Position numbers and translations under genes: made by a program. DNA of 64,000 nt from an uncultured Cohaesibacter sp. (GTDB lineage: Bacteria > Pseudomonadota > Alphaproteobacteria > Rhizobiales > Cohaesibacteraceae). Position 1 is the first letter of the stretch, and the number at the start of each line of letters is the position of its first letter. Location of the stretch: positions 3,903,001-3,967,000 of the forward strand of contig NZ_OY761553.1 in assembly GCF_963664735.1 (NCBI RefSeq), given 5' to 3'. Below are positions 1 through 64,000 of the stretch, in pieces. The notes beneath the pieces are model-generated. The model was given only the letters and a program-made list of their open reading frames with translations. It did not search any database and was not told the origin of the DNA.

Positions 1-107
1 ACCATGTCGGAGAGATCTTCAAGGGTCACATAGGTGCTGGTGCCGGTGTTGTATAATCTGCGGTTTGCATATTTTTTTATGACAGTCTGTTCTGCTTGTT
101 TCGTCAT
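1..107 (-). CDS. phaR: PHB synthesis repressor PhaR (5' part only)
   Basis: Partial gene running off the left edge; only about 35 N-terminal codons are present. The ATG is the complement of 105-107. The visible protein contains KKYANRRLYNTGTSTYVTL, the hallmark of the PHB/PHA accumulation regulator DNA-binding domain at the start of PhaR. PhaR is a repressor that binds PHB granules and DNA and controls phasin and its own synthesis. It points away from phaB, a common alphaproteobacterial arrangement. The C-terminal part cannot be assessed. Identification rests on the short but very distinctive N-terminal motif. Confidence 0.88.
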   Translation of the reverse strand, partial: MTKQAEQTVIKKYANRRLYNTGTSTYVTLEDLSDM

Positions 108-701
108 GTATGCAAGGCCTCGTGGACGGAGTCACAGTTGGGGGCGCGTTAATTTTCTTCGCTTGACTTGACTATAATCTAAATTGTTCATGGTGCATTG
201 CCAAGAGGTGGCTACCTATCCTTTTAGCAAGTGCAAAAAGATAAATGTGACCAGTAAAAGGGCATGACTATTTTCTAGGTCTTTCAGACTAGGCCCATGG
301 CTTAATTGACTCCTTGCCGCTTTCTGAACGATTTTCAGGGACCAAAATTCAAATTTGGAATTGGTTTTTTTGAGAGTTATTTTGCGTTGCAATATGAAAT
401 TCTTTTCAGAATTCCTGTTTGCAACACAGCAGAGAAGCTCTCAGAGCATGGGCGAGAGGCATCGATCGTTTCTTATGGCTCTGTCTGGCCAAGCTTTAGA
501 ATAGGCTTCGTCTGAAGAACGCGATGGATAAAGGAAATGTGCTGGGCAGCATTGGGTGGTCAGAAAAGCAAATTATGGAACTGGCTTGCTGCCCTGTTTG
601 GTGCAACGGACAAAGATATCGAAGACGATAATTCAAGGTGGAGGAACCTGCCCGGCCCGGAGAGGGGGACAGGCAAAGGTTTTTACGAGGGGAGAGAGAC
701 T
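108..701. other. phaR-phaB divergent intergenic region
   Basis: About 594 bp with no convincing gene. A 69-codon ORF at 306-515 has no recognisable family. A short inverted repeat, TGCTGGGCAGCA, lies at 540-551, 150 bp ahead of phaB. Its arms resemble CTGC/GCAG-type PhaR half sites described in other alphaproteobacteria, but the spacing differs. phaA (beta-ketothiolase), often placed directly before phaB, is absent here. Confidence 0.5.
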
Positions 702-1430
702 ATGTCCAAGGTTGCTGTTGTAACTGGTGGAACAAGAGGAATTGGTGAAGCGATATCTATCGCTTTGAAGGAGGCTGGCTATTTTGTTGCTGCCAATTAT
801 GGTGGTAATGACGAAAGAGCACGAGCTTTTACAGAACGCACTGGCATCAAGGCCTACAAGTGGGATGTCGGCGACTATGAGGCGTGCAAGGCTGGTCTGA
901 AGTGGGTTGAGGAAGATCTGGGGATCATCGACATTGTGGTTAACAATGCGGGGATTACGCGAGACGGCATGTTGCACAAGATGGAGATTGACCAGTGGCA
1001 TGAGGTCATCAATGTCAATCTCAACTCCATGTATTACATGACCAAGCCAATCATTGATGAAATGCGGGCTCGCGGGCATGGGCGCATCATCAATATCTCC
1101 TCGATCAACGGTCAGAAGGGACAGATGGGGCAGACCAACTACTCTGCCGCCAAGGCCGGTGTTATCGGCTTTACCAAGGCGCTGGCGCAGGAAGTTGCGC
1201 GCAAGGGCGTTACGGTAAACTGCATTTGCCCAGGTTATATCGATACGGACATGGTGTCTGCCGTGCCTGAAAAGGTGCTGGAAAGCATCGTGGCCAATAT
1301 TCCTGTTGGGCGTCTGGGGCAGGCCGAAGAAATAGCCGCGCTGGTTTCCTTTTTGGCCTCCGAGCAGGCTGGCTTCATAACCGGGTCGGTCATGACGATC
1401 AACGGTGGCCAGTATATGGCGAACGGCTAA
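702..1430 (+). CDS. phaB: acetoacetyl-CoA reductase PhaB
   Basis: 242-residue short-chain dehydrogenase/reductase that reduces acetoacetyl-CoA to (R)-3-hydroxybutyryl-CoA with NADPH for PHB synthesis. The Rossmann motif TGGTRGIG is near the N-terminus, followed by NNAG and the catalytic Y-x3-K in NYSAAKAG. VNCICPGYIDTDM and the C-terminal GxxxTINGGQYM are characteristic of PhaB. The open frame extends upstream to 537, but the ATG at 702 sits behind GGGGAGAGAG and gives the usual family length, so the extension is rejected. phaR diverges upstream, supporting the PHB role. Confidence 0.93.
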   Translation: MSKVAVVTGGTRGIGEAISIALKEAGYFVAANYGGNDERARAFTERTGIKAYKWDVGDYEACKAGLKWVEEDLGIIDIVVNNAGITRDGMLHKMEIDQWHEVINVNLNSMYYMTKPIIDEMRARGHGRIINISSINGQKGQMGQTNYSAAKAGVIGFTKALAQEVARKGVTVNCICPGYIDTDMVSAVPEKVLESIVANIPVGRLGQAEEIAALVSFLASEQAGFITGSVMTINGGQYMANG

Positions 1431-1463
1431 ATTTTAGTCACTGCCTAAAAAACGTTTGATAAC

Positions 1464-1496
1464 AAGCCGCGGGAGCTTTTCTTCTGCGGCTTTTTT
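1464..1496 (+). terminator. terminator after phaB
   Basis: Inverted repeat AAGCCGC (1464-1470) / GCGGCTT (1486-1492) followed by a T-run to 1496, 34 bp after the phaB stop. It has the form of a rho-independent terminator. Confidence 0.7.
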
Positions 1497-1542
1497 GTTT
1501 TTGCTGAGGCGTTTTGTTTCTTTGGAAGAAATTGGAGTTTCC

Positions 1543-2457
1543 ATGTCCCCTCGTCTCGTTGCAACACTGATTGGCTTTACGGCCATTTTGATGTGGTCTC
1601 TTCTTGCAGTCTTTACGGTGTGGAGCGGAACGGTGCCGCCCTTCCAATTGACTGCCATTTCCTTTGTGGTTGGCGGGTTGGTCGGCTTGATTAGCTGGAT
1701 CAAGCGGCCGGGGGCTATTCGTGTGTTGCGTCAGCCTTGGCCGGTCTGGTGTCTTGGCGTTCTGGGGATCTTTGGCTACCACGCAGCCTATTATTTTGCC
1801 CTGCGTATGGCACCTCCTGTTGAAGCGGGATTGGTCAACTATCTCTGGCCGTTGCTGATCGTTGTTTTTTCTTCTTTTCTTCCGGGGGAACGATTGCGCT
1901 GGTTTCATGCTGGAGGCGCGTTGCTCGGTTTGGCCGGGGCAGTGCTTGTGGTCTCCAAGGGACGAGCCATTTCCATTGATCCGCAATATCTGACCGGTTA
2001 CGCCGCAGCCTTGTTTGCTGCTGTGGTCTGGTCCAGCTATTCTGTGCTTTCCCGTCGTTTTGCCAACGTGCCAACGGATATTGTTGTGGGCTTTTGCTTT
2101 GTGGCGGCAGCGCTTAGCACTGTGGCGCATTTGTTGTTCGAAACGACGGTTTGGCCGGATACACCGCTGCAATGGCTTGCGACCATCGGGCTGGGGCTTG
2201 GCCCTGCCGGAGGGGCGTTCTATGTCTGGGATTATGGTGTCAAGCACGGCGATATTCAGGTGCTGGGGGCCTCGGCCTATGCAGCGCCGCTGCTTTCGAC
2301 GGGTCTTCTTATTCTTGCCGGTATCTCTGATTTCACCGTGATTATCGGCATCGCAGCGCTGCTTATCACCTGTGGTGCCATTCTGGCGTCAAAAGACATG
2401 CTGTTTGGTTCCAAGCGGAAGCGAGACCTGCCGCTTGGCGATGAAGCTGTGCATTGA
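1543..2457 (+). CDS. DMT/EamA family exporter, YddG-like
   Basis: 304-residue inner-membrane protein with about ten hydrophobic segments and two EamA repeats. The segment VNYLWPLLIVVFSS and the C-terminal layout (AFYVWDYGVKHGD, GASAYAAPLLST) match the YddG-like branch of the drug/metabolite transporter superfamily, known for aromatic amino acid export. The substrate here is not shown by the sequence. The frame is open from 1456, but the ATG at 1543 (MSPRLVATLIGF) with an upstream GGAG is the sensible start, because the earlier codons overlap the phaB terminator. The gene ends 2 bp from the convergent znuB. Confidence 0.85.
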   Translation: MSPRLVATLIGFTAILMWSLLAVFTVWSGTVPPFQLTAISFVVGGLVGLISWIKRPGAIRVLRQPWPVWCLGVLGIFGYHAAYYFALRMAPPVEAGLVNYLWPLLIVVFSSFLPGERLRWFHAGGALLGLAGAVLVVSKGRAISIDPQYLTGYAAALFAAVVWSSYSVLSRRFANVPTDIVVGFCFVAAALSTVAHLLFETTVWPDTPLQWLATIGLGLGPAGGAFYVWDYGVKHGDIQVLGASAYAAPLLSTGLLILAGISDFTVIIGIAALLITCGAILASKDMLFGSKRKRDLPLGDEAVH

Positions 2458-2459
2458 GT

Positions 2460-3266
2460 TTAGCGCGTACGCATGGCGCGTACCAATGGTGCGATAACCA
2501 ACGATACGAGGAACAACAGGAACGCGCCCAGCACGATTGATGGGCCGGGATTGGAATCCCACAGCATCGACATGTTCAGGCCTATAATGGCGGAGAGGCA
2601 GGCCATCAGCGCTGCGAGGATTGCCATCATTTCAGGACTGCGCGCAAATTGCCTGGCGCTGGCTGCCGGAATGATCAGCAGGGAGGTAATCAACAAGGCA
2701 CCGATGAGCTTCATGGCTACCGCGATGACCAAGGCAATCAGCAGAATGAACACCAAGTTTGCTCTTCTGGTTGGTAGGCCTTCGGCTGAGGCTATGTCGT
2801 AGCTCACGGTTGATGCGAGCAGGCTGCGCCAATGTAGCAGCAAGAGCCCCAACACAAGGATGCCTCCTCCCCAGATGAGGGCAAGATCGCTTCTGGTGAT
2901 CGAGAGAATGTCGCCAAATAGAAGAGTCATTACGTCTATGCGCAACCAGGCCATGAAGCCAAGGGCGATGAGGCCGATCGATAGCGAGGCGTGGGAGAGG
3001 ATGCCCAACAGGGTGTCGCTTGAAAGCCGGTCCAGCTTTTCAAGGCCGTAAAGCGCCAGCGCGATGGCGATGGATACCGCAAAAACACCCCAAAATGGAA
3101 ACATGTTCATCATCAGACTGAGGGCGATGCCCAACAGGGCTGCGTGGGACATGGTTTCGCCGAAATAGGCCATGCGACGCCAAACGATAAAGCAACCAAG
3201 AGGTCCCGATACGAGAGCGATGCCAACGCCGCCAAGCAGGGCGCGTACAAAGAAATCATCCAGCAT
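2460..3266 (-). CDS. znuB: zinc ABC transporter permease ZnuB
   Basis: 268-residue permease of the ABC-3 (ZnuB/MntB/TroB) metal importer family, with many transmembrane helices. It starts MLDDFFVRALLGGVGIAL, then has FIVWRRMAYFGETMSHAALLG, the conserved early segment of ZnuB proteins. The ATG at 3266 is preceded by AAGGGC and overlaps the 3' end of znuC by 11 bp, indicating translational coupling. A longer reading through 3512 covers the His-rich tail of znuC in another frame and is rejected. Zinc specificity is inferred from the ZnuC partner and the Zur-like box. No znuA is visible here. Confidence 0.9.
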   Translation of the reverse strand: MLDDFFVRALLGGVGIALVSGPLGCFIVWRRMAYFGETMSHAALLGIALSLMMNMFPFWGVFAVSIAIALALYGLEKLDRLSSDTLLGILSHASLSIGLIALGFMAWLRIDVMTLLFGDILSITRSDLALIWGGGILVLGLLLLHWRSLLASTVSYDIASAEGLPTRRANLVFILLIALVIAVAMKLIGALLITSLLIIPAASARQFARSPEMMAILAALMACLSAIIGLNMSMLWDSNPGPSIVLGAFLLFLVSLVIAPLVRAMRTR

Positions 3267-4086
3267 GGTTGTGCCCTTCATGTTCGCAATGGTGATGCTG
3301 GTCCATTTCGCAATCACAGTTTCCTGTCTCATGGTCGTGCTGCTGATCTGGCGGGGTATCATGGAAATGGCCATGACGGTGACCATAAGGAGCCATGGTC
3401 TGCAAGCCGCGCGAGCCGAAGAGACGCTGATAGTCCGGGCTCTGCTCCACGTCCGTTGGCTGCCCCGAGCAGCAGACATGGGTATTGAGGCAAATAACCC
3501 GGTTGGAGGCACGCATCACCATATGCAAGTCATGGGAGACCAGCAGGATGCCGCATTGATATTTGTTGCGGATCGTTTCGATGAGTTGGTAAAGAGCGAT
3601 TTCGCCCAGATAGTCGACGCCCTGAACGGGTTCATCCAACACCATCAGCTCCGGCTTGCGAATGATGGCACGAGCCAAGAGCACGCGCTGCATCTCACCG
3701 CCGGATAACGAATGAATATTGTCGTTGATCTTGTGTTCAACACCGGTTTCCCGCAAGGCATCCTCGATTTGTGCGAATTTGTAGGTGCCGGTCAGCTGCA
3801 TCAGGCGTTTGACTGTGAGCGGTAGTGTCCGGTCTATGACCAATTTCTGCGGGACATAACCAAGGTTGAGATTCTTTTTGCGTTTAACGGAGCCTGACGA
3901 GATTGGCCTCAGGCCCAATAGAGACTTCAGCAACGTCGTTTTGCCGCCGCCATTGGGGCCTATGATCGTTACGATCTCGTTTTTCTCGACTGTGACGGAA
4001 ACGTCATGAAGCAGGGTTTTGCCGTCAGCCTTGACAGTAATGTCGGTTCCAACGAGCAATGGTTCTGTATTTGGCACGGCAAGCAA
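3256..4086 (-). CDS. znuC: zinc ABC transporter ATP-binding protein ZnuC
   Basis: 276-residue ABC ATPase energising high-affinity Zn2+ import with ZnuB. Walker A is GPNGGGKTT, the signature is LSGGEMQRVLLARA and Walker B is LMVLDEPVQGVD, followed by the SHDLHMVM switch. The last ~40 residues are rich in His, Asp and Cys (HRHGHFHD, HDHETGNCDCEMDQHHH), a metal-binding tail seen in some ZnuC proteins. No ATG exists near the 5' end: the candidates are TTG at 4086 or GTG at 4077, so the exact start is unsure. A Zur-like box lies about 30 bp upstream. First gene of the znuCB operon. Confidence 0.9.
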   Translation of the reverse strand: MLAVPNTEPLLVGTDITVKADGKTLLHDVSVTVEKNEIVTIIGPNGGGKTTLLKSLLGLRPISSGSVKRKKNLNLGYVPQKLVIDRTLPLTVKRLMQLTGTYKFAQIEDALRETGVEHKINDNIHSLSGGEMQRVLLARAIIRKPELMVLDEPVQGVDYLGEIALYQLIETIRNKYQCGILLVSHDLHMVMRASNRVICLNTHVCCSGQPTDVEQSPDYQRLFGSRGLQTMAPYGHRHGHFHDTPPDQQHDHETGNCDCEMDQHHHCEHEGHNHAG

Positions 4087-4116
4087 TCTTGAATTGACTA
4101 AGGATGCTAATGGGGG

Positions 4117-4131
4117 TGTTACAATATAACA
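4117..4131 (-). promoter_or_regulatory. Zur-like operator upstream of znuCB
   Basis: TGTTACAATATAACA is an imperfect palindrome of arms TGTTAC/ATAACA around AAT, close to the alphaproteobacterial Zur consensus TGTTATA-N-TATAACA. It is placed 31 bp before znuC, where repression in zinc-replete cells would be expected. The gene context supports the call; binding is not shown. Confidence 0.65.
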
Positions 4132-4169
4132 TTATCTGCAAAGCGCAAGTGGTTTGCGTTACATAACAC

Positions 4170-4194
4170 AAAAAAGGGCCGCGAGCGGCCCTTT
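4170..4194 (-). terminator. terminator after the aldehyde dehydrogenase gene
   Basis: Perfect stem AAAGGGCCGC (4173-4182) / GCGGCCCTTT (4185-4194) with a 2-base loop. Read on the minus strand it ends in a run of six T (4170-4175). It lies 34 bp past the stop codon at 4228. Confidence 0.85.
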
Positions 4195-4227
4195 CTCGTA
4201 TTTCTTTTGAAAAGTCAGTAAACGACG

Positions 4228-5742
4228 TTAAACGTCGAAGGAAACACCCTGTGCCAGAGGCAGCTCGGTTGAATAGTTGATGGTGTTGGTTGCGCGGCGC
4301 ATGTAGCCTTTCCACGCATCAGAGCCGGATTCGCGACCGCCACCAGTTTCTTTCTCGCCGCCGAAGGCACCGCCGATTTCAGCACCGGACGGGCCGATGT
4401 TGACGTTGCAGATGCCGCAGTCAGAGCCAGCAGCACTCATAAACAGTTCCGTTTCGCGCATATCCAGCGTGAATATGCAGGAAGACAGGCCTTGCGGGAC
4501 TTCGTTGTGCAGTTTGAGGGCCTCGTCAAACTCTTTATAGGTCATGACATAGAGGATTGGAGCAAAGGTCTCGGTTTTGACCACTTCGCTCTGGGCAGGC
4601 ATTTCGGCAATTGCCGGGCGGACATAGAAGCCACCTTCGCAATTTTCAACGGCGACGCGTTCGCCACCGGTTACCGTGCCGCCCTGTTCCTTGGCGTTGG
4701 CAAGTGCGTTCTGCATCATGGAAAAAGCTGCTTCGTCGATCAGCGGGCCGACCAGCGTGCCGCCATCAAGCGGGGTGCCGACGGGCAGAGATGCATAGGC
4801 CTTCTTGAGCTGCGGAACCAGTTTCTCAACAACACTTTCATGCACGATCAGACGACGCAGGGATGTGCAGCGCTGGCCAGCAGTGCCAACTGCTGAGAAG
4901 CAGATGGCGCGAACGGCCATGTCCAGATCGGCGCTCGGAGCCACGATCATGGCGTTGTTACCGCCCAGTTCCAGAATGGAGCGACCAAAGCGAGCGGCAA
5001 CCCGTGGGCCGACTGCCTTGCCCATGCGGGTAGAGCCGGTGGCAGAGATGATCGGGACAAGTGGATTGTCAACCATCGCTTCGCCGACGGCAGGGCCGCC
5101 GATGACAACCTGAGCAAGGGCTGCTGGGGCCTGATCAAATGCGTCGATTACATTTTTCAGGATTGCTTCACAGGCAAGCGCCGTGAGCGGGGTCTTCTCT
5201 GATGGCTTCCAGATGACAGAATCGCCGCAAACCAGTGCGAGGCAGGTGTTCCACGACCAGACAGCTACAGGGAAGTTGAAGGCGGAAATAACGCCGCAAA
5301 CGCCCATTGGATGCCATGTTTCCATCATCCGGTGACCGGGACGTTCAGAGGCAATGGTCTTGCCATAAAGCTGGCGAGACTGACCAACGGCAAAATCGCA
5401 GATGTCGATCATTTCCTGAACTTCGCCAAGACCTTCAGAAAGAATCTTGCCTGCTTCGATGGAAACCAGCTTGCCCAGAGCTTCCTTGTTTTTGCGTAGT
5501 TCAACGCCAAGCAGGCGAACCAGTTCTCCACGAACCGGTGCCGGTACTGTGCGCCATTCAAGGAAGGCTGCATGAGCGGCTTCAACAGCCTTGTTCATGT
5601 CTTGGGCGGTTTGTTCGGCGACAGAGCCGATAACCGAGCCGTCAATCGGGCTGGTAACCGTGATGGTTCCGCTCAGTTTGGATGTGTCAACGCCCAGAGC
5701 GTCGAGCAGGGATTTAGCTTCATTAGCGAGGGATGAGCTCAT
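4228..5742 (-). CDS. amaB: L-piperidine-6-carboxylate / aminoadipic semialdehyde dehydrogenase (ALDH7)
   Basis: 504-residue NAD-dependent aldehyde dehydrogenase. Substrate-pocket segments SAFNFPVAVWSWNTCLALVCGD and ELGGNNAMIV, with the catalytic cysteine in GTAGQRCTSLRRL, are typical of the ALDH7 family (antiquitin, AmaB/Pcd). That family oxidises aminoadipic semialdehyde to 2-aminoadipate in lysine catabolism. The ATG at 5742 (MSSSLANEAK) has GGAGATCC upstream; the in-frame TTG at 5745 is less likely. An Lrp-type regulator is divergent, as in many lysine-degradation loci. Gene name assigned by family resemblance. Confidence 0.82.
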   Translation of the reverse strand: MSSSLANEAKSLLDALGVDTSKLSGTITVTSPIDGSVIGSVAEQTAQDMNKAVEAAHAAFLEWRTVPAPVRGELVRLLGVELRKNKEALGKLVSIEAGKILSEGLGEVQEMIDICDFAVGQSRQLYGKTIASERPGHRMMETWHPMGVCGVISAFNFPVAVWSWNTCLALVCGDSVIWKPSEKTPLTALACEAILKNVIDAFDQAPAALAQVVIGGPAVGEAMVDNPLVPIISATGSTRMGKAVGPRVAARFGRSILELGGNNAMIVAPSADLDMAVRAICFSAVGTAGQRCTSLRRLIVHESVVEKLVPQLKKAYASLPVGTPLDGGTLVGPLIDEAAFSMMQNALANAKEQGGTVTGGERVAVENCEGGFYVRPAIAEMPAQSEVVKTETFAPILYVMTYKEFDEALKLHNEVPQGLSSCIFTLDMRETELFMSAAGSDCGICNVNIGPSGAEIGGAFGGEKETGGGRESGSDAWKGYMRRATNTINYSTELPLAQGVSFDV

Positions 5743-6070
5743 CAAAGGATCTCCGGAAAGTGTGATTCAAGGCGGTATAGAGGTGGGGAGGAAAGTCTGT
5801 CCGCCTTTAATATGTTGATTTTATTGATGAAAACTAATTTGTCGGCTGATAGTATAATGACGTAGCAGCTCAAGAAACAGAGGGGCGTTAATTGTCAACT
5901 GGCAAAATGACGAACTATCAAAGCAATTTGCTGGAAATACTTGGTTATATGTCAAATTAACGGTGGCTCTTGAGGGAAAATCATGAATAAGTGAGCATAT
6001 GAAATATAGACGGGACAATAGCCTGTTTACAAGAATGAGCCAATGGGGCTGTTGGTAGTGGAGAGAAGCG
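5743..6070. other. divergent regulatory region, amaB-type gene / Lrp regulator
   Basis: 328 bp AT-rich spacer that must carry both promoters. It contains several AT-rich imperfect repeats (for example TTGATTTTATTGATG near 5816-5830) as expected for Lrp-type sites, but I could not define a clear operator. Confidence 0.4.
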
Positions 6071-6562
6071 ATGCGGCGTGTACTGGATGATCTGGACAGA
6101 AAACTCATCAGATTGTTGCAGGCGGATGCGCGCCTTTCAACGTCTGAAATCGGACGCAAGTTGGATGTCGCTCGCTCAACCGTGCATGAACGCATTGAAC
6201 GCCTGAAACGGGAAGGCGTTATCGATGGTTTCACTGTGCTGCTCAATAGTGATCCTATGGAAACGCTCAATCGGGCGATTGTTTTTGTGGAGATCGATCC
6301 CAAGCTACAAAGCTCGATCGTGCAGCGGCTTGAAGAATATCCTGAGATTTCCTCCTGCTTTACGGTCAATGGCGCGTTTGACCTTTCTCTCATTGTGGAG
6401 ATGCCTCAGCTGGAAGATCTGGATGCCTTGCTGGATGAGATTGGCGAAATTCAGGGCGTTGTGCGCACGATGACGAACATCATTCTAGCCAAGAAATTTG
6501 ATCGCCGTCATACGCTGATCAATGAAACTGCCAAGAAGCTGTTTGGAAGCGAGCCATTTTAG
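6071..6562 (+). CDS. Lrp/AsnC family transcriptional regulator
   Basis: 163-residue regulator. The N-terminal winged helix-turn-helix reads LDDLDRKLIRLLQADARLST then SEIGRKLDVARSTVHERIERL, the canonical Lrp/AsnC layout. The C-terminal RAM ligand-binding domain follows (about residues 70-150; CFTVNGAFDLSLIVEM). It is divergent from the ALDH7 gene, so it probably controls lysine or aminoadipate catabolism in response to an amino acid. The effector is not deducible from sequence. Confidence 0.87.
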   Translation: MRRVLDDLDRKLIRLLQADARLSTSEIGRKLDVARSTVHERIERLKREGVIDGFTVLLNSDPMETLNRAIVFVEIDPKLQSSIVQRLEEYPEISSCFTVNGAFDLSLIVEMPQLEDLDALLDEIGEIQGVVRTMTNIILAKKFDRRHTLINETAKKLFGSEPF

Positions 6563-6665
6563 GTATCTGGGCTCAAGTCATGCCCCGGCATAAAGATTGT
6601 TTTTGAAGGGCAATCAGTGCAGGGTCACAAGTGTGCCCCTGTTCACTTTACCGGTTTTGCAAGGG

Positions 6666-7442
6666 TCAAGCCTTGTCCTTGCGAGTGCGGATTTCTGCAA
6701 AGACTTCCCAGTCTTCTGCGTCTGCCATGCCAAGGGACTGTTTCAAATCTGCATCATTGGCTCTGAGGAAGACATTGGTTGTCAGCTCGTCAAGAATAGT
6801 GGACGGCACCGTGGGCAATCCTTTGGCGCGCATGTCTCTGACGTCTTCCATCCGCTGCTGTAGAAGTTCATTTTCCGGCTCGATTGTCAGGCAGAAATTA
6901 CCATTCGCTTCGGTATATTCATGGCCACAGAAGAATGTCGTTTCCGGTGGCAGCTTGGCGAGTTTGTCAACCGAGAACCACATGTCTCTCAATGTGCCTT
7001 CAAACACACGACCGCAGCCCATGGCGAACAGGGTGTCTCCGGTAAAGGCCAATTGGGCATTCGGGAGCCAATAGCAAACGTGATCCAACGTATGGCCGGG
7101 CGTGCCCAAAACATAGATTTTCTGATCTGCAAACCTGATTTCATCACCATCGGCTACAGTCTGGTCTATGTGGCCGATCTTGTCGGCGCTGATTTCTGGT
7201 CCGAGCACTTTGGCTCCGGTTTCTTGCTTGATGGCTGCCAGGCCTTCAACATGATCAAAATGGTGGTGTGTGATAAGGATATGGCTTAACGACCAGCCTG
7301 TTTCCTGCAAAGCCTTTCTCACTGCCTCGGCCTCAGGGACATCCACAAGGAAGGTTGCATTTGTCTCTTTATCGTGGACCAGCACGGCATAATTGTCTGA
7401 TCGACAGGCAATGAGTTTGGTTTCGAGTGGCTGGCAAGGCAT
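6666..7442 (-). CDS. gloB: hydroxyacylglutathione hydrolase (glyoxalase II)
   Basis: 258-residue metallo-beta-lactamase-fold hydrolase that splits S-lactoylglutathione to lactate and glutathione in methylglyoxal detoxification. The metal-binding motif THHHFDH is followed by PGHTLDHV, FTGDTLFAMGCGR and FCGHEYTEAN, the full glyoxalase II ligand set. The C-terminal HAGH domain includes the NVFLRA motif. The ATG at 7442 (MPCQPLETKLIACRSDNYA) fits family starts; the 20 extra upstream codons to 7502 are basic and unlike the family. It diverges from the methyltransferase gene, a pairing common in this order. Confidence 0.93.
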   Translation of the reverse strand: MPCQPLETKLIACRSDNYAVLVHDKETNATFLVDVPEAEAVRKALQETGWSLSHILITHHHFDHVEGLAAIKQETGAKVLGPEISADKIGHIDQTVADGDEIRFADQKIYVLGTPGHTLDHVCYWLPNAQLAFTGDTLFAMGCGRVFEGTLRDMWFSVDKLAKLPPETTFFCGHEYTEANGNFCLTIEPENELLQQRMEDVRDMRAKGLPTVPSTILDELTTNVFLRANDADLKQSLGMADAEDWEVFAEIRTRKDKA

Positions 7443-7684
7443 GCTTGACTTTCTCCGATGATCAGTTTTTCTGACTTGTTTTCCTCTGGAAGACATTTGC
7501 ATGTTTTCGTAACAATTCCCAGAAATTAATCGCTATATGGTGACTGCACTTTTAGCTACAAACCCTGTCAGGATCAGATTGTGGTTTTTGCCGCTTGGAA
7601 TCCGCTTCGTGAGATGCCACATTAGCAAACAGGTGCTCAAATCCAACGATGGGGACCCGTACTATACGGGGATCGTAGCTTTTC

Positions 7685-8467
7685 ATGTTTCTTGATGTTC
7701 TGGACCTGAGAAATTTCTATGCCCAGCCGTTGGGGCGTGTCACCGCACATCATGTCAATCAACACATCCGCGATTTATGGCCAAATCTCAAAGGGTTGAG
7801 TGTGCTTGGCGTTGGCTATGCTCCGCCATATATCCGCTCAATGCGCAACAGTGCAGAGCGCACGATGGCTTTCATGCCTTCGCAACAGGGGGCGGTTTAC
7901 TGGCCATCCAATGGCGCTTCGCTCACGGCTTTGGTGGAAAGCAACAATCTGCCGTTGGAAGATGCCAGCATCGACCGCATTGTCTTGGTGCATATGTTGG
8001 AGCTGGTTGATAATCCGGCGGAGCATCTGCGTGAGATTTGGCGGGTTCTGACCCCCGGTGGACGGGTTATGATTGTTGTGCCGAACCGGCGCGGCGTTTG
8101 GGCACGCCTTGAGCATTCGCCCTTTGCCTATGGGCGCCCCTTTTCGAAGAGGCAACTCACGCATTTGCTGCGCGACACCATGTTTACGCCAACCCGCTGG
8201 AACGACGGGCTTTATTTTGCGCCATTCAAGCGGCAGCGGTTTTTGGGGTCTGCACAATGGTGGGAGCGGCTCGGGGCGCAATTCTGGCCCGCCTTCTCTG
8301 GAGTGCTCATCGTGGAAGCGACGAAACTGCTGGCTCAAGGGTTGGTGAGCAAAGAAGTCAATGTGGCCAAGACGAGCTTCCGGCCCGTGTTCCTTCCTGT
8401 TCCCAATTTGCCTTCTGCTGGCGGGCACTTCCCCTCTTACAATCCCAGTTCCGTCTCTGACGAATAA
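7685..8467 (+). CDS. class I SAM-dependent methyltransferase
   Basis: 260-residue protein with a Methyltransf_11-like core. The segment LSVLGVGYAPPYIR resembles motif I, SIDRIVLVHMLELVDNPAEHLREIWRVLTPGGRVMIVVPN covers motifs II and III (quoted here as the region about residues 98-137). The C-terminal ~60 residues are proline-rich and non-catalytic. Homologues next to gloB are widespread in Hyphomicrobiales. The substrate is unknown, and motif I is degenerate (GVGYAPPY rather than GxGxG), so activity is not certain. Confidence 0.75.
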   Translation: MFLDVLDLRNFYAQPLGRVTAHHVNQHIRDLWPNLKGLSVLGVGYAPPYIRSMRNSAERTMAFMPSQQGAVYWPSNGASLTALVESNNLPLEDASIDRIVLVHMLELVDNPAEHLREIWRVLTPGGRVMIVVPNRRGVWARLEHSPFAYGRPFSKRQLTHLLRDTMFTPTRWNDGLYFAPFKRQRFLGSAQWWERLGAQFWPAFSGVLIVEATKLLAQGLVSKEVNVAKTSFRPVFLPVPNLPSAGGHFPSYNPSSVSDE

Positions 8468-8488
8468 GCCGCTGAGCTGTTCGGACTG

Positions 8489-9142
8489 TCACCTTTTCCG
8501 GCTCAAGAGGAAAATCGCCTGCTCTGCAAACAGGTTCCAAAACCACCAGGGTGCCGAAAAGGAAATGCGCTCTCCATTGCCCTGCAGGCCATGAGCCTTT
8601 TCTATTTCCGCGTTACTCTCACGGCATAAATTGACGAAGTCACGAACCGTACAGAAATGAATGTTTGGTGTGTCGTACCAGCTGTAGGGAAGATAGTCGT
8701 TCACGGGCATCGTTCCGCGCAGAAGCAGGTCTGAGCGAACACGCCAATGGCCGAAATTGGGGAAAGAGACAATCGCCTTGCGACCAATCCGCAGCAGATG
8801 CTCAAGCACGACTTTCGGGTTGCGCGTTGCCTGAATGGTCTGGCTCAGGATGACATAGTCAAAGCTGTCATCGGGATAGTAGATGAGGTCCTCATCCGCA
8901 TCCCCCTGAATGACCGACAGGCCGCGGGCCACGCATTTGTTGACGCCTTTTTGTGATAGCTCGATGCCGCGTCCTTCGACATTGCGGGTGTCGCGCAAAA
9001 GTTCAAGCAGGGCACCGTCGTCGCTGCCCACATCAAGAATTTTGGTGTTTGGCTCGATCATGTCGGTTACCAGCTCAAAGTCGATGCGGGTGTTGTCTGC
9101 GCGTCCGCCGACGATAAGGGCTTTCTTGCCGGACTTGCTCAT
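8489..9142 (-). CDS. metW: methionine biosynthesis protein MetW
   Basis: 217-residue methyltransferase-fold protein with motif [16 protein letters not shown] and the MetW segments [21 protein letters not shown] and [14 protein letters not shown]. MetW cooperates with MetX in homoserine acylation for methionine synthesis. Its start overlaps the metX stop by 4 bp (ATGA), showing translational coupling. Together these make the assignment firm. Confidence 0.93.
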
Positions 9143-10371
9143 GAGCGGTCCTCCGCATTGTCTGTTGTATCACTCAGGTGGGAGTTTCTGTCTGCCGAGT
9201 GGAGGAAGCCGTTGATCGCATCGAAGAATTCAGGTTCTTCCAGAAGAAAGGCGTCATGTCCCTTGTCGCTGTCGATTTCGACGAAGCTCACCGATGCTCC
9301 AGCTGCATTGAGCGCATGAACGATGGTCCTGCTGGCCGCTGTCGGGAAATGCCAATCCGATGTGAAGGATACGACACAGAAGCGGGTTTTGGTGCCCATG
9401 AAGGCTTTGGCCAACTGGCCGTCATAATCGGCGGCAAGATCGAAATAGTCCATCGCTCGTGTGACATAGAGATAGGAGTTGGCGTCAAACCGATCCACAA
9501 AGGTCATGCCCTGATGGTGCAAATAGCTCTCGATCTCGAACTCTGCGTCAAACGAGAAGGCTTTCTGATCGCTATGTTGCAGGTTGCGACCGAATTTGCT
9601 TTGCAGGGATTGCTCGGACATGTAGGTCACATGGGCTGCCATGCGGGCAACTGCCAACCCTTTGCGTGGGGTGACATCATAGTCATAATAGCGCCCGCCA
9701 TGCCAGTCCAGATCCGCCATCACCGCTTGTCGTCCCACTTCATAGAATGCGATATTTTGCGATGAATGATGGGAAGCGGTGGCAATCAGGATCGCCGAAT
9801 TGACACGCTCCGGGTAAGTGGCTGCCCATTGCATGGCCTGCATGCCGCCCATGGAGCCGCCAATCACGCTAAAGAGCTTGTCGATACCCAGATAGTCAAC
9901 GAGCATAGTTTGAGCGCGGACCATATCGGGCACGGTGATAACTGGCAGATCAAGGCCATAGGCCTTGCCGGTGGCCGGATTGATGGAGGCTGGACCTGTT
10001 GAGCCGGAGCAGCCGCCCAATACGTTTGAGCAAATGACAAAATAGCGCTCGGTATCAATGGGCTTTTTAGGGCCTATCATCGTTGACCACCAGCCCTGCT
10101 TTCCCGTGACGGGAGAAGGGGAGGCGGCATACTGATCGCCAGTGAGTGCGTGGAAAACGAGGATGGCGTTGGAGCGGTCTTCGTTCAGGGTGCCATAGGT
10201 CTCATAGGCGATTGTGAAAGGCGAAAGCTCTCCACCCGCATCAAGTTTGAGCGGTTGGTCCGGCCCGAAAGTGACGCTCTTGCTGGAAGGCGACAGCGCT
10301 TCTTGGTGCGCGCGCTCTTCCCGACTCTTCAAACCGGAGGCCGGATTGCTTGTGTCGGTCGAACTGTTCAT
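9139..10371 (-). CDS. metX: homoserine O-acetyltransferase MetX
   Basis: 410-residue alpha/beta-hydrolase that acylates homoserine in methionine synthesis. The nucleophile elbow is [12 protein letters not shown] and the catalytic Asp/His lie in the C-terminal [10 protein letters not shown]. The early segment [20 protein letters not shown] and the [21 protein letters not shown] region are typical of MetX. The ATG at 10371 has GGAGAA upstream; the frame is open to 10416 without a better start. Upstream lie ~220 bp shared with the divergent chorismate mutase operon. Confidence 0.94.
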
Positions 10372-10589
10372 TAGGCATTTTCTCCAAAGACGGACTGGTT
10401 TTTTGCTCTTGTGCAAAGTAGCTAGGGAGCATGGGGGGACAAGTCAAATCTTTTCTTTGCTTTTGTTTGTGTGCCCTTTTATGGATACTATCCAGTCATT
10501 GGATACCATCCGATTAAAATGTGAGAAGCGAGCGCAGAAATCAGCCCTTTGTTGGAAGCGCAGAATAGACAAGCAAAGACGGGACGATC

Positions 10590-11435
10590 ATGACTGATAC
10601 CAAGACTGGCGGTGACAACAAGGACGAGCCGACGCTGGATGAATTGCGCCAGCGAATTGATACAATTGATGAGGCCATTCATCGGCACCTGATCGAGCGA
10701 AGCGAAATTGTTCAGGCGCTCATCGCCGTCAAACGGACCCACAAGCCGGGGGCTGCGTTCCGTCCGGGCCGTGAAATGGACATGATGCGGCGTCTTGTCG
10801 GACGGCACAGAGGTATCTTGCCTGTTACCACAGTGGAGCATTTGTGGCGCGAAATCATTGCGACTTTCACGCATATGCAGGCCCCTTATGATGTTGTTGT
10901 CGAGCCCGGTGCAGAGTTGCGCGATGTTGCACGCTTCTATTTCGGCTTTTCCGTTGGTTTCAAGGATGCTGACGATAGTCAGGGCATCATTGAACAGGTT
11001 CGGCAAGGGGATGGCTCCGTGCTCGGCGTTGTTGCCAACAGGACGGATGCACAAACTGCCTGGTGGATTGCGCTGTCACGAGACGGAGTGCAGATCATTG
11101 GCCGTTTGCCGGTGATCAAGCAACCCGGGCGCCCGGTCGATCTTGATGCCTTTGTGCTTTCCATGCCGCTGATGGATACCACTGTGCCTGACATGCGGCT
11201 CGTGGCGCTTAGCGCGCCTCACGAAGATGGTGTCGAGGCCGCCGTGAGTGCAATCGGGGGGCAGCTGATTTCCTGTGTCATGGAAGAGGGGCATTGCGAA
11301 TGCCTCGTAGCGGTGCCTTTCTCTGTTGCCGATGTTGTGGTTGAAAGCCTCACACGGCTGCCTGAAAATCCGATGCATATCCGCGGTGTTGTTGGCGGCT
11401 ATTGGACGCCGATCAGCCTTTCTGCTGCCAAATAG
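10590..11435 (+). CDS. chorismate mutase (AroQ domain with C-terminal extension)
   Basis: 281 residues. Residues ~14-95 are an AroQ chorismate mutase helix bundle (LDELRQRIDTIDEAIHRHLIERS, with the active-site Arg and Lys in LRQRID and IAVKRTH), converting chorismate to prephenate. The remaining ~185 residues (from DVVVEPGAELRDVARFYFGF) are a separate domain conserved in Hyphomicrobiales chorismate mutases but without an obvious prephenate dehydratase TRF motif, so its role is unknown. First gene of an operon with hisC and tyrC, fitting tyrosine/phenylalanine synthesis. Confidence 0.87.
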   Translation: MTDTKTGGDNKDEPTLDELRQRIDTIDEAIHRHLIERSEIVQALIAVKRTHKPGAAFRPGREMDMMRRLVGRHRGILPVTTVEHLWREIIATFTHMQAPYDVVVEPGAELRDVARFYFGFSVGFKDADDSQGIIEQVRQGDGSVLGVVANRTDAQTAWWIALSRDGVQIIGRLPVIKQPGRPVDLDAFVLSMPLMDTTVPDMRLVALSAPHEDGVEAAVSAIGGQLISCVMEEGHCECLVAVPFSVADVVVESLTRLPENPMHIRGVVGGYWTPISLSAAK

Positions 11436-11592
11436 GCTCTGGTTCAGTCTGTTTCTGCCGCAAATTATCGTGATTGTTATCGAATCCGGTTTTTTAGAAC
11501 CATTTACGCAACCTTTTTGCTTGAATGGTCTTCCAGCTTGGCTGTAAGACTGCCGGGTGTAATTTCAGACCTAGAATTTCAGGAGTGGTCAA

Positions 11593-12702
11593 ATGTCCTC
11601 TTCCGGACAGCCCCAACGGCCTCAACCGCGTGAAGGGCTTCTCGATATCCCGCTTTATGTTCCCGGCAAGGCCGAGATCGATGGGGCAGCGCCCATTCAC
11701 AAACTCTCTTCCAATGAATCTCCCTTCGGCGCCAGTTCGAAGGCGATGGATGCCTTCCGTCAGATAACCGGCAATCTGGAACTTTATCCCGATGGCGGTA
11801 GCGTTGTTCTGCGCGAGGTGATTGGTGAAGTTCATGGCCTCCACCCAGATCGTATTCTGTGTGGTGCCGGGTCGGACGAGGTGCTTAGCCTTCTAAGCTA
11901 CACATTCCTTGATAAGGGCGACGAAGCGATCTACAGCCAGTATGGCTTCTCGGTTTATCCGATCGCCATCATGGCCGCCGGGGCCAAGCCGGTTGTTGCC
12001 AAGGAACAGAATTTAACGACGGATGTGGATGCCATTCTGGCAGCTGTGACCGACAAGACCAAGATGGTCTTTCTGGCCAACCCGAACAACCCGACCGGCA
12101 CCTATATTCCTTCATCGGAAGTGCGCCGTTTGCATGCAGGCTTGCCGCCGCATGTTGTGCTCGTTCTGGATGCTGCCTATTCGGAATTTGTTTCGCGCAG
12201 CGACTATGAAGCCGGTGTCGAATTGGCTTCCACAAGTGAAAATGTGGTCATGACACGGACCTTCTCGAAGGTTTACGGTCTGGCTTCCTTGCGTCTTGGC
12301 TGGTGCTATGGCCCTCAGGCCATCATCGATGCCATAAACCGCATCCGTCCTCCGTTCAATATTTCCGGTGCAGCTCAGGCTGCCGGTGTTGCCGCTGTTC
12401 GGGATCAGGAGTTTGTTCGCAAAGCCGTCAAGCATAATGAGGAATGGCTGCCAAAGACGACTGCCGCATTGGAAAAACTTGGGCTCACAGTGACGCCGAG
12501 CGTGGGCAACTTCGTTTTGATCCATTTCCCGGATACCCCGGGCAAGGGTGCTTTGGAGGCTGACGCCTATCTGCTGTCTAAGGGGTGCGTGCTGCGTCAG
12601 GTCGGTTCCTACGGCTTGCCGAATGCACTGCGTATGACCATTGGCACTGCTGAAGCATGCGAAGCAGTGATCGGGCATCTGGCGGAATTCCTCAAAGGGT
12701 AG
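11593..12702 (+). CDS. hisC: histidinol-phosphate / aromatic aminotransferase HisC
   Basis: 369-residue class II PLP aminotransferase. The HisC segments KLSSNESPFGAS, LYPDGG and LANPNNPTGTY are present, the PLP lysine sits in TRTFSKVYGLASLRLGW, and RPPFNISGAAQAA follows. It transaminates imidazole-acetol phosphate and, in this operon between chorismate mutase and tyrC, probably also prephenate or aromatic keto acids. The start follows AGGAG. The tyrC start lies 5 bp after its stop. Confidence 0.9.
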   Translation: MSSSGQPQRPQPREGLLDIPLYVPGKAEIDGAAPIHKLSSNESPFGASSKAMDAFRQITGNLELYPDGGSVVLREVIGEVHGLHPDRILCGAGSDEVLSLLSYTFLDKGDEAIYSQYGFSVYPIAIMAAGAKPVVAKEQNLTTDVDAILAAVTDKTKMVFLANPNNPTGTYIPSSEVRRLHAGLPPHVVLVLDAAYSEFVSRSDYEAGVELASTSENVVMTRTFSKVYGLASLRLGWCYGPQAIIDAINRIRPPFNISGAAQAAGVAAVRDQEFVRKAVKHNEEWLPKTTAALEKLGLTVTPSVGNFVLIHFPDTPGKGALEADAYLLSKGCVLRQVGSYGLPNALRMTIGTAEACEAVIGHLAEFLKG

Positions 12703-12707
12703 ATTTG

Positions 12708-13682
12708 ATGACAGAGTTTCTTTTCAAGCGCATGACCCTGATCGGTATCGGTCTTTTGGGGTCCTCCATTTCTTTGGCTGCCCGTCAGAAAGGTCTGGTT
12801 GAGCATATCGCTATCAACACGCGGTCTGCTTCCACCCTTGCTAGAGCGCAAGAACTGGGCTTGGGAGACAGTTATCACACGGATATGGCAGAAAGCGTCA
12901 AGGACGCCGACTTTGTGGTGGTTTGTACTCCGGTTGGCGTTTGTGAGACGGTTGCCAAGGTGATTGCCCCGCATCTCAAGGACGGGGCGATCGTCACCGA
13001 CGTTGGTTCGGTCAAGATGTCAATCATTCGCCAGATGCAGCCGCATCTGCCGGACTATGTGCATTTTGTGCCGGGCCATCCTATCGCTGGTACCGAAGAA
13101 TCCGGCCCGGATGCCGGCTTTGCTGAGCTGTTTATCAATCGCTGGTGCATTTTGACGCCTCCTGAAGGTACAGACGAAGCCGCCATCGAGAAGGTCAAGA
13201 CTTTCTGGTCAACGGTTGGCTCCAACGTTGAACTGATGGATGCGCATCATCACGACAATGTGCTTGCCATTACGTCTCACCTGCCGCACCTGATTGCCTA
13301 TAACATCGTGGGTACGGCATCTGATCTGGAAATGGTGACCAATTCCGAAGTGATCAAATATTCTGCTGGTGGTTTTCGTGACTTCACCCGTATTGCGGCA
13401 TCGGATCCGACCATGTGGCGGGATGTTTTCCTGCACAATAAGGAAGCCGCGCTGGAAATGCTCGGGCGCTTCACCGAAGATCTGACGGCGCTGCAAAGGG
13501 CCATTCGCTGGGGAGACGGGGATGCTCTGTTCGACCTTTTCTCGCGCACCCGTTCCATTCGTCGCAGCATTATCGATGCCGGGCAGGAAATTGCTGCCTC
13601 TGACTTTGGCCGTCATCTCAAAGAGGGCGAAACACATGCTCCGGCTCTTAGCAACGACGATCACGAGTTTACGGGCAGTTAA
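12708..13682 (+). CDS. tyrC: prephenate/arogenate (cyclohexadienyl) dehydrogenase
   Basis: 324-residue TyrA-family NAD(P)-dependent dehydrogenase making tyrosine precursors. The Rossmann motif GIGLLGSSISLAAR is at the N-terminus; the catalytic segment VPGHPIAGTEESGPDAG and the later ITSHLPHLIAYNIV are family hallmarks. No ACT or chorismate mutase domain is fused, as expected for the TyrC type. The ATG at 12708 follows AAAGGG and lies 5 bp past hisC, so the three genes form one operon. The longer frame from 12657 overlaps hisC and is rejected. Confidence 0.92.
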   Translation: MTEFLFKRMTLIGIGLLGSSISLAARQKGLVEHIAINTRSASTLARAQELGLGDSYHTDMAESVKDADFVVVCTPVGVCETVAKVIAPHLKDGAIVTDVGSVKMSIIRQMQPHLPDYVHFVPGHPIAGTEESGPDAGFAELFINRWCILTPPEGTDEAAIEKVKTFWSTVGSNVELMDAHHHDNVLAITSHLPHLIAYNIVGTASDLEMVTNSEVIKYSAGGFRDFTRIAASDPTMWRDVFLHNKEAALEMLGRFTEDLTALQRAIRWGDGDALFDLFSRTRSIRRSIIDAGQEIAASDFGRHLKEGETHAPALSNDDHEFTGS

Positions 13683-13729
13683 TCGGCCTTGCCTGCCGTC
13701 TTTCTCGGTAGGCACCCGAAATGGCAGAA

Positions 13730-14848
13730 TTAGCGTATTGAAGGCAGGGTTCCCAAAGGCAGGAACCCTGCCTTTATTGCGCCATTGGTTAGTGTGATCT
13801 TGACCTCTGAGCCGACCATCTCCCCGTCTCGCACAGGTTTGCCCATGAGCTGAAGCCCGGTCAGGGGGCCATTGAAGCCATCCCGTTTTGCCGACAGGGT
13901 CTGCTTGATATGGGCATTTTCAACGCTGGGGTTCAGAATGCGCAACTTCAGTGTGCCATTGGCCCGACCGGCCTGATTGAAGGCGATATTGCCTTTCAGC
14001 TTCAGAGTTTTCTGACCAATTTCCAGACGCCCGTCGATATCCCTGATCTTGCCTGACTGCTGCAACCAAAGCTTGGTCGGGTTCTTGCGGTCATGCAGCA
14101 AGGCATCAAGGCCTTCTTCGGCGGTGAATTTCATTTCGCCGTTCAGAATTGGCAATTGTTCGATGGAAAGCTCAACAGCCTTCAGTGAAAATTGCAGATC
14201 GCCCGCTCTTTCTTGCAAGGGGCTCGCCTGTAGCTCGATGCTGTCCGCCTTGATGGTGCCATGAGGGTAGCCGATCATTGTGTTATTGGCTGACAGGGTT
14301 GCATCCTGCGCAGCAAAGGAAATGGCGCGAATACCATTGGGTGGCAAGAGGGAAACGGCGCTGGTGATCAAGCTGCCTGTAATGTCAAAGCTCTGGCCAA
14401 AATCTGGCTGTTCGATATGCATGGGGGCATGGGTTTTAAGGCTGGCCTGATTGGGCTCATGGATCTGCCAATAGACTTGCAGCGGGCCGCCCGTCACTTG
14501 CCATCCCGATGCCGGGTCGATGGCGGCATAAGAGCTGCAGTCCATGGCCAGTTTAAGCGGATAGCCGCCCAGAGACTGGTTTTGGCAGGAGAGAACACGC
14601 TGGCCGTTGACTTCTCTTGCAACGATCCGGTCAACCAGTGACTGGGTGACTTTGTAGCCGTAATACCAAAAAGCCGACCATCCTGCGATGAGCAGAATGA
14701 GGACGATGGCAAGGCCCCACAGAATGCGACTGGCCCCGCTTTTATGCTTCGGCTCTTCTTGGCGCTCTAGTGTCTCAAAGGGCATCGGGCACTCGTTCTG
14801 TTGCAAATGTCGTTCGGTGTTGGTATTTGAGTTCTCTTGTCGCGCCAT
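13730..14848 (-). CDS. DUF2125 domain-containing membrane-anchored protein
   Basis: 372 residues: a cytoplasmic N-terminus of ~45 residues, one transmembrane helix (SRILWGLAIVLILLIAGWSAFWYY) and a long periplasmic domain that fits DUF2125. That domain contains Cys pairs such as LSCQNQSLGGYPLKLAMDC, probably a disulphide. Function is unknown; AsmA-like beta-rich folds are plausible by pattern only. The ATG at 14848 is preferred over the TTG at 14860. It faces tyrC head-on with 47 bp between the stop codons and diverges from the ChaC gene, a conserved neighbourhood. Confidence 0.8.
   Translation of the reverse strand: MARQENSNTNTERHLQQNECPMPFETLERQEEPKHKSGASRILWGLAIVLILLIAGWSAFWYYGYKVTQSLVDRIVAREVNGQRVLSCQNQSLGGYPLKLAMDCSSYAAIDPASGWQVTGGPLQVYWQIHEPNQASLKTHAPMHIEQPDFGQSFDITGSLITSAVSLLPPNGIRAISFAAQDATLSANNTMIGYPHGTIKADSIELQASPLQERAGDLQFSLKAVELSIEQLPILNGEMKFTAEEGLDALLHDRKNPTKLWLQQSGKIRDIDGRLEIGQKTLKLKGNIAFNQAGRANGTLKLRILNPSVENAHIKQTLSAKRDGFNGPLTGLQLMGKPVRDGEMVGSEVKITLTNGAIKAGFLPLGTLPSIR
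13741..13775. terminator. hairpin at the tyrC / DUF2125 convergent junction
   Basis: Arms AAGGCAGGGTTCC (13741-13753) and GGAACCCTGCCTT (13762-13774) pair perfectly around an 8-base loop. The hairpin lies inside the last codons of the DUF2125 gene and 58 bp past the tyrC stop. The following T tract is short (TTTATT), so terminator function for tyrC is likely but not certain. Confidence 0.55.
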
Positions 14849-14921
14849 CTTATGGCGCAATCATGGCGGTTGTGATAATCGAGCTGAAATTTCTATTGAG
14901 ACGATATCGGGAGGGTAGTGA

Positions 14922-15467
14922 ATGCAGGATTTTTGGGTCTTTGGCTATGGATCATTAATGTGGCGACCCGGCTTCGATTTCAAGGAATCCTACATTGGCA
15001 ATCTTGAGGGATATCACCGTCAGCTCTGCGTTTATTCTCATGTGTATCGGGGGACGCCTGAAAATCCGGGATTGGTCATGGGGCTGAGCAAAGGTGGCTC
15101 GTGTCAGGGAATGCTTTTCCGTGTTGGGGGTGAAAAGCGCGGAGAGGTGATTGACTATCTGCGTGCACGCGAACAGGTGACCTCTGTTTATCTGGAAGAA
15201 TATGTGCCGGTGCGTATTGCTGACAAGAGAGAGCATGAGGATGGCTCGGTATATGAGGCCATTACCTATGTCGCCGACACCGAGCATGAACAATATGCAG
15301 GTAAATTGTCGCTTGAAGAGCAAGTCAGAATTGTAAGGCAAAGCCATGGGGAGGCTGGTCCCAATATTGACTATGTTCTGAACACCGTTGATCACCTCAA
15401 GAGTATTCATATCGAGGATGATGCGCTTTATGCGCTGGCAGCTGCTTTGCGAGATGGAAAGGAATAG
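14922..15467 (+). CDS. gamma-glutamylcyclotransferase (ChaC family)
   Basis: 181-residue ChaC-like enzyme, expected to cleave glutathione to 5-oxoproline and Cys-Gly in the cytosol. The signature FGYGSLMWRP is at the N-terminus (YGSL binding loop), followed by YHRQLCVYSHVYRGTPENPGL. The probable catalytic Glu is in the YLRAREQVTSVYLEEYVP region. GGGAGG precedes the ATG. The family length is about 180, so the gene is complete. Confidence 0.9.
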   Translation: MQDFWVFGYGSLMWRPGFDFKESYIGNLEGYHRQLCVYSHVYRGTPENPGLVMGLSKGGSCQGMLFRVGGEKRGEVIDYLRAREQVTSVYLEEYVPVRIADKREHEDGSVYEAITYVADTEHEQYAGKLSLEEQVRIVRQSHGEAGPNIDYVLNTVDHLKSIHIEDDALYALAAALRDGKE

Positions 15468-15525
15468 CTGCGGCTTCTGTATAGCGCCGCATGCAGCATG
15501 CAGCATTTAGCATCTTTGGAAAGGC

Positions 15526-15888
15526 TCATGCACAAAGATAGCAGAGTTCCTTGCCGGTAGCCCGTGTCAGATCCCTGACGACCTGTTGGCGTTCATGTTT
15601 GCTTCCGGCCAAAAGATGGACGTAGACGGACAGGCTGTCGACTTTCTCGGGGGCAATTTTGCAGAAAGATTTTGGCGACAGATCCGAAATTTCGCCAATC
15701 CAATGCAGTTCCGGATGCTTCTTATCTTCGTTCTCTGATGCGAGGAGAAGAACGCAATTTTCGAAGCTGGAGATATCATCCAGGGAAATCTGCGAGAAAA
15801 TGTAGCGGTTGCCATTCTCGCTTTGCCAGTAGCAAAAGCGATTGCGCAGGCTATCAACAATCAGATCCCCATTTGCTCCGAACGACAT
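15526..15888 (-). CDS. small unknown protein under a LexA box
   Basis: 120-residue soluble protein from ATG 15888 (MSFGANGDLIVDSL), which has GGGGATTGAG in front; a frame open to TTG 15954 would run through the LexA box and is rejected. No family recognised with confidence. The layout (RYIFSQIS, then NCVLLLAS, ELHWIGEISDLS, VYVHLLAG, HERQQVVRDL) resembles by eye a degenerate GIY-YIG-like fold in which catalytic residues are missing; this is only pattern inference. It stands alone between chaC and plsC, and its operator suggests DNA-damage induction. Confidence 0.68.
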   Translation of the reverse strand: MSFGANGDLIVDSLRNRFCYWQSENGNRYIFSQISLDDISSFENCVLLLASENEDKKHPELHWIGEISDLSPKSFCKIAPEKVDSLSVYVHLLAGSKHERQQVVRDLTRATGKELCYLCA

Positions 15889-15920
15889 ACTCAATCCCCA
15901 CAGATTGTACTCATCTACGA

Positions 15921-15935
15921 GAACAAATATAGAAC
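15921..15935. promoter_or_regulatory. LexA (SOS) box, alphaproteobacterial type
   Basis: GAACAAATATAGAAC is an exact GAAC-N7-GAAC direct repeat, the LexA recognition sequence established for Alphaproteobacteria. It lies 33-47 bp upstream of the ATG at 15888, in an AT-rich promoter region, so it fits repression of the small unknown gene. Confidence 0.75.
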
Positions 15936-16010
15936 ATTTTTCCCTGAAATGCAACTTGTTCTCTAGCTACATTATGTAGTTCGATTCTCTGAAAATACAA
16001 TATTTAGATT

Positions 16011-16772
16011 TCATTCAGCATCTTTGGATGGGCTTGGAAGATTTTTATTCGCGGCGCGGGCTTCAGAAATCAGCCGATTTGAATGCGATTCTATGGTTTC
16101 ACTAAGTTGTTCGAAAAAGTCCTTCATTGGCATGCCGGGTGCTATCGGTGGCAGAATCTCGATGATGATTTTGCCAGAGCGCCGAATCACGGTGCCTTTG
16201 GGCCAGAAAAGACCGGTGTTGAGAGCAACAGGATAACAAGGCACTTTCAACGCATGATAGATATGGCTGATGCCAAATTTATATTGCGGTTCCGTATCGG
16301 GACGGCGACGAGTGCCCTCGGGGAAAATGATCAACTGGCGGCTATTGGCCGTCATTTTTTTCTGGGCTTCCTTGAGCATGTTGCGCAAGGCTTTGAGGCC
16401 TGCGCTGCGGTCGATGGGGATCATGTCGGTCTTCAGCAGGGCCCAGCCGAATAACGGATAGCGCAGCAGCTCCCGTTTGAGAATGAAGAGCGGGTCATTC
16501 ACGACGGGCACAAGAGCGAAGGTCTCGAAAGCGCTCATATGTTTGGAGGCAAGGATGATGCTTTCGTCCTTGGGTAAATTCTCCAGACCACGCACTTCGT
16601 AAGAGCCTCCGACAATGGTTGTGAAAAGCCATACGCTGGTGTGAGCCCAGAGCCCTGCTAGCCTGATCAGATATTTCCGGGGAAATGGATAGGTCAAAAT
16701 GGCAAAAGTGAGCATAAGGGCAGTTGCCAGATAGAAGGCCACATTAAAAAGCATGGATCGGAGAAATAGCAT
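16011..16772 (-). CDS. plsC: 1-acyl-sn-glycerol-3-phosphate acyltransferase
   Basis: 253-residue membrane-associated acyltransferase that makes phosphatidic acid. The catalytic H-x4-[DE] motif is KHMSAFET, the FPEGTRRRP glycerol-phosphate-binding motif follows, then a VPCYPVALNTG block. The N-terminal ~50 residues are hydrophobic, consistent with membrane anchoring. It is the last gene of the ftsE-ftsX-ydcF-plsC run on the minus strand, though 221 bp separates it from ydcF, so it may have its own promoter. Confidence 0.9.
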   Translation of the reverse strand: MLFLRSMLFNVAFYLATALMLTFAILTYPFPRKYLIRLAGLWAHTSVWLFTTIVGGSYEVRGLENLPKDESIILASKHMSAFETFALVPVVNDPLFILKRELLRYPLFGWALLKTDMIPIDRSAGLKALRNMLKEAQKKMTANSRQLIIFPEGTRRRPDTEPQYKFGISHIYHALKVPCYPVALNTGLFWPKGTVIRRSGKIIIEILPPIAPGMPMKDFFEQLSETIESHSNRLISEARAANKNLPSPSKDAE

Positions 16773-16993
16773 CGTTGTCTTGCTTTGCTTGGCTTCTCTG
16801 AGGTGCGTTTTGACCTGCTTTTCGAAGGACAGGGCACATATCAGAGATCTAATATCGATCTGAAGTGGGCTTAAGACTGTGCGTGGGCGAACAGCAGTTT
16901 ATTTATCAATGAATTGATAGTGGCTGTCCAGTGTCACGATGGTCTCAGGCGGCTATTGTTGCTTTGTGGTTCATACTTGTGGGGGGCGATGGC

Positions 16994-17635
16994 CTATTTC
17001 GCTCTATGACTTAACAGACGCTCTGTGGTGCCGTGTAGAACAGAGGCAAGGAGCTTGAAATATTCTTTGGTCAGAAGATGAACTGTATCCCAGTTGATCA
17101 GGCGGCTGACGATCGGTTTCTGAACAGGGCCTGCCACGATATCACTTTGAAAATCGATAGAGGGAGCCGCTCTGCGCATTTCCAGCAAGGTACGGGGCAT
17201 GTGATAGGCGCTGGTCACGATGATCAGGCTTTTGAAGCCGTTTTCTTTTGCCCAGATGGCTGTTTGGGTTGCATTGGCTACTGTGTTCAGGGCTTCCCGG
17301 TCCAAATCAATGCAGCAGCTGATGACGTCTTCGTTGATATTAAATCGCGCGAAGAGGGTGCGGTCGGAGTTTTTATAGTGGACACCGGAAATCAGCAGTT
17401 TTTTTCCTTTGCCCTCTTTCAGCAGCTCGATTGCCCGTTCCAGTCGTCCCGCGCCACCCGTAACCACGACAATGGCGTCTGCCGGCTTGGGAGCTGATTT
17501 TTCAGCCGTGAGAGCATAGCCGATGAAAATGGTCCAGCCGCCGAAAAGTGCGCAAACTGAGAGACTGATCACGAAAACCAGTGTCAGCAACACTTTCTTA
17601 AGAGCAAATCGCGGCTGGGTGTTTCCTTTGAACAT
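16994..17635 (-). CDS. YdcF family protein (DUF218)
   Basis: 213 residues with an N-terminal transmembrane helix (about residues 13-35) and a DUF218 domain. The motifs DAIVVVTGGAGRLERAIELL and LIVTSAYHMPRT(L) are the conserved DUF218 blocks. Family members such as SanA and YdcF act in cell-envelope processes of uncertain chemistry. It lies 84 bp after ftsX in the same direction, so it is probably co-transcribed with the division genes. Confidence 0.87.
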   Translation of the reverse strand: MFKGNTQPRFALKKVLLTLVFVISLSVCALFGGWTIFIGYALTAEKSAPKPADAIVVVTGGAGRLERAIELLKEGKGKKLLISGVHYKNSDRTLFARFNINEDVISCCIDLDREALNTVANATQTAIWAKENGFKSLIIVTSAYHMPRTLLEMRRAAPSIDFQSDIVAGPVQKPIVSRLINWDTVHLLTKEYFKLLASVLHGTTERLLSHRAK

Positions 17636-17719
17636 TCTTCGTCCGGTATTGGTTCAGATCAGGCCGTTTCGATAGCCTCTTATCGGCATTTGGTTGGAAG
17701 CTGTCGAGAAAAAATCTAA

Positions 17720-18907
17720 CTAGGACAATTTTTTCAACGTATTCATGACAGTCAATCTTGTTGTTACTGCGGTGAATATGGCGATCAGAATGATCAGGCC
17801 CAACGTGCCAAGATAGGCGTTGTATCCCAGTTGTACCACGCCGAGTAAGGCTTGCATCTGGTCCAGAGCAGCGGAGCCTTCCTGAGCGCGCAAAAGCAAT
17901 TGTACGATGATAAAGGTGAGAATTGCTGCACCACCGCCCGCCAAGGCCCCCTGCAAGCCCAGAGCAAAGAATTTTTGTTGGAATTCTCCGGCAATGAATT
18001 TATTGCTTGCCCCGACAAAGTGAAGGACTTCGATGGTTTCCCTGTTGCCTGACATGGCTGATCGTGTTGCGAAAACAACCGTGAGAATGGTTGCCACTAT
18101 GACCAGAATCATGATGGTGAAACCAATGAAAATGGCTGTTTCCGCCATGCTTCGAAGACGCTCCACCCAAAAGCGATGGTTGTCGAGAATGGCTCCCGGC
18201 ACTTCAGCTTGAAGCGCGGAGCTCAGGCTGTTGAAATCCACCTTGGAAGGATCGTCAATGGTCAGTTCTATGAGGCGGGGAACGGGCAGGTCATCAAATG
18301 TAATGTCCAATCCCAGCCATGGTTCTAGGAGGGAATTGGAGTCTTCAGAGGTGAGTGCTGTTGCGCTGGAGACCCCCGGCGCCTGACGGGCAATGGAAAT
18401 TGCCTTGGCCAATGCGCCTTCCATGTCGACACCATCAATCTGTCTGATCTGGATGGTCGCACCGCGGCTGATGTCGGACTGCCAGTCACGGGTCGCATCT
18501 GAAATAATCGATACGGCAGCAACCGTTAGCGCGGCCAAAAAGCTCATGATTGCGATTACCAGCACAAGGGCATGGCCAGCGATGGTGCCCTTGGGAACGA
18601 TGGGGCCGGGTTTTTTGTCCGAAAAAATAGTTTGAGGCACAAACCGCTTTGGCTTGATGTTTCGAAGAGCCCGGGTCTTGGTTCTCTTTTTCCGGATTTT
18701 GCCGCTCTTGTTGCCTTTGGGAAGGGGCGGCGCGCTGGTGGGTACGCCCATGTTTCCCTGCGGTTCGGAGCGCTGGTTTTGGGTCGAATTAGGTTCAAAC
18801 GGTTCTCTGCCAACAGGGCCGAGGTTGGGGCCAATGCGTGGCATGCCTGAAGGAAGAGGCGCGTGCTGGATTTTGTCATCATCACGGTCTGTCGGATGTC
18901 TGGCCAT
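17720..18907 (-). CDS. ftsX: cell division protein FtsX
   Basis: 395-residue permease-like partner of FtsE that couples division to peptidoglycan hydrolase activation. Four hydrophobic segments are visible: one near residue 115 (GHALVLVIAIMSFLAALTVA) and three after residue ~260, with the extracellular loop between. The first ~110 residues form a long, proline- and lysine-rich cytoplasmic extension that makes the protein longer than typical FtsX (about 300-330). It follows ftsE by 17 bp. Confidence 0.92.
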   Translation of the reverse strand: MARHPTDRDDDKIQHAPLPSGMPRIGPNLGPVGREPFEPNSTQNQRSEPQGNMGVPTSAPPLPKGNKSGKIRKKRTKTRALRNIKPKRFVPQTIFSDKKPGPIVPKGTIAGHALVLVIAIMSFLAALTVAAVSIISDATRDWQSDISRGATIQIRQIDGVDMEGALAKAISIARQAPGVSSATALTSEDSNSLLEPWLGLDITFDDLPVPRLIELTIDDPSKVDFNSLSSALQAEVPGAILDNHRFWVERLRSMAETAIFIGFTIMILVIVATILTVVFATRSAMSGNRETIEVLHFVGASNKFIAGEFQQKFFALGLQGALAGGGAAILTFIIVQLLLRAQEGSAALDQMQALLGVVQLGYNAYLGTLGLIILIAIFTAVTTRLTVMNTLKKLS

Positions 18908-18924
18908 GGCCTCCTTCTCCCTTC

Positions 18925-19584
18925 TCAGTCATAGATGTATAGCGTTCCGTCATTCAAAACAATGCGCCGCGCATCAATCTGGTCCATAAGGCCGGTGTCG
19001 TGCGTTGCGATGACGATCGAAGTGCCAGATCTATGCAGCTCAACGAACAAGCGCAAGAGCCTTCTGGCCAAAATCGGGTCGACGTTGCCGGTTGGCTCAT
19101 CGGCGAGCAAGAGCTTGGGACGTGATATCAGGGCTCGCGCAATCGCTGCGCGTTGTTTCTCTCCACCAGACATTACTGGTGGATAAACATGCATGCGGTG
19201 CCCAAGGCCGACCCATTCCAAAAGCTCCGCAACATCTGTGCGGTAGCTCTGCTCGGACATGCCCTTGACCCGTAGAGGCAGTGCAACATTCTCGAAAGTT
19301 GTCAGGTGATTGAGCAGGCGGAATTCCTGAAAGACAAAGCCGATTTGCCGGCGCAGCTTTGAGAGCTCATCATGGTCAAGGCGCGCGGTATCTTTGCCGA
19401 AAACCTTGATCAAGCCGCGATTTGGCTTGAGTGACAGAAACATCAGCTTGAGGAGTGATGTCTTGCCAGCCCCTGACGGACCTGAGAGAAACTGGAAGGA
19501 GTTGGGCGGGATGTGAAAAGACACATCATGCAATACCTCCTGTCCCATTCCGTAACGCAGGCCAACATTTTCAAAGCGAATCAA
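18925..19584 (-). CDS. ftsE: cell division ATP-binding protein FtsE
   Basis: 219-residue ABC ATPase. Walker A GPSGAGKTSLLKLM, signature MSGGEKQRAAIARALI, Walker B LLLADEPTGNVD and the THD switch match FtsE. The start codon is TTG at 19584, preceded by AAGGAAAGAGG; it gives the conserved N-terminus MIRFENVGLRYG and no ATG alternative exists. First gene of the ftsEX operon. Confidence 0.93.
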   Translation of the reverse strand: MIRFENVGLRYGMGQEVLHDVSFHIPPNSFQFLSGPSGAGKTSLLKLMFLSLKPNRGLIKVFGKDTARLDHDELSKLRRQIGFVFQEFRLLNHLTTFENVALPLRVKGMSEQSYRTDVAELLEWVGLGHRMHVYPPVMSGGEKQRAAIARALISRPKLLLADEPTGNVDPILARRLLRLFVELHRSGTSIVIATHDTGLMDQIDARRIVLNDGTLYIYD

Positions 19585-19794
19585 TGCCTCTTTCCTTTCG
19601 GTCGTTCGAGTGCAGCTTGCATGATTTGCGCGTTCGATTCACCCGATTTATGAACATTATGATTGATCTTAGAACGGGGTTTGGCAAAGCCTTAATGGCT
19701 GATATTCTATGTTGTGGATGATTCGCCAGTTTTCAATGCTTTAATTGAAACCGGACGGTCAGCGCGAGGGCTCTTTCAAAGCACAGAAACACCG

Positions 19795-21219
19795 ATGAAG
19801 ATAACCTGCCCAAATTGTTCGACAAGCTATCAGGTGCCTGATGATTATATCGGTGCGGAAGGGCGCCCTGTTCGCTGTTCCAGCTGTGGGGAAACATGGC
19901 ATGCAGAACAGCCCAAAGAGCCTCCCTCCAAGCCAGCTCCCAAGGCTGTGCCGGAGGAGAAGGCGCCCGATCCTGTTGCTGATGAGGGCAAAGAGCAAAG
20001 TCAGGATGACATCGATGCTTTGTTTGACAGCCCGTCTGGCGGCGGCAAAGAGCAAAGTCAGGATGACATCGATGCTTTGTTTGACAGCCCTTCTGGCGGC
20101 GGCAAAGAGCAAAGTCAGGATGACATCGATGCTTTGTTTGACAGCCCTTCTGGCGGCGGCAAAGAGCAAAGTCAGGATGACATCGATGCTTTGTTTGACA
20201 GCCCTTCTGGCGGCGGCGAAGAGCAAAGCCAGGACGATATCGACGCTTTGTTTGACAGCCCTTCTGGCGGCGGCAAAGAGCAAAGCCAGGATGACATCGA
20301 TGCTTTGTTTGACAGCCCTTCTGGCGGCGGCAAAGAGCAAAGTCAGGATGATATCGACGCTCTGTTTGATAGCCCCTCTGATGGCGGTGAAGAGCAAAGT
20401 CAGGATGATATCGATGCTCTGTTTGATAGCCCTTCAGGCGGTGGCGAGGAGCAAAACCAAGATGATATTGATGCGCTCTTTGATGAGCCAGCCAAGAGCG
20501 AACCCAAAAAGCCAGAAAAGGCCAAAGAGACCAAGGATGCCGGTGCCGAAAGCCGTGTGCCTGAGGCCGCAGAAGCTGAGGACGAACCATCTTCCAATCC
20601 TTTTGTGGTGAAGGGTGATGCTGGCGATGATTTCAAGCCGCCTGTTGTGGATCTGCTGGATGCTGCTGCTTTTGAAGCCCAGAAGAAGGTTGCAAGAGGG
20701 TCCGATATTGAATCGAGCGCCAGACGCCGTCGGCGCAAAAAGCGTGGGGCGAAAAACAACAAATCAGCCAAACGGCAAGTGTCTGTCAATCGCGAATGGA
20801 TAATCGGCGGGGGAGCGCTGGGCGCTACCGTGCTTTTGGTTGGTATGTTGTTTCTCATGCCGCAATTCTGGGTGAAGAGCTTCCCCAATCTGGCTTCGCT
20901 TTATTCCATGTTCGGCATGAACGTGAATATCGTCGGTGTCGACATTGATATGGTTGATGTACGATTGGAGCAAAAGGCTGGCTCTCCGGTTCTTTCTATT
21001 GAGACAGAATTGGTGAATCCGGGCACGGAACCTGTGATTCTTCCCTCTGTGGAGTTTTCCGTCCTTGGCAAGGAGCGTTTGGCCCTTTATTCATGGACCA
21101 TCGGGCCGGACCATGTGGGTCTTGGGCCAGGTGAGCGAAAGCAAATTGAAACCTCTGTTGCTGCGCCCGCGCAGGCGAGATATTTGACGCTTCGCGTTTT
21201 CAACGAAAAGTCCAATTAG
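19795..21219 (+). CDS. MJ0042 zinc-ribbon membrane protein with nine SQDDIDALF repeats
   Basis: 474 residues. It begins with a CPNC-x(n)-CSSC zinc ribbon of the MJ0042/DUF3426 type (MKITCPNCSTSYQ, RCSSCGETWHA). Residues ~66-225 are nine copies of a 19-residue unit KEQSQDDIDALFDSPSGGG. A KR-rich stretch (RRRRKKRG) precedes one transmembrane helix (~residues 340-360), and the C-terminal ~110 residues are a DUF3426-like exported domain. The ATG at 19795 begins the zinc ribbon. It diverges from ftsE and precedes hpt. Function unknown; the acidic repeats suggest multivalent protein binding. Confidence 0.83.
   Translation: MKITCPNCSTSYQVPDDYIGAEGRPVRCSSCGETWHAEQPKEPPSKPAPKAVPEEKAPDPVADEGKEQSQDDIDALFDSPSGGGKEQSQDDIDALFDSPSGGGKEQSQDDIDALFDSPSGGGKEQSQDDIDALFDSPSGGGEEQSQDDIDALFDSPSGGGKEQSQDDIDALFDSPSGGGKEQSQDDIDALFDSPSDGGEEQSQDDIDALFDSPSGGGEEQNQDDIDALFDEPAKSEPKKPEKAKETKDAGAESRVPEAAEAEDEPSSNPFVVKGDAGDDFKPPVVDLLDAAAFEAQKKVARGSDIESSARRRRRKKRGAKNNKSAKRQVSVNREWIIGGGALGATVLLVGMLFLMPQFWVKSFPNLASLYSMFGMNVNIVGVDIDMVDVRLEQKAGSPVLSIETELVNPGTEPVILPSVEFSVLGKERLALYSWTIGPDHVGLGPGERKQIETSVAAPAQARYLTLRVFNEKSN
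19990..20487 (+). repeat. 57-bp in-frame tandem repeat (8 full units plus one partial)
   Basis: Units start at 19990, 20047, 20104, 20161, 20218, 20275, 20332, 20389 and a truncated ninth at 20446. Units 1-4 are nearly identical at DNA level, while units 5-9 carry synonymous and K-to-E changes. That gradient suggests recent expansion of the 5' end. The spacing is exactly 57 bp throughout, so copy-number change keeps the frame. Confidence 0.97.
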
Positions 21220-21267
21220 TCGGGTATTGCCAATCAAGACGCGCCCGAAGGGAACCCGGAAAAGTTT

Positions 21268-21792
21268 ATGACAGATAAGATCGAAGTCCTCTATGACGAG
21301 GCGACTCTCGCAAAGCGCAATGATGAATTGGCAACAGCAATCGCTGCGGCGGGCTATAAAAACCTGCTCGTTATTGCAGTTCTTAAAGGCAGCTTTATTT
21401 TTGCCGCTGACTTGCTGCGTTCGCTCTATCGTGCTGGCGTTCCTCTGGAAGTGGAATTCATGTCCTTGTCCAGTTATGGTTCCGGCACAAAGTCGTCCGG
21501 TAATGTGAAAGTCGTGCGCGATATCGAGGTGATCGTGAAGGACCGCGATGTTCTGCTTGTCGATGATATTCTGGAGTCTGGCCGGACTTTGGCCTTTGCA
21601 AAGAATCTGTTGCAGGAGCGTGGAGCCAACAGGGCGGATGTGGCTGTTTTGCTCGATAAGCCGGGCAAACGTGTTGTTGAGCTTGATGCGGAATATGTCG
21701 GGTTTGATTGCCCGGACAAATTTGTTGTCGGCTATGGTATGGACAAGGCGCACTCTTTCCGGGAAGTGCCTTTTGTTGGCTATCTTGAGTAG
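21268..21792 (+). CDS. hpt: hypoxanthine phosphoribosyltransferase
   Basis: 174-residue purine salvage enzyme converting hypoxanthine/guanine and PRPP to IMP/GMP. The PRPP-binding loop DVLLVDDILESGRTL is canonical, and VLKGSFIFAADLLR and the FVVGYGMD C-terminal segment match Hpt. It lies 48 bp behind the zinc-ribbon gene and could be co-transcribed. Family length is typical. Confidence 0.94.
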   Translation: MTDKIEVLYDEATLAKRNDELATAIAAAGYKNLLVIAVLKGSFIFAADLLRSLYRAGVPLEVEFMSLSSYGSGTKSSGNVKVVRDIEVIVKDRDVLLVDDILESGRTLAFAKNLLQERGANRADVAVLLDKPGKRVVELDAEYVGFDCPDKFVVGYGMDKAHSFREVPFVGYLE

Positions 21793-21837
21793 ATTTTCTC
21801 TTTGAAATCAAATTTTTATCTTAATTGCGTGATGCCG

Positions 21838-21874
21838 GCGCCATCGTAAGATTTTTCTTGTGATGGCGCTTTTT
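21838..21874 (+). terminator. terminator after hpt
   Basis: Arms GCGCCATC (21838-21845) and GATGGCGC (21862-21869) followed by TTTTT. The loop is 16 bases and A/T-rich. Confidence 0.6.
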
Positions 21875-22009
21875 CTTATGTGTAAACATAACTCTAGATA
21901 AATTTTTCCCTCGCGTTTTCGCTTTTGGTAAACCTTTTAGCTGTCAAATGGGCTGGCAAGATCAAGAGAAGATCTTGGTGTAACAAAAAGAGTATGTGGG
22001 GGTAGAGTT

Positions 22010-22420
22010 ATGGCCCGAATTCTTCTGACCGAAGATGACGACGGCGTTCGCATGTTTGTGCAGCGGGCATTGATGATGGACGGGCATGACGTCAAGACCG
22101 CAGAAGATGGCACGGATGCAATGGACTTGCTGGCTGAGCAGGGCGGATCGTTTGATCTGTTGCTGACCGACATCAAAATGCCGGAAATGGATGGGATCGA
22201 ACTGGCAAAATCCGCAGCGTCGAACTGGCCGGACATTACCATACTGATGATGACCGGGTATGCGGATCAGCGTGAGCGATGCGATAGTCTCGCCGCCATT
22301 GTCCATGATGTCGTGTCAAAACCGTTTTCATTGGCTGAAATTCGTCGCGCGGTTAAAGAGGCTCTCTCTGGTGAGGAAGCTCTGGGGCCTGTTTCCATGT
22401 CGCAAGCGATGTATGGATAG
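22010..22420 (+). CDS. cpdR: single-domain response regulator CpdR
   Basis: 136-residue receiver-only protein. The acidic pocket is EDD (8-10), the phospho-acceptor is Asp54 in LLTDIKMPEMDG, and the Lys is in VVSKPFSLAEI. The stretch ILMMTGYADQRERCDSL is diagnostic of CpdR, which in its unphosphorylated form brings substrates to ClpXP to drive cell-cycle proteolysis and is controlled through the CckA-ChpT relay. The C-terminus is somewhat longer than Caulobacter CpdR. Confidence 0.88.
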   Translation: MARILLTEDDDGVRMFVQRALMMDGHDVKTAEDGTDAMDLLAEQGGSFDLLLTDIKMPEMDGIELAKSAASNWPDITILMMTGYADQRERCDSLAAIVHDVVSKPFSLAEIRRAVKEALSGEEALGPVSMSQAMYG

Positions 22421-22439
22421 GCCTGTTGCCGATTGCGTT

Positions 22440-22472
22440 AAAAAAAGGGATGGCAATTGCCATCCCTTTTTG
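22440..22472. terminator. bidirectional terminator, cpdR / lysA
   Basis: AAAAAGGGATGGC-AATT-GCCATCCCTTTTT is a near-perfect palindrome with A-run and T-run on the two sides, between the convergent cpdR stop (22420) and lysA stop (22494). It should work in both directions. Confidence 0.88.
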
Positions 22473-22493
22473 TTTTTTGACCATGAATTGGGG

Positions 22494-23765
22494 CTAGTCT
22501 TGCAGCCAGTCCGGCACGCTGTCCAGAGCGATCAGCTCGTCATAGCTCTTGCGTTCGCGAATGACGCTCCACTTGTCGCCGCTGACGAGCACTTCAGGCA
22601 CCAGCAGGCGGCTGTTGTAAGTGCCCGCTTGCACCGCGCCATAAGCGCCAGCCGACATGATGGCTACGAGATCGCCTGAGTTCATTTGCGGCAAGGGGCG
22701 GTCTTGCGCCAGAAAATCGCCAGTTTCGCAAACTGGGCCGACAATATCCACGTTTGAAACCGGGGTGTCGTAGGATGGCTCCCTGACAGGCAAGGCTTCA
22801 TGCCAGGCTTCATAAAGAGTTGGTCGGATCAGGTCGTTCATTGCGCCATCGACGATGACGAAGGTTTTGCCTTCACCTTCCTTGCGGTAGATCACCTCAG
22901 TGACCAGCACACCTGCATTGCCTGCAATCATGCGGCCCGGTTCGAAATAGACTTTGCAATCAAGATGCTTGATGTGCTTTTTGACCGTTTCGGCATAGTC
23001 GCGCGGCAGTGGTGGAGGAGATTGGGTGTTCTGATAGGGAATGCCAAGGCCGCCGCCCAGATCCACATGCTCGATCTCCAGCCCGTCATCGCGCAATTGC
23101 ATGACCAGATCTTCAAGCCGTTCGAATGCGGAATCAAAAGGCTCCAGATGTGTGATCTGACTGCCGATATGCATGTCTATGCCGGTAACCTTGATGCCGG
23201 GAAGGCTTGCTGCGCGTTTGTAGACCTCACGGGCACGCTTCCAGGGAATGCCGAATTTGTTTTCCGACTTGCCAGTAGCGATTTTGGCGTGGGTCTTTGC
23301 GTCCACATCGGGGTTGATGCGAAGTGAAATTCTGCCCACTTTGCCCAGTTCCGTTGCGATCAGGCTGAGATGCTCAAGCTCTGGCTCGGATTCCACATTG
23401 AAGCAGAGAATGTCCTGCTCCAGCGCAAAGGTCAGTTCGCGTCGGGTTTTGCCTACGCCGGAAAAGAGGATCTTGGTGGCTGGAATCCCCGCAGCCAAAG
23501 CTCTGCGCATTTCGCCTTCGGAGACAACATCAGCGCCCGCACCAAGGCGCGCGAGCACCCTCAGAACCGCCTGATTTGAATTGGCTTTCATGGCATAGCA
23601 AAGCATGGAGTCCACATCACTGAAGGCTTTTGAGAAGACTTCGTAATGGCGTTCCAGCGTTGCGGTTGAATAGACATAGAAAGGAGTGCCGACTTTCTTG
23701 GCTATTTCAGGAATGGCAACACCTTCGGCATGCATAATGCCATCGATATAGTCGAAATGGTGCAT
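22494..23765 (-). CDS. lysA: diaminopimelate decarboxylase
   Basis: 423-residue PLP enzyme for the last step of lysine synthesis. The PLP lysine lies in MLCYAMKANSNQAVL, the HIGSQ and ELDLGGGLGI-like (HVDLGGGLGIPY) blocks follow, EPGRMIAGNAGVLV matches the family, and the substrate-binding C-terminal block is VGPVCETGDFLA. It closes an argH-lptM-lysA run, the usual order in Hyphomicrobiales. Confidence 0.95.
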   Translation of the reverse strand: MHHFDYIDGIMHAEGVAIPEIAKKVGTPFYVYSTATLERHYEVFSKAFSDVDSMLCYAMKANSNQAVLRVLARLGAGADVVSEGEMRRALAAGIPATKILFSGVGKTRRELTFALEQDILCFNVESEPELEHLSLIATELGKVGRISLRINPDVDAKTHAKIATGKSENKFGIPWKRAREVYKRAASLPGIKVTGIDMHIGSQITHLEPFDSAFERLEDLVMQLRDDGLEIEHVDLGGGLGIPYQNTQSPPPLPRDYAETVKKHIKHLDCKVYFEPGRMIAGNAGVLVTEVIYRKEGEGKTFVIVDGAMNDLIRPTLYEAWHEALPVREPSYDTPVSNVDIVGPVCETGDFLAQDRPLPQMNSGDLVAIMSAGAYGAVQAGTYNSRLLVPEVLVSGDKWSVIRERKSYDELIALDSVPDWLQD

Positions 23766-23858
23766 GGTTATCTCTTCTGGGGCTCATTGTTTGGCTCGCT
23801 TATATCTTGCGAGTTGGAATGGCAATGCGTGTCTAGCAAAGGCGTGATTGCTTTGAGG

Positions 23859-24107
23859 CTAGAGCAATGGATCAAGGAAGAAATGTCTGTCCGGGCTTTT
23901 GGTTGGCGTTGCCGTTGGCGCTGCGCCGTCCGGTGCAGTTTGCTTCTCGACAGGATCCTGGACCATCGTTTGCGTGTTTGTTGCCGCTGAAGGGGGCTTT
24001 AGGGGGCCTCGAACACCACAAGCGGACAGGCTGGCCATCATGCCCAATGCGATGAGCCCGGTTGCGGCGGTTTTGACGACTGATTTTGAAAACATGTCAT
24101 GACCCAT
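23859..24107 (-). CDS. lptM: LptM-like small lipoprotein (YifL family)
   Basis: About 82 residues. Signal peptide MFSKSVVKTAATGLIALGMM leads to a lipobox LSAC at the acylated Cys, directly followed by GVRGPLKPP, the CGxxGPLxxP signature of LptM/YifL, which assists maturation of the LptD/E LPS translocon. Start ATG 24107 has AAGGGA nine bases upstream; ATG 24095 (MFSK) is an alternative. Position between argH and lysA is the conserved one for this gene. Confidence 0.85.
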   Translation of the reverse strand: MGHDMFSKSVVKTAATGLIALGMMASLSACGVRGPLKPPSAATNTQTMVQDPVEKQTAPDGAAPTATPTKSPDRHFFLDPLL

Positions 24108-24207
24108 CGCTTGATATCCCTTTTCTTCGCATGGTTCAGATGGTGCGTGGCTTTTTTCACCATGGCACGGCCGGACGCTTTGGGTCCGGCCTGATTGCCT
24201 TGTTTGA

Positions 24208-25608
24208 CTATTGCTTAGCTGCTTTTTCTTTTTCAAGCTTTTTCAGCCAGCTTTTGGCCTGTTTTTTGACATTGACCGGCGATGTGCCGCCATATGAGGT
24301 GCGGCTGCGGACAGATTTGTCAACCGAGAGAACAGAGAAAACATCTTCAGTGATGGTCGGCTCTACGGTTTGCATGTCTTCAAGGCTCAGTTTGTGCAGT
24401 TCGACATTGCGTTCGGCGGCCATGGCAACGAGGCTGCCGGTCACATGATGGGCGTTGCGGAAAGGCATGCCCAGCGTACGGACGAGCCAGTCAGCAAGGT
24501 CAGTGGCGGTGGAATAGCCCGAACCCGCAGCCTTTTTCAGCTCTTTGATATTTGGTTCCAGGTCTCCGACCATGCCGGTCATGGCGGCGACGCACAGGGA
24601 AAGATTTTGCAAGGCGTCGAAGATTTGTTCCTTGTCTTCCTGCATGTCTTTGGAATAGGCCAGCGGCAGACCCTTCATGACAACCAGCAGAGCGCTGAGC
24701 GCACCGATGATGCGGCCTGACTTGGCCCGTACCAGCTCGGCGGCATCGGGGTTACGCTTTTGCGGCATGATCGACGAGCCGGTGGAGAATTTGTCCGAAA
24801 GCTTGACGAAGCGGAACTGGGCCGAAGACCAGATAACCAGTTCTTCGGCAAAACGAGACAAATGCACTGCGCAGATGGATGCCGTTGAAAGGGCTTCCAG
24901 AGCGAAGTCGCGGTCGGAAACTCCATCCAGAGAGTTGGCTGTCGGACGATCGAAGCCAAGCTCTTTGGCTGTCATGTGACGGTCAATCGGGAAGGACGTG
25001 CCAGCCAGCGCTGCAGAGCCCAGCGGGCATTCATTCATGCGTTTGCGCGCGTCTTGCACACGACCGCGGTCGCGCGAGAGCATTTCCACATAGGCCATCA
25101 TGTGATGGCCGAAGGTGACCGGCTGAGCGCTTTGCAAATGAGTAAAGCCGGGCATGACGGCACTGGAGAAAGCGTCTGCCTTGGTCGCGAAAGCCAGCTG
25201 CAGTTCGAGCAGTTGCAAATCAAGTGTGTCCAGAGTGTCCCGCACCCAGAGGCGGAAATCGGTGGCCACCTGATCGTTTCTGGAACGCGCTGTATGCAAG
25301 CGACCGGCATTGGGGCCCAAGAGATCTGCAAGGCGGCTTTCCACATTCATATGAATGTCTTCAAGGGCGCGCGAAAAAGTGAAGCTGCCTGCCTCAATTT
25401 CTCCCTTGATTGTGTCTAGACCATCCTCAATGGCTTTGGCATTATCTGCAGGGATGATTTCCTGCTGGGCCAACATGCGCACATGTGCTTTGGATCCGGC
25501 AATGTCCTGGGAGTAGAGTTTTTTATCGAAATCGATGGAAGCATTGATTTCTTCCATAATGGCGTCTGGACCTTCGGAGAAGCGGCCGCCCCACATTTTG
25601 TTACTCAT
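24208..25608 (-). CDS. argH: argininosuccinate lyase
   Basis: 466-residue fumarase/aspartase-superfamily enzyme that splits argininosuccinate to arginine and fumarate. MWGGRFSEG at the N-terminus, [24 protein letters not shown] and the active-site loop [17 protein letters not shown] are all canonical ArgH blocks. ATG 25608 gives the standard [10 protein letters not shown] start; upstream frame to 25662 is rejected. Divergent from tlpA. Confidence 0.96.
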
Positions 25609-25767
25609 GATGCTTATTCCATTGATCAGATCGGTAAGTCGTGCTGCTTTATGCCACAACAAGGTTGGGCTGTCAGCGGCTTAACGTAGAAAATGCCGAT
25701 CACTTGTCGTCTGGAGTGATGATTTATCGCACCTTTGCGTGAAATGATATCAGAAGGGAAAAGATTT

Positions 25768-26472
25768 ATGCCGTCTTTCACTGCCTCATTGAGACTGTTT
25801 CGTGCCAGTTTGTTGCTTCTTGTGGTCTCAGTGATTCCTGTTTCAGCCTGGGCGCAAGGCAGCTGTCCTCTTGCCAAGGCTCAGATTGATACGATCAATC
25901 CGATGATCAAGGGCAATATTGCGGCGCTTCAGACAAATGGCCATCCGATTGATTTCAGCTCTCTGGCCTTCAAGCGCGAGGATGGCAGCGCGGTTTCCCT
26001 TGCCGATTTCAGGGGCAAGACGGTGCTGCTCAATCTGTGGGCGACATGGTGCGCCCCCTGCCGTCATGAAATGCCTGATCTGGATGCGTTGCAGGCTGCA
26101 CTGGGAGGAGGTGACTTCGAGGTGGTCACGGTCAGCCTTGATCGCAAGTCTCCAGACAAGCCGCGAGCCTTTTTCGATGAGATCGGGATTGAGCATCTGA
26201 CGCTTTATTACGACGAGAAAATGGCCATGTTCCCATCCTTGCGCTCCAAGGGAATGGCGTTCGGCATGCCTTCAACGCTTCTCATTAATAAGGAGGGCTG
26301 CTCTTTGGCACATATGGCCGGGCCAGCAGCATGGGCCTCAGATGAGGCTTTGGCTTTGATACGGGCGATTACTCAAAAGGAACAGGCAAAGGCAGAAGAT
26401 TGCCATTGCCTTGGACCGGGGCAGGCAAGTCTTTTGAAAAAGATCAATATGAGCGCAGCTCTCAAGCCTTGA
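25768..26472 (+). CDS. tlpA: TlpA-type periplasmic thiol:disulfide oxidoreductase
   Basis: 234 residues with an N-terminal signal or anchor (LFRASLLLLVVSVIPVSAWAQ) and a thioredoxin-like domain whose active site is LNLWATWCAPCRHEMPDL. TlpA proteins keep periplasmic cysteines reduced, for instance for cytochrome oxidase copper insertion. The ATG at 25768 has GAAGGGAAAAG in front; the TTG at 25735 is rejected. The C-terminal CHCLG is an additional Cys pair. Divergent from argH, as in related genomes. Confidence 0.86.
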   Translation: MPSFTASLRLFRASLLLLVVSVIPVSAWAQGSCPLAKAQIDTINPMIKGNIAALQTNGHPIDFSSLAFKREDGSAVSLADFRGKTVLLNLWATWCAPCRHEMPDLDALQAALGGGDFEVVTVSLDRKSPDKPRAFFDEIGIEHLTLYYDEKMAMFPSLRSKGMAFGMPSTLLINKEGCSLAHMAGPAAWASDEALALIRAITQKEQAKAEDCHCLGPGQASLLKKINMSAALKP

Positions 26473-26668
26473 TATTGACGTTCTGCCCCATCCCTTCGGG
26501 GGCTGCACCGCTATTTTGCATGCCTTTTTGAACGAGCGAGTCAAGGGTGTTGGCCATATTCATATCGGCATTATGGGCCATTTTGATGAGGGTGGACCCT
26601 AGATCCATGCCTGATTGGGCGGCATTTACATAGGTCCCTGCTGTACCGGACGAAACGGCATTGGACAT
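26462..26668 (-). CDS. YjfB-like putative motility protein
   Basis: 68-residue protein starting MSNAVSSGTAGTYVNAAQSG and ending with GMGQNVNIKA, the layout of the YjfB family, which is annotated as putative motility protein on genetic context in Gram-positive bacteria. Amphipathic and without membrane segment. It overlaps the tlpA 3' end by 11 bp on the opposite strand. No flagellar gene is near, so its job here is open. Confidence 0.72.
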   Translation of the reverse strand: MSNAVSSGTAGTYVNAAQSGMDLGSTLIKMAHNADMNMANTLDSLVQKGMQNSGAAPEGMGQNVNIKA

Positions 26669-26849
26669 TGTCTGTCTCCCTGAGAATGAGGCTTACATAC
26701 AAACTTTAGCCTTGCATTTTGCGATAGCCGTCTTAATGCCGGGTTAATGGACAGTTAAGTTCATTTCTCAGTGTTTCTCAGTGCTTAGGCGAAAAGGCAA
26801 AATAGCCATCGGCTCCGGCTTGGTCTTTTCTGTCGCTCAGGTTGGAAGG

Positions 26850-27728
26850 TTATCGGGTCGGGATGGGGATCTCGCTGCGATAGTCGTAGAACCCCCTCTG
26901 TGTCTTGCGGCCAAGCCAGCCAGCTTCGACATATTTTACCAGTAACGGGCAAGGGCGGTATTTGCTATCGGCTAATCCGTCGTAAAGAACCTGCATCATA
27001 GACAAACACGTGTCCAGACCTATGAAATCGGCCAGTTCCAGCGGGCCCATGGGATGGTTCGCGCCAAGCTTCATTGCCGTATCGATCGCATCTACAGTGC
27101 CAACGCCTTCATAGAGCGTGTAGATCGCTTCGTTGATCATGGGTAGCAAAATACGATTGACGATAAAGGCCGGGAAGTCTTCGGACACAGCCACGGTTTT
27201 GCCGAGGCTTTCGACAAAGCTCTCGGCGATCCTGAATGTATTTTCACTGGTTGCGATGCCGCGCACCAGTTCAATCAGCTTCATGACCGGCACCGGACGC
27301 ATGAAATGCATGCCGATAAATTGTTCTGCCCGGTCGGTTGCTGCGGCGAGCCGAGTGATGGAATAGGAAGAGCTGTTGGAGGCAATCAGGGTTTCCGGCT
27401 TCAAAAATGGGGTGATCGATGTGAGAACCTTGCGTTTGGTCTCTTCATGCTCGGTTACCGCCTCAATGACCAGATCCACATCGGACATCGATTGCAAGTC
27501 GAGTGTTGTGGTGATCTTGGATAGCGCGGCCAGCTTTTGGCCGTCTGAAATCCGCCCCTTGCCGATTTGACGATCCAGGTTGCCGGAGATTTCCGTCATG
27601 GCCAGATCCAGCTTTTCCTGATTTAGATCGTTCAGAAGAACATCATACCCGGACAAACCGCAAACGTGGGCAATGCCGCTCCCCATTTGACCGGCTCCAA
27701 TGATACCAACCTTCTTGATCTCAGACAT
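26850..27728 (-). CDS. 3-hydroxybutyryl-CoA dehydrogenase
   Basis: 292-residue NAD(H)-dependent 3-hydroxyacyl-CoA dehydrogenase. The Rossmann start VGIIGAGQMGSGIAHVCGL, the IASNSSSYSIT and GMHFMRPVPVMKLIELVRG blocks and the C-terminal NHPMGPLELADFIGLD are those of the Hbd/PaaH group. It would interconvert (S)-3-hydroxybutyryl-CoA and acetoacetyl-CoA. ATG 27728 is favoured over GTG 27740. etfA lies upstream on the same strand but a terminator separates them. Confidence 0.9.
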   Translation of the reverse strand: MSEIKKVGIIGAGQMGSGIAHVCGLSGYDVLLNDLNQEKLDLAMTEISGNLDRQIGKGRISDGQKLAALSKITTTLDLQSMSDVDLVIEAVTEHEETKRKVLTSITPFLKPETLIASNSSSYSITRLAAATDRAEQFIGMHFMRPVPVMKLIELVRGIATSENTFRIAESFVESLGKTVAVSEDFPAFIVNRILLPMINEAIYTLYEGVGTVDAIDTAMKLGANHPMGPLELADFIGLDTCLSMMQVLYDGLADSKYRPCPLLVKYVEAGWLGRKTQRGFYDYRSEIPIPTR

Positions 27729-27964
27729 ATTCCTGCTCACCGATTGCTTTGGTTCGTTTCTTCGCTCATAGCTCTGGAGAATGAATTTTGCCCTGTTAAT
27801 CCCCCCAGATCGTCGGGCAAGTTTGGCAGATTGTTAAGGGCTTCGCAAATGTAAAAGAAGGCTGGGAAGCTTCCATAAGCGGGCTAAGTGGATTTGCCTT
27901 TGCAAAGTTCGATTAAAGTTGGACCCGGTTTCTGGAGAGATGGGGATAAATTCTGTCTTGCTGC

Positions 27965-27999
27965 AAAAAATCCCGCACCATCGTCGATGATGCGGGACT
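27965..27999 (-). terminator. terminator after etfA
   Basis: Read on the minus strand, arms TCCCGCA/TGCGGGA extended by CGATG/CATCG (27971-27997, one mismatch) end in six T (27965-27970). It lies about 45 bp past the etfA stop. Confidence 0.85.
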
Positions 28000-28042
28000 T
28001 TGAATTTTGTAAGTTTTGTCAGTCAATTAGCGAGACAAAGGA

Positions 28043-28972
28043 TCACAGGGCCTTTTCAAGCTCTGGAAGGACATCGAAGAGATCGCCCACGATGCCATAG
28101 TCGGCAACCTGGAAGATCGGGGCCTCTTCGTCCTTGTTGATAGCCACGATTACCTTGGAATCCTTCATACCGGCCAGATGCTGAATAGCCCCCGAAATAC
28201 CAGCGGCAATGTAGAGCTCTGGAGCAACAACCTTGCCGGTCTGCCCGACCTGAAGGTCATTTGGTGCGTAACCAGCATCAACGGCAGCGCGGGAAGCACC
28301 GATGGCTGCGCCAAGCTTGTCAGCGACCGGTGTCAGCAGTGCATTGAACTGTTCTTCAGACGCCAGACCGCGGCCACCTGCGATGATGACGCGGGCGCTT
28401 GCCAGTTCCGGACGATCAGAGGCTGACAGTTCTTCACTTACAAAGGTCGTGGTGTCTGGAGCGTCAGCAACAGCAACGCTTTCGATGGCTGCTGAGCCGC
28501 CATTGCCTGCTGCTGCAAAGTTTGCCGTACGAACGGTCAGAACCTTTTTGCTGTCAGCGCTTTTCACGGTCTGAATGGCGTTGCCTGCATAGGTTGGGCG
28601 CTCGAAGGTGTCCGCAGCAATGATCTTGGTGACTTCGGACAGCTGCATGACGTCGAGCAGAGCTGCAACGCGTGGCATGAAGTTCTTGCCAACAGAGGTT
28701 GCCGGAGCAACGATTGCATCATACTGGTCCGCCATGGCGACGACCTGTGCGGACAGGGCTTCTGCAATGTGATGGCCAAGGGCATCGCTTTCTGCGACCA
28801 GCACCTTGGATGCGCCGGCCAGTTTGGCTGCTGCCTCAGCTGCCGGAGCGCAATCCTTGCCAGCGACAAGAATCTCCACGTCACCACCAAGCTCAAGCGC
28901 TGCGGTGAGAGCCTTTGCTGTGGCGTCGTTCAAAGCCGTGTTGTTATGCTCGGCAATCAGAAGGGTTGTCAT
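28043..28972 (-). CDS. etfA: electron transfer flavoprotein alpha subunit
   Basis: 309 residues. The C-terminal FAD-binding domain shows [34 protein letters not shown] and [17 protein letters not shown], the EtfA hallmarks. With EtfB it accepts electrons from acyl-CoA dehydrogenases and hands them to ETF-quinone oxidoreductase. Within this window the methylsuccinyl-CoA dehydrogenase is an obvious partner. It is 21 bp behind etfB, in one operon. Confidence 0.95.
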
Positions 28973-28993
28973 GATTTATCTCCTCAATTTGCC

Positions 28994-29743
28994 TTAAAGC
29001 GCACCGGCTTCGTTTTTCAGTTTGTCGACCAGTTCGGCGACGCTTTCAACCTTGATGCCTGCCTTGCGAGCTTCCGGCTCGGTTGTGGAAATCACTTCCA
29101 GCCGAGGTGCAATGTCAACGCCATAGTCGGCAGCTTCTTTTGTTTCCAACGGCTTTTTCTTGGCCTTCATGATGTTTGGCAAAGAAGCATAGCGTGGTTC
29201 GTTGAGCCGCAAGTCTGCGGTCATGACGGCGGGAAGCTTGATCTGAACATTCTGCAGACCACCATCGATTTCGCGCGTCACATTAGCGATGTCGCCTTCG
29301 ATCTTGATGCAGGAAGCAAATGCGCCCTGACCCCAGCCCAGAAGAGCGGAGAGCATCTGGCCTGTCTGGTTGGCGTCGTCGTCAATGGCCTGCTTGCCAA
29401 CGATGACCATGCCGGGCTGTTCTTCTTCAACAACCGCCTTGAGCAGCTTGGCAACGCCCAGAGGCTCCAGAGCCGTATCGGTCTTAATCAGCAGTGCGCG
29501 GTCAGCACCCATGGCGAGGCCTGTGCGCAGGGTTTCCTGAGCCTGTTGCACGCCAATGGAGACAACTACGATTTCACTGGCAATGCCCGCTTCTTTCAAG
29601 CGCACAGCCTCTTCCACGGCGATTTCGTCAAATGGGTTCATGGACATTTTGACATTTGCCAGGTCAACACCCGTGCCATCGGCTTTTACGCGGATTTTGA
29701 CGTTGTAATCGACAACCCGTTTGACGGGTACAAGGATCTTCAT
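28994..29743 (-). CDS. etfB: electron transfer flavoprotein beta subunit
   Basis: 249 residues starting [19 protein letters not shown], with [38 protein letters not shown] and GADRALLI, all diagnostic of EtfB, which binds AMP and supports EtfA. The upstream leader contains a short GC-rich hairpin (29762-29781). Start is supported by GGGAG and the conserved N-terminus. Confidence 0.95.
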
Positions 29744-30088
29744 GGATTAATTCTCCCATGTGAGCCGGAAATGACCGGCTCAATTGGCTTGAGCGTTGTG
29801 CATGAGCGTTGGCTTGGCTCCTGAAAGAGTTTGGAAATTCTTCGCTCCGTAACGCCGCTCCTGCTGTTTAGGCCCACGAGATCACACTTCTGATGTCTTG
29901 GGATTTCAAAAATGTGATCGCTGTTATCATCTGGCTGCTATTTTTTGGAAAAGACCGTCCAATATCAGCAAATTAATTTGTTTTGTTCTGATCGGGGAGG
30001 ACGGTAATGGCAGGCTTTGGGCCTGTCAACAATCCGTCCGTCTGAGACGCATGAGTTTCTGTCATGCACATTCTACGTTTGGGTAATT
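29744..30088. other. intergenic region etfB / rhomboid gene
   Basis: 345 bp without a supported gene. It includes the hairpin GAGCCGG-AAATGA-CCGGCTC at 29762-29781 in the etfB leader, 19 bp ahead of the ATG and directly before the ribosome site, followed by AT-rich DNA that probably holds the etfBA promoter. Confidence 0.5.
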
Positions 30089-30778
30089 TCACGTAGCTCT
30101 CTGAAAGAGAGGCACCGTTTTTCGCTTCATTAAGGGGATAAGTAAGGCGCCGGTTATGGCGCCTCCCACATGAGCCCACCATGCGACAGTGGCCCCTGTG
30201 CTTGTTAATGAGTTGAAAAGTTGCAAGGCCAGCCAGGCTCCGAGGCAATAGATCGCTGGTATCGGCAAGGGAATGCGCCCCAGAATCAATATCCAGACCC
30301 GCACATCCGGATGAAGCAGAAGATAGGCGGCGATAATGCCAGCCGTTGCGCCGGATGCTCCGACTAGCGGCACGGGCGAGCCCCAATTTGCGAGAGTGTG
30401 TAACAGAGCCGCTCCGGCGGCGCAGAGGCAATAAAAGATCAGGAAGCGAAAATGGCCCATGGCATCTTCTATATTGTCGCCAAAGACCCAGAGAAAAGCC
30501 ATGTTGCCAATCAGATGCATCCAGCCCCCATGCAGAAAGGCATAAGTGACGAAATCTGACCACAGCAGAGGAGAGGAACCCAGATTCATGCTGCCGTCTG
30601 ATGCCAGAAGCGTGCTGGGGGTAAGGCCAAAGGTGGTTGCAAATCTGAAGAATGTCTGTCCTTCCTCAATGCCGCCACTGAGCAAAAAGACAATCAGATT
30701 GAGCAGGATAAGCCCGAGCGTGACATATTGCCAACGAACATAGTGAAGCTCATTCTTGTCATGAAGCGGTATGAACAT
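30089..30778 (-). CDS. rhomboid family intramembrane serine protease
   Basis: 229 residues with six or so transmembrane helices. The catalytic Ser is in VGASGATAG (GxSG), the catalytic His in WWAHVGGAITGALL, and the structural HLIGNMAFLWVFGDNIE follows the first helices; these are the rhomboid core motifs. Substrate unknown. Starts 43 bp downstream of the pduO stop in the same direction, so likely co-transcribed. Confidence 0.9.
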   Translation of the reverse strand: MFIPLHDKNELHYVRWQYVTLGLILLNLIVFLLSGGIEEGQTFFRFATTFGLTPSTLLASDGSMNLGSSPLLWSDFVTYAFLHGGWMHLIGNMAFLWVFGDNIEDAMGHFRFLIFYCLCAAGAALLHTLANWGSPVPLVGASGATAGIIAAYLLLHPDVRVWILILGRIPLPIPAIYCLGAWLALQLFNSLTSTGATVAWWAHVGGAITGALLIPLMKRKTVPLFQRAT

Positions 30779-30820
30779 TGGATTGGCTCTTTCGTCGGGC
30801 TTTTCCTGTTTCGCTTTATT

Positions 30821-31399
30821 CTAGCGGTTTTGTCCCGGCACCCAGAGGACGTCTTTGCTTCCCTTTTCATTTGCCCAACGGGCCGCGACAAAGAAGAAAT
30901 CTGATAAGCGATTCAAATATTGAATGACTTCGGGAGAAACCACTTCGGTTTCTTGTGCTGCGAGTGCGGTGACCAGCCTTTCAGCGCGGCGAGATACCGT
31001 GCGGGCATAATGCAAATAGGCTGAGGCGCGCGTGCCTCCGGGAAGGATGAAGCTTTTAAGCGGCGTCAAATCACCATTCAAATGATCGATTTGTTGTTCC
31101 AGACGTTCGATCTGGCTTGGGATGATTCTCAGTGGCTCATAGTCAAGTTTTTCGCCGCTATCTGGGGTGCAAAGATCGGCCCCCATATCGAACAGGTCAT
31201 TCTGAATCTGAGACAGCATATGGTCGAGCTCTGGCAGATCTGCCAACTCCAGACGCACCAACCCGACAATAGAATTGGTTTCGTCGACAGTGCCGTAGGC
31301 CTCTACGCGCAAGTCATGTTTTGCCCGCCGTTCTCCTGTTCCAAGAGCCGTCGTGCCCTTGTCGCCTGTGCGTGTGTAAATTTTGTTGAGACGAACCAT
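30821..31399 (-). CDS. cob(I)alamin adenosyltransferase, PduO type
   Basis: 192 residues. The ATP-binding N-terminus IYTRTGDKGTTALGTGERR, the central VDETNSIVGLVR and the C-terminal RRAERLVTAL..YLNRLSDFFFVAAR are the PduO signatures. It forms adenosylcobalamin, the cofactor needed by ethylmalonyl-CoA mutase encoded 7 kb away. The ATG at 31399 begins MVRLNKIYTRTGD as in homologues; upstream extension to 31468 is rejected. Confidence 0.93.
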   Translation of the reverse strand: MVRLNKIYTRTGDKGTTALGTGERRAKHDLRVEAYGTVDETNSIVGLVRLELADLPELDHMLSQIQNDLFDMGADLCTPDSGEKLDYEPLRIIPSQIERLEQQIDHLNGDLTPLKSFILPGGTRASAYLHYARTVSRRAERLVTALAAQETEVVSPEVIQYLNRLSDFFFVAARWANEKGSKDVLWVPGQNR

Positions 31400-31542
31400 G
31401 AAACTATTCCATTTATTGCAATGAGGTTTGCGCAAAGAGACATGCGCCAGAATTGATGCATGGTGCACTTTAAATGGTTCGTGAGCAGAAACAAGATGGT
31501 CAATTGGCTGTTGTTGGCCATAAGCCTATTTGTCGCTGCAGG

Positions 31543-32121
31543 CTAGAACATATAGCCGATGTGCGCGCCGACACTGGTCAGGCCATGATTCCATTTGCCG
31601 ATACCTGCGTTGGACATATGCTCGACAGAAAGCATCAGACTGGCTCTGTCATCAAGCTGAACGCCAAGCGAGGCTGTTTCGCGGAAAAGGGCCCGTGTGC
31701 CCAGAGGTTCGCGGTTGTGGCTCGTGTTGTTGATCTTGCCGTTGTGGATGGCCCCGCCAAAACTTCCCTCGACAAAAACGGGATCAAAGACCGGGAAGTG
31801 CCAGGTCAGTCCGGCATAGCCGTAAGATGTTTCGTTATCTGTGCTTAGGGAGGCTCCCAGATGAGGGCGAGGGGTCAAGAAACGCTGCAGAACAGACGCG
31901 TCAGGTGCAAGATCTCCGAAAGCGTTGAACAAAAGCTCGGCTTGCAAATCGACAGAGCCTTTTTCCCGACGGGCAACATCGTGCGACATGATACCCAAAC
32001 GCAATTCGCTTAGTATGCCTGTTGTGGTCAGTTGAGAGCCGTCTTTGCTGAGGTCTGCTGCACTGGCGGGATTGGAAAAGATGCAAAGCAATAAGGAGGA
32101 AAAAAGAGCCGCGCGTTTCAT
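31543..32121 (-). CDS. lipid A 3-O-deacylase (PagL-like outer-membrane protein)
   Basis: 192 residues with a signal peptide (LLLCIFSNPASAADL) and a C-terminal beta-barrel pattern ending in aromatic F (GAHIGYMF). The active-site motif VEHMSNAGIGKWNHG carries the His (168) and Ser (170) of PagL. The catalytic Glu of PagL is not obvious, so activity is likely but unproven. PagL removes the 3-O acyl chain from lipid A in the outer membrane. Confidence 0.78.
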   Translation of the reverse strand: MKRAALFSSLLLCIFSNPASAADLSKDGSQLTTTGILSELRLGIMSHDVARREKGSVDLQAELLFNAFGDLAPDASVLQRFLTPRPHLGASLSTDNETSYGYAGLTWHFPVFDPVFVEGSFGGAIHNGKINNTSHNREPLGTRALFRETASLGVQLDDRASLMLSVEHMSNAGIGKWNHGLTSVGAHIGYMF

Positions 32122-32288
32122 GGATTTGTCCAGTCATAGATATTCAGACTGAGAAATTAGCTGATCTAGCTAGTGGCAGCTAACTAAATTTGCGAGAATA
32201 ATAGTCTTTCCAACGAATGCTGTGATTTGGTGTAATCAAATTGGATATTTGTACCTAAAACCAATATTCAGATATGCCGTTTGGGCCT

Positions 32289-32477
32289 CTATTGGTACAG
32301 GTACAAGCTGAGGAGAATGATGCAGATTGCTACCAGTTGCAGGGCAACGCGCCACCGCATGAGCGATTGGGACCGATTCGGATTTTTCCCTCTGGCCATG
32401 TTGATCAGGCCCAATAACAAAATAAGCGCAACGCCGATTAAGGCGATTGGTATCAACAAGGTCGCAAAGCCACTCAT
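32289..32477 (-). CDS. twin-transmembrane small protein (HIG1-like)
   Basis: 62-residue protein with two hydrophobic helices (about residues 6-25 and 44-61) separated by a basic loop MARGKNPNRSQSLMRWRV. The loop RSQxLMRWRV is the pattern of HIG1/hypoxia-induced domain small proteins that sit near pduO and pagL-like genes in Hyphomicrobiales. Role unknown; in mitochondria HIG1 proteins assist respiratory complexes. Confidence 0.8.
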   Translation of the reverse strand: MSGFATLLIPIALIGVALILLLGLINMARGKNPNRSQSLMRWRVALQLVAICIILLSLYLYQ

Positions 32478-32640
32478 TCAATTCTCCTCAAAACCAACGA
32501 GGTTCTTAGCCTAGCAGCCGCTGCAAGAAGTTGGAATGCGTGTCATTGTCAACTTTCGTTGGCTGCACCGAATGAAAAAGGGAGGCTGGGCCTCCCATAT
32601 TGTTTTTGTGGTGGTTTTGTAAAATGCGAAGCACGCAAAT

Positions 32641-34326
32641 TTAACCGCGATTGTCGAGCAGGCGGCGTGCGATCACTTGCGCCTGAATCTCTCCTGCTCC
32701 TTCGAAAATGTTGAGCACACGGGCGTCGCACAGCACGCGCGAGATAGCATATTCCAGCGCAAAGCCGTTGCCGCCGTGGATCTGCAAGGCATTATCGGCC
32801 GCAGCCCACGCCACGCGGGCACCAAGCAGTTTGGCCATGCCAGCTTCCAGATCACAGCGCTTGTCATGGTCTTTCTGGCGGGCAGAATAATAGGTGAGCT
32901 GGCGGGCCACCATGATTTCTGCCGCCATCATGGCCAGTTTGTCGATAACGCGTGGGAAGTTGATCAGGGACTTGCCGAACTGCACACGCTCCTGAGCGTA
33001 GCGTAGCCCCAGATCGAGTGCGCATTGAGCCACGCCAATGGCGCGCGCAGCGGTCTGGATGCGGGCAGCTTCGAAAGTCTGCATAAGCTGTTTGAAACCC
33101 TGCCCCTCTTCGCCGCCAAGCAGATTTTCCTTGCCAACTTCGAAATTGTCGAAGGCGATGTCATATTCCTTCATGCCGCGATAGCCGAGAACCTCGATTT
33201 CGCCGCCATCCATGCCTTGTGCCGGGAAGGGGGTGTCGTCATCGCCGCGCGGTTTTTCAGCCAGCAGCATTGAGAGGCCTTTATAGCCCGGCTCAGCCGG
33301 ATTGGTGCGGACAAGAAGGGTCATCAAATCAGCGCGGACCGGATGGGTGATCCATGTCTTGTTGCCTGTCACCTTGTAGCTGTCGCCAGCCAGCGTGGCA
33401 CGGGTCTTGAGGCTTGCAAGGTCTGAGCCCGTGTTTGGCTCGGTGAAAACCGCAGTTGGCAGGATCTCGCCAGATGCGATCATCGGAAGCCACTTTTGTT
33501 TCTGCTCTTCAGTGCCACCGCACAGGATCAGCTCTGCGGCAATTTCCGAGCGAGTGCCAAGCGAGCCGACGCCGATATAGGCGCGCGAGAGGGCTTCGGA
33601 GACGACGCACATGCTCTCCTTGCCAAGGCCCAGGCCGCCATATTCTTCCGGAATGGTCAGACCGAAGACGCCCATTTCAGCCATCTGTTCGATGACTTCC
33701 ATCGGGATATAGGCGTCTTTCAGGTGCCAGTCATGGGCATGTGGTGTCACTTCGCTTTCAGCAAACCGGTTCATTTCTTCCCGGAAGGCTTCCATGGTTT
33801 CATCAAGACCGGCATCGCCAAAGGAGGCCGCTCCTTCAGCCGCTTCCATGAGTGCCACTAGACGGGTGCGAATTTCCTTGCTGTTGCCTTCCGCCATCAG
33901 GCGCATGACTTCCGGGCTCTGGGCGTCGGCAATGGTTTCTGCCGAAAGGCCGAAATCTGCAAGGCGCACAAATTCGACCTGCGTCATTGGAATGCCGCCG
34001 AAAATCTGAGCGAGATATTCTGCAAAGGCGATGCGGGTGACGAGAGATTCTATCTCACCAAAGCGGCCTTCCCCGCTCATCGTCTTGCTGTAGCCGCGCA
34101 TTTCCTTGAGGGCTTCTATATAGGTGGCGATCCATGCCAGACCGTGGGTGATATGTTGCTCGGCTTCCACTCGGTCAGATTTGACGCGACCGTCAACGGC
34201 CACCTTGTCGTAAACACTTGCGACGAGGTTTTTGAGCAGGCTTTCGCATTTGGAGACCGCGGCATCCATGTCGGACAACAGAGTGTCAGGGATGGCGATC
34301 GGTTGGGTATCGATGGTCAAAGACAT
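32641..34326 (-). CDS. mcd: (2S)-methylsuccinyl-CoA dehydrogenase
   Basis: 561 residues, longer than ordinary acyl-CoA dehydrogenases (~380) because of a ~170-residue N-terminal extension, as in Mcd of the ethylmalonyl-CoA pathway. The core has FTEPNTGSDLASLKTRA, TGNKTWITH, YSARQKDHD and the catalytic-region IHGGNGFALEYAISRVLCDARVLNIFEG(A). It oxidises methylsuccinyl-CoA to mesaconyl-CoA, using ETF. The ATG at 34326 has GGGGGGAAA in front. Mcd assignment rests on length and pathway genes ccrA and ecm nearby. Confidence 0.88.
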   Translation of the reverse strand: MSLTIDTQPIAIPDTLLSDMDAAVSKCESLLKNLVASVYDKVAVDGRVKSDRVEAEQHITHGLAWIATYIEALKEMRGYSKTMSGEGRFGEIESLVTRIAFAEYLAQIFGGIPMTQVEFVRLADFGLSAETIADAQSPEVMRLMAEGNSKEIRTRLVALMEAAEGAASFGDAGLDETMEAFREEMNRFAESEVTPHAHDWHLKDAYIPMEVIEQMAEMGVFGLTIPEEYGGLGLGKESMCVVSEALSRAYIGVGSLGTRSEIAAELILCGGTEEQKQKWLPMIASGEILPTAVFTEPNTGSDLASLKTRATLAGDSYKVTGNKTWITHPVRADLMTLLVRTNPAEPGYKGLSMLLAEKPRGDDDTPFPAQGMDGGEIEVLGYRGMKEYDIAFDNFEVGKENLLGGEEGQGFKQLMQTFEAARIQTAARAIGVAQCALDLGLRYAQERVQFGKSLINFPRVIDKLAMMAAEIMVARQLTYYSARQKDHDKRCDLEAGMAKLLGARVAWAAADNALQIHGGNGFALEYAISRVLCDARVLNIFEGAGEIQAQVIARRLLDNRG

Positions 34327-34538
34327 GGTTTCCCCCCTTTGATTGCGGCTCAATATCCATTGATCTTCGTTTCCCTATAGGGAGCGAGAAGGCTGGGCAT
34401 GACTGCAATCGGACTGTTTATGCTGCACTGCACAGTGAATGGGGATGCTTATTTTTGCAATAAGCCAAAGGAGTAAGGTCGTGCGCACTGTATGACGTGA
34501 TGTTGCAGTGCACACGACTATCGTCGCAAGTCCAATGT

Positions 34539-35423
34539 CTAGGGCTTGTTGCGATTGGCCAAAATCACACCGAGCGCGGTTACGATCATTCCCAGCACCT
34601 GCATGGCGGTGATCGGCTCTCCGAACAGAAGAAAGGAGATTGTCGCGGTAACTGCGGGAACAAGATAGAAAAGGGAAGCCGTGTTGGAAACTGCGCCTTT
34701 TTCGATGAGCCAAAGCAGCAGGAAAATGGCCCCAATGGAGAGCACCAGAACGAGCCAGACCAGAGCAAAGATGAAATCCGGGCTCCAAATGATGGTTTGT
34801 GTTTCAGTCAAAAGGCTCAAGCCGCCACAAAAGAGCACCGCAGCAAGATATTGCCAGATGGTTGCCGTGCGCATGTCCAGATTGGCCGCAAAGCGCTTCT
34901 GATAGACTGTGCCCAGAGAGATGGATGCTACGGCGATGAATGACACGAAAATCTGGGAAAGCGTGACCGAGAACGCGCCTCCGCTCAGCCGTGGCAGCAG
35001 CACCATCGAAATGCCAACCAGTCCCAGAACAAACCCCAAAATGTGGTTTTTGGTAATTTTTTCCTTGAGTACGAGATGGGCAAAGAAGGCGGTGAGGACA
35101 GGTTGCAGACCGGTCATCAGCGCGAATAATCCGGCAGGCATGCCGTCATCAATGGCCCAAAAGACACCTGCAAGATAGATCCCGTGGATCATGAAGCCGG
35201 AGACAAAGGCATGAAGGCTTTGTTTGGGGGAGGGCCAACGCGCTCTTTGCACCAGAGAGATGCCTAGCAGCAAAATCAGAACAGAGCCAAATCGCAAGGT
35301 GAGAAAGGTCATTGGTTCTGAATAGGGGGCACCCATGCGCGAGCCGATGAACCCTGTTGACCAAAGAACAACGAAGAGAAGAGGCGCGAGTGTTGACATG
35401 AAGTCGGCAGATCGGGTCGTCAT
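34539..35423 (-). CDS. DMT/EamA family transporter
   Basis: 294-residue protein with ten predicted transmembrane segments and two EamA repeats (PLLFVVLWSTGFIGSR; LVLKEKITKNHILGFVLGL; GEPITAMQVLGMIVTALG). Typical drug/metabolite exporter; the substrate cannot be read from the sequence. It lies between mcd and the divergent BrkB-type gene without obvious functional link. Confidence 0.85.
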   Translation of the reverse strand: MTTRSADFMSTLAPLLFVVLWSTGFIGSRMGAPYSEPMTFLTLRFGSVLILLLGISLVQRARWPSPKQSLHAFVSGFMIHGIYLAGVFWAIDDGMPAGLFALMTGLQPVLTAFFAHLVLKEKITKNHILGFVLGLVGISMVLLPRLSGGAFSVTLSQIFVSFIAVASISLGTVYQKRFAANLDMRTATIWQYLAAVLFCGGLSLLTETQTIIWSPDFIFALVWLVLVLSIGAIFLLLWLIEKGAVSNTASLFYLVPAVTATISFLLFGEPITAMQVLGMIVTALGVILANRNKP

Positions 35424-35736
35424 GCTATTGTGCTGCTTGAGAGGGAAATAGGAGGGAGCGTTATTAATATCTCTAGCTGGAATAGAGTAAAAAGTCTAAT
35501 GGAAACGGATGGTTGATCTGGTTGCGAGATTTTTGCATCGGATTTTGATCATTTGATCTGCGTTATGGGCTGGATTGCATTTTTAGAGCAAAAGCCTATA
35601 AAGACAACGCACATGGCAAGGGCCGTCGGAAGAATCCGAACAAAAGCGTCCTTCTCCATCTTGTCTTCATGATGGAGTATGGTGTGTCTTGTGTTTTCTA
35701 TTTTGCCAGTTGCAAGTCAAGTTCGGAAAGTTGGGA
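35424..35736. other. intergenic region EamA gene / yihY-type gene
   Basis: 313 bp between divergent genes. I see no RNA gene or clear operator. It must hold both promoters. A short frame extension upstream of 35737 starts at TTG 35689 and is not convincing. Confidence 0.4.
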
Positions 35737-36654
35737 ATGACGCGTCTTTGGGAATGGGTAGTTGTGCCGGTCCGCATTTTCTGGCGGTTTTCGGATAATC
35801 ACGGCTTTGCGCTGGCAAGCAACATCGCCTTCTCGATGCTGTTGTCTATCTTTCCGTTTCTGCTGTTGCTAACAGGTGTAACCGTCTGGATTGGCGGCGA
35901 TGCATTGGGCAAGGTTTTGCAGGATATGCTCACTTTGCTTCTGCCCGATGCGATTGCCGATATTCTTCAGCCCGATGTTGATGCCGTCATTGCAGAACGC
36001 ACCCGCAGTTTGCTGTCCATTTCTCTGGTCGTCTTTCTTGTTACCTTGACATCCTTGGTGGAAAGTCTGCGCGAGGGGCTCAATCGTGCCTATGGCTATT
36101 ATGAGCGCCGCTCCATTCTATCTCGCAGGGCGATGGGCCTGATTGCCATCTTCGGTGCAACGGGCGTGATGCTTATCGTTGCGTCGGGCCTGTTTTTCGC
36201 GCCCATTGCCTGGAACATGCTGAAACCCCATATCTCATGGTTTCAGGATTTTCAGGCGACATTCAATGTGGTGCGGTTTGGTATTGCCATTCCCATTCTA
36301 ACCCTGTTTCTGGTGGCGAGCCATCGGTGGCTTCCCATGCGAATGACAGAATGGCCGGACCTCTGGCCTGGAGCATTGACGACGCTCGTGCTCTGGTGGA
36401 TCACGGCTGAAGCCTATTCCTATTATCTGTCGCATTTTGCTCAGTATGCGCGTGTCTATGCGGGGCTGGCTGGCGTTGTGGCGACGCTGATCTTCTTGCA
36501 GATCATCTCCATGATTTATCTTTATGGGGCGGAGGTGAATGCATGGATCATTCGGTGGCGTCGTATTCAGCGCAGCATGAAAGCCAGACCTTACTCTACT
36601 TCTGAAGATCATTCGGTGTCTCCTTCGGCCGAGCAACCGGCCAATGATCGCTAG
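35737..36654 (+). CDS. YihY/BrkB family membrane protein
   Basis: 305-residue integral membrane protein with six or so helices. The early helix segment ALASNIAFSMLLSIFPFLLLL and later DLWPGALTTLVLWWITAEAYSYYLSHFAQYARVYAGLAGVVATL are the conserved YihY/BrkB blocks (the second spans about residues 213-256). Function is unproven; the old RNase BN annotation is wrong for this family. ATG 35737 gives the family N-terminus. Hydrophilic tail in the last ~30 residues. Confidence 0.87.
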   Translation: MTRLWEWVVVPVRIFWRFSDNHGFALASNIAFSMLLSIFPFLLLLTGVTVWIGGDALGKVLQDMLTLLLPDAIADILQPDVDAVIAERTRSLLSISLVVFLVTLTSLVESLREGLNRAYGYYERRSILSRRAMGLIAIFGATGVMLIVASGLFFAPIAWNMLKPHISWFQDFQATFNVVRFGIAIPILTLFLVASHRWLPMRMTEWPDLWPGALTTLVLWWITAEAYSYYLSHFAQYARVYAGLAGVVATLIFLQIISMIYLYGAEVNAWIIRWRRIQRSMKARPYSTSEDHSVSPSAEQPANDR

Positions 36655-36691
36655 ATCATGCGATTGATGGACCACCCAAGCGCTCACAATC

Positions 36692-36733
36692 GACAATACT
36701 AAAAGCCGGGTTGCCCCGGCTTTTAGTATTGTC
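36692..36733. terminator. bidirectional terminator, yihY-type gene / ccrA
   Basis: A perfect 19-bp inverted repeat (36692-36710 and 36715-36733) around a TTGC loop, with GC core AAAGCCGGG/CCCGGCTTT. It lies between two convergent stop codons. Confidence 0.85.
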
Positions 36734-36763
36734 TGGAAACCAATCTGAGTCAGTTTGCTCCTG

Positions 36764-38050
36764 TCATTCGCCGCGGCTGGCCAAAATCGTTTCTTCTAGC
36801 GTTTTAAGGCCCGTCTTTGTGGCATTGACCATGCAAGACATGTTGCCTGGTTGATGCTTGTTGCTGAGCATCAGTTCGTGCGCTGCCGGAATTTGCTCCC
36901 AGGTGAAGACATCTGACAAACAGGGGTCGACCTGCCCATTGATCACCATCTGGTTGGCGGCCATCGCCTGTTTGAGGTGTGCAAAATGGGAGCCCTGAAC
37001 GCGTTTCTGGTGCATCCAGATATAACGGGCATCCATGGTAAGGTTGAAGCCGGAGGTGCCAGCGCATATCACGACCATGCCGCCGCGCTTGACGACGAAA
37101 GTGGAGACAGGAATCGTCGCTTCGCCGGGATGTTCGAAGACCATGTCGACATTCTTGCCCTTGCCGGTGATGTCCCAGATGGCCTTGCCGAACTTGCGCA
37201 CTTCGCCGAACCATTGCGCATATTCAGGCGAGTTGACCTTGGGGAGCTGGCCCCAGCAATCGAAGTCTTTGCGGTTGATCACGCCCTTTGCGCCAAGCTT
37301 CATGACGAAATCGCGCTTGCTTTCATCGGAGATAACGCCAATCGCATTGGCTCCTGCTGCCGCTGCGATCTGCACACCAAAGACGCCCAGTCCGCCCGAT
37401 GCACCCCAGATGAGAACATTCTGGCCGGGTTTCAGCTCATGGGGCATATGGCCGAACAACATGCGGTAAGCGGTGGCCAGCGTAAGCACATAGCAAGCAC
37501 TTTCCTCCCAAGTCAGATGCTTGGGGCGTGGCATAAGCTGTTGGGCCTGCACCTTGGAGAATTGGGCAAAAGACCCGTCAGGGGTCTCATAGCCCCAGAT
37601 GCGATTGGTTGGTGAAAACATCGGGTCGCCACCATTGCACTCTTCGTCGTCGCCATCATCCTGATTGCAATGGATCACGACTTCGTCGCCAACCTTCCAG
37701 TTCTTGACCTTGCTGCCAACGGCCCAAACAATGCCTGAGGCATCGGAGCCCGCAATATGATAGGGCTGCTTATGGACATCGAAGACGGAAACCGGCTCTC
37801 CGAGCCCTGCCCAGATGCCGTTATAGTTGACACCGGCGGCCATGTTCAGAACCAGAACTTCGTGGCTATCCAGCTCCCATGTCGGGACGACTTCCACCTG
37901 AAACGATTTTTCTGGTGGCCCGTGGCGCTCGCGGCGGATTGCCCAGGCGTACATTTCTTTTGGCACATGGCCAAGCGGCGGAATTTCACCGATTTCATAG
38001 AGATCTTTTTTCTCACCGGTCGTGCCTTGGGCAAGCAATTCCTCGGTCAT
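36764..38050 (-). CDS. ccrA: crotonyl-CoA carboxylase/reductase
   Basis: 428-residue MDR-superfamily enzyme that reductively carboxylates crotonyl-CoA to ethylmalonyl-CoA with NADPH, the key step of the ethylmalonyl-CoA pathway. Blocks include GVNYNGIWAGLGEPVSVFD, IAGSDASGIVWAVG, the nucleotide motif WGASGGLGVFGVQIA and FEHPGEATIPVSTFV. The ATG at 38050 has GGGAGGAGC in front. It diverges from ecm across 363 bp, as in other users of the pathway. Confidence 0.96.
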   Translation of the reverse strand: MTEELLAQGTTGEKKDLYEIGEIPPLGHVPKEMYAWAIRRERHGPPEKSFQVEVVPTWELDSHEVLVLNMAAGVNYNGIWAGLGEPVSVFDVHKQPYHIAGSDASGIVWAVGSKVKNWKVGDEVVIHCNQDDGDDEECNGGDPMFSPTNRIWGYETPDGSFAQFSKVQAQQLMPRPKHLTWEESACYVLTLATAYRMLFGHMPHELKPGQNVLIWGASGGLGVFGVQIAAAAGANAIGVISDESKRDFVMKLGAKGVINRKDFDCWGQLPKVNSPEYAQWFGEVRKFGKAIWDITGKGKNVDMVFEHPGEATIPVSTFVVKRGGMVVICAGTSGFNLTMDARYIWMHQKRVQGSHFAHLKQAMAANQMVINGQVDPCLSDVFTWEQIPAAHELMLSNKHQPGNMSCMVNATKTGLKTLEETILASRGE

Positions 38051-38413
38051 TGATGCTCCTCCCGATCTGGATTTATCGATCAATTGTTGCGTTGCAGCAA
38101 TTTTGCCAAAAACAATAGCATTTTATGGTGCGTATGCGAAATTATCCAAAGATATTGGTCCAGAAGATATAAGTCTTATTGCCAATTTGCTTTTTGCGTG
38201 TGCGAAGAGAAACTCTGTGCTCCAAGAAAGACCAGTTCGTCTTCCTCTGGCCGATTGCTGGTGGGCTGACGAGAAATCGAGTGAAAGCGCTTAAGACCTT
38301 GTCTTGATTGATCTGCCCATAAGCAACCGTGTGCGAGCGTTTGGGTAAAGCCGGGCAAGGCATCCCCTTTCAAGGGAAGGGGAGGGAATTGGCCTTTGTG
38401 GGAGGAGAGTGCC
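38051..38413. promoter_or_regulatory. ccrA-ecm divergent control region
   Basis: 363 bp with no gene. It holds TTGCAGCAA (38092-38100) followed by TTTTGCCAAAA, and TTTGC-x5-TTGCG near 38186-38200. These TTGC/GCAA-rich elements recall the TTTGCAAA repeats bound by short-chain fatty acyl-CoA regulators (ScfR, such as PccR and RamB), but the match is partial. Confidence 0.4.
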
Positions 38414-40432
38414 ATGAGTGGTGAGACAGCTACAAACAAAAATGTGGATGCTGCTGGAATTGGGAAATCTGTGACCGGAAAGGAAAAAGATCGCCCGTGG
38501 ATCTTTCGTACCTATGCAGGGCATTCAACGGCACGGGATTCCAATGCGCTTTACCGGAAAAACCTGTCCAAGGGACAGACCGGTCTATCGGTAGCTTTCG
38601 ATCTGCCGACCCAGACCGGCTATGACCCGGATCATCCGTTGGCCCGCGGTGAAGTGGGCAAGGTCGGAGTTCCCATTTCCAATATTGGCGACATGCGCGA
38701 ACTGTTCGACCAGATCCCGCTCGAGCAGATGAACACCTCGATGACGATCAATGCGACGGCGGCATGGTTGCTTTCGCTTTATATTGCCGTGGCTGATGAG
38801 CAGGGTGCAGACCGCGCCAAGCTTGCCGGAACAACTCAGAACGATCTGATCAAGGAATATCTCTCGCGGGGCACCTATGTGTTCCCGCCCAAGCCATCCC
38901 TGAAGCTGACAACCGATATCATCGGCTTTACCTACAGCCATATGCCCAAATTCAACCCGATGAATGTCTGCTCCTACCATCTGCAGGAAGCGGGTGCGAC
39001 ACCGGTTCAGGAACTGGCCTATGCGCTGTCGACGGCGATTGCCGTGCTGGATGCGGTCAAGGCAAGCGGTGTCCTGAGCGATGAGGATTTTCCTCAGGCA
39101 GTTGGCCGTATCTCCTTCTTCGTGAATGCCGGTATGCGCTTTGTGACCGAAATCTGCAAAATGCGCGCCTTTGCGGAATTATGGGACGAGATCTGCCATG
39201 AGCGCTATGGGGTAGAGGAAGAGAAATATCGCCGCTTCCGCTATGGGGTTCAGGTCAACTCTCTTGGTCTTACCGAGCAGCAGCCGGAAAATAATGTCTA
39301 TCGCATTCTGATCGAGATGCTGGCGGTGGTGCTTTCCAAGAATGCTCGCGCTCGTGCAGTGCAGTTACCTGCATGGAATGAAGCGCTGGGATTGCCGCGC
39401 CCTTGGGATCAGCAATGGTCCTTGCGGATGCAGCAGATCATGGCCTTCGAGACAGACCTTCTGGAATATGGCGATCTGTTTGATGGATCCGCTGCCGTTG
39501 AAGCTCAGGTCAAGGCGCTCAAGGCAGAAGCTCGCGAGGAAATGGTGCGCATCGAGGAAATGGGCGGTGCGATTTCGGCCATCGAATCTAGCTACATGAA
39601 GCAGAAGCTGGTGGAATCCAACGCCAAACGCCTTGAAGCCATTGAAAATGGCGAGCAGATTCTTGTTGGCGTTAACAAATATCATGAAAGTGAACCTTCG
39701 CCACTATCTTCGGGGGAGGATAGCGGCATTCTAACCGTAGACCCAGCTGTGGAAGAGGAAGCCGTTACCAAGATCAAGGTCTGGCGTGAATCGCGCAATA
39801 ATGTTGCCGTTGAAGATGCGCTCACTTCCTTGCGCGAGGCGGCCAAGGCTGGAGCCAATATCATGGAGCCGTCCATTGCCTGCGCCAAAGCAGGTGTGAC
39901 CACTGGCGAATGGGCTGCCGTGCTGCGCGATGTGTTCGGTGAATATCGTGCGCCAACAGGAGTTGGCAAATCTGCGCGGATGGACGGGGAAGACCTCAAG
40001 GACGTTCGCGAGGCCGTGAACAAGGCATCGGAAACGCTCGGGCGCAGGTTGAAAATCCTCGTCGGCAAGCCAGGTCTTGATGGGCATTCAAACGGGGCCG
40101 AGCAGATTGCTGTGCGTGCTCGTGATGCCGGGATGGAAGTTGTTTACCAGGGCATTCGCCTCACGCCTGAACAGATCGTTAATACGGCGCTGGAAGAAGG
40201 GGTTCATGTGGTTGGCCTTTCCATTTTGTCAGGGTCACATCTTGCCCTTGTGGGGGATGTAATGAAGCTGATGAAAGAGGCCGAACTTGATGACGTGCCC
40301 GTTGTTGTTGGCGGCATCATTCCTCCGGCAGATGAGCAAATTCTAAAGAGTTATGGTGTTGCCGCGGTATACACGCCAAAGAATTTCCAGATCAACGAGA
40401 TCATGAAAAACATCACTGAGCTGGTCGCCTGA
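38414..40432 (+). CDS. ecm: ethylmalonyl-CoA mutase (B12-dependent)
   Basis: 672-residue single-chain B12 mutase. N-terminal TIM-barrel motifs include RPWIFRTYAGHSTARDSNALYR region residues and GQTGLSVAFDLPTQTG; the C-terminal cobalamin domain has the base-off motif KPGLDGHSNGAEQIA and VVGGIIPPADEQ. It isomerises (2R)-ethylmalonyl-CoA to methylsuccinyl-CoA. Length and the methylmalonyl-type subfamily match Ecm, and the ccrA/mcd context supports it over methylmalonyl-CoA mutase. ATG 38414 follows GGGAGGAGAG. Confidence 0.94.
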   Translation: MSGETATNKNVDAAGIGKSVTGKEKDRPWIFRTYAGHSTARDSNALYRKNLSKGQTGLSVAFDLPTQTGYDPDHPLARGEVGKVGVPISNIGDMRELFDQIPLEQMNTSMTINATAAWLLSLYIAVADEQGADRAKLAGTTQNDLIKEYLSRGTYVFPPKPSLKLTTDIIGFTYSHMPKFNPMNVCSYHLQEAGATPVQELAYALSTAIAVLDAVKASGVLSDEDFPQAVGRISFFVNAGMRFVTEICKMRAFAELWDEICHERYGVEEEKYRRFRYGVQVNSLGLTEQQPENNVYRILIEMLAVVLSKNARARAVQLPAWNEALGLPRPWDQQWSLRMQQIMAFETDLLEYGDLFDGSAAVEAQVKALKAEAREEMVRIEEMGGAISAIESSYMKQKLVESNAKRLEAIENGEQILVGVNKYHESEPSPLSSGEDSGILTVDPAVEEEAVTKIKVWRESRNNVAVEDALTSLREAAKAGANIMEPSIACAKAGVTTGEWAAVLRDVFGEYRAPTGVGKSARMDGEDLKDVREAVNKASETLGRRLKILVGKPGLDGHSNGAEQIAVRARDAGMEVVYQGIRLTPEQIVNTALEEGVHVVGLSILSGSHLALVGDVMKLMKEAELDDVPVVVGGIIPPADEQILKSYGVAAVYTPKNFQINEIMKNITELVA

Positions 40433-40450
40433 TCGCAAGGACTAAGGGCA

Positions 40451-40487
40451 AAAGAAGGGCTCGAAAAATATCGGACCCTTCTTTTTT
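40451..40487. terminator. terminator, ecm / histidine kinase gene
   Basis: Arms AAAGAAGGG (40451-40459) and CCCTTCTTT (40476-40484) with a T-run on the + side and an A-run on the other, between two convergent genes. Confidence 0.75.
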
Positions 40488-40506
40488 GATGGCTTGTCTG
40501 TGGTTT

Positions 40507-41646
40507 TCAAAGATGGACAGATTTGCTTTCGGCGAGGCAATGCACGATAATTTCATACAGTTCTTCAGGCTGGATTGGTCGCCTTAGCCATGCTTTGAAG
40601 GGCGCGATTGTTTCAGGTGCATCATCAGCCGAAACTGCAATGGCTGGCAGCGCCTTACTCTTGCTGCTGGCATTTTGTTCTATTTGCCGCATCAATTGCC
40701 AGCCGCTCATATCTTCCATCTGGATATCGAAGATGCCCGCATCGGGAGAGGTGTCTTCCAGCAATTGCAGGGCCTCCGTTCCGGATTGCGCCGCGATGGG
40801 ACAAAAATCCATAGCTTTCAGAATTTCGGTCATGATGAGCAGGTTGGTCTTATTGTCGTCGACGATCAGGATTTCAGTTTTGGTCTTGCGCGCATTTTCT
40901 GGGGGGGCCGGTTGCCTAGTCTGCTCGCTTGCATCCGCCTCAGAACCAAGGGGATCTGTCGGAGCCTCTAGGGGAAGCGTCATCAGAAAGCAGGCCCCAT
41001 GAGGATCATTTTCCTTGGCGATGATGGATCCGCCCATGGCCGAGAGAATGTGTCTGGCGCTCCACAGGCCCAAGCCCTTGCCATCGGTGGCTCCCTTTCC
41101 CTCGCCGCGATGATAGGGCTCAAACAGCAATTCAGGGTTTTCTTTTTGAAAGCCAGGGCCGTTGTCACACAGGGTCAGAAGGATCTCTGTCGAGGATTTG
41201 AGCACAGCTGTGAGCGTTATCGTGGCCCCTTGGGTATATTTGAGCGCATTGTCGAGCAATAGCATCAAAATTCTGTGCAGGTAGCTCGGCTCTGGAGCAA
41301 TTGGGTCGGCCGCCTCCAGTTCGGAAGAGATTTTAAGCGTGAAATTGGCCTGATGGAAATTGGCCAATATGTTGGCCAGCCCTTCGAACTCCTTTAGCCA
41401 GTCGCCCAACAGGATTTTGTCCTGCCTGGGCTGTTTGAAAAGTTCGGTCCCGCTCTCCACCATTGCCATTGCGTTGCTGGCGGCAAAGTGCAAGGCTTCG
41501 ATGAGAGCTGCGCTCTTTTCTGGATCGTTTGACTGTCGGATCAGGTCTGTCAAAGACACTATCGCGCTCAGATGTGTGCGCAGGTCGTGACGAAAGCTGT
41601 CCCTTTTTTGTCTTTTCGTGTCGGTATTCAGGCTGTTTCTTGTCAT
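40507..41646 (-). CDS. soluble hybrid histidine kinase with C-terminal receiver
   Basis: 379 residues without signal or transmembrane segment. A HisKA-like region carries the H-box DSFRHDLRTHLSAIVSL with His20 as probable phospho-acceptor, followed by an HATPase domain (N-box LLLDNALKYTQ, G-box DNGPGFQ, GKGLGLWSARHI). After a ~40-residue linker comes a receiver domain (ILIVDDNKTN, acceptor Asp in GIFDIQMEDMSGW). No sensor domain exists, so it is probably activated by another protein. Genetic neighbours give no partner. Confidence 0.87.
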   Translation of the reverse strand: MTRNSLNTDTKRQKRDSFRHDLRTHLSAIVSLTDLIRQSNDPEKSAALIEALHFAASNAMAMVESGTELFKQPRQDKILLGDWLKEFEGLANILANFHQANFTLKISSELEAADPIAPEPSYLHRILMLLLDNALKYTQGATITLTAVLKSSTEILLTLCDNGPGFQKENPELLFEPYHRGEGKGATDGKGLGLWSARHILSAMGGSIIAKENDPHGACFLMTLPLEAPTDPLGSEADASEQTRQPAPPENARKTKTEILIVDDNKTNLLIMTEILKAMDFCPIAAQSGTEALQLLEDTSPDAGIFDIQMEDMSGWQLMRQIEQNASSKSKALPAIAVSADDAPETIAPFKAWLRRPIQPEELYEIIVHCLAESKSVHL

Positions 41647-41844
41647 GATCTATGCTATAGGCACACACTGTTGATTTGCTAAAGAGCAGTTGTTTCTCTT
41701 ATGATGCCCTGTATTCTTGGCTGGTTCCAACACAAATTTCCACGATCCGCATGTCTTTTCGGTCAGTGGTTTTTTGTCGCGGGTTTTTGCCGGCTTTCAT
41801 AGAACAACATCACTCCTACGATCCCTTCCTCCCGGAGCTCTTCC

Positions 41845-42801
41845 ATGCTCGACATATTTAACATTGTCTTCCCCATCTTTGCCTTGATAGCTATCGGCTA
41901 TTTGCTGATTCTGAGCGGTCTCATACCAAAGGAAGCTGGTGCTGCATTATCAAAGTTTGTCTTTACGATTCCTTTGCCTCTGACCATGTTTCGATCATTG
42001 GCAACAGCCAATTTGAGTGAACAGGCGCCTTGGTCTTTGTGGTGCGCCTTTTTTCTTTGCGTCTTTGCGATGTTTGGGCTGGGAATGCTCGTCACACGGT
42101 TTCTTTTTGGGAGGGAAGGAAGCGTGCTGGCCGTGGCAGGGATCTCCAGTGGATTTTCCAATCTGGTTTTGCTCGGGATTCCGGTTATTTCGGCTGTGTT
42201 CGGGCAGGATTCGCTTGTGCCGCTTGTGATGCTGCTGACGATCCATTTGCCGATCATGACGCTGTTAAGCTCGATCATGGTGGAGGTTTATGCGCGTGAG
42301 CCGGGGCAGTCGCTCAATTTTGGTGCGATCCTGCTCAAGGTTGGCAAGGGGTTGATGCACAATGCGATCATTATCGGTATTGTGGCTGGCGGTATCTGGG
42401 GCTTCATCGGTTTGCCTATTCCGGATCTGGCATCTGCGGTGATTGACCGTATTGTTCCTGTGACGGTGCCTCTGGCCTTGATGGCAATGGGCATGAGCAT
42501 GCGTGAATATGGCTTGCAGGGTGATATTTTGAACGGACTGGCGCTGGCTGTTATCAAAACAGTTGCCTTTCCCGGTCTCTTCTATCTGGTTACGGCAACC
42601 ATTCTGCCTCTGCCCAATGCGTGGACGGCTGTCATTCTGCTCGGAGCTGCAAGTCCGACTGGTGTAAACGCCTATCTGCTGGCCAACCATTTTGGCGTTG
42701 GGCACCGATTGTCTGCCAACACCATTTCGCTTTCGGTGCTGGTCAGTCTCGTGACGTTGCCCTTCTGGATTTCAATAGCGCACACCATCATGGGCCACTA
42801 G
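41845..42801 (+). CDS. AEC family transporter
   Basis: 318-residue auxin-efflux-carrier-family protein of ten predicted helices. IVFPIFALIAIGYLLILSGLI and the C-terminal LLGAASPTGVNAYLLANHFG block match bacterial AEC permeases, which move small organic acids or amino acids. Substrate unknown. Ends 4 bp into the gluQRS 3' end on the other strand. CGGAG lies 11 bp before the ATG. Confidence 0.85.
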   Translation: MLDIFNIVFPIFALIAIGYLLILSGLIPKEAGAALSKFVFTIPLPLTMFRSLATANLSEQAPWSLWCAFFLCVFAMFGLGMLVTRFLFGREGSVLAVAGISSGFSNLVLLGIPVISAVFGQDSLVPLVMLLTIHLPIMTLLSSIMVEVYAREPGQSLNFGAILLKVGKGLMHNAIIIGIVAGGIWGFIGLPIPDLASAVIDRIVPVTVPLALMAMGMSMREYGLQGDILNGLALAVIKTVAFPGLFYLVTATILPLPNAWTAVILLGAASPTGVNAYLLANHFGVGHRLSANTISLSVLVSLVTLPFWISIAHTIMGH

Positions 42802-43691
42802 GCATTTGCAAATGTCTTGAGGTCGGCGTCATTCCAGCGGATCAATCTCTTGATGTCTTCTGGTGAGACGCCGTCTTGGCGCAGTGCCTTGAGGCTCAGG
42901 CTATGGCGTGATTTGGAGAGTTTCTGCCCGTCAATATCTGTGAGCAGCCGGTGGTGGTGATAAATCGGTTCCGGCAGGTCAAGCAGGCTTTGCAGCAGCC
43001 TGTGCAGGCTGGTTGCTGCATAAAGGTCTTGTCCGCGCACGATGTGGGTGATGCCTTGGGCCGCATCATCAAGCACCACGGATAGATGGTAGCTGGTGGG
43101 GCAATCCTTACGCGCCAGAATCACATCCCCCCATTCTTCAGGGCTTGCCTTGATTTGAGATGCTTCTGGGTAGTGAGGTCCCAGAGGTCCGGTTTCTTGC
43201 CATGTGAACGCTTCGGGGCAAACCATTCTTGCCTTTGCCATGTCCAGTCGCCAAGCGACATCGCCTTGGTCTGTTTCCTGCTCTGAAAGCATCGCGCGAG
43301 GGTAGTGGGCAGCTCCGTCCGGGTCTCGTGGCCAGTCGGGCGCATTGGCGCTTTCCCATTCGGCCACTGCTTTCTGAATGTCTTTGCGACTGGCGCGAGA
43401 GGGATAAAGCAGACCTTTTTTCCTCAGCTTGAGCAATTGGTTTTCATAGATCGGGAAACGGTCTGACTGCCTCATAACCGGCTCTTCCCAACGGATGCCC
43501 AGCCAGGAAAGATCATCGAACATTTGAGCGATCTTGTCCTGAGTGCATCTCACTCTATCGATATCTTCGACGCGGACAAGAAAGCGGCCTCCGGTGATCT
43601 TTGCCGCTTCGAAATTGATTAGCGCAGACAGAGCATGCCCCAAATGCAGGGCGCCGTTCGGGCTGGGGGCAAAGCGAAAGATTGTGGGCAT
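42798..43691 (-). CDS. gluQRS: glutamyl-Q tRNA(Asp) synthetase
   Basis: 297-residue paralogue of the glutamyl-tRNA synthetase catalytic core that attaches glutamate to the queuosine base of tRNA(Asp). HLGHALSAL is the HIGH motif and GQKLSKSRHSLSL the KMSKS motif. No anticodon-binding domain is present, separating it from GltX. The start MPTIFRFAPSPNGALHLG at 43691 is as in the family; the extra upstream 76 codons to 43919 overlap the alkA-type gene and are rejected. Confidence 0.9.
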   Translation of the reverse strand: MPTIFRFAPSPNGALHLGHALSALINFEAAKITGGRFLVRVEDIDRVRCTQDKIAQMFDDLSWLGIRWEEPVMRQSDRFPIYENQLLKLRKKGLLYPSRASRKDIQKAVAEWESANAPDWPRDPDGAAHYPRAMLSEQETDQGDVAWRLDMAKARMVCPEAFTWQETGPLGPHYPEASQIKASPEEWGDVILARKDCPTSYHLSVVLDDAAQGITHIVRGQDLYAATSLHRLLQSLLDLPEPIYHHHRLLTDIDGQKLSKSRHSLSLKALRQDGVSPEDIKRLIRWNDADLKTFANA

Positions 43692-43781
43692 GTTGTATTG
43701 GCGTCCGGCTTGGTTGCGTGATGTATTGATAGCCTTTAGATATGTGGCTCGTCCAGTCAATTGGCTGGTTTGGAACTGGCA

Positions 43782-44459
43782 ATGAAACGGGCAATGAAGC
43801 GGCGAGAAGATTCTGTGCACCAACTTGGTAGTCAAAAAGATCTGGATGCTTCTCTTGCCCGGTTGGCCGAGCTTGATCCAACGCTCGCGCCCTATATTGA
43901 GCGTTGCGGTCCCATTCATTTACGGCGCCAGCCTGCGGGACTGCAAGGTCTGCTACAAATTATCCTTGCACAACAGGTGTCTGTCGCCTCGGCCCGTGCC
44001 ATTTGGCAGAAATTCACAGCCCGGTTTCCCGATTGTGATGTCGGGTTGCTGGCACAAGCTGATGAACAGGATCTCAGTGCCTGCACTCTTTCGCGTCCCA
44101 AGATAAAAACCGTAATGGGAATTGTTGCGGCAATTCGTACAGGGTTTGATCCCGATAGCCTGTGGACCGCTGAGCCGGAGGTTGCGCGTCAGAGCTTGAT
44201 GGCGTTGCACGGGGTCGGTCCATGGACCGCCGATGTTTATTTGCTGTTCTGCCTTGGGTGTTCTGATGTCTTTCCTGCTGGAGATCTTGCCTTGCAGGTG
44301 GCTGTGGCGGATGTCTTGGCTCTTGAAAAAAGGCCATCCGAAAAACAGACTGCCGCAATGGCCGAACAACGCTGGGCACCTGAGCGCGGGGCAGCTGCGC
44401 ATGTGTTCTGGGCGCATTATCGCCTCATCAAAAAAGGGCGTGAAGGCGTTATTCTCTAG
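43782..44459 (+). CDS. DNA-3-methyladenine glycosylase II (AlkA-like)
   Basis: 225 residues of the HhH-GPD superfamily. Helix-hairpin-helix ALHGVGPWTADVYLL is followed by the catalytic Asp in VFPAGDLALQVAVADV, and QIILAQQVSVASARAIWQKF precedes. It excises alkylated purines in base excision repair. The start is uncertain: ATG 43782 or 43794; the in-frame TTG at 43761 is less likely. It diverges from gluQRS. Confidence 0.9.
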   Translation: MKRAMKRREDSVHQLGSQKDLDASLARLAELDPTLAPYIERCGPIHLRRQPAGLQGLLQIILAQQVSVASARAIWQKFTARFPDCDVGLLAQADEQDLSACTLSRPKIKTVMGIVAAIRTGFDPDSLWTAEPEVARQSLMALHGVGPWTADVYLLFCLGCSDVFPAGDLALQVAVADVLALEKRPSEKQTAAMAEQRWAPERGAAAHVFWAHYRLIKKGREGVIL

Positions 44460-44496
44460 CCCTCACACCCTTGGCATGATCGGATTAAACTGTGAC

Positions 44497-45081
44497 TTAA
44501 GCGCGGCTTTTGTGGATTGCCTGCATCCAGTTGCCAAGGAACGGCAAGCGGGCAAACAGGCCAGACAGCGCGTCTTTGGAAAGAAACGCACCACAAAGTG
44601 CGATGATCGCTTCTACGCTAGAGAGAACCGCGTTCCAGCCTCCGAAGGACAGGCCGAGAATGCGCAGCTGAGCCACATCACAACTGATCAGCTTTGTCGT
44701 CTTGAGCTGAGCCAAAAGGTTGGAGGCATCGGTTGTAACCGGCACGGTGTTGGCGCAATCATTTGGTCCAAGCCAGAATTCCCATTCGGCGCCAGCCTGA
44801 TAGACACCGACCCCTGCGCCGTAAATCAGCACGCCGGCCAGAATGAGCAGGGCGAGGCGAACAACTATTGGCGGCAAATTACGCCAGACGGTTAGCAGAG
44901 TGGCCAGTGTCAGCGGGATCAGTGCGTAATGCACATGACGCTGGATGTAGCACAGGTGGCAAGGCTGATAGCCACCGATATGTTCAAAGCCTAGCGAACA
45001 GGCTGAAATGAAAAGGGCACCCAGCAGAAGAAGGGTTGCGGCCAGAGCTTGCGGTTTGCCGATCGGAGCTGTCAGTTTCAT
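44497..45081 (-). CDS. dsbB: disulfide bond formation protein DsbB
   Basis: 194 residues with four hydrophobic helices. The first periplasmic-loop Cys pair is PCHLCYIQRHVHYA and a second pair is suggested by NDCANTVP and KLISCDV, the layout of DsbB, which reoxidises DsbA and passes electrons to quinone. Quinone-interacting Arg is in YIQRH. The gene stands in tandem with the YqaA gene but 112 bp apart. Confidence 0.9.
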   Translation of the reverse strand: MKLTAPIGKPQALAATLLLLGALFISACSLGFEHIGGYQPCHLCYIQRHVHYALIPLTLATLLTVWRNLPPIVVRLALLILAGVLIYGAGVGVYQAGAEWEFWLGPNDCANTVPVTTDASNLLAQLKTTKLISCDVAQLRILGLSFGGWNAVLSSVEAIIALCGAFLSKDALSGLFARLPFLGNWMQAIHKSRA

Positions 45082-45193
45082 ACGCGTTTTTCTTTCGGAT
45101 ATTTTTCTTTTGGTACGTCGCTAAAGCGTAACCATGTCCAAATTTTGTCAATCTTAGCAGCTGCTTCGATTGGTCTCAGCCGCGGACTGGATC

Positions 45194-45775
45194 TCATAGA
45201 AGATATTTCACCGCAGCAAAACCACCTACAAGTAGTATCATCATTAGGGTAAACACGAGGCCTAATCGCTTTTCGATGAATTCGCGGATTGGTGGCCCGA
45301 GCCAATAAAGGAGTGCGGCCAAAATGAAAAAGCGCAAACCACGGGCTACGATCGATGCGATCATGAATACTGGCAGGGAAAGGCCCGTTGCCCCTGAGGC
45401 TATGGTGATGACCTTGTAGGGAAAGGGGGTCAAGCCTGCGATCAGCACAATCCATACGCCCCATTGATTATATCGTTCGGTGAAAGAGGCAAACTGATCT
45501 GAATAACCGTAGAAAGCCAAAATCGGTTCCGCCACTTGCGTGAAGAGCAAAGCGCCGATTGTGTAGCCCAGCATTCCACCGATCACCGAGGCGATTGTGC
45601 AAACAGCTCCGTAAAACCAGGCCTTTTGCTTATTCGCAATGACCATGGGAACGAGCAGCGTATCCGGTGGAATAGGGAAAACGGAACTCTCGACAAAGGA
45701 AACTCCGGCCAATGCCCAAGTGGCGCGACGGCTGCTGGCCAGTCCCATCGTCCAATCGTAAAGTTTGCGTAGCAT
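45194..45775 (-). CDS. YqaA family inner-membrane protein (DedA-related)
   Basis: 193 residues. The motifs FVESSVFPIPPDTLLVPM and LTPFPYKVITIASGATGL are the conserved YqaA/DedA (SNARE-associated) blocks, with re-entrant loops and about four helices. Proteins of this family work in membrane lipid or ion balance. No substrate can be inferred. Confidence 0.88.
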   Translation of the reverse strand: MLRKLYDWTMGLASSRRATWALAGVSFVESSVFPIPPDTLLVPMVIANKQKAWFYGAVCTIASVIGGMLGYTIGALLFTQVAEPILAFYGYSDQFASFTERYNQWGVWIVLIAGLTPFPYKVITIASGATGLSLPVFMIASIVARGLRFFILAALLYWLGPPIREFIEKRLGLVFTLMMILLVGGFAAVKYLL

Positions 45776-46028
45776 CGATTATCCTATGTCGGTTGTTCGC
45801 TTTGTTTTTTTGAACGAAATTCTCGAGGGGAACTTAGGTCCCCGGAAGCAAGCTTTAAAGGTGCTCTTCGCAGATAACTGCGTGATAGTCTCTTCATCTG
45901 GAGCTGTTATTCCAGTTTGGTCTATATCGGAAGCCTTAAATTGGTGTCAATTCGTGTTGACTATGGAAAATTTATGACGGTTATCGGTTGACGGGAAAAA
46001 TTTTGCTTATATATTCGGCGCACACGAT

Positions 46029-46115
46029 GCCCCTGTGGCGGAACTGGTAGACGCGACGGATTCAAAATCCGTTTCCTTCACCGGAGTGCCCGTTCGAGTC
46101 GGGCCAGGGGCACCA
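46029..46115 (+). tRNA. tRNA-Leu (CAA)
   Basis: 87 nt folding as a class II tRNA. Acceptor stem GCCCCTG/CAGGGGC with encoded CCA; anticodon stem ACGGA/TCCGT enclosing the loop TTCAAAA (anticodon CAA, Leu); a long variable arm; and TpsiC loop GTTCGAGTC. AT-rich DNA before it fits a promoter. No terminator hairpin is visible. Confidence 0.96.
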
Positions 46116-46251
46116 CTCTTCTTTTTTTCGTTGGCGCAGTGGAATGATCCGGATACGGGCATCATGCGCTATCTCGATGCAGGCTACGAGAGCGCTATCT
46201 GTTGCGCGAAGGAGTAGGCCTGCGTCTGCCCGGCATTCTAGGGGACTGAGT

Positions 46252-46860
46252 ATGAAGCTGCTTTCCGCCGCTAGGCACCGGCGCATGCCTTGGAAAAACG
46301 GCAAGGGAGAGACGGTGGAAATCGCCATTTCTCCAGAAGGTGCCGCACTTTCCGAGTTTGACTGGCGGCTTTCCATGGCATCCGTCACCGAGCCGGGGCC
46401 ATTTTCACCCTTTGCGGGCATTGCGCGTGTGCTTGCCATCGTGTCTGGCGGAGGCTTGCAGCTCACCCTATCCGGGCGTGAAGTTCGGGTGGAGCAGCAT
46501 GGTCAGGCCCTTGCCTTCTCGGGGACAGAGACAGTCACTAGCGTTCCTTTCGAAGGACCTGTTCGTGATCTGAACCTGATGGTACGCGAAGATCGCTATC
46601 TGGCCAGTATCGAGCGTCTGTTGGGAGAGTGTGGACAAACTCTGGCCGTTGCCGAGGGTGTTACCTTCATTGTTGCCATCTCACCCTGCCATGTCACCCA
46701 TGAAAAGACGGGCTTCCGACTTGAGCCTCTTGATGCCCTGCGTCTGGACCCCGGCGATCCGCAAGTGAGGCTTGAGGGGGGCGGTGAGCACTACGAGGTC
46801 CTTGTGGCCCGGATCAGTGAGATATCATCGCCGATAACATGCATGCCAGAGACAGACTGA
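46252..46860 (+). CDS. hutD: HutD family protein
   Basis: 202-residue cupin-like HutD protein. The N-terminal RHRRMPWKNGKGETVEIAISPEG and FDWRLSMASVTEPGPFSPFAGI are the family signature (about residues 8-56). HutD homologues are linked to histidine catabolism, perhaps controlling hut gene expression or urocanate, but no hut genes occur in this window. ATG 46252 follows GGGG; the open frame from 46144 overlaps the tRNA-proximal region and is rejected. Confidence 0.82.
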   Translation: MKLLSAARHRRMPWKNGKGETVEIAISPEGAALSEFDWRLSMASVTEPGPFSPFAGIARVLAIVSGGGLQLTLSGREVRVEQHGQALAFSGTETVTSVPFEGPVRDLNLMVREDRYLASIERLLGECGQTLAVAEGVTFIVAISPCHVTHEKTGFRLEPLDALRLDPGDPQVRLEGGGEHYEVLVARISEISSPITCMPETD

Positions 46861-46989
46861 AGAATGCCATTGCTGGGTATGGCTCCCCGGAAGATTCGGA
46901 GCATCAAGCGTTCCGGTACAGCAAAAGGCTACCCGATAGGCCAAGGGGAACCATTCCTTTTTTGCTAAAACAGAAACTTGTCTGTTGAG

Positions 46990-47016
46990 GCTGGCCATAT
47001 CTGAGCCAGCTTTTTT
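46990..47016 (+). terminator. terminator after hutD
   Basis: Arms GCTGGC (46990-46995) and GCCAGC (47005-47010) followed by TTTTTT, between the convergent hutD and MinD-type ATPase genes. Confidence 0.75.
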
Positions 47017-47031
47017 GTTTGCTTTTTCTGG

Positions 47032-47919
47032 TCAGCTCAAGGCTGGTTGCTGCTGCAGCTTCTGCCAAATCCGGACGACATCGTCGGCGCTTGGGGTTTG
47101 TGTTTCCACCACCGAGAGGGATTGTGTTTGAGCGCAGGTAACCCCTTTGTCATATCGAATGCGTCCCAGAACCGTTGCGTTTTGGGATGTTGCCAAGGCT
47201 TCAATTTCTTCAGTCATCGCAGGGGAGATATCCCATTTGTTGACGCAGACATGGGCCGGAATGCGAAAATGCCTGGTAAGCTCCAGAACTCTTTGCAAGT
47301 CATGGGCGCCGGAAAGTGTCGGCTCGGTTATCACCACCACGGCGCTTGCGCCGGAGATGGAAGCAATGACGGGGCAGCCCGTACCGGGAGGGCCATCGAC
47401 AAGAATGAGATCCTTATTGTTCTCCTTGGCCAATCGGGTAGCGTTTTCCCTGACGGTGGAAACCAGTTTCCCCGAATTTTCAGCGGCTATGCCGAGCTTG
47501 GCATGCACCATCGGCCCTGCGCGGGTGGATGAAACCATCCATTCACCGCACGTTCGGTCTTCGAAAGCAACTGCTTTAAGCGGACAAAAAGCCACGCAAA
47601 CGCCGCAGCCTTCACAGGAATGCGGGTCGACTTCAAACAGGCTTTTGGCATCTTCTTGCGGGATTTCCTTGATGGCGTCAAAGCGGCACAGGTTGAGGCA
47701 TGCGCCGCAGGAATTGCAAATGTCCTGAAGGACCCGTGCTTCGTGACCGCTGACGAACGCGTGTCTTTCTTCAATTGCGGGCTGAAGAATTAGATGGAGA
47801 TCTGCGGCGTCGACATCACAGTCTGCGAGAACCGGGCTGTCTGCCAGAATGGCAAAGCTAGCCAATAGGCTGGTTTTGCCTGTGCCTCCCTTGCCACTGA
47901 TAATGACAATTTCTTTCAT
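47032..47919 (-). CDS. MinD-type P-loop ATPase with two [4Fe-4S] clusters (1)
   Basis: 295 residues. A deviant Walker A (SGKGGTGKTSLL) is at the N-terminus and DGPPGTGCPVI forms the Walker B/switch region. Inserted at ~residues 64-115 is a bacterial ferredoxin domain with ICNSCGACLNLCRFDA and HSCEGCGVCVAFCPL. Such ATPases pair with a NifX-like protein in many anaerobes, with a possible role in metal-sulfur cofactor transfer. It overlaps ATPase 2 by 4 bp (ATGA), showing a coupled operon. Function is inferred. Confidence 0.85.
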   Translation of the reverse strand: MKEIVIISGKGGTGKTSLLASFAILADSPVLADCDVDAADLHLILQPAIEERHAFVSGHEARVLQDICNSCGACLNLCRFDAIKEIPQEDAKSLFEVDPHSCEGCGVCVAFCPLKAVAFEDRTCGEWMVSSTRAGPMVHAKLGIAAENSGKLVSTVRENATRLAKENNKDLILVDGPPGTGCPVIASISGASAVVVITEPTLSGAHDLQRVLELTRHFRIPAHVCVNKWDISPAMTEEIEALATSQNATVLGRIRYDKGVTCAQTQSLSVVETQTPSADDVVRIWQKLQQQPALS

Positions 47920-48761
47920 GTTGCATATTCTTTTATCTGGTTGAGCAGGGCTCCGAACAAGGCTTTATAATCTGGAAGCGCTTTTATGATGGGAATGCCA
48001 TTGGCGTAGCTTTCTGCTATGCGCCGGTCATCGGGTATTTCGGCCAGAATGTCGATGCCTTCTTGGGCGCAATATCTATTGATGCAGTCATAGTGTTTTT
48101 CTGCCCGGTTGATGACGACGCCAAAGGGCACGCCGAGGGCTCTGGTCATGTCAACCGCGAGCTTGAGGTCATTGAGGCCAAACGGGGTTGGTTCTGTGGT
48201 CAGAACAGCGAAGTCACACCCCTTCATGGCCGCAACGGCTGGGCAGGCGGTTCCGGGGGGCGAATCCAGTATCGCAAGGGCCGCATCGTCAATTCCCTCC
48301 TTTGCCCGGTCTATGATGGTGCTGGACAGAGACATGCCGATGTCCATCTTTCCTTCGATGAGCAAAATGTGGTCGAGCCTTGATTGTCTGATCGTGCCAA
48401 TGGGATAGGAGACTTCGCGAATGGCCTTTTGCTTGCATGCTCTTTTGCATCCTCCGCAGCCATGGCACATATCGGCCATGACCATCGGGAAGCTTCCCAG
48501 ACAGGCAATCGCGCCGAATTCGCAAAACTCAGAGCATAAATCGCAGCCATCGGCGGCTGTGCAGCGGTCTTCCATGATTTCCGGGATAAGAATGGACACT
48601 TCTGATGTTTGCTCATCTGTTCCCTTGAGGAAGAGATGGACATTTGGTTCTTCCACATCACAGTCAAGCAGCTGAACAGGTTGCTCTGCCGCTAATGCCA
48701 GATTGACGGATACTGTCGTTTTGCCCGTGCCGCCTTTGCCAGATGCAACTGCAATCCTCAT
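47916..48761 (-). CDS. MinD-type P-loop ATPase with two [4Fe-4S] clusters (2)
   Basis: 281-residue paralogue of the neighbouring ATPase. Walker A is ASGKGGTGKTTVSV and the DSPPGTACPAVAAMKG region matches. The ferredoxin insert has an irregular first cluster (DRCTAADGCDLCSEFCEFGA) and a canonical second one (CHGCGGCKRACKQKA). The ATG at 48761 gives the MRIAVASGKGG start; the longer frame to 48881 is a shadow over the NifX gene. Probably forms a heterodimer with ATPase 1. Confidence 0.85.
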   Translation of the reverse strand: MRIAVASGKGGTGKTTVSVNLALAAEQPVQLLDCDVEEPNVHLFLKGTDEQTSEVSILIPEIMEDRCTAADGCDLCSEFCEFGAIACLGSFPMVMADMCHGCGGCKRACKQKAIREVSYPIGTIRQSRLDHILLIEGKMDIGMSLSSTIIDRAKEGIDDAALAILDSPPGTACPAVAAMKGCDFAVLTTEPTPFGLNDLKLAVDMTRALGVPFGVVINRAEKHYDCINRYCAQEGIDILAEIPDDRRIAESYANGIPIIKALPDYKALFGALLNQIKEYAT

Positions 48762-48762
48762 G

Positions 48763-49092
48763 TCACAGCTCGATGAGGGCGTTGGAATGGCAAAGGTCGA
48801 TCGCTTCGCTGACAAGGACATCTTTGGCGGACAGGATCTTGATGCCTGACCGTTTGAGGGCGTGGAGAGCCTTTGGGCCACAATCGCCCGTTATCACACA
48901 TTGCGCTTTCCTTTTGACGATGGTTTCCGCCGCCTTGATGCCAGCGCCGCCGGTTGCCTCTCGCATGGTATTTTCTATCAGCTCGAAAGTGTTGGTTTCT
49001 GTATCAAAAATGAGAAAGTATGGTGTACGGCCAAATTTGGGTTCAACGGGTGCGGAAAGGTCGTTTCCTGTTGTGCTGATTGCGATTTTCAT
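48763..49092 (-). CDS. NifX/NafY-type dinitrogenase Fe-Mo cofactor family protein
   Basis: 109 residues spanning exactly a NifX/NafY-like FeMo-cofactor-binding domain (FGRTPYFLIFD; GAGIKAAETIV; CVITGDCGPKALHAL). The Cys in GDCGPKA is a plausible ligand. Stand-alone versions occur beside MinD-type ATPases in non-nitrogen-fixing anaerobes. First gene of this three-gene operon, with 1 bp to the next start. There are no nif structural genes here, so the bound cofactor is unknown. Confidence 0.85.
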   Translation of the reverse strand: MKIAISTTGNDLSAPVEPKFGRTPYFLIFDTETNTFELIENTMREATGGAGIKAAETIVKRKAQCVITGDCGPKALHALKRSGIKILSAKDVLVSEAIDLCHSNALIEL

Positions 49093-49310
49093 CGATTTTC
49101 CTTGTATCGAGGGTTATGTTGTAACAATTTTTGATATAGCTAAGATATATTTTGAAATATTTCAATTGGATTCGGCGTTACGGATTGTCGCAGGCTTGGC
49201 GCCAACATCGTGCCGAGAAATCGGCATCATCGAAATGTCATGTATGGGAGGCATTATCACGGTATTTCACGGGGCGTTTTCTGCACCCAGATTTCCATAA
49301 AGAGTTTCAA

Positions 49311-50237
49311 ATGCCGTTTTGTTTTTTGCCACGAGACTTGAGGGTAGCCTTCTATGCTGCTTTTGCCGTCGCAGCGCTGCTTGTCTCATCGCTTTCCCAT
49401 GCCGCATCGTCAGCGGTATCCTCTCGATTTGCATTGGGTGAGCCCACTATCGTGATAACGCACAGGGGAAACGGGTTCGGGTTTCCTGAGAATTCTCTGG
49501 CCGGGGTCGAGGCTGCAATTAAGGCCGGCGTCGAAGTTATCGAGGTAGATGTGCGTGTCAGCGCAGATCGCACGCATTTCATCATGCATGACGCAACGCT
49601 TAGCCGTACCACAGATGTTGATCAGGTATATCCCGATGGCCCGCCTCCGGCTCCCGGTTTTGAAGGCTTTGCCATGGAAGAAAGCGCCGTGAGCTATTTC
49701 AAAGCTGAAGAATTGGAGCGGCTTTCGCTCAAGAGTGCTGATGGCAAGCGCTATCCCGTTCCGACTTTGGAAGAGATTTTGGCTGCCGCCAAGGGCAAGG
49801 CCATTGTTGATCTTGATATCAAGACATTTGATCCTGATGGACTGAAGCAAATCGTCGATGAATTTGGTCAGGAAAATCTGATTGTGCGCAATCCCAACTT
49901 ATCCAAATTGCAGCAGATCTATGCTGCAACAGGCGCGTCTCCTCTTTGTTCGCTGGATTCTGCCAAGGATAAGATTGCACGCTTACACCAGATTAAGGAC
50001 ACCTTTGGAGAGGATGCGAGAGCCGTTGAGGTGGACTACAGCTCCATTACGCCGGACTTGATCAAAGAGGCTCGATCTCTGGGCATAAGGCTCTGGGTGA
50101 ACGGGCATGAATTGCCCGATATAAAAATGGGCCAACATGACGATACATTGTGGCGGAAAGTGATTTCGAGCGGGGCGACGGCCTATTTGTCCAATTATCC
50201 GGTGGAGATCAAGAAGCTGTTGGATGAAAGACAATGA
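49311..50237 (+). CDS. glycerophosphodiester phosphodiesterase
   Basis: 308 residues. A Sec signal peptide (VAFYAAFAVAALLVSSLSHAASS) is followed by a GDPD TIM barrel. Catalytic HRG in ITHRGNGFGFPENSL, the metal ligands EVDVRVS and MHDATL are present. It hydrolyses glycerophosphodiesters to glycerol-3-phosphate in the periplasm. ATG 49311 begins the signal peptide; the upstream frame from 49152 is rejected. It diverges from the NifX-like gene, so is not part of the redox operon. Confidence 0.9.
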   Translation: MPFCFLPRDLRVAFYAAFAVAALLVSSLSHAASSAVSSRFALGEPTIVITHRGNGFGFPENSLAGVEAAIKAGVEVIEVDVRVSADRTHFIMHDATLSRTTDVDQVYPDGPPPAPGFEGFAMEESAVSYFKAEELERLSLKSADGKRYPVPTLEEILAAAKGKAIVDLDIKTFDPDGLKQIVDEFGQENLIVRNPNLSKLQQIYAATGASPLCSLDSAKDKIARLHQIKDTFGEDARAVEVDYSSITPDLIKEARSLGIRLWVNGHELPDIKMGQHDDTLWRKVISSGATAYLSNYPVEIKKLLDERQ

Positions 50238-50306
50238 AAGAGAGCTTCAGCCAAACTGGCCAAGGCTCTTGAGTCCGAGGGTCAGAAAACCAGCATTCGG
50301 TTCGGT

Positions 50307-52166
50307 TTAATAGAGCACTGAGCTCATGGACAGATTGTCCCAAATCTCCTTGACCGTATGCTGAAGCTCGCGACGGCGATCTTCATAGTGGGTGTGAAGC
50401 AGATGATGGGCTTTTTCCGAATTGGGGGCTTCAAGGAAGTCCCTGTAAAGAGCCTGTACCTGCTCGTTCTTGTGTGACTGACGCACGTTGGTCTTGCGGT
50501 CTACATTGTAGATCGTTTCGCGCCGGGCCATGGCCAGAGGCAGATAGGCCTTCTTGGAGCGAAGCGAGCCGCCGCCATCGACGCAGCCGCCCGGGCAGGC
50601 CATGACTTCGATGAAGTCATAATCTGCTTCTCCGGATCGCACCATCTCGACCAGCTTGCGGGTGTCGCCAAGGCCATGCACCATGGCCACCTTAACTGTG
50701 CCGATCGGTCCTCCCAGATCGACGGTTGCTTCTCGCACGCCTTCAAAGCCGCGCAGCTGGGTCAATTCAACCTTGTCCAGCTCCTTGCCATTCACCACCG
50801 CGTAAATGGTGCGGACCGCTGCTTCCATGACGCCACCAGTGGTGCCGAAGATGGCCGCTGCACCGGAATATTCGCTCATGTAAGGATTATCAAAGCTTGA
50901 GGGCTTGATGGTTTTGAGGTCGATGCCCTCGCGGCGCAGAAGTCGGGCAAATTCCCGTGTGGTCAGCACCACGTCTGTATCCTGCCTACCAGCTTCTCCC
51001 AACTGTGGGCGAGCTGCTTCGTCCTTTTTGGCGATGCAGGGCATGATGGAAATAACGCGGATCTTGTCGGCTGCAATATTCTGCTTTTCCGGCAGGTAGG
51101 TCTTGGCGATGGTCGAAAGCACCTGCTGGGGAGATTTGGTCGAGGACAAGAGCGGCAGGATGTCCGGATAATGGGTTTCTGCGAAATTGATCCAGGCCGG
51201 ACAGCAGGAGGTGAAGGTCGGCTTGCGGCCTTCCTTCAGGCGCCCAAGAAGTTCGGTGCCTTCTTCCATGATGACTACGTCGGCTGCAAAATTGGTGTCG
51301 AGCACGATGTCTACACCGATCTTGCGGCAGGCTGCGATAACGTGGCCCTCGACGTTGGTTCCGGCTGGCATGCCAAATTCCTCGCCGAAGGCGACGCGTA
51401 CCGCTGGTGCAAACTGGACGACGGTGGTGATCTCCGGATCGCAAATATAGTCAAGCGCCTTGTCGATTTCATCTCGCTCGCCCAGTGCACCTGTTGGACA
51501 GACCAGAACGCACTGTCCGCACGAGACGCAGATATTGCTCATTGGGTCACTGCCATCTCGCAGGGCAACGACGCGGTTGTTGCCGGTTCCTTCCATGACG
51601 AGGGCATCAATGCCCTGATGATAGCGGCAAATGGCGACGCATCGTTGGCAGCGAATGCAGCGGCGCATGTCGCGGATCATCGCTGTGGAGGCTTCATCCA
51701 CCGGACGGCTTTCTGCCAAGGTTCTGTCAAAGAAACGGTTTTCCGTGAGGCCGACATATTGGGCTACATCTTGCAATTCGCAGTCGCCATGGCGGATGCA
51801 GGTAGCGCAGTCCTGCAGATGATCGGCCATTAAAAGCTCGACCTGAAGCCGTTGCATGTCGCGGGCTTTCTTGGAGCGGGTTTGAACCGTCATGCCCTCG
51901 CGTACTGGCGTGTTGCAAGAGGTCACGATCTGGGCGCCGTTGTGGCCTGAATGTGTGATCTCCACCAGACAAACGCGGCATGTGCCAGGCGTGTGGTCAA
52001 TGTCATCCAGCTCGCACAGGGTCGGGATGTAGATATCATGGCGTCGGGCGCAGGACAGAATCGTTTCGTTGGCAAACGCCATGCATTGCTTGTTGTTGAT
52101 CAGTAGCTTGATGGTTGCCTCGGCAGGATCGCGTCCGGCATAGCTGATAGGCTCAGTGGTGCACAT
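50307..52166 (-). CDS. hydA: [FeFe]-hydrogenase catalytic subunit (HydA / HndD-like)
   Basis: 619 residues. Order: [2Fe-2S] domain (Cys39-Cys84 region with TCRVC), NuoG-type His-ligated [4Fe-4S] (HLQDCATCIRHGDC, 116-129), two [4Fe-4S] ferredoxin motifs (CIRCQRCVAIC 170-180; CVSCGQCVLVC 213-223), then the H-cluster domain. H-cluster motifs are TSCCPAW (319-325), MPCIAKKDE (375-383) and EVMACPGGC (520-528), giving ligands Cys321, 377, 524 and 528 plus the proton-relay Cys320. A Fe_hyd_SSU C-terminal tail follows. Cytoplasmic. It lies 3 bp behind the diaphorase gene. Confidence 0.93.
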   Translation of the reverse strand: MCTTEPISYAGRDPAEATIKLLINNKQCMAFANETILSCARRHDIYIPTLCELDDIDHTPGTCRVCLVEITHSGHNGAQIVTSCNTPVREGMTVQTRSKKARDMQRLQVELLMADHLQDCATCIRHGDCELQDVAQYVGLTENRFFDRTLAESRPVDEASTAMIRDMRRCIRCQRCVAICRYHQGIDALVMEGTGNNRVVALRDGSDPMSNICVSCGQCVLVCPTGALGERDEIDKALDYICDPEITTVVQFAPAVRVAFGEEFGMPAGTNVEGHVIAACRKIGVDIVLDTNFAADVVIMEEGTELLGRLKEGRKPTFTSCCPAWINFAETHYPDILPLLSSTKSPQQVLSTIAKTYLPEKQNIAADKIRVISIMPCIAKKDEAARPQLGEAGRQDTDVVLTTREFARLLRREGIDLKTIKPSSFDNPYMSEYSGAAAIFGTTGGVMEAAVRTIYAVVNGKELDKVELTQLRGFEGVREATVDLGGPIGTVKVAMVHGLGDTRKLVEMVRSGEADYDFIEVMACPGGCVDGGGSLRSKKAYLPLAMARRETIYNVDRKTNVRQSHKNEQVQALYRDFLEAPNSEKAHHLLHTHYEDRRRELQHTVKEIWDNLSMSSVLY

Positions 52167-52169
52167 GGC

Positions 52170-54167
52170 TCAGGCCGCTCCTTCGGGGATGGAATGCTTG
52201 GTGATCACAGAATAGAGGCGATAGCAGCGCATGCAGCGTTGGGCCTCATTGTAGGCGTCTTCCAGACTGATCGTCTGTTCCACCTCCCCGAACATCTTTT
52301 TACGCAACTCCGGATCAAGTGCAGGGTTGTGCACGCGATAGCCGTTGCGCACCGGAGTTTCAACGGCGTCGTTGGCCAGAAAGGCGTTGTCGTTGATCAG
52401 TTCGCGCATGCGGGAGCGTTTGAAGAAACGCGGGGTGCCAAACTGGATCCAGTCGTCGATACTGCGCGCAGCCTTAAGCCCTGCGGACATGGCATAAATG
52501 AGCGTTGAAGGGCCGGTAACACAGTCTCCTCCGGCGAAAACGCCGGGCCGCGAGGTGGTCAACGACTTGTCAGCTTCCACGCATTTCCATTTGTTGAAGT
52601 CTATGCCTTCCTCGGCGATGATTTCCTGGCTTTCCACTTGTTGGCCAATAGCGGCGATGACCGTGGAGCAAGGCATGATATGCTCTGTGCCGGGAATGGC
52701 GCGTACATTGCGGCGACCAGATTCATCGGGCTCGGTCTCTTCCATTTCCACAAGCTCGATGCCGGTAATCTTGCCGTCTTCGCTGATAATGCGGGTTGGA
52801 GTGCACAGGGTGTGAAAGTCGATATCTTCTTTTTCTGCCTCTTCCACTTCTTCGGTGTCAGCAGGCATCGCTTCTTTTGTTCGCCGATAGATCAGGTGAG
52901 CGTTGCTCGCGCCGAGCCGCACGGCGGAGCGGACGCAGTCCATGGCGACATTGCCGCCGCCGACAACAACCACATCGCCCTTCAGCTGGAAGGTGTCGAT
53001 GCCGTCAACATGGTCATGCACCTTGAGCAGAAAATCGATGCCGGTGAAATAGCCTTCGCGGACCTGTTCTTCATCCTTGAGGCCAAGCATGGAACCTTCC
53101 TGACAACCAAGGCCCAAGAATATTGCTTTGTAGCCACGCTGGAATAACTCGTCGATGGTGAAATCGGTTCCCAGTTGCTGGCCAAACATGAAGCGACCGC
53201 CAAGGTCGACGATAATGTCGGTCTCCATGGCCAGCGTGTCTTTTGGCAGGCGATAATTCGGAATGCCGATTTGAGCCATGCCACCGGCCTTGTCCTGCTT
53301 TTCAAAGACATCGACGTGATAGCCATGAAGCAGCAAGTGATAGGCGCAGGAAATGCCAGCCGGTCCGGCTCCGATGACTGCTACCTTCATGCCATCGGCC
53401 AAAGGCTTCTGGATCATCTCGCGAGTGAATTTGAGGGCATGCGGCCCCTTTTGCTGATCGGCCACGAAGCGCTTGAGCGTTTTGATGCCAACGGCCTCAT
53501 CAACAAATTTGCGTCGACAGGCCTGCTCGCAATAGCGCACGCAAACGCGGCCACAGGTTGCTGCCATAGGGTATTTTTGCAGCAAGACGCCAAGAGAATT
53601 CTCCGGCTTACCATCGCGGATATAATCGATGTAGCGCGGCACGTTGACCTTGGAAGGGCACGCTTCAATGCAGGGGGCTGTCATATAGGCCATGCCGTGC
53701 TGGGCGCGGATGGGCATATGATTTGCCACTTCCTTCTCGATCTGTTCGCGGAAATGATGAATGACCTCCAGAAGGGCGACACAGCAGGTCTGCCCCAAGC
53801 CGCAAAGAGAGGTTTCCTTCATCTGGTCGGCCAGCATCTCGATGTCATCAAAATCGAGCGGTGTGTCTAGGCCCCGGCGCATTTTGTCGAGCGCGTCCCG
53901 TATCAACACCGTTCCCATGCGGCAAGGCGTGCAGGCCCCGCAGGATTGCTCTGCCGCTTTGCTCATATAGTGGAAAAGACCATCGACCAGACTCACGGTT
54001 TCATCAAAAACAAAGAAACCTCTGTCTGCGAAAAAGGCGCGCACGGCGTTGCCTTCATCGAACTCATCAAAATTTCTTAGTGCCGCAAGAGGAGTGTCCT
54101 TGCCCGGCAAATTACGCCTTGCATCATGAACAACTCCATCCCAAACGCCATACACCACTTTTGCCAC
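52170..54167 (-). CDS. NAD(P)H-linked Fe-S flavoprotein (NuoF cluster domain fused to GltD-like module)
   Basis: 665 residues. Residues ~70-125 are the C-terminal cluster domain of NuoF (SCGACTPCRMG, Cys76/79/82 and Cys122). Residues ~160-220 have GltD-type Cys motifs, then an FAD site VIGAGPAGISCAY (264-276) and a nucleotide site VVGGGNVAMDCVRSA (401-415) with RRTKEAMPA, typical of NADPH-using GltD. The FMN-binding part of NuoF is missing; an in-frame stop lies a few codons upstream. Resembles SfrB/HylB. Starts GTG at 54167 after GGGGGTCA. Probable electron donor or acceptor for HydA. Confidence 0.88.
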   Translation of the reverse strand: MAKVVYGVWDGVVHDARRNLPGKDTPLAALRNFDEFDEGNAVRAFFADRGFFVFDETVSLVDGLFHYMSKAAEQSCGACTPCRMGTVLIRDALDKMRRGLDTPLDFDDIEMLADQMKETSLCGLGQTCCVALLEVIHHFREQIEKEVANHMPIRAQHGMAYMTAPCIEACPSKVNVPRYIDYIRDGKPENSLGVLLQKYPMAATCGRVCVRYCEQACRRKFVDEAVGIKTLKRFVADQQKGPHALKFTREMIQKPLADGMKVAVIGAGPAGISCAYHLLLHGYHVDVFEKQDKAGGMAQIGIPNYRLPKDTLAMETDIIVDLGGRFMFGQQLGTDFTIDELFQRGYKAIFLGLGCQEGSMLGLKDEEQVREGYFTGIDFLLKVHDHVDGIDTFQLKGDVVVVGGGNVAMDCVRSAVRLGASNAHLIYRRTKEAMPADTEEVEEAEKEDIDFHTLCTPTRIISEDGKITGIELVEMEETEPDESGRRNVRAIPGTEHIMPCSTVIAAIGQQVESQEIIAEEGIDFNKWKCVEADKSLTTSRPGVFAGGDCVTGPSTLIYAMSAGLKAARSIDDWIQFGTPRFFKRSRMRELINDNAFLANDAVETPVRNGYRVHNPALDPELRKKMFGEVEQTISLEDAYNEAQRCMRCYRLYSVITKHSIPEGAA

Positions 54168-54716
54168 AGTGACCCCCGTCGCGTAGAATAATCAACGTTA
54201 ACAGGCAAGCTCCGTCGTCAGCATGGAGAAACGATTGCTGATCGTCCCTATTCTGACTTGGAGCTTTCCTCCCAGATCCACCATTGGGACAATTTTTTAT
54301 GTTTGCTGGCATGTTTGATCAGGCTCGCAGAAATGTCTTGCGGTAGGTCAAAGCGCGTTATCGAGACGGGCATGCGATAGCGTGGATGCTTGGTAAATTG
54401 TGGTTCAATGAAGTGTTCGGGGTTTGGATTCCGGACCGTGTTTTCTGAAGAAAATTCTTGAATATTAGGAAGTTAAAGGGAGGGTTTAGAGCTCTTCTGT
54501 TTGTTGTCTGCAGTCCTCTTCGAAAGGAAGATACCGTGAAAAATGAAGGGCGGCAGATTGCCACATACTTTTGTCTGATTGATTTGAGAACTCATACAAT
54601 ATGGGCCTTTGGGCTCAGTTTTGAGAAAATAAATTTGGAACGAGGTTCTTATCTGCCCAATTTAGTGTTCTGTTAGAGGAATAGCGTCGCATTGGTGCAA
54701 TTGGGGAGGATTGTCA
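54168..54716. other. divergent promoter region, hydrogenase operon / ABC importer
   Basis: 549 bp without a supported gene; a 68-codon frame at 54358-54564 on the minus strand has no family. The DNA is AT-rich near 54460-54620. I looked for a symmetrical FNR-type anaerobox and did not find one. Confidence 0.4.
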
Positions 54717-55733
54717 TTGCAGGAGCTGATATTTCAAGGAATTGACCGTCGTTCTCTTCTGAAGTGGACTACCGCAGTCGGGGCAGCTGCATTGCTGCCT
54801 GTCGGCTTGGGTGGGCGGGTAAGGGCTGCCACGGATCCTCTTACGCTATGGGGTATTCCGGCTTCTCCCTCTGCTGTTTTTGCCCGGGCAGTGGCCTCTG
54901 GTGCGCTGGAAAAGGTCGCTCCGGGAGCGAGGTTTGCTGTCTGGAAAAGCACAGATCAGATGCGCGCCGGAATAGCGTCCGGCGATTTCCAGATTTTTGC
55001 CACTTCAACCTATGCCGCCGCCAATTTCTTCAATCGGGGGGCAGGGACAGTGATGCTCAATGTTGTGACCTGGGGTGTGCTCTATGTGATGGCGCGTGAT
55101 AAGGGCATCAGCAGCATCGAGGATCTGGCTGGCAAGCATGTGTTGTTGTCTAACAAGAGCGAAGCGCCTGATCTGTTGTTTCGGCTGGTCCTGAAATGGT
55201 CGGGGCTGGACCCGGATAAGGATGTGGCACTGGATTATGTCGGCTCGCCGGGGGAAGCCGTGCCACTTTATCTCGCGGGACGTGGTGATGTGGCTTTGTT
55301 GCATGAGCCTGCGTCAACTGCGGCTCTGTTCAGGGCGAAAAAGGCCGGTATTCCGCTTTATCGTGCGATTGATATTACCGAGGTCTATGGTGTTCACACC
55401 GGGCGAGGGCCGCGCATTCCACAGGTCGGCTTGGCGGTCAATCCCGACTATCTCGAGAAGAGGCCCGAGGTGGTTGAAGCTGTTCATCAAGCCTGTGTTG
55501 ATGCTGGGGCGTGGATCAAGGCCAATTGGGATGAAGCAGGTCAGTTGGCGGCAAACAGCCTGCCTTTGCCAGCGCCGGTTATTGCCAAGTCCTTGCCCTT
55601 CGTGCATCTGGATGTAAAAACCGCCAAAGAGGCGCAAGAGGATATCGAGCTTTATTTCGATCACCTGATGAGCCTTGATCCGGGTATCGTGGGCGGCAAA
55701 AGACCTCCTGCGGATTTTTATTGGGGTGCGTGA
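54717..55733 (+). CDS. Tat-exported ABC transporter substrate-binding protein
   Basis: 338 residues. The N-terminus carries a twin-arginine signal (GIDRRSLLKWTTAVGAAALLP). The mature part is an SsuA/NMT1-like type II binding protein (IASGDFQIFATSTYAAANFF, SIEDLAGKHVLLSNKS, LLHEPASTA). It would capture a small organic, sulfonate-like or unknown ligand. Start at TTG 54717 sits 7 bases after GGAGG; the TTG at 54711 is too close. Tat export suggests folding before export. Forms an operon with the next two genes. Confidence 0.82.
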   Translation: MQELIFQGIDRRSLLKWTTAVGAAALLPVGLGGRVRAATDPLTLWGIPASPSAVFARAVASGALEKVAPGARFAVWKSTDQMRAGIASGDFQIFATSTYAAANFFNRGAGTVMLNVVTWGVLYVMARDKGISSIEDLAGKHVLLSNKSEAPDLLFRLVLKWSGLDPDKDVALDYVGSPGEAVPLYLAGRGDVALLHEPASTAALFRAKKAGIPLYRAIDITEVYGVHTGRGPRIPQVGLAVNPDYLEKRPEVVEAVHQACVDAGAWIKANWDEAGQLAANSLPLPAPVIAKSLPFVHLDVKTAKEAQEDIELYFDHLMSLDPGIVGGKRPPADFYWGA

Positions 55734-56528
55734 GTGTTCAACTTTCGCGGACAGGGAAAAAGTTTCGTGCTGCGCATCTTTTTGTTTGTCACTGGTGTCG
55801 GATTTCTCTTGGGCTTGTGGCAATTGGGGCACCATATCTACGGATCGCTCGTTTTGCCCGGCGTTGGAGAAACCTTTGTGACGCTCGGACAGATGATCCG
55901 CTCCGGTGAGGTGTCTGATGCGATCATGGCCACCGCCTTTAACGCGCTGGTGGGTTGGTGCTTCAGCGTGGCAATCGGCGTGTTGGCTGGCGGCTTGGCT
56001 GGCCGGTTCAGCGAAGTTCGGTTCTTGTTGCAGCCGGTTTCCATAATCCTTCTGGGTATTCCCGCAATTGCATGGGTGGTCCTGGCGCTCTTATGGTTCG
56101 GTGGGCGATGGGCGGTTGTCTTCACTGTCGCGGTGGCGACCGCTCCCATGATATTTGCCGCTGCGGTGCAAGCGGTGCGCAGTCTTGATGGTGATCTGGC
56201 CAAAATGGCGCGCGCCTTCAAAGCGCCTGCCATCACTATGGTGACCGATGTTTATGTGCCTCACATGCTGGCCTATCTCTATCCGGCTTTGGCCACCACG
56301 CTGGCCATGTCGTGGAAGGTGTCCATTATGGCTGAATTGCTGTCCGGTTCGGGTGGTATTGGAGACGGTATCGCTGCGGCGCGAGCTCGGGTTGATACTG
56401 CGCAGGTGCTGGCTTGGGTCGTTGTGGTCGTGATCATTCTAGTGGTGCTCGATCAGCTCTTGCTGCGCCTTGTGCAAAAGCGCATGCATGTCTGGCGACG
56501 GCAGGCTGAGGGGGGACGGGATGGCTGA
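55734..56528 (+). CDS. ABC transporter permease (SsuC/TauC type)
   Basis: 264-residue BPD_transp_1 inner-membrane permease with about six helices. The cytoplasmic EAA loop (DLAKMARAFKAPAITMVTDVYVPHMLAYL) and SGSGGIGDGIAAARA match the SsuC/TauC group. It starts at GTG directly after the binding-protein stop (TGAGTG), indicating coupling. Confidence 0.87.
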   Translation: MFNFRGQGKSFVLRIFLFVTGVGFLLGLWQLGHHIYGSLVLPGVGETFVTLGQMIRSGEVSDAIMATAFNALVGWCFSVAIGVLAGGLAGRFSEVRFLLQPVSIILLGIPAIAWVVLALLWFGGRWAVVFTVAVATAPMIFAAAVQAVRSLDGDLAKMARAFKAPAITMVTDVYVPHMLAYLYPALATTLAMSWKVSIMAELLSGSGGIGDGIAAARARVDTAQVLAWVVVVVIILVVLDQLLLRLVQKRMHVWRRQAEGGRDG

Positions 56529-57237
56529 CCTGATACTTGCTCTTTCTGATGTTGTATTTTCCTACGGCCAGCAATCGGTGCTTTCCGGCGTTGACCTATC
56601 TGTGAACCGGCAAAGCGTTGTGGCGCTCATGGGGCCTTCAGGATGCGGCAAGACGACCTTGCTCTCCCTGATTTTAGGCTTGCAAGCGCCATCTTCCGGG
56701 CTTCTGGAATGTTCTGCTGGCAGGGTTTCTGCGATGTTTCAGGATCCGCTTCTGCTGCCATGGCGCAATGTTCTGGACAATGTTTCTTTTGCCCTCAAAG
56801 CGTTCGCTTTAGCAAGAGAGGAAAGGGAGGATAAGGCCAGAAGAATGCTGGAGGCTGTCGGGCTCCCTGCGGATAGTCACCAGAAGTTCCCCCATGAGCT
56901 TTCCGGCGGAATGCGGCAGCGGGTTTCGCTGGCGCGGGCTCTTGTGGTGGAGCCAGATCTGCTGCTTCTCGATGAGCCGTTTCATGCACTCGATTTTGCT
57001 CTTGTCAAGCAAATGCAGATCTTGTTGCGTAGCCGAACTGATGACTGTGGCATGGCAATTCTCATGGTCTCCCATGATGCGCGGCATGCTGCGGAGATGG
57101 CTAATGAAATCGTGTTTCTATCCAGTCCGCCAACGCGGGTTATAGACCGCATGACCAACAGTCATCGCGGAGACCGGCATAAGGAATTGCTGCTCTCTAC
57201 AGAAATAGAAACCCGCCTCGACCATGTTGCTCTTTAA
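56521..57237 (+). CDS. ABC transporter ATP-binding protein (SsuB/TauB type)
   Basis: 238 residues. Walker A GPSGCGKTTLLSLI, Q-loop FQDPLLLPWRN, signature LSGGMRQRVSLARAL and Walker B LLLLDEPFHALD place it in the nitrate/sulfonate/taurine import ATPase group. The ATG at 56521 (MADLILALS) overlaps the permease stop by 8 bp. Substrate not determinable. Confidence 0.9.
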   Translation: MADLILALSDVVFSYGQQSVLSGVDLSVNRQSVVALMGPSGCGKTTLLSLILGLQAPSSGLLECSAGRVSAMFQDPLLLPWRNVLDNVSFALKAFALAREEREDKARRMLEAVGLPADSHQKFPHELSGGMRQRVSLARALVVEPDLLLLDEPFHALDFALVKQMQILLRSRTDDCGMAILMVSHDARHAAEMANEIVFLSSPPTRVIDRMTNSHRGDRHKELLLSTEIETRLDHVAL

Positions 57238-57296
57238 GGAGCGTGAACGCCTCTTGGCGAGAGGTAAAGGCGGGTTTTGTAAAATGCGTGCCGGAT

Positions 57297-57325
57297 GCTT
57301 CGGGGGCTTGAGTTCCCGAAGCTTT
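57297..57325 (+). terminator. possible terminator after the ABC importer
   Basis: Arms GCTTCGGG (57297-57304) and CCCGAAGC (57315-57322) followed by only TTT. Located between convergent genes, 12 bp before the M20 hydrolase stop. Weak T tract. Confidence 0.4.
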
Positions 57326-57336
57326 CCCATTGTGCT

Positions 57337-58503
57337 TTATGCCGGAAGCAGTTCTTCTACCAGCTTGGCCCAATAAGAAGCTCCAACCGGAATGATTTCA
57401 TCATTGAAGTCATATTCAGGATGATGAAGCGTAGCGGAATCCCCATTGCCGATGAAAATGAACGCACCGGGGCGCTCCTGCAGCATGAAAGAGAAGTCTT
57501 CCGCGCCCATGGTGGCAACAACGTTATCCTTGACCTTGTCTGCGCCAGCGATGGACTTTGCCACCTTGACCGCGATCTCTGTCTGGGCGGGGTGGTTTAC
57601 GGTCACCGGATAGTCGCGTTTATAGTCAAGGGTTGCCTTGGCACCATAAAGGGCAGCAGTTCCCTCGATGATCTCCTTGAGGCGTTTTTCCGCGAAGCTT
57701 CTTGTTTCTGGATTCAGCGTACGCACTGTGCCTTCAATGAGGCCTTTCTGCGGAATCACGTTGTCGGTAAAGCCAGCTTCGACATGGCAAAGGGATACCA
57801 CGATGGAATCCTGAGGATCGACATTGCGGCTGGCGATGGTCTGGATTGCCTGAATGATTGAAGCGATGACCACGACCGTGTCTATGCACTCATGCGGCTT
57901 TGCTGCGTGGCCACCCTTGCCTTCAACATTGATGTAAATGCGATCGGCAGAGGCCATCAGTGCACCCGAGCATGTTTCAAAGGTGCCAAGAGGAACATTC
58001 GGCCAATTGTGCATGCCATAAACCTGCTCGATGTTCCAACGGTCCATCAGACCATCTTCAACCATCGCACGGGCACCGCCGCCACCTTCTTCTGCTGGCT
58101 GGAAAATGAGGACTACTTCGCCATCAAAATTGCGCGTCTCCTGCAAATATCTTGCCGCTGCGAGCAGCATGGCAGTATGGCCGTCGTGACCACAAGCGTG
58201 CATTTTTCCTTCAACCTTGGAGGCGTAAGGTTTTCCTGTCGCTTCATGCAGAGGCAGCGCATCCATGTCAGCGCGTAGTCCGATGGTGCGACCGGATTTG
58301 TTGCTCTTGCCCTGAATGACCGCGACAACACCGGATTTGCCAACGCCCGAGGTGATGTTGGTTATGCCATAGGATTTCAGTTCGGAGATAACTCTGGTTG
58401 TTGTCTTGTGCACGTCATATTGCAGTTCCGGATATTCATGAAGGTCCTGGCGTACTTTCTTGATCTGGTTCTGAAACTCAGCAATTCGATTGATAATTGG
58501 CAT
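57337..58503 (-). CDS. M20 family amidohydrolase
   Basis: 388-residue metallo-hydrolase of the hippurate hydrolase/IAA-amino acid hydrolase group. LRADMDALPLHE, MHACGHDGHTAMLLAAARYL, FQPAEEGGGGARAMVEDG and MGAEDFSFMLQE supply the metal ligands and catalytic Glu. It deacylates N-acyl amino acids. It is transcribed towards the ABC importer, so co-regulation is not indicated. Start MPIINRIAEFQNQIK at 58503. Confidence 0.9.
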   Translation of the reverse strand: MPIINRIAEFQNQIKKVRQDLHEYPELQYDVHKTTTRVISELKSYGITNITSGVGKSGVVAVIQGKSNKSGRTIGLRADMDALPLHEATGKPYASKVEGKMHACGHDGHTAMLLAAARYLQETRNFDGEVVLIFQPAEEGGGGARAMVEDGLMDRWNIEQVYGMHNWPNVPLGTFETCSGALMASADRIYINVEGKGGHAAKPHECIDTVVVIASIIQAIQTIASRNVDPQDSIVVSLCHVEAGFTDNVIPQKGLIEGTVRTLNPETRSFAEKRLKEIIEGTAALYGAKATLDYKRDYPVTVNHPAQTEIAVKVAKSIAGADKVKDNVVATMGAEDFSFMLQERPGAFIFIGNGDSATLHHPEYDFNDEIIPVGASYWAKLVEELLPA

Positions 58504-58822
58504 TGGGTTGACCTTTGTCTTTTCCGGGAGGCTTTTTCGGTTTCGCGTTATAGTGCGCTGGTCTTATTGAATCTGCTTGTGTGTCTCTTTGACAGAACAT
58601 GGCTTATGAAGATGCCATGCAACGGAATGCAGATTAGTCATATGGCTAGGCTTGAGCAAGCGCTTTTGTATGAAACCGCAAGCAACCTGGCTTTCTTTAT
58701 ACGGAAATGAGGGGTGCCTTTTGCGTACTTCTTCACTTGTTCGCGCTTGTGTCTTGCGCTAGAGAGGGGGCAGCTTAGTTCATTTAGTTCTTTGCCGTTC
58801 CATTTGGGGGGCCTCTTATTTC
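58504..58822. other. intergenic region amidohydrolase / D,D-carboxypeptidase
   Basis: 319 bp between divergent genes. No RNA gene, repeat or supported ORF was seen; it should contain both promoters. Confidence 0.4.
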
Positions 58823-60043
58823 ATGATCGACCTTTTCGTCATCAGAAGCCAGTACCTGACCGCCAGCCGCGTCGTCCGCAGGTTCATTCTATCCGCTCTG
58901 TTTGCACTGCTTGCCGTTCTGCATATTCAGCTTGCGCTGGCCAACGCGGCAGCAACGCAGAAGGAGCTTCCAGATCTTGAAATCTCCCCCAATCCCCTGC
59001 TGCTTATGGATGTTGCAACGGGCAATGTGCTCTATCAGCGTGACGCCAACAAAAAATGGTATCCTGCCTCTTTGACCAAGCTTATGACGGCGTATGTGTT
59101 GTTCAAAGCGCTGGAATCTGGCGAGATTTCAGAAGACAGCGTGTTGAAAATTTCCGAGCATGCGCTGTCCTATCCTCCCGCTAAAATGGGCTTTCCTGTT
59201 GGCACAGAACTAACGGTTGGCAATGCGGTCCGCATGATGATCGTGAAGTCGGCAAATGATATTGCAGCTGCGCTGGCCGAACGGCTTGCAGGCAGCGAGG
59301 CGGCTTTTGCGGATCGGATGAACGAGCAGGCCCGTCGACTTGGGATGCATGCTTCTCATTTCAAAAATGCAAACGGTCTCTTCCTCTCCGGGCATGTTTC
59401 TTCTGCGCGGGACATGGCACTGTTGGCACGGCAAATTCTGATCGAGTTTCCGCAATATAGAACCTTGTTCCAAATTCCCGCCATTCGACACGGCAAGCGC
59501 GTTTTGCGGTCTTACAATAGCCTGCTTGAACATTTCCGTGGTGCCAATGGCATGAAAACCGGATTTGTTTGCGCCTCTGGTTACAATATCGTTGCTACTG
59601 CGACCCGTGGCGGGCGACAATTGCTCGCCGTTGTCATGGGGGCTCCGAATTCCCAAATCCGTGCAGAAACTGCAGCCTTTTTGTTGACCGAAGGGTTTGA
59701 GCGGCAGGACATGCGGCAAGGTGCTGGTGTGCCAATCACTCAGGAAGCGGCTTTTGGGCCAATTTCCCCGGTTGGAAACATGGGGCCTGCAGTCTGTCCT
59801 AACGGACAAGTCAAGTGGTCGCCAACGGTTAAATATAGTCGCAGTTACCTCTCACCCCGTTTCAAGCTGATGGATCCGGTGCAGGTTTATGCGGGGGTGC
59901 ACAAAGTGGAACGCCCTGTCATTTTGCCACAGTCCTTACCGCAATTGCCGTTGCAGGCTCCACGCCAAAAGGCGCAATTGCCGATAAGGCAGCAACAGGG
60001 TGACGTTATCAGGCTGGCTCAGTTTCCTCGTCCCAAGCCATAA
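58823..60043 (+). CDS. D-alanyl-D-alanine carboxypeptidase (PBP5/6 family)
   Basis: 406 residues with a signal anchor (RFILSALFALLAVLHIQLALA) and the S11 peptidase triad motifs SLTK (83-86), SAN (143-145) and KTG (245-247). It trims stem-peptide D-Ala in peptidoglycan. The C-terminal ~110 residues replace the usual PBP5 C-terminal domain with a proline/glutamine-rich tail (QSLPQLPLQAPRQ), a feature of DacF/DacC-type alphaproteobacterial enzymes. The start lies at ATG 58823. Confidence 0.9.
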   Translation: MIDLFVIRSQYLTASRVVRRFILSALFALLAVLHIQLALANAAATQKELPDLEISPNPLLLMDVATGNVLYQRDANKKWYPASLTKLMTAYVLFKALESGEISEDSVLKISEHALSYPPAKMGFPVGTELTVGNAVRMMIVKSANDIAAALAERLAGSEAAFADRMNEQARRLGMHASHFKNANGLFLSGHVSSARDMALLARQILIEFPQYRTLFQIPAIRHGKRVLRSYNSLLEHFRGANGMKTGFVCASGYNIVATATRGGRQLLAVVMGAPNSQIRAETAAFLLTEGFERQDMRQGAGVPITQEAAFGPISPVGNMGPAVCPNGQVKWSPTVKYSRSYLSPRFKLMDPVQVYAGVHKVERPVILPQSLPQLPLQAPRQKAQLPIRQQQGDVIRLAQFPRPKP

Positions 60044-60081
60044 TCACTTTTGACAATGCAGCATTTCGGGAGCCTGCGGGG

Positions 60082-60312
60082 TTACTCGGGAGCGCTTCCC
60101 TTTTGGATGGTAAAAGTCAGGATACCTTCCTTCTGCTCGCTGTCGATAATCAGATGTCCTTTTTGACTGCAATAGTGAGGAATATCGATTGCGGCCATCG
60201 GGTCTGTTGCCTTGATGCGCAACAAGGCTCCGGCCGCAAGGCCAGCCAACGCTTTTTGCGTATGTAATACGGGCAAAGGACACTTGAGCTCACATAAGTT
60301 CAGTTCTTGCAT
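60082..60312 (-). CDS. tusA: TusA family sulfurtransferase
   Basis: 76 residues. The conserved catalytic Cys lies in ELKCPLPVLHTQKAL, followed by the IPHYCSQKGH segment. TusA-type proteins shuttle persulfide sulfur for tRNA thiolation or other sulfur transfer. Convergent to the carboxypeptidase gene. The domain is complete for its small size. Confidence 0.9.
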   Translation of the reverse strand: MQELNLCELKCPLPVLHTQKALAGLAAGALLRIKATDPMAAIDIPHYCSQKGHLIIDSEQKEGILTFTIQKGSAPE

Positions 60313-60739
60313 TGTCTTTCACATCACATTTTGACAGCCGTGCTTTGATAGCTCCTCTTGGCTACCAAAGCTTGCTCTGGTTGGCCTATCTTGAACTTTA
60401 TTTTTCCTATGGCAAGTTTTTCCAAGCCATCAATTGCGGCCTAAATCCTCAAAGGCAGGCCGTGGGATATCCTGTTTTGTTTTGCAAGGGACCTCTTGGT
60501 TGATTGGAATTAACTAATAATCAACGATGTTATATCTGCGCCTGTAAATTTTGTGTAGTATAATATACGTATTAACCAAGTCGCTTCATCTTTTGATGAA
60601 GCGCATAAATTGTTGGCGAAGGCGAGTGCAATTCAAATGCGCCTATATTTGCGATTCGGAAACGGATTTGTGTAACAATGGCATTTCACAATAAGCGATC
60701 CATTGCTCGAATGATCTTTGTTTTGTGGGAAAATTGAAA
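60313..60739. other. intergenic region tusA / acetyltransferase gene
   Basis: 427 bp AT-rich DNA between divergent genes. It contains the inverted repeat at 60582-60603 and AT-rich stretches (TATAATATACGTATTAA near 60560) suitable for promoters; no gene is supported. Confidence 0.45.
60582..60603. promoter_or_regulatory. inverted repeat upstream of the acetyltransferase gene
   Basis: CGCTTCATC-TTTT-GATGAAGCG: perfect 9-bp arms around TTTT, 136 bp before the ATG at 60740. Could be an operator or an RNA hairpin; no T-run follows, so terminator is unlikely. Confidence 0.55.
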
Positions 60740-61843
60740 ATGCTCCAACAAATCAGATTCATTCAGGAAGCTGCCAATTTGACCGACCGATTTGATAATC
60801 CATTTGTCGACGACCTATTTGTGCGTGCCGGTGCGGGGCGACTTACTGCTCCCGTGCATGGTATTGTGCAGTCTGGCGGTTATCAGCTTCCATTTGATTT
60901 GCAACGCGATAGCCGGACGTTAGGTTTTCTGACAGCCGGCTTTTTAGCACATGGAAACTGCCCGATAGGGGGAGCTTTTCTCAATAAGTCCGGCTACTAC
61001 GAAAGAAACGAAGACGATTTTCACAGCGTACTTGATCTGTTGGCTGAAACGAGCGGAGCCAATCTTCTTTTGTGGCCATATTTTCCACTTAAGGCCAGAG
61101 AGTTTGGTTGGCTGAAAAACTGGCTCGTCAAACGTTTGGGGCTATCGCCAGAAAATGCGATTCTGTCGACCAGGTTTCATCAGAGAGCCTTTCTCAATTG
61201 CGAGAGTCCCAGTGTCTCTGAGGAAGATGGTGGACTCTATTTAAGCCGCAATAAGCGCAAGACGACGGGGCGGCAATTGCGCCGTTTGGAAGAATTCGGG
61301 ACGGTTGAGTTTATTTCGACGCGTGATGGACTTGCTAAGGAGGAGGCGCTTGATACCTTCCTTCAGGTCGAGGCATCTGGCTGGAAGGCGACCAGGGGAA
61401 CTGCCCTTGCAGTTGATCCAAAGCTCAGGGCTTTCGTCGGTGATTTCTTGCCTCAAATGCTTGCTGAAGATCGGGCGCACATTGATTTGATGAGGGTGGA
61501 TGGCCGAAGCATTTCCGGGCTTGTATCATTTCGGGCCGGGCAGGGACTATTCACCTGGAAAACAGGCATGGACAACGTCTACAAGCGCTATTCTCCCGGG
61601 GTGCAAATCCTGTTGGAGCTTAGCCGTCAGGCGATTGCGGATCCCGGGATCGATTATATCGATAGTCTGGCCGATAGCGGCCACCCTGTAGCGGAGCATA
61701 TCTGGGCGGGGCGGCGTGGATTGGCCTTGTTGTTTGTCCCGCTTAATTCTATGGGCATTGCCGCCGCAAAGGGGTTGCGTGCGGCATATGTTGCCAGAGA
61801 CACTGCTCGCTATTGGGCAAAAAGGTCGCTCGGGCGTGTTTGA
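60740..61843 (+). CDS. GNAT-fold acetyltransferase (BioF2/CelD-like)
   Basis: 367 residues. The C-terminal half (about 170-330) has the GNAT_acetyltransf_6/BioF2 pattern seen in polysaccharide-related CelD-like proteins (FLQVEASGWKATRGTALAVDPK, FLPQMLAEDRAHIDLMRVDG, WKTGMDNVYKRYSPGVQILLEL). The N-terminal half is a divergent second GNAT-like lobe. Function unknown; acylation of envelope polysaccharide is possible. ATG 60740 chosen; GTG 60725 is an alternative. Its 3' end overlaps the CAP gene by 34 bp. Confidence 0.72.
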   Translation: MLQQIRFIQEAANLTDRFDNPFVDDLFVRAGAGRLTAPVHGIVQSGGYQLPFDLQRDSRTLGFLTAGFLAHGNCPIGGAFLNKSGYYERNEDDFHSVLDLLAETSGANLLLWPYFPLKAREFGWLKNWLVKRLGLSPENAILSTRFHQRAFLNCESPSVSEEDGGLYLSRNKRKTTGRQLRRLEEFGTVEFISTRDGLAKEEALDTFLQVEASGWKATRGTALAVDPKLRAFVGDFLPQMLAEDRAHIDLMRVDGRSISGLVSFRAGQGLFTWKTGMDNVYKRYSPGVQILLELSRQAIADPGIDYIDSLADSGHPVAEHIWAGRRGLALLFVPLNSMGIAAAKGLRAAYVARDTARYWAKRSLGRV

Positions 61844-62394
61844 TGTTGCGATAGTGGTTGCTGGGCCGGTTTTTCATCCGGCTTTGCCAAAATCAGTGAC
61901 CAGAAGACCTTGTATTTTGCATTGCCGCGGAACTGGGTCGCAATGCCCATTTGGGTTACGCCCTGCTTGAGCATGTTTTCGTTGTGGCGGGGAGAGTCGC
62001 GCCAGCCAGAGAAGGCTTCCGCGAGGGTCCAATAGCCTGCTCCGATATTTTCTGTCGCCAATACCGGATCATATCCGGCTCGTTTCAAGCGCTTGATGAG
62101 TGTAAGATCTGGTGTCAACGCATGACTGACTTTTGCTGCCTTGGCCATGGCATCAGCCTCTTCTTGCGCAGCTTTGTTCAGCTCGTCGCTCAGCGTGAGG
62201 GTTGAAAGGCCATTGCGTTGGCGGTAGGCGTTAAGAATGTTGAGCGCTTCGTTCGGATCAACGCTCACATTGCCTTGGCCAAGATTGGTATACATCGCTG
62301 GCGAACTCAAATCGGGGCCTTGCGAGCAACTTGCAAGCAAAAGCACCATTCCGGCTACGGCCAATGTTGGTTTTAGTCTAGTTTTCCGCCCCAT
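61810..62394 (-). CDS. CAP-domain lipoprotein (SCP-like)
   Basis: 194 residues. Signal with lipobox LLLASC-S (VAGMVLLLASCSQG) makes it a lipoprotein. A CAP domain follows: LNAYRQRNGLSTLTLSDELNKAAQEEADAM, SHALTPDL, TENIGAGYWTLAEAFSGWRDSPRHNENML (residue ~140-170) and a final MGIATQF, typical of bacterial CAP/PR-1 proteins. It overlaps the MscS gene end by 17 bp, so they probably share an operon. Exact role unknown. Confidence 0.85.
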   Translation of the reverse strand: MGRKTRLKPTLAVAGMVLLLASCSQGPDLSSPAMYTNLGQGNVSVDPNEALNILNAYRQRNGLSTLTLSDELNKAAQEEADAMAKAAKVSHALTPDLTLIKRLKRAGYDPVLATENIGAGYWTLAEAFSGWRDSPRHNENMLKQGVTQMGIATQFRGNAKYKVFWSLILAKPDEKPAQQPLSQHQTRPSDLFAQ

Positions 62395-64000
62395 CGGCGT
62401 CTCCTGCTCCCATGTCATCTGAGCTTGCATCGTCTATGTCAATCTCGTCCGCTCTAGGGCGAGATTTGGTTTTCCGCACTTTTTTTCGTGGCTGTGAGGT
62501 TGCCTCTTTCATTTCTTCAGGAAGGGAAAGAGACCGCACATGCACATCGCTCTGAGGGAACGGGATTTCGATTTTTGCTTCCTTCATGGCTTTGAAGATG
62601 GCAAAGCGGAGATCGCTTTTTGCCGTGAGTGAATTGTTGACATCCTGCACATAGCAGCGCAGTTCGAAATCCAGTGACGAGGCTCCGAAGTCCATGAAAT
62701 AGACCACTGGAGCGGGATAACTGGTCACATAGTCATTGGCTTCTGCGACCTCAAGCAGGATTTCCCGCACACGATCAGGGTCAGCATCATAGGAAACGCC
62801 GATGGGGACGATAATGCGCCCCATCGATCCGTTGTGCATCCAGTTCATGACCCGGTTCGAGATCAGCTCCGAGTTTGGCACAACCACCGTTGCCCGGTCG
62901 AATGTTTCGATTTTTGTTGCGCGAACCGAGATTTTCCGGATGTAGCCCTGATCCGAGCCAACAACCACCCAGTCGCCGGTTTTGATCGGTCGCTCTACAA
63001 GCAGGATCAGCCCGGAGACGAAGTTGTTGACGATGCTCTGCAGGCCAAAACCAATGCCGACGGACAAGGCGCCTGCAACCAAGGCTATGTTGGAGAGATC
63101 AAGCCCCATATAGGAAAAGGCGATCATCGCCGCGATGATGAAACCGAGATAGCCGAGGCTTGTCTCGATGGAGCTTTTTAGTCCGGCATCAAGATTGGTA
63201 GCAGGAAGCCAGCGTTGCTCGATCCAGCGCTCGACGCTCTTGAGAAGGGCGATGGCGATGATGAAGACCACAAGCGCACCAAGAATGTTGATTGGCGAGA
63301 TGGTCAGGTCACCAAGCTTTACGCTGAATATAGCGTTCTTTAGAGAGGTCAGAAAGTCCGTCGATTCCAAACCCCATGGAGTGAATATGAGCAAAGCAGC
63401 ACTTAGATAGAGAAGCACACGAACAATGCCGTTTAGCAAAACGCCGATTTGGTTGAAAGCGCCAGTTGAAACGCCAAGTGCTTGAGAAAGACGCTTCTTG
63501 GGGCCATTTGCAGCACCAAGATATTCCTGAAGAAAATTGTCGATGAGTGCTGAAAAGATACCCAACAATCCCAGAATGACGAAGAGTCGACCCAGCTGCT
63601 CCGCCACAAAGGCGCCAAGCGAAACATAGCCCAGGATCGGAGCGGCTGCGATAATAAGGCAAACCAGCCAGACCAGCGGCTGAAGAAAGCGCACGAAGCG
63701 TGGCAGAGAGAAGCCGTCCAGTTTTTCCATATCGTCAGAACGGGTTGGGGGCGCTTGATCAATCTGGGTGGAAATGAGCATGCGGAGTCCGATGGTGACG
63801 AAGACAGCAACAAGAATCGCGGCCGTGCCATTGATGAAGATCGTTGTTTCCAGTGGAGCAAACAGAATTTTATCCACTTCATCGAACAAGGTCTCAACCA
63901 TAAAGGTTGCAACCAAGGCCAGAGCAACACTGAAAATCCTGCGCGCATCGCTGGTTTCAATGTTGAGAAGCCGATAGTTGGGCCTTCCCGGGGCCAGAAG
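62378..64000 (-). CDS. MscS-family mechanosensitive channel (C-terminal part)
   Basis: Partial gene: the frame is open to the window edge and continues upstream. About 540 residues are visible. Several transmembrane helices precede an MscS pore region (ALVAGALSVGIGFGLQSIVNNFVSGLILLVERP, about residues 308-340) and the beta domain (KIETFDRATVVVPNSELISNRV). A Lys/Asp-rich tail ends the protein. It opens on hypo-osmotic shock. The long N-terminus suggests a large DUF3772-type member. The stop is TAG at 62378. Confidence 0.9.
   Translation of the reverse strand, partial: LLAPGRPNYRLLNIETSDARRIFSVALALVATFMVETLFDEVDKILFAPLETTIFINGTAAILVAVFVTIGLRMLISTQIDQAPPTRSDDMEKLDGFSLPRFVRFLQPLVWLVCLIIAAAPILGYVSLGAFVAEQLGRLFVILGLLGIFSALIDNFLQEYLGAANGPKKRLSQALGVSTGAFNQIGVLLNGIVRVLLYLSAALLIFTPWGLESTDFLTSLKNAIFSVKLGDLTISPINILGALVVFIIAIALLKSVERWIEQRWLPATNLDAGLKSSIETSLGYLGFIIAAMIAFSYMGLDLSNIALVAGALSVGIGFGLQSIVNNFVSGLILLVERPIKTGDWVVVGSDQGYIRKISVRATKIETFDRATVVVPNSELISNRVMNWMHNGSMGRIIVPIGVSYDADPDRVREILLEVAEANDYVTSYPAPVVYFMDFGASSLDFELRCYVQDVNNSLTAKSDLRFAIFKAMKEAKIEIPFPQSDVHVRSLSLPEEMKEATSQPRKKVRKTKSRPRADEIDIDDASSDDMGAGDADGAEN

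Follow-up and report, generated by a model that had tools for sequence, protein, structure and literature searches.

How does a hydrogenase with an intact catalytic pocket obtain its active centre in an organism in which no maturases can be detected? In the accepted view, the H-cluster of [FeFe]-hydrogenases is made by way of the proteins HydE, HydF and HydG, and I know of no natural, HydEFG-independent route to its [2Fe] unit. The question is raised by a gene pair found in a stretch of 64,000 nucleotides (hereafter the window) of the one-contig genome of an uncultured Cohaesibacter sp. (NZ_OY761553.1, positions 3,903,001 to 3,967,000).

Results

A preliminary description of the window had proposed an [FeFe]-hydrogenase gene and a GltD-based partner, and both reading frames were recovered where it had placed them. 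The first, on the reverse strand at 50307..52166, encodes HydA (619 aa), an M3-type group A subunit as judged from Pfam and NCBIfam models, motifs and ligands, with the layout 2Fe-2S, His-4Fe4S, 2x4Fe-4S, H-domain and SSU domain. PF02906 scores 300.6 bits, alongside further Pfam matches to Fe_hyd_SSU, Fer2_4, NADH-G_4Fe-4S_3 and Fer4. The proposed membership of group A agrees with the sequence model TIGR02512, whose cut-off of 405.95 bits is exceeded at 521.9; the group A6 model NF040763 (cut-off 765 bits) is missed, with a score of 721. All three H-cluster loops (L1-L3) are intact, and the loss of their motifs, expected of Nar1/NARF-like or HylA-like proteins, is not seen in HydA. As to the individual ligands, C377, C524 and C528 are as previously assigned, but the first loop had been numbered one too low: in TSCCP (T319 S320 C321 C322 P323) residue 320 is a serine, and the cysteines are C321 and C322.

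The partner, named Dia here (52170..54167, reverse strand, GTG start), is a single protein of 665 residues recognised as a diaphorase-like HydA partner from its Pfam domains, its PDB relatives and its adjacency to HydA. It comprises, as had been described, a NuoF 4Fe-4S domain (PF10589, residues 66-145) and a GltD-like FAD/NAD(P) module (PF14691 GltD Fer4_20, 154-240; Pyr_redox_2, 260-563), and no FMN-domain family occurs among its 15 domain matches. The combination of Fer4_20 and Pyr_redox_2 with PDB relatives NfnL, DPD and GltD marks the module as being of the GltD/NfnL type; Dia shares it with NfnL and the glutamate synthase small subunit, from which it differs in adding the NuoF 4Fe-4S module and in pairing with HydA. 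Dia also carries the pattern NVAMD...YRR, which is found throughout A2 and which I take to be linked to NADPH.

With the bifurcating HydABC complex (group A6, M3) HydA shares domain order and cluster ligands, its best PDB sequence matches being the HydA1 structures 8a6t (1.4e-150) and 7q4v (5.5e-149). Unlike HydABC, which requires an FMN-binding HydB and a NuoE-like HydC beside hydA, the window pair has neither among the seven other ORFs scanned at 47032-57237, and its GltD-like partner retains only the 4Fe-4S module of NuoF. Nor was a separate NuoE or NuoF protein found among all nine ORFs scanned there, HydA and Dia included (ORFs outside this interval were checked by eye only), in keeping with the single partner described earlier. 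The contrast with HydABC drawn in the preliminary description holds for the missing HydB and HydC and for the missed A6 cut-off, but the arrangement is not unique: in Collinsella aerofaciens an NAD(P)-binding NuoF-4Fe4S/GltD-type protein likewise adjoins a group A HydA, followed by a related substrate-binding protein (SBP) with the GGKLPxxDFY ending of the window system. Identity to the window proteins is 36% (Dia), 42% (HydA) and 28% (SBP), and the L3 loop of the Collinsella HydA reads GGGQP, unlike that of the window.

The preliminary description had called HydA prototypical and had named the absence of HydEFG from the genome as the observation that would count against it. That absence is what profile searches returned: HydE, HydF and HydG have no match over cut-off in the window genome, nor were they found in the 22 other genomes searched from the same HydA clade (23/23 in total; locus L104 lies outside this set), and the label "prototypical" is not supported. 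The maturase-less HydAs form one clade of 24 rows (support 100/100), whose searched members belong to Cohaesibacter, Rhodovulum, Tropicimonas, Rhodobium, Aliiruegeria and one metagenome-assembled genome (MAG); it may be larger, since the contig scan could pick up a relative only if it carried one of two 8-residue peptides. Its sister HydAs, 65-69% identical, come from Roseiarcus, Rhizomicrobium and MAGs. These eight genomes have the same Dia-HydA pair but do carry maturases, the same models finding HydE in 8/8 (7/8 over cut-off), HydF in 8/8 and HydG in 6/8; in seven of the eight loci hydA shares its stretch with hydE and hydF, and a further HydA is encoded in five, the one in L098 scoring as A6. 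Both groups fall within a clade of 34 rows (100/100) that opens in an unresolved three-way fork. Given this fork and a midpoint root that serves for drawing only, any maturase "loss" rests on outgroup parsimony.

Two further MAGs, Verrucomicrobium G451 and Eisenbacteria G452, encode HydAs 69-70% identical and no HydE or HydF match; HydG is matched in G451, at 175.6 bits, which falls short of the cut-off. As both MAGs may be misbinned, they are counted in neither group. Across the Alphaproteobacteria HydA is uncommon, in line with the preliminary description: of 385 genomes sampled, 22 have it, and in 19 of these it scores over cut-off. No HydG match at E 1e-30 was obtained in nine of the 21 HydA genomes other than that of the window; two of the nine have both HydE and HydF, six have neither, and one lay outside the HydE/HydF search. 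HydA without a HydG match is therefore not rare in this sample, and a second HydA-positive, HydEFG-negative clade comprises G098, G150, G226 and G261. The GGGSLR ending of L3, noticed earlier as a departure from GGGQP, is genuine: CVDGGGSLRSK occurs in 24/24 proteins of the maturase-less clade and CVDGGG[TN]LRSKK in 8/8 of the sister group, while GGGQP is found in 17 of the 22 HydAs outside these two groups and the two doubtful MAGs.

The proteins of the maturase-less clade are under strong purifying selection, with median dN/dS of 0.043 for HydA (median dS 0.97) and 0.033 for Dia (28 pairs each). Dia directly precedes HydA in 34/34 compared loci (a count that includes L095 and L103, both cut by a contig end), which together with the low dN/dS indicates that the pair does not consist of chance or decaying ORFs. 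The 24 maturase-less HydAs do not vary at any of the 16 N-terminal Fe-S ligands listed, nor at any of 28 positions selected from the H-cluster, the [2Fe] pocket and the proton path (28/28). These sites were picked as family motifs, however, and for some of them structure or [4Fe-4S] binding alone may be what prevents change. Random sets of 28 H-domain positions contain on average 16.6 invariant ones, and a full 28 was not reached in any of 10,000 such sets.

Discussion

I favour, at about even chances and judging from sequence, the reading that Dia-HydA is a real two-subunit, cytoplasmic, NADP(H)-linked [FeFe]-hydrogenase that receives its H-cluster in some way not involving HydEFG. Electrons would pass between NADP(H), the FAD of the GltD-like domain of Dia, the 4Fe-4S clusters of Dia including that of NuoF type, the four Fe-S clusters of HydA and the H-cluster; the enzyme may either dispose of H2 or take it up, thereby contributing to NADPH balance. 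The [2Fe] part would have to reach HydA without HydE, HydF and HydG, since these have either been lost from the lineage or never entered it, and yet the whole [2Fe] pocket is kept.

The pair is probably made at low oxygen, as suggested by a FixK/FNR-like box (TTGA-N6-GCAA; 54338..54351, reverse strand) 184 nt upstream of dia, within a block conserved in an alignment of eight Cohaesibacter loci. The pattern TTG[AC]N6[TG]CAA, which I take to represent the FixK/FNR-like consensus and which was picked after the alignment had been seen, is present in 9/9 window-type Cohaesibacter loci and in 14 of the 31 loci examined, against a background of 0.047 per 450 bp. The strict form of the FNR box, TTGATN4ATCAA, was set aside: the window holds no exact copy of it, and one-mismatch matches (4, with 3.38 expected) are no more frequent than by chance.

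The H-cluster reading is favoured by the 28 invariant sites, by the low dN/dS of HydA, by a single clade standing beside maturase-bearing sisters and by the conserved box. It is also favoured by the comparison with HylA and Nar-like relatives, which dispense with the H-cluster and are described in PMC6085437 as missing the L1-L3 motifs. That HydEFG would be dispensable if the [2Fe] unit arrives is indicated by Chlamydomonas apo-HydA1, which can become active inside living cells devoid of HydEFG once a synthetic [2Fe] complex is provided (PMC6984386, in excerpt). Several observations weaken it. According to the same excerpt, E. coli without HydEFG makes an inactive apo-HydA carrying the cubane only, and a screened M3 enzyme, of the class that the window HydA resembles, was inactive in every condition after artificial maturation. 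A maturase-less alphaproteobacterial HydA is, moreover, already on record for Rhodospirillum rubrum, where the extract of PMC4967309 calls it probably inactive or of different role; that protein, presented there as an ancestral M3 derivative clustering with Nar1, is likened to the window HydA by description only. Gaps in the distribution of the linked SBP (see below) and the lack of an obvious alternative maturase among the neighbouring genes point the same way.

The main rival, somewhat less probable but a serious contender, is a repurposed HydA that carries the cubane [4Fe-4S] only, the pair acting as an NADPH-dependent electron-transfer enzyme or as a redox or oxygen sensor. It is supported by the 23 genomes without detected HydEFG and by the cubane-only protein that HydEFG-free E. 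coli produces (PMC6984386, as excerpted), and strong selection shows that there is some function. Nine HydA positions, including Cys28, Ser351 and Ser534, are also fixed differently from the maturase-bearing sisters. Against it stand C321, K380, M375, M522, E302, E305 and S341, all invariant in 24/24 maturase-less HydAs and, from their roles in CpI, presumably needed for nothing but proton transfer and the [2Fe] unit. The relatives that lost the H-cluster, by contrast, lost these motifs (PMC6085437, in part).

Maturation might instead be performed by enzymes that the profiles miss, either very diverged HydE, HydF or HydG or radical-SAM enzymes that belong to other pathways and moonlight in this one; strictly, this would be a form of the H-cluster reading itself. 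Radical-SAM relatives are indeed present, and in the window genome a single ORF of 425 aa accounts for the best match to HydE as well as to HydG; it is, however, the F420-synthesis protein CofH (487.2 bits, cut-off 374.1), next to ORFs that I take, by eye, to be CofG and CofD. The HydF model reaches 77.2 bits in the window genome and at most 80.8 in Cohaesibacter, against a cut-off of 325.55, the matches covering the GTPase part only, and the success of the same models in the sister genomes further renders this alternative improbable. Separately, NifX/Mrp-ATPase genes at 47032-49092 were considered as assembly factors and set aside, none being near the pair in the 20-kb (in one case 16-kb) stretches around it in 12 other Cohaesibacter loci.

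More speculative still, and a long shot, is that these organisms are natural H-cluster auxotrophs, in which the apo-hydrogenase would be matured with a [2Fe] unit, precursor or ligand released by maturase-bearing neighbours and imported by an SBP/ABC transporter. Divergent from dia, and linked to the maturase-less clade, the forward strand encodes an SsuA/NMT1-like SBP with a Tat-signal match (54711..55733), followed by a SaoP/SsuC-like permease (55734..56528) and a taurine/nitrate-type ATPase (56470..57237), the latter two assigned below cut-offs from profile matches and locus comparison. The SBP-permease transporter adjoins the pair in 21 of 24 maturase-less loci, in two arrangements; beside the pair the sister lineages have hydE and hydF instead. 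In L089 the SBP and permease have no ATPase match as their direct neighbour. It is not strictly required, for the SBP is missing at E 1e-15 from three of the 23 maturase-less genomes (G008, G012, G016), and import would therefore need another entry route in these three Cohaesibacter, which have the pair without the SBP. Two approaches to the SBP ligand and fold were abandoned, the PDB sequence matches reaching only E 0.0046 and 0.0078 and the predicted structure (mean pLDDT 57.4) being too poor for a fold search.

Horizontal transfer of the pair is likely, given its patchy presence (HydA in 13 of 18 Cohaesibacter genomes, that of the window included, one of the five lacking it being only 64% complete) and a HydA tree in which Cohaesibacter is interspersed with Aliiruegeria, Rhodobium and a MAG. 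That the pair is a recently acquired, non-functional relic of such transfer is nonetheless hardly credible, being contradicted by the dN/dS of about 0.04 at dS near 1 and by the 12 other copies in the genus, all full-length frames without stops.

Conclusions

Literature searches retrieved no description of this maturase-less HydA clade, and those on HydEFG-independent maturation and on the Rhizomicrobium [FeFe]-hydrogenase gave no match. Cohaesibacter and some distant relatives keep a seemingly intact HydA, while searches of their genomes turned up no trace of the three known maturases; hence either the catalytic centre is built or obtained in an unknown way, or the enzyme is used otherwise. 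Whether an H-cluster can exist without HydEFG is a question that can be put to growable strains of Cohaesibacter, Rhodovulum, Rhodobium and Tropicimonas. H2 activity in them would mean that a second route of maturation or acquisition exists, while in its absence this HydA, for all its fully preserved pocket, would have to serve some other purpose, and the annotation of hydrogenases from their motifs would be a less secure practice.

HydA and its diaphorase-like partner

Two minus-strand genes, dia (54167-52170, starting with GTG) and then hydA (52166-50307), are separated by 3 nt, and the same immediate order, Dia then HydA, holds in 34 of 34 loci. Profile searches assign to HydA the Fer2, His-type 4Fe-4S, ferredoxin, H-domain and small-subunit domains; it passes the group A [FeFe]-hydrogenase model (521.9 bits, cut-off 405.95) and narrowly misses that of the HydABC-type group A6 (721 bits, cut-off 765). 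The L1 cysteine pair is C321/C322, the preliminary description having numbered this motif one residue too low. Dia comprises a NuoF 4Fe-4S module (residues 66-145), the Fer4_20 domain of GltD (154-240) and a pyridine-nucleotide oxidoreductase domain (260-563), and matches no FMN-domain family in the domain profile search; its relatives with solved structures are NfnL, dihydropyrimidine dehydrogenase and GltD, together with large oxidoreductases akin to them. In my reading the pair is probably a hydrogenase linked to NADP(H), in which electrons would run between NADP(H), the FAD of the GltD-like domain, the Fe-S clusters of Dia, the Fe-S chain of HydA and the H-cluster. Because NADPH-driven H2 evolution is uphill at ordinary H2 pressure, the enzyme more likely takes up H2, or evolves it where H2 is very low.

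HydA without detected maturases

A search for hydE, hydF and hydG had been proposed in the preliminary description; in the genome concerned (one contig of 4,942,407 bp, the window being 3,903,001-3,967,000) none exceeds its cut-off, the best matches being 28.7 bits for HydG (cut-off 312.15), 41.5 for HydE (254.6) and, in the GTPase part of the model only, 77.2 for HydF (325.55). The protein giving the best HydE and HydG matches was ruled out as a maturase, being the F420-synthesis enzyme CofH (487.2 bits vs 374.1). Its ORF (1087-2364 of locus L003, near 1.345 Mb) is adjoined by ORFs that by eye resemble CofG (2369-3757) and CofD (122-1090), a set of F420-synthesis genes in Cohaesibacter.

HydA is found in 13 of 18 Cohaesibacter genomes, this one counted. 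Neither HydG nor HydF exceeds the cut-off in any of 16 searched, all 13 HydA-bearing ones included, and the other 12 HydA-bearing genomes give no HydE match at E 1e-30. A scan of genome contigs, which detects solely relatives bearing one of two 8-residue peptides, returned 24 HydA relatives at 65-97% identity. Ten further genomes of the clade without detected maturases ("minus": five Rhodovulum, two Tropicimonas, Rhodobium orientis, Aliiruegeria lutimaris and the MAG G447) lack matches to HydG and HydE (1e-30) and HydF (1e-35), so that all three are unfound in 23 of 23 minus genomes searched, the 24th row (L104) lying outside the search. The searches evidently work, since in the eight genomes of the sister group ("plus") the same models find both HydF and HydE in all 8 (HydE over cut-off in 7) and HydG in 6.

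Phylogeny and conservation of the active site

In a maximum-likelihood tree of 56 HydA proteins, the 24 minus proteins form one clade (support 100/100), nested in a 34-row clade (100/100, stem 1.49) otherwise made up of the eight plus proteins (Roseiarcus, Rhizomicrobium, MAGs) and two MAGs of doubtful origin. The Cohaesibacter HydAs are not a single branch, which suggests that the dia-hydA pair has travelled from lineage to lineage. At L3, 24/24 minus proteins read CVDGGGSLRSK and 8/8 plus proteins CVDGGG[TN]LRSKK, and outside the 34-row clade GGGQP stands there in 17 of 22 HydAs; minus and plus are fixed differently at nine positions (21, 28 (Cys), 44, 117, 198, 237, 351, 397 and 534).

Four alphaproteobacterial HydAs from other genomes without HydE, HydF or HydG matches (L060, G226, only 80% complete; L063, G098; L064, G150; L065, G261) group in a separate clade (100/99) lying among HydAs of small genomes that do carry maturases, which looks like an independent second lineage of maturase-less HydA. 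L072 (G149) and L073 (G243) likewise come from genomes matching none of the three maturase models, and the Cohaesibacter genome G001 holds a second, distant HydA-like protein (L054 from 9175, plus strand; 626-aa frame, about 24% identity).

Among eight out of nine window-type Cohaesibacter loci (28 pairs per protein), median dN/dS is 0.043 for HydA (median dS 0.97) and 0.033 for Dia (0.84). All 28 chosen sites (L1-L3 cysteines, Lys380, Met375, Met522, Phe440, Glu301/302/305, Ser341, motif glycines and others), whose roles I assume from CpI, e.g. CN-binding for Lys380, are invariant across the 24 minus proteins, as are 141 of the 257 other H-domain positions. Drawing 28 positions at random gave 16.6 invariant on average, and none of 10,000 draws reached 28, a measure of conservation strength rather than an unbiased test, the sites having been chosen as family motifs.

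Genomic neighbourhood

The substrate-binding protein (SBP) and permease of an ABC transporter adjoin dia-hydA in 21 of 24 minus loci, with the ATPase also present in 20; they lie divergently upstream of dia in 12 loci and co-directionally downstream of hydA in nine. As the same association occurs in two arrangements, I argue for a functional link between transporter and pair. The SBP, which matches SsuA-type models below cut-off only and has a Tat-signal match, is present at 66-100% identity in 20 of 23 minus genomes, in none of eight plus genomes (one holds a 38% relative) and in none of five Cohaesibacter genomes without a HydA match (four hold 37-40% relatives). At a Collinsella HydA locus there is a relative of 28% identity that shares the GGKLPxxDFY ending.

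In seven of eight plus loci hydE and hydF share a stretch with hydA; in the remaining one, L103, the sequence starts 1.5 kb ahead of hydA. Five of these loci hold a second HydA, that of Rhizomicrobium electricum (L098) being of type A6 (774.7 bits, over cut-off) and preceded by NuoE-like (by eye) and NuoF-like genes (12315-15979 for the three), all of them clustered with dia-hydA and hydE/hydF. The dia-hydA cluster of one maturase-bearing MAG (L100, 1841-4322) encodes between hydE and hydF, besides an SsuC-like permease, an SsuA-like SBP in fusion with an ATPase, a transporter of the same broad kind as that of the minus loci, but a different one. In G447 the maturase-less pair is closely followed by genes for a NuoE-NuoF fusion and a HoxU-like protein (L091, 12337-15074). 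At 47032-49092 (minus strand) the window encodes one NifX-like protein and two ATPases of Mrp/NBP35 type that bear 4Fe-4S motifs; these genes do not lie beside dia-hydA in any of the 12 other loci of the genus.

A block conserved 184-190 nt upstream of dia fits what I take to be the FixK/FNR-type consensus in 9/9 window-type loci, 0/4 other Cohaesibacter loci and 5/18 further loci examined (background 0.047 per 450 bp), the pattern having been picked post hoc and the loci being related.

The [2Fe] unit

Searches among open-licence PMC papers turned up no description of the minus clade, its plus sister group, the preserved pocket or the linked transporter. Rhodospirillum rubrum is reported in PMC4967309 to possess a HydA and to lack the maturases, its HydA being regarded there as probably inactive or different. 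According to PMC6984386, hosts free of HydEFG produce inactive apo-HydA, and Chlamydomonas HydA1 is activated in living E. coli or Synechocystis by a supplied synthetic [2Fe]adt complex; a counterpoint is that the M3 enzyme of that screen, M3 being the class that the present HydA resembles, remained inactive.

The kept pocket matters, because the HydA relatives without an H-cluster, HylA and Nar-like proteins, lack the L1-L3 motifs (PMC6085437). I put it at roughly an even chance that the minus-clade HydA carries a real H-cluster; a repurposed HydA holding the cubane only is less likely, though quite possible. To judge from the genomes, the [2Fe] unit of HydA may be imported, made by an unfamiliar route, or absent altogether.
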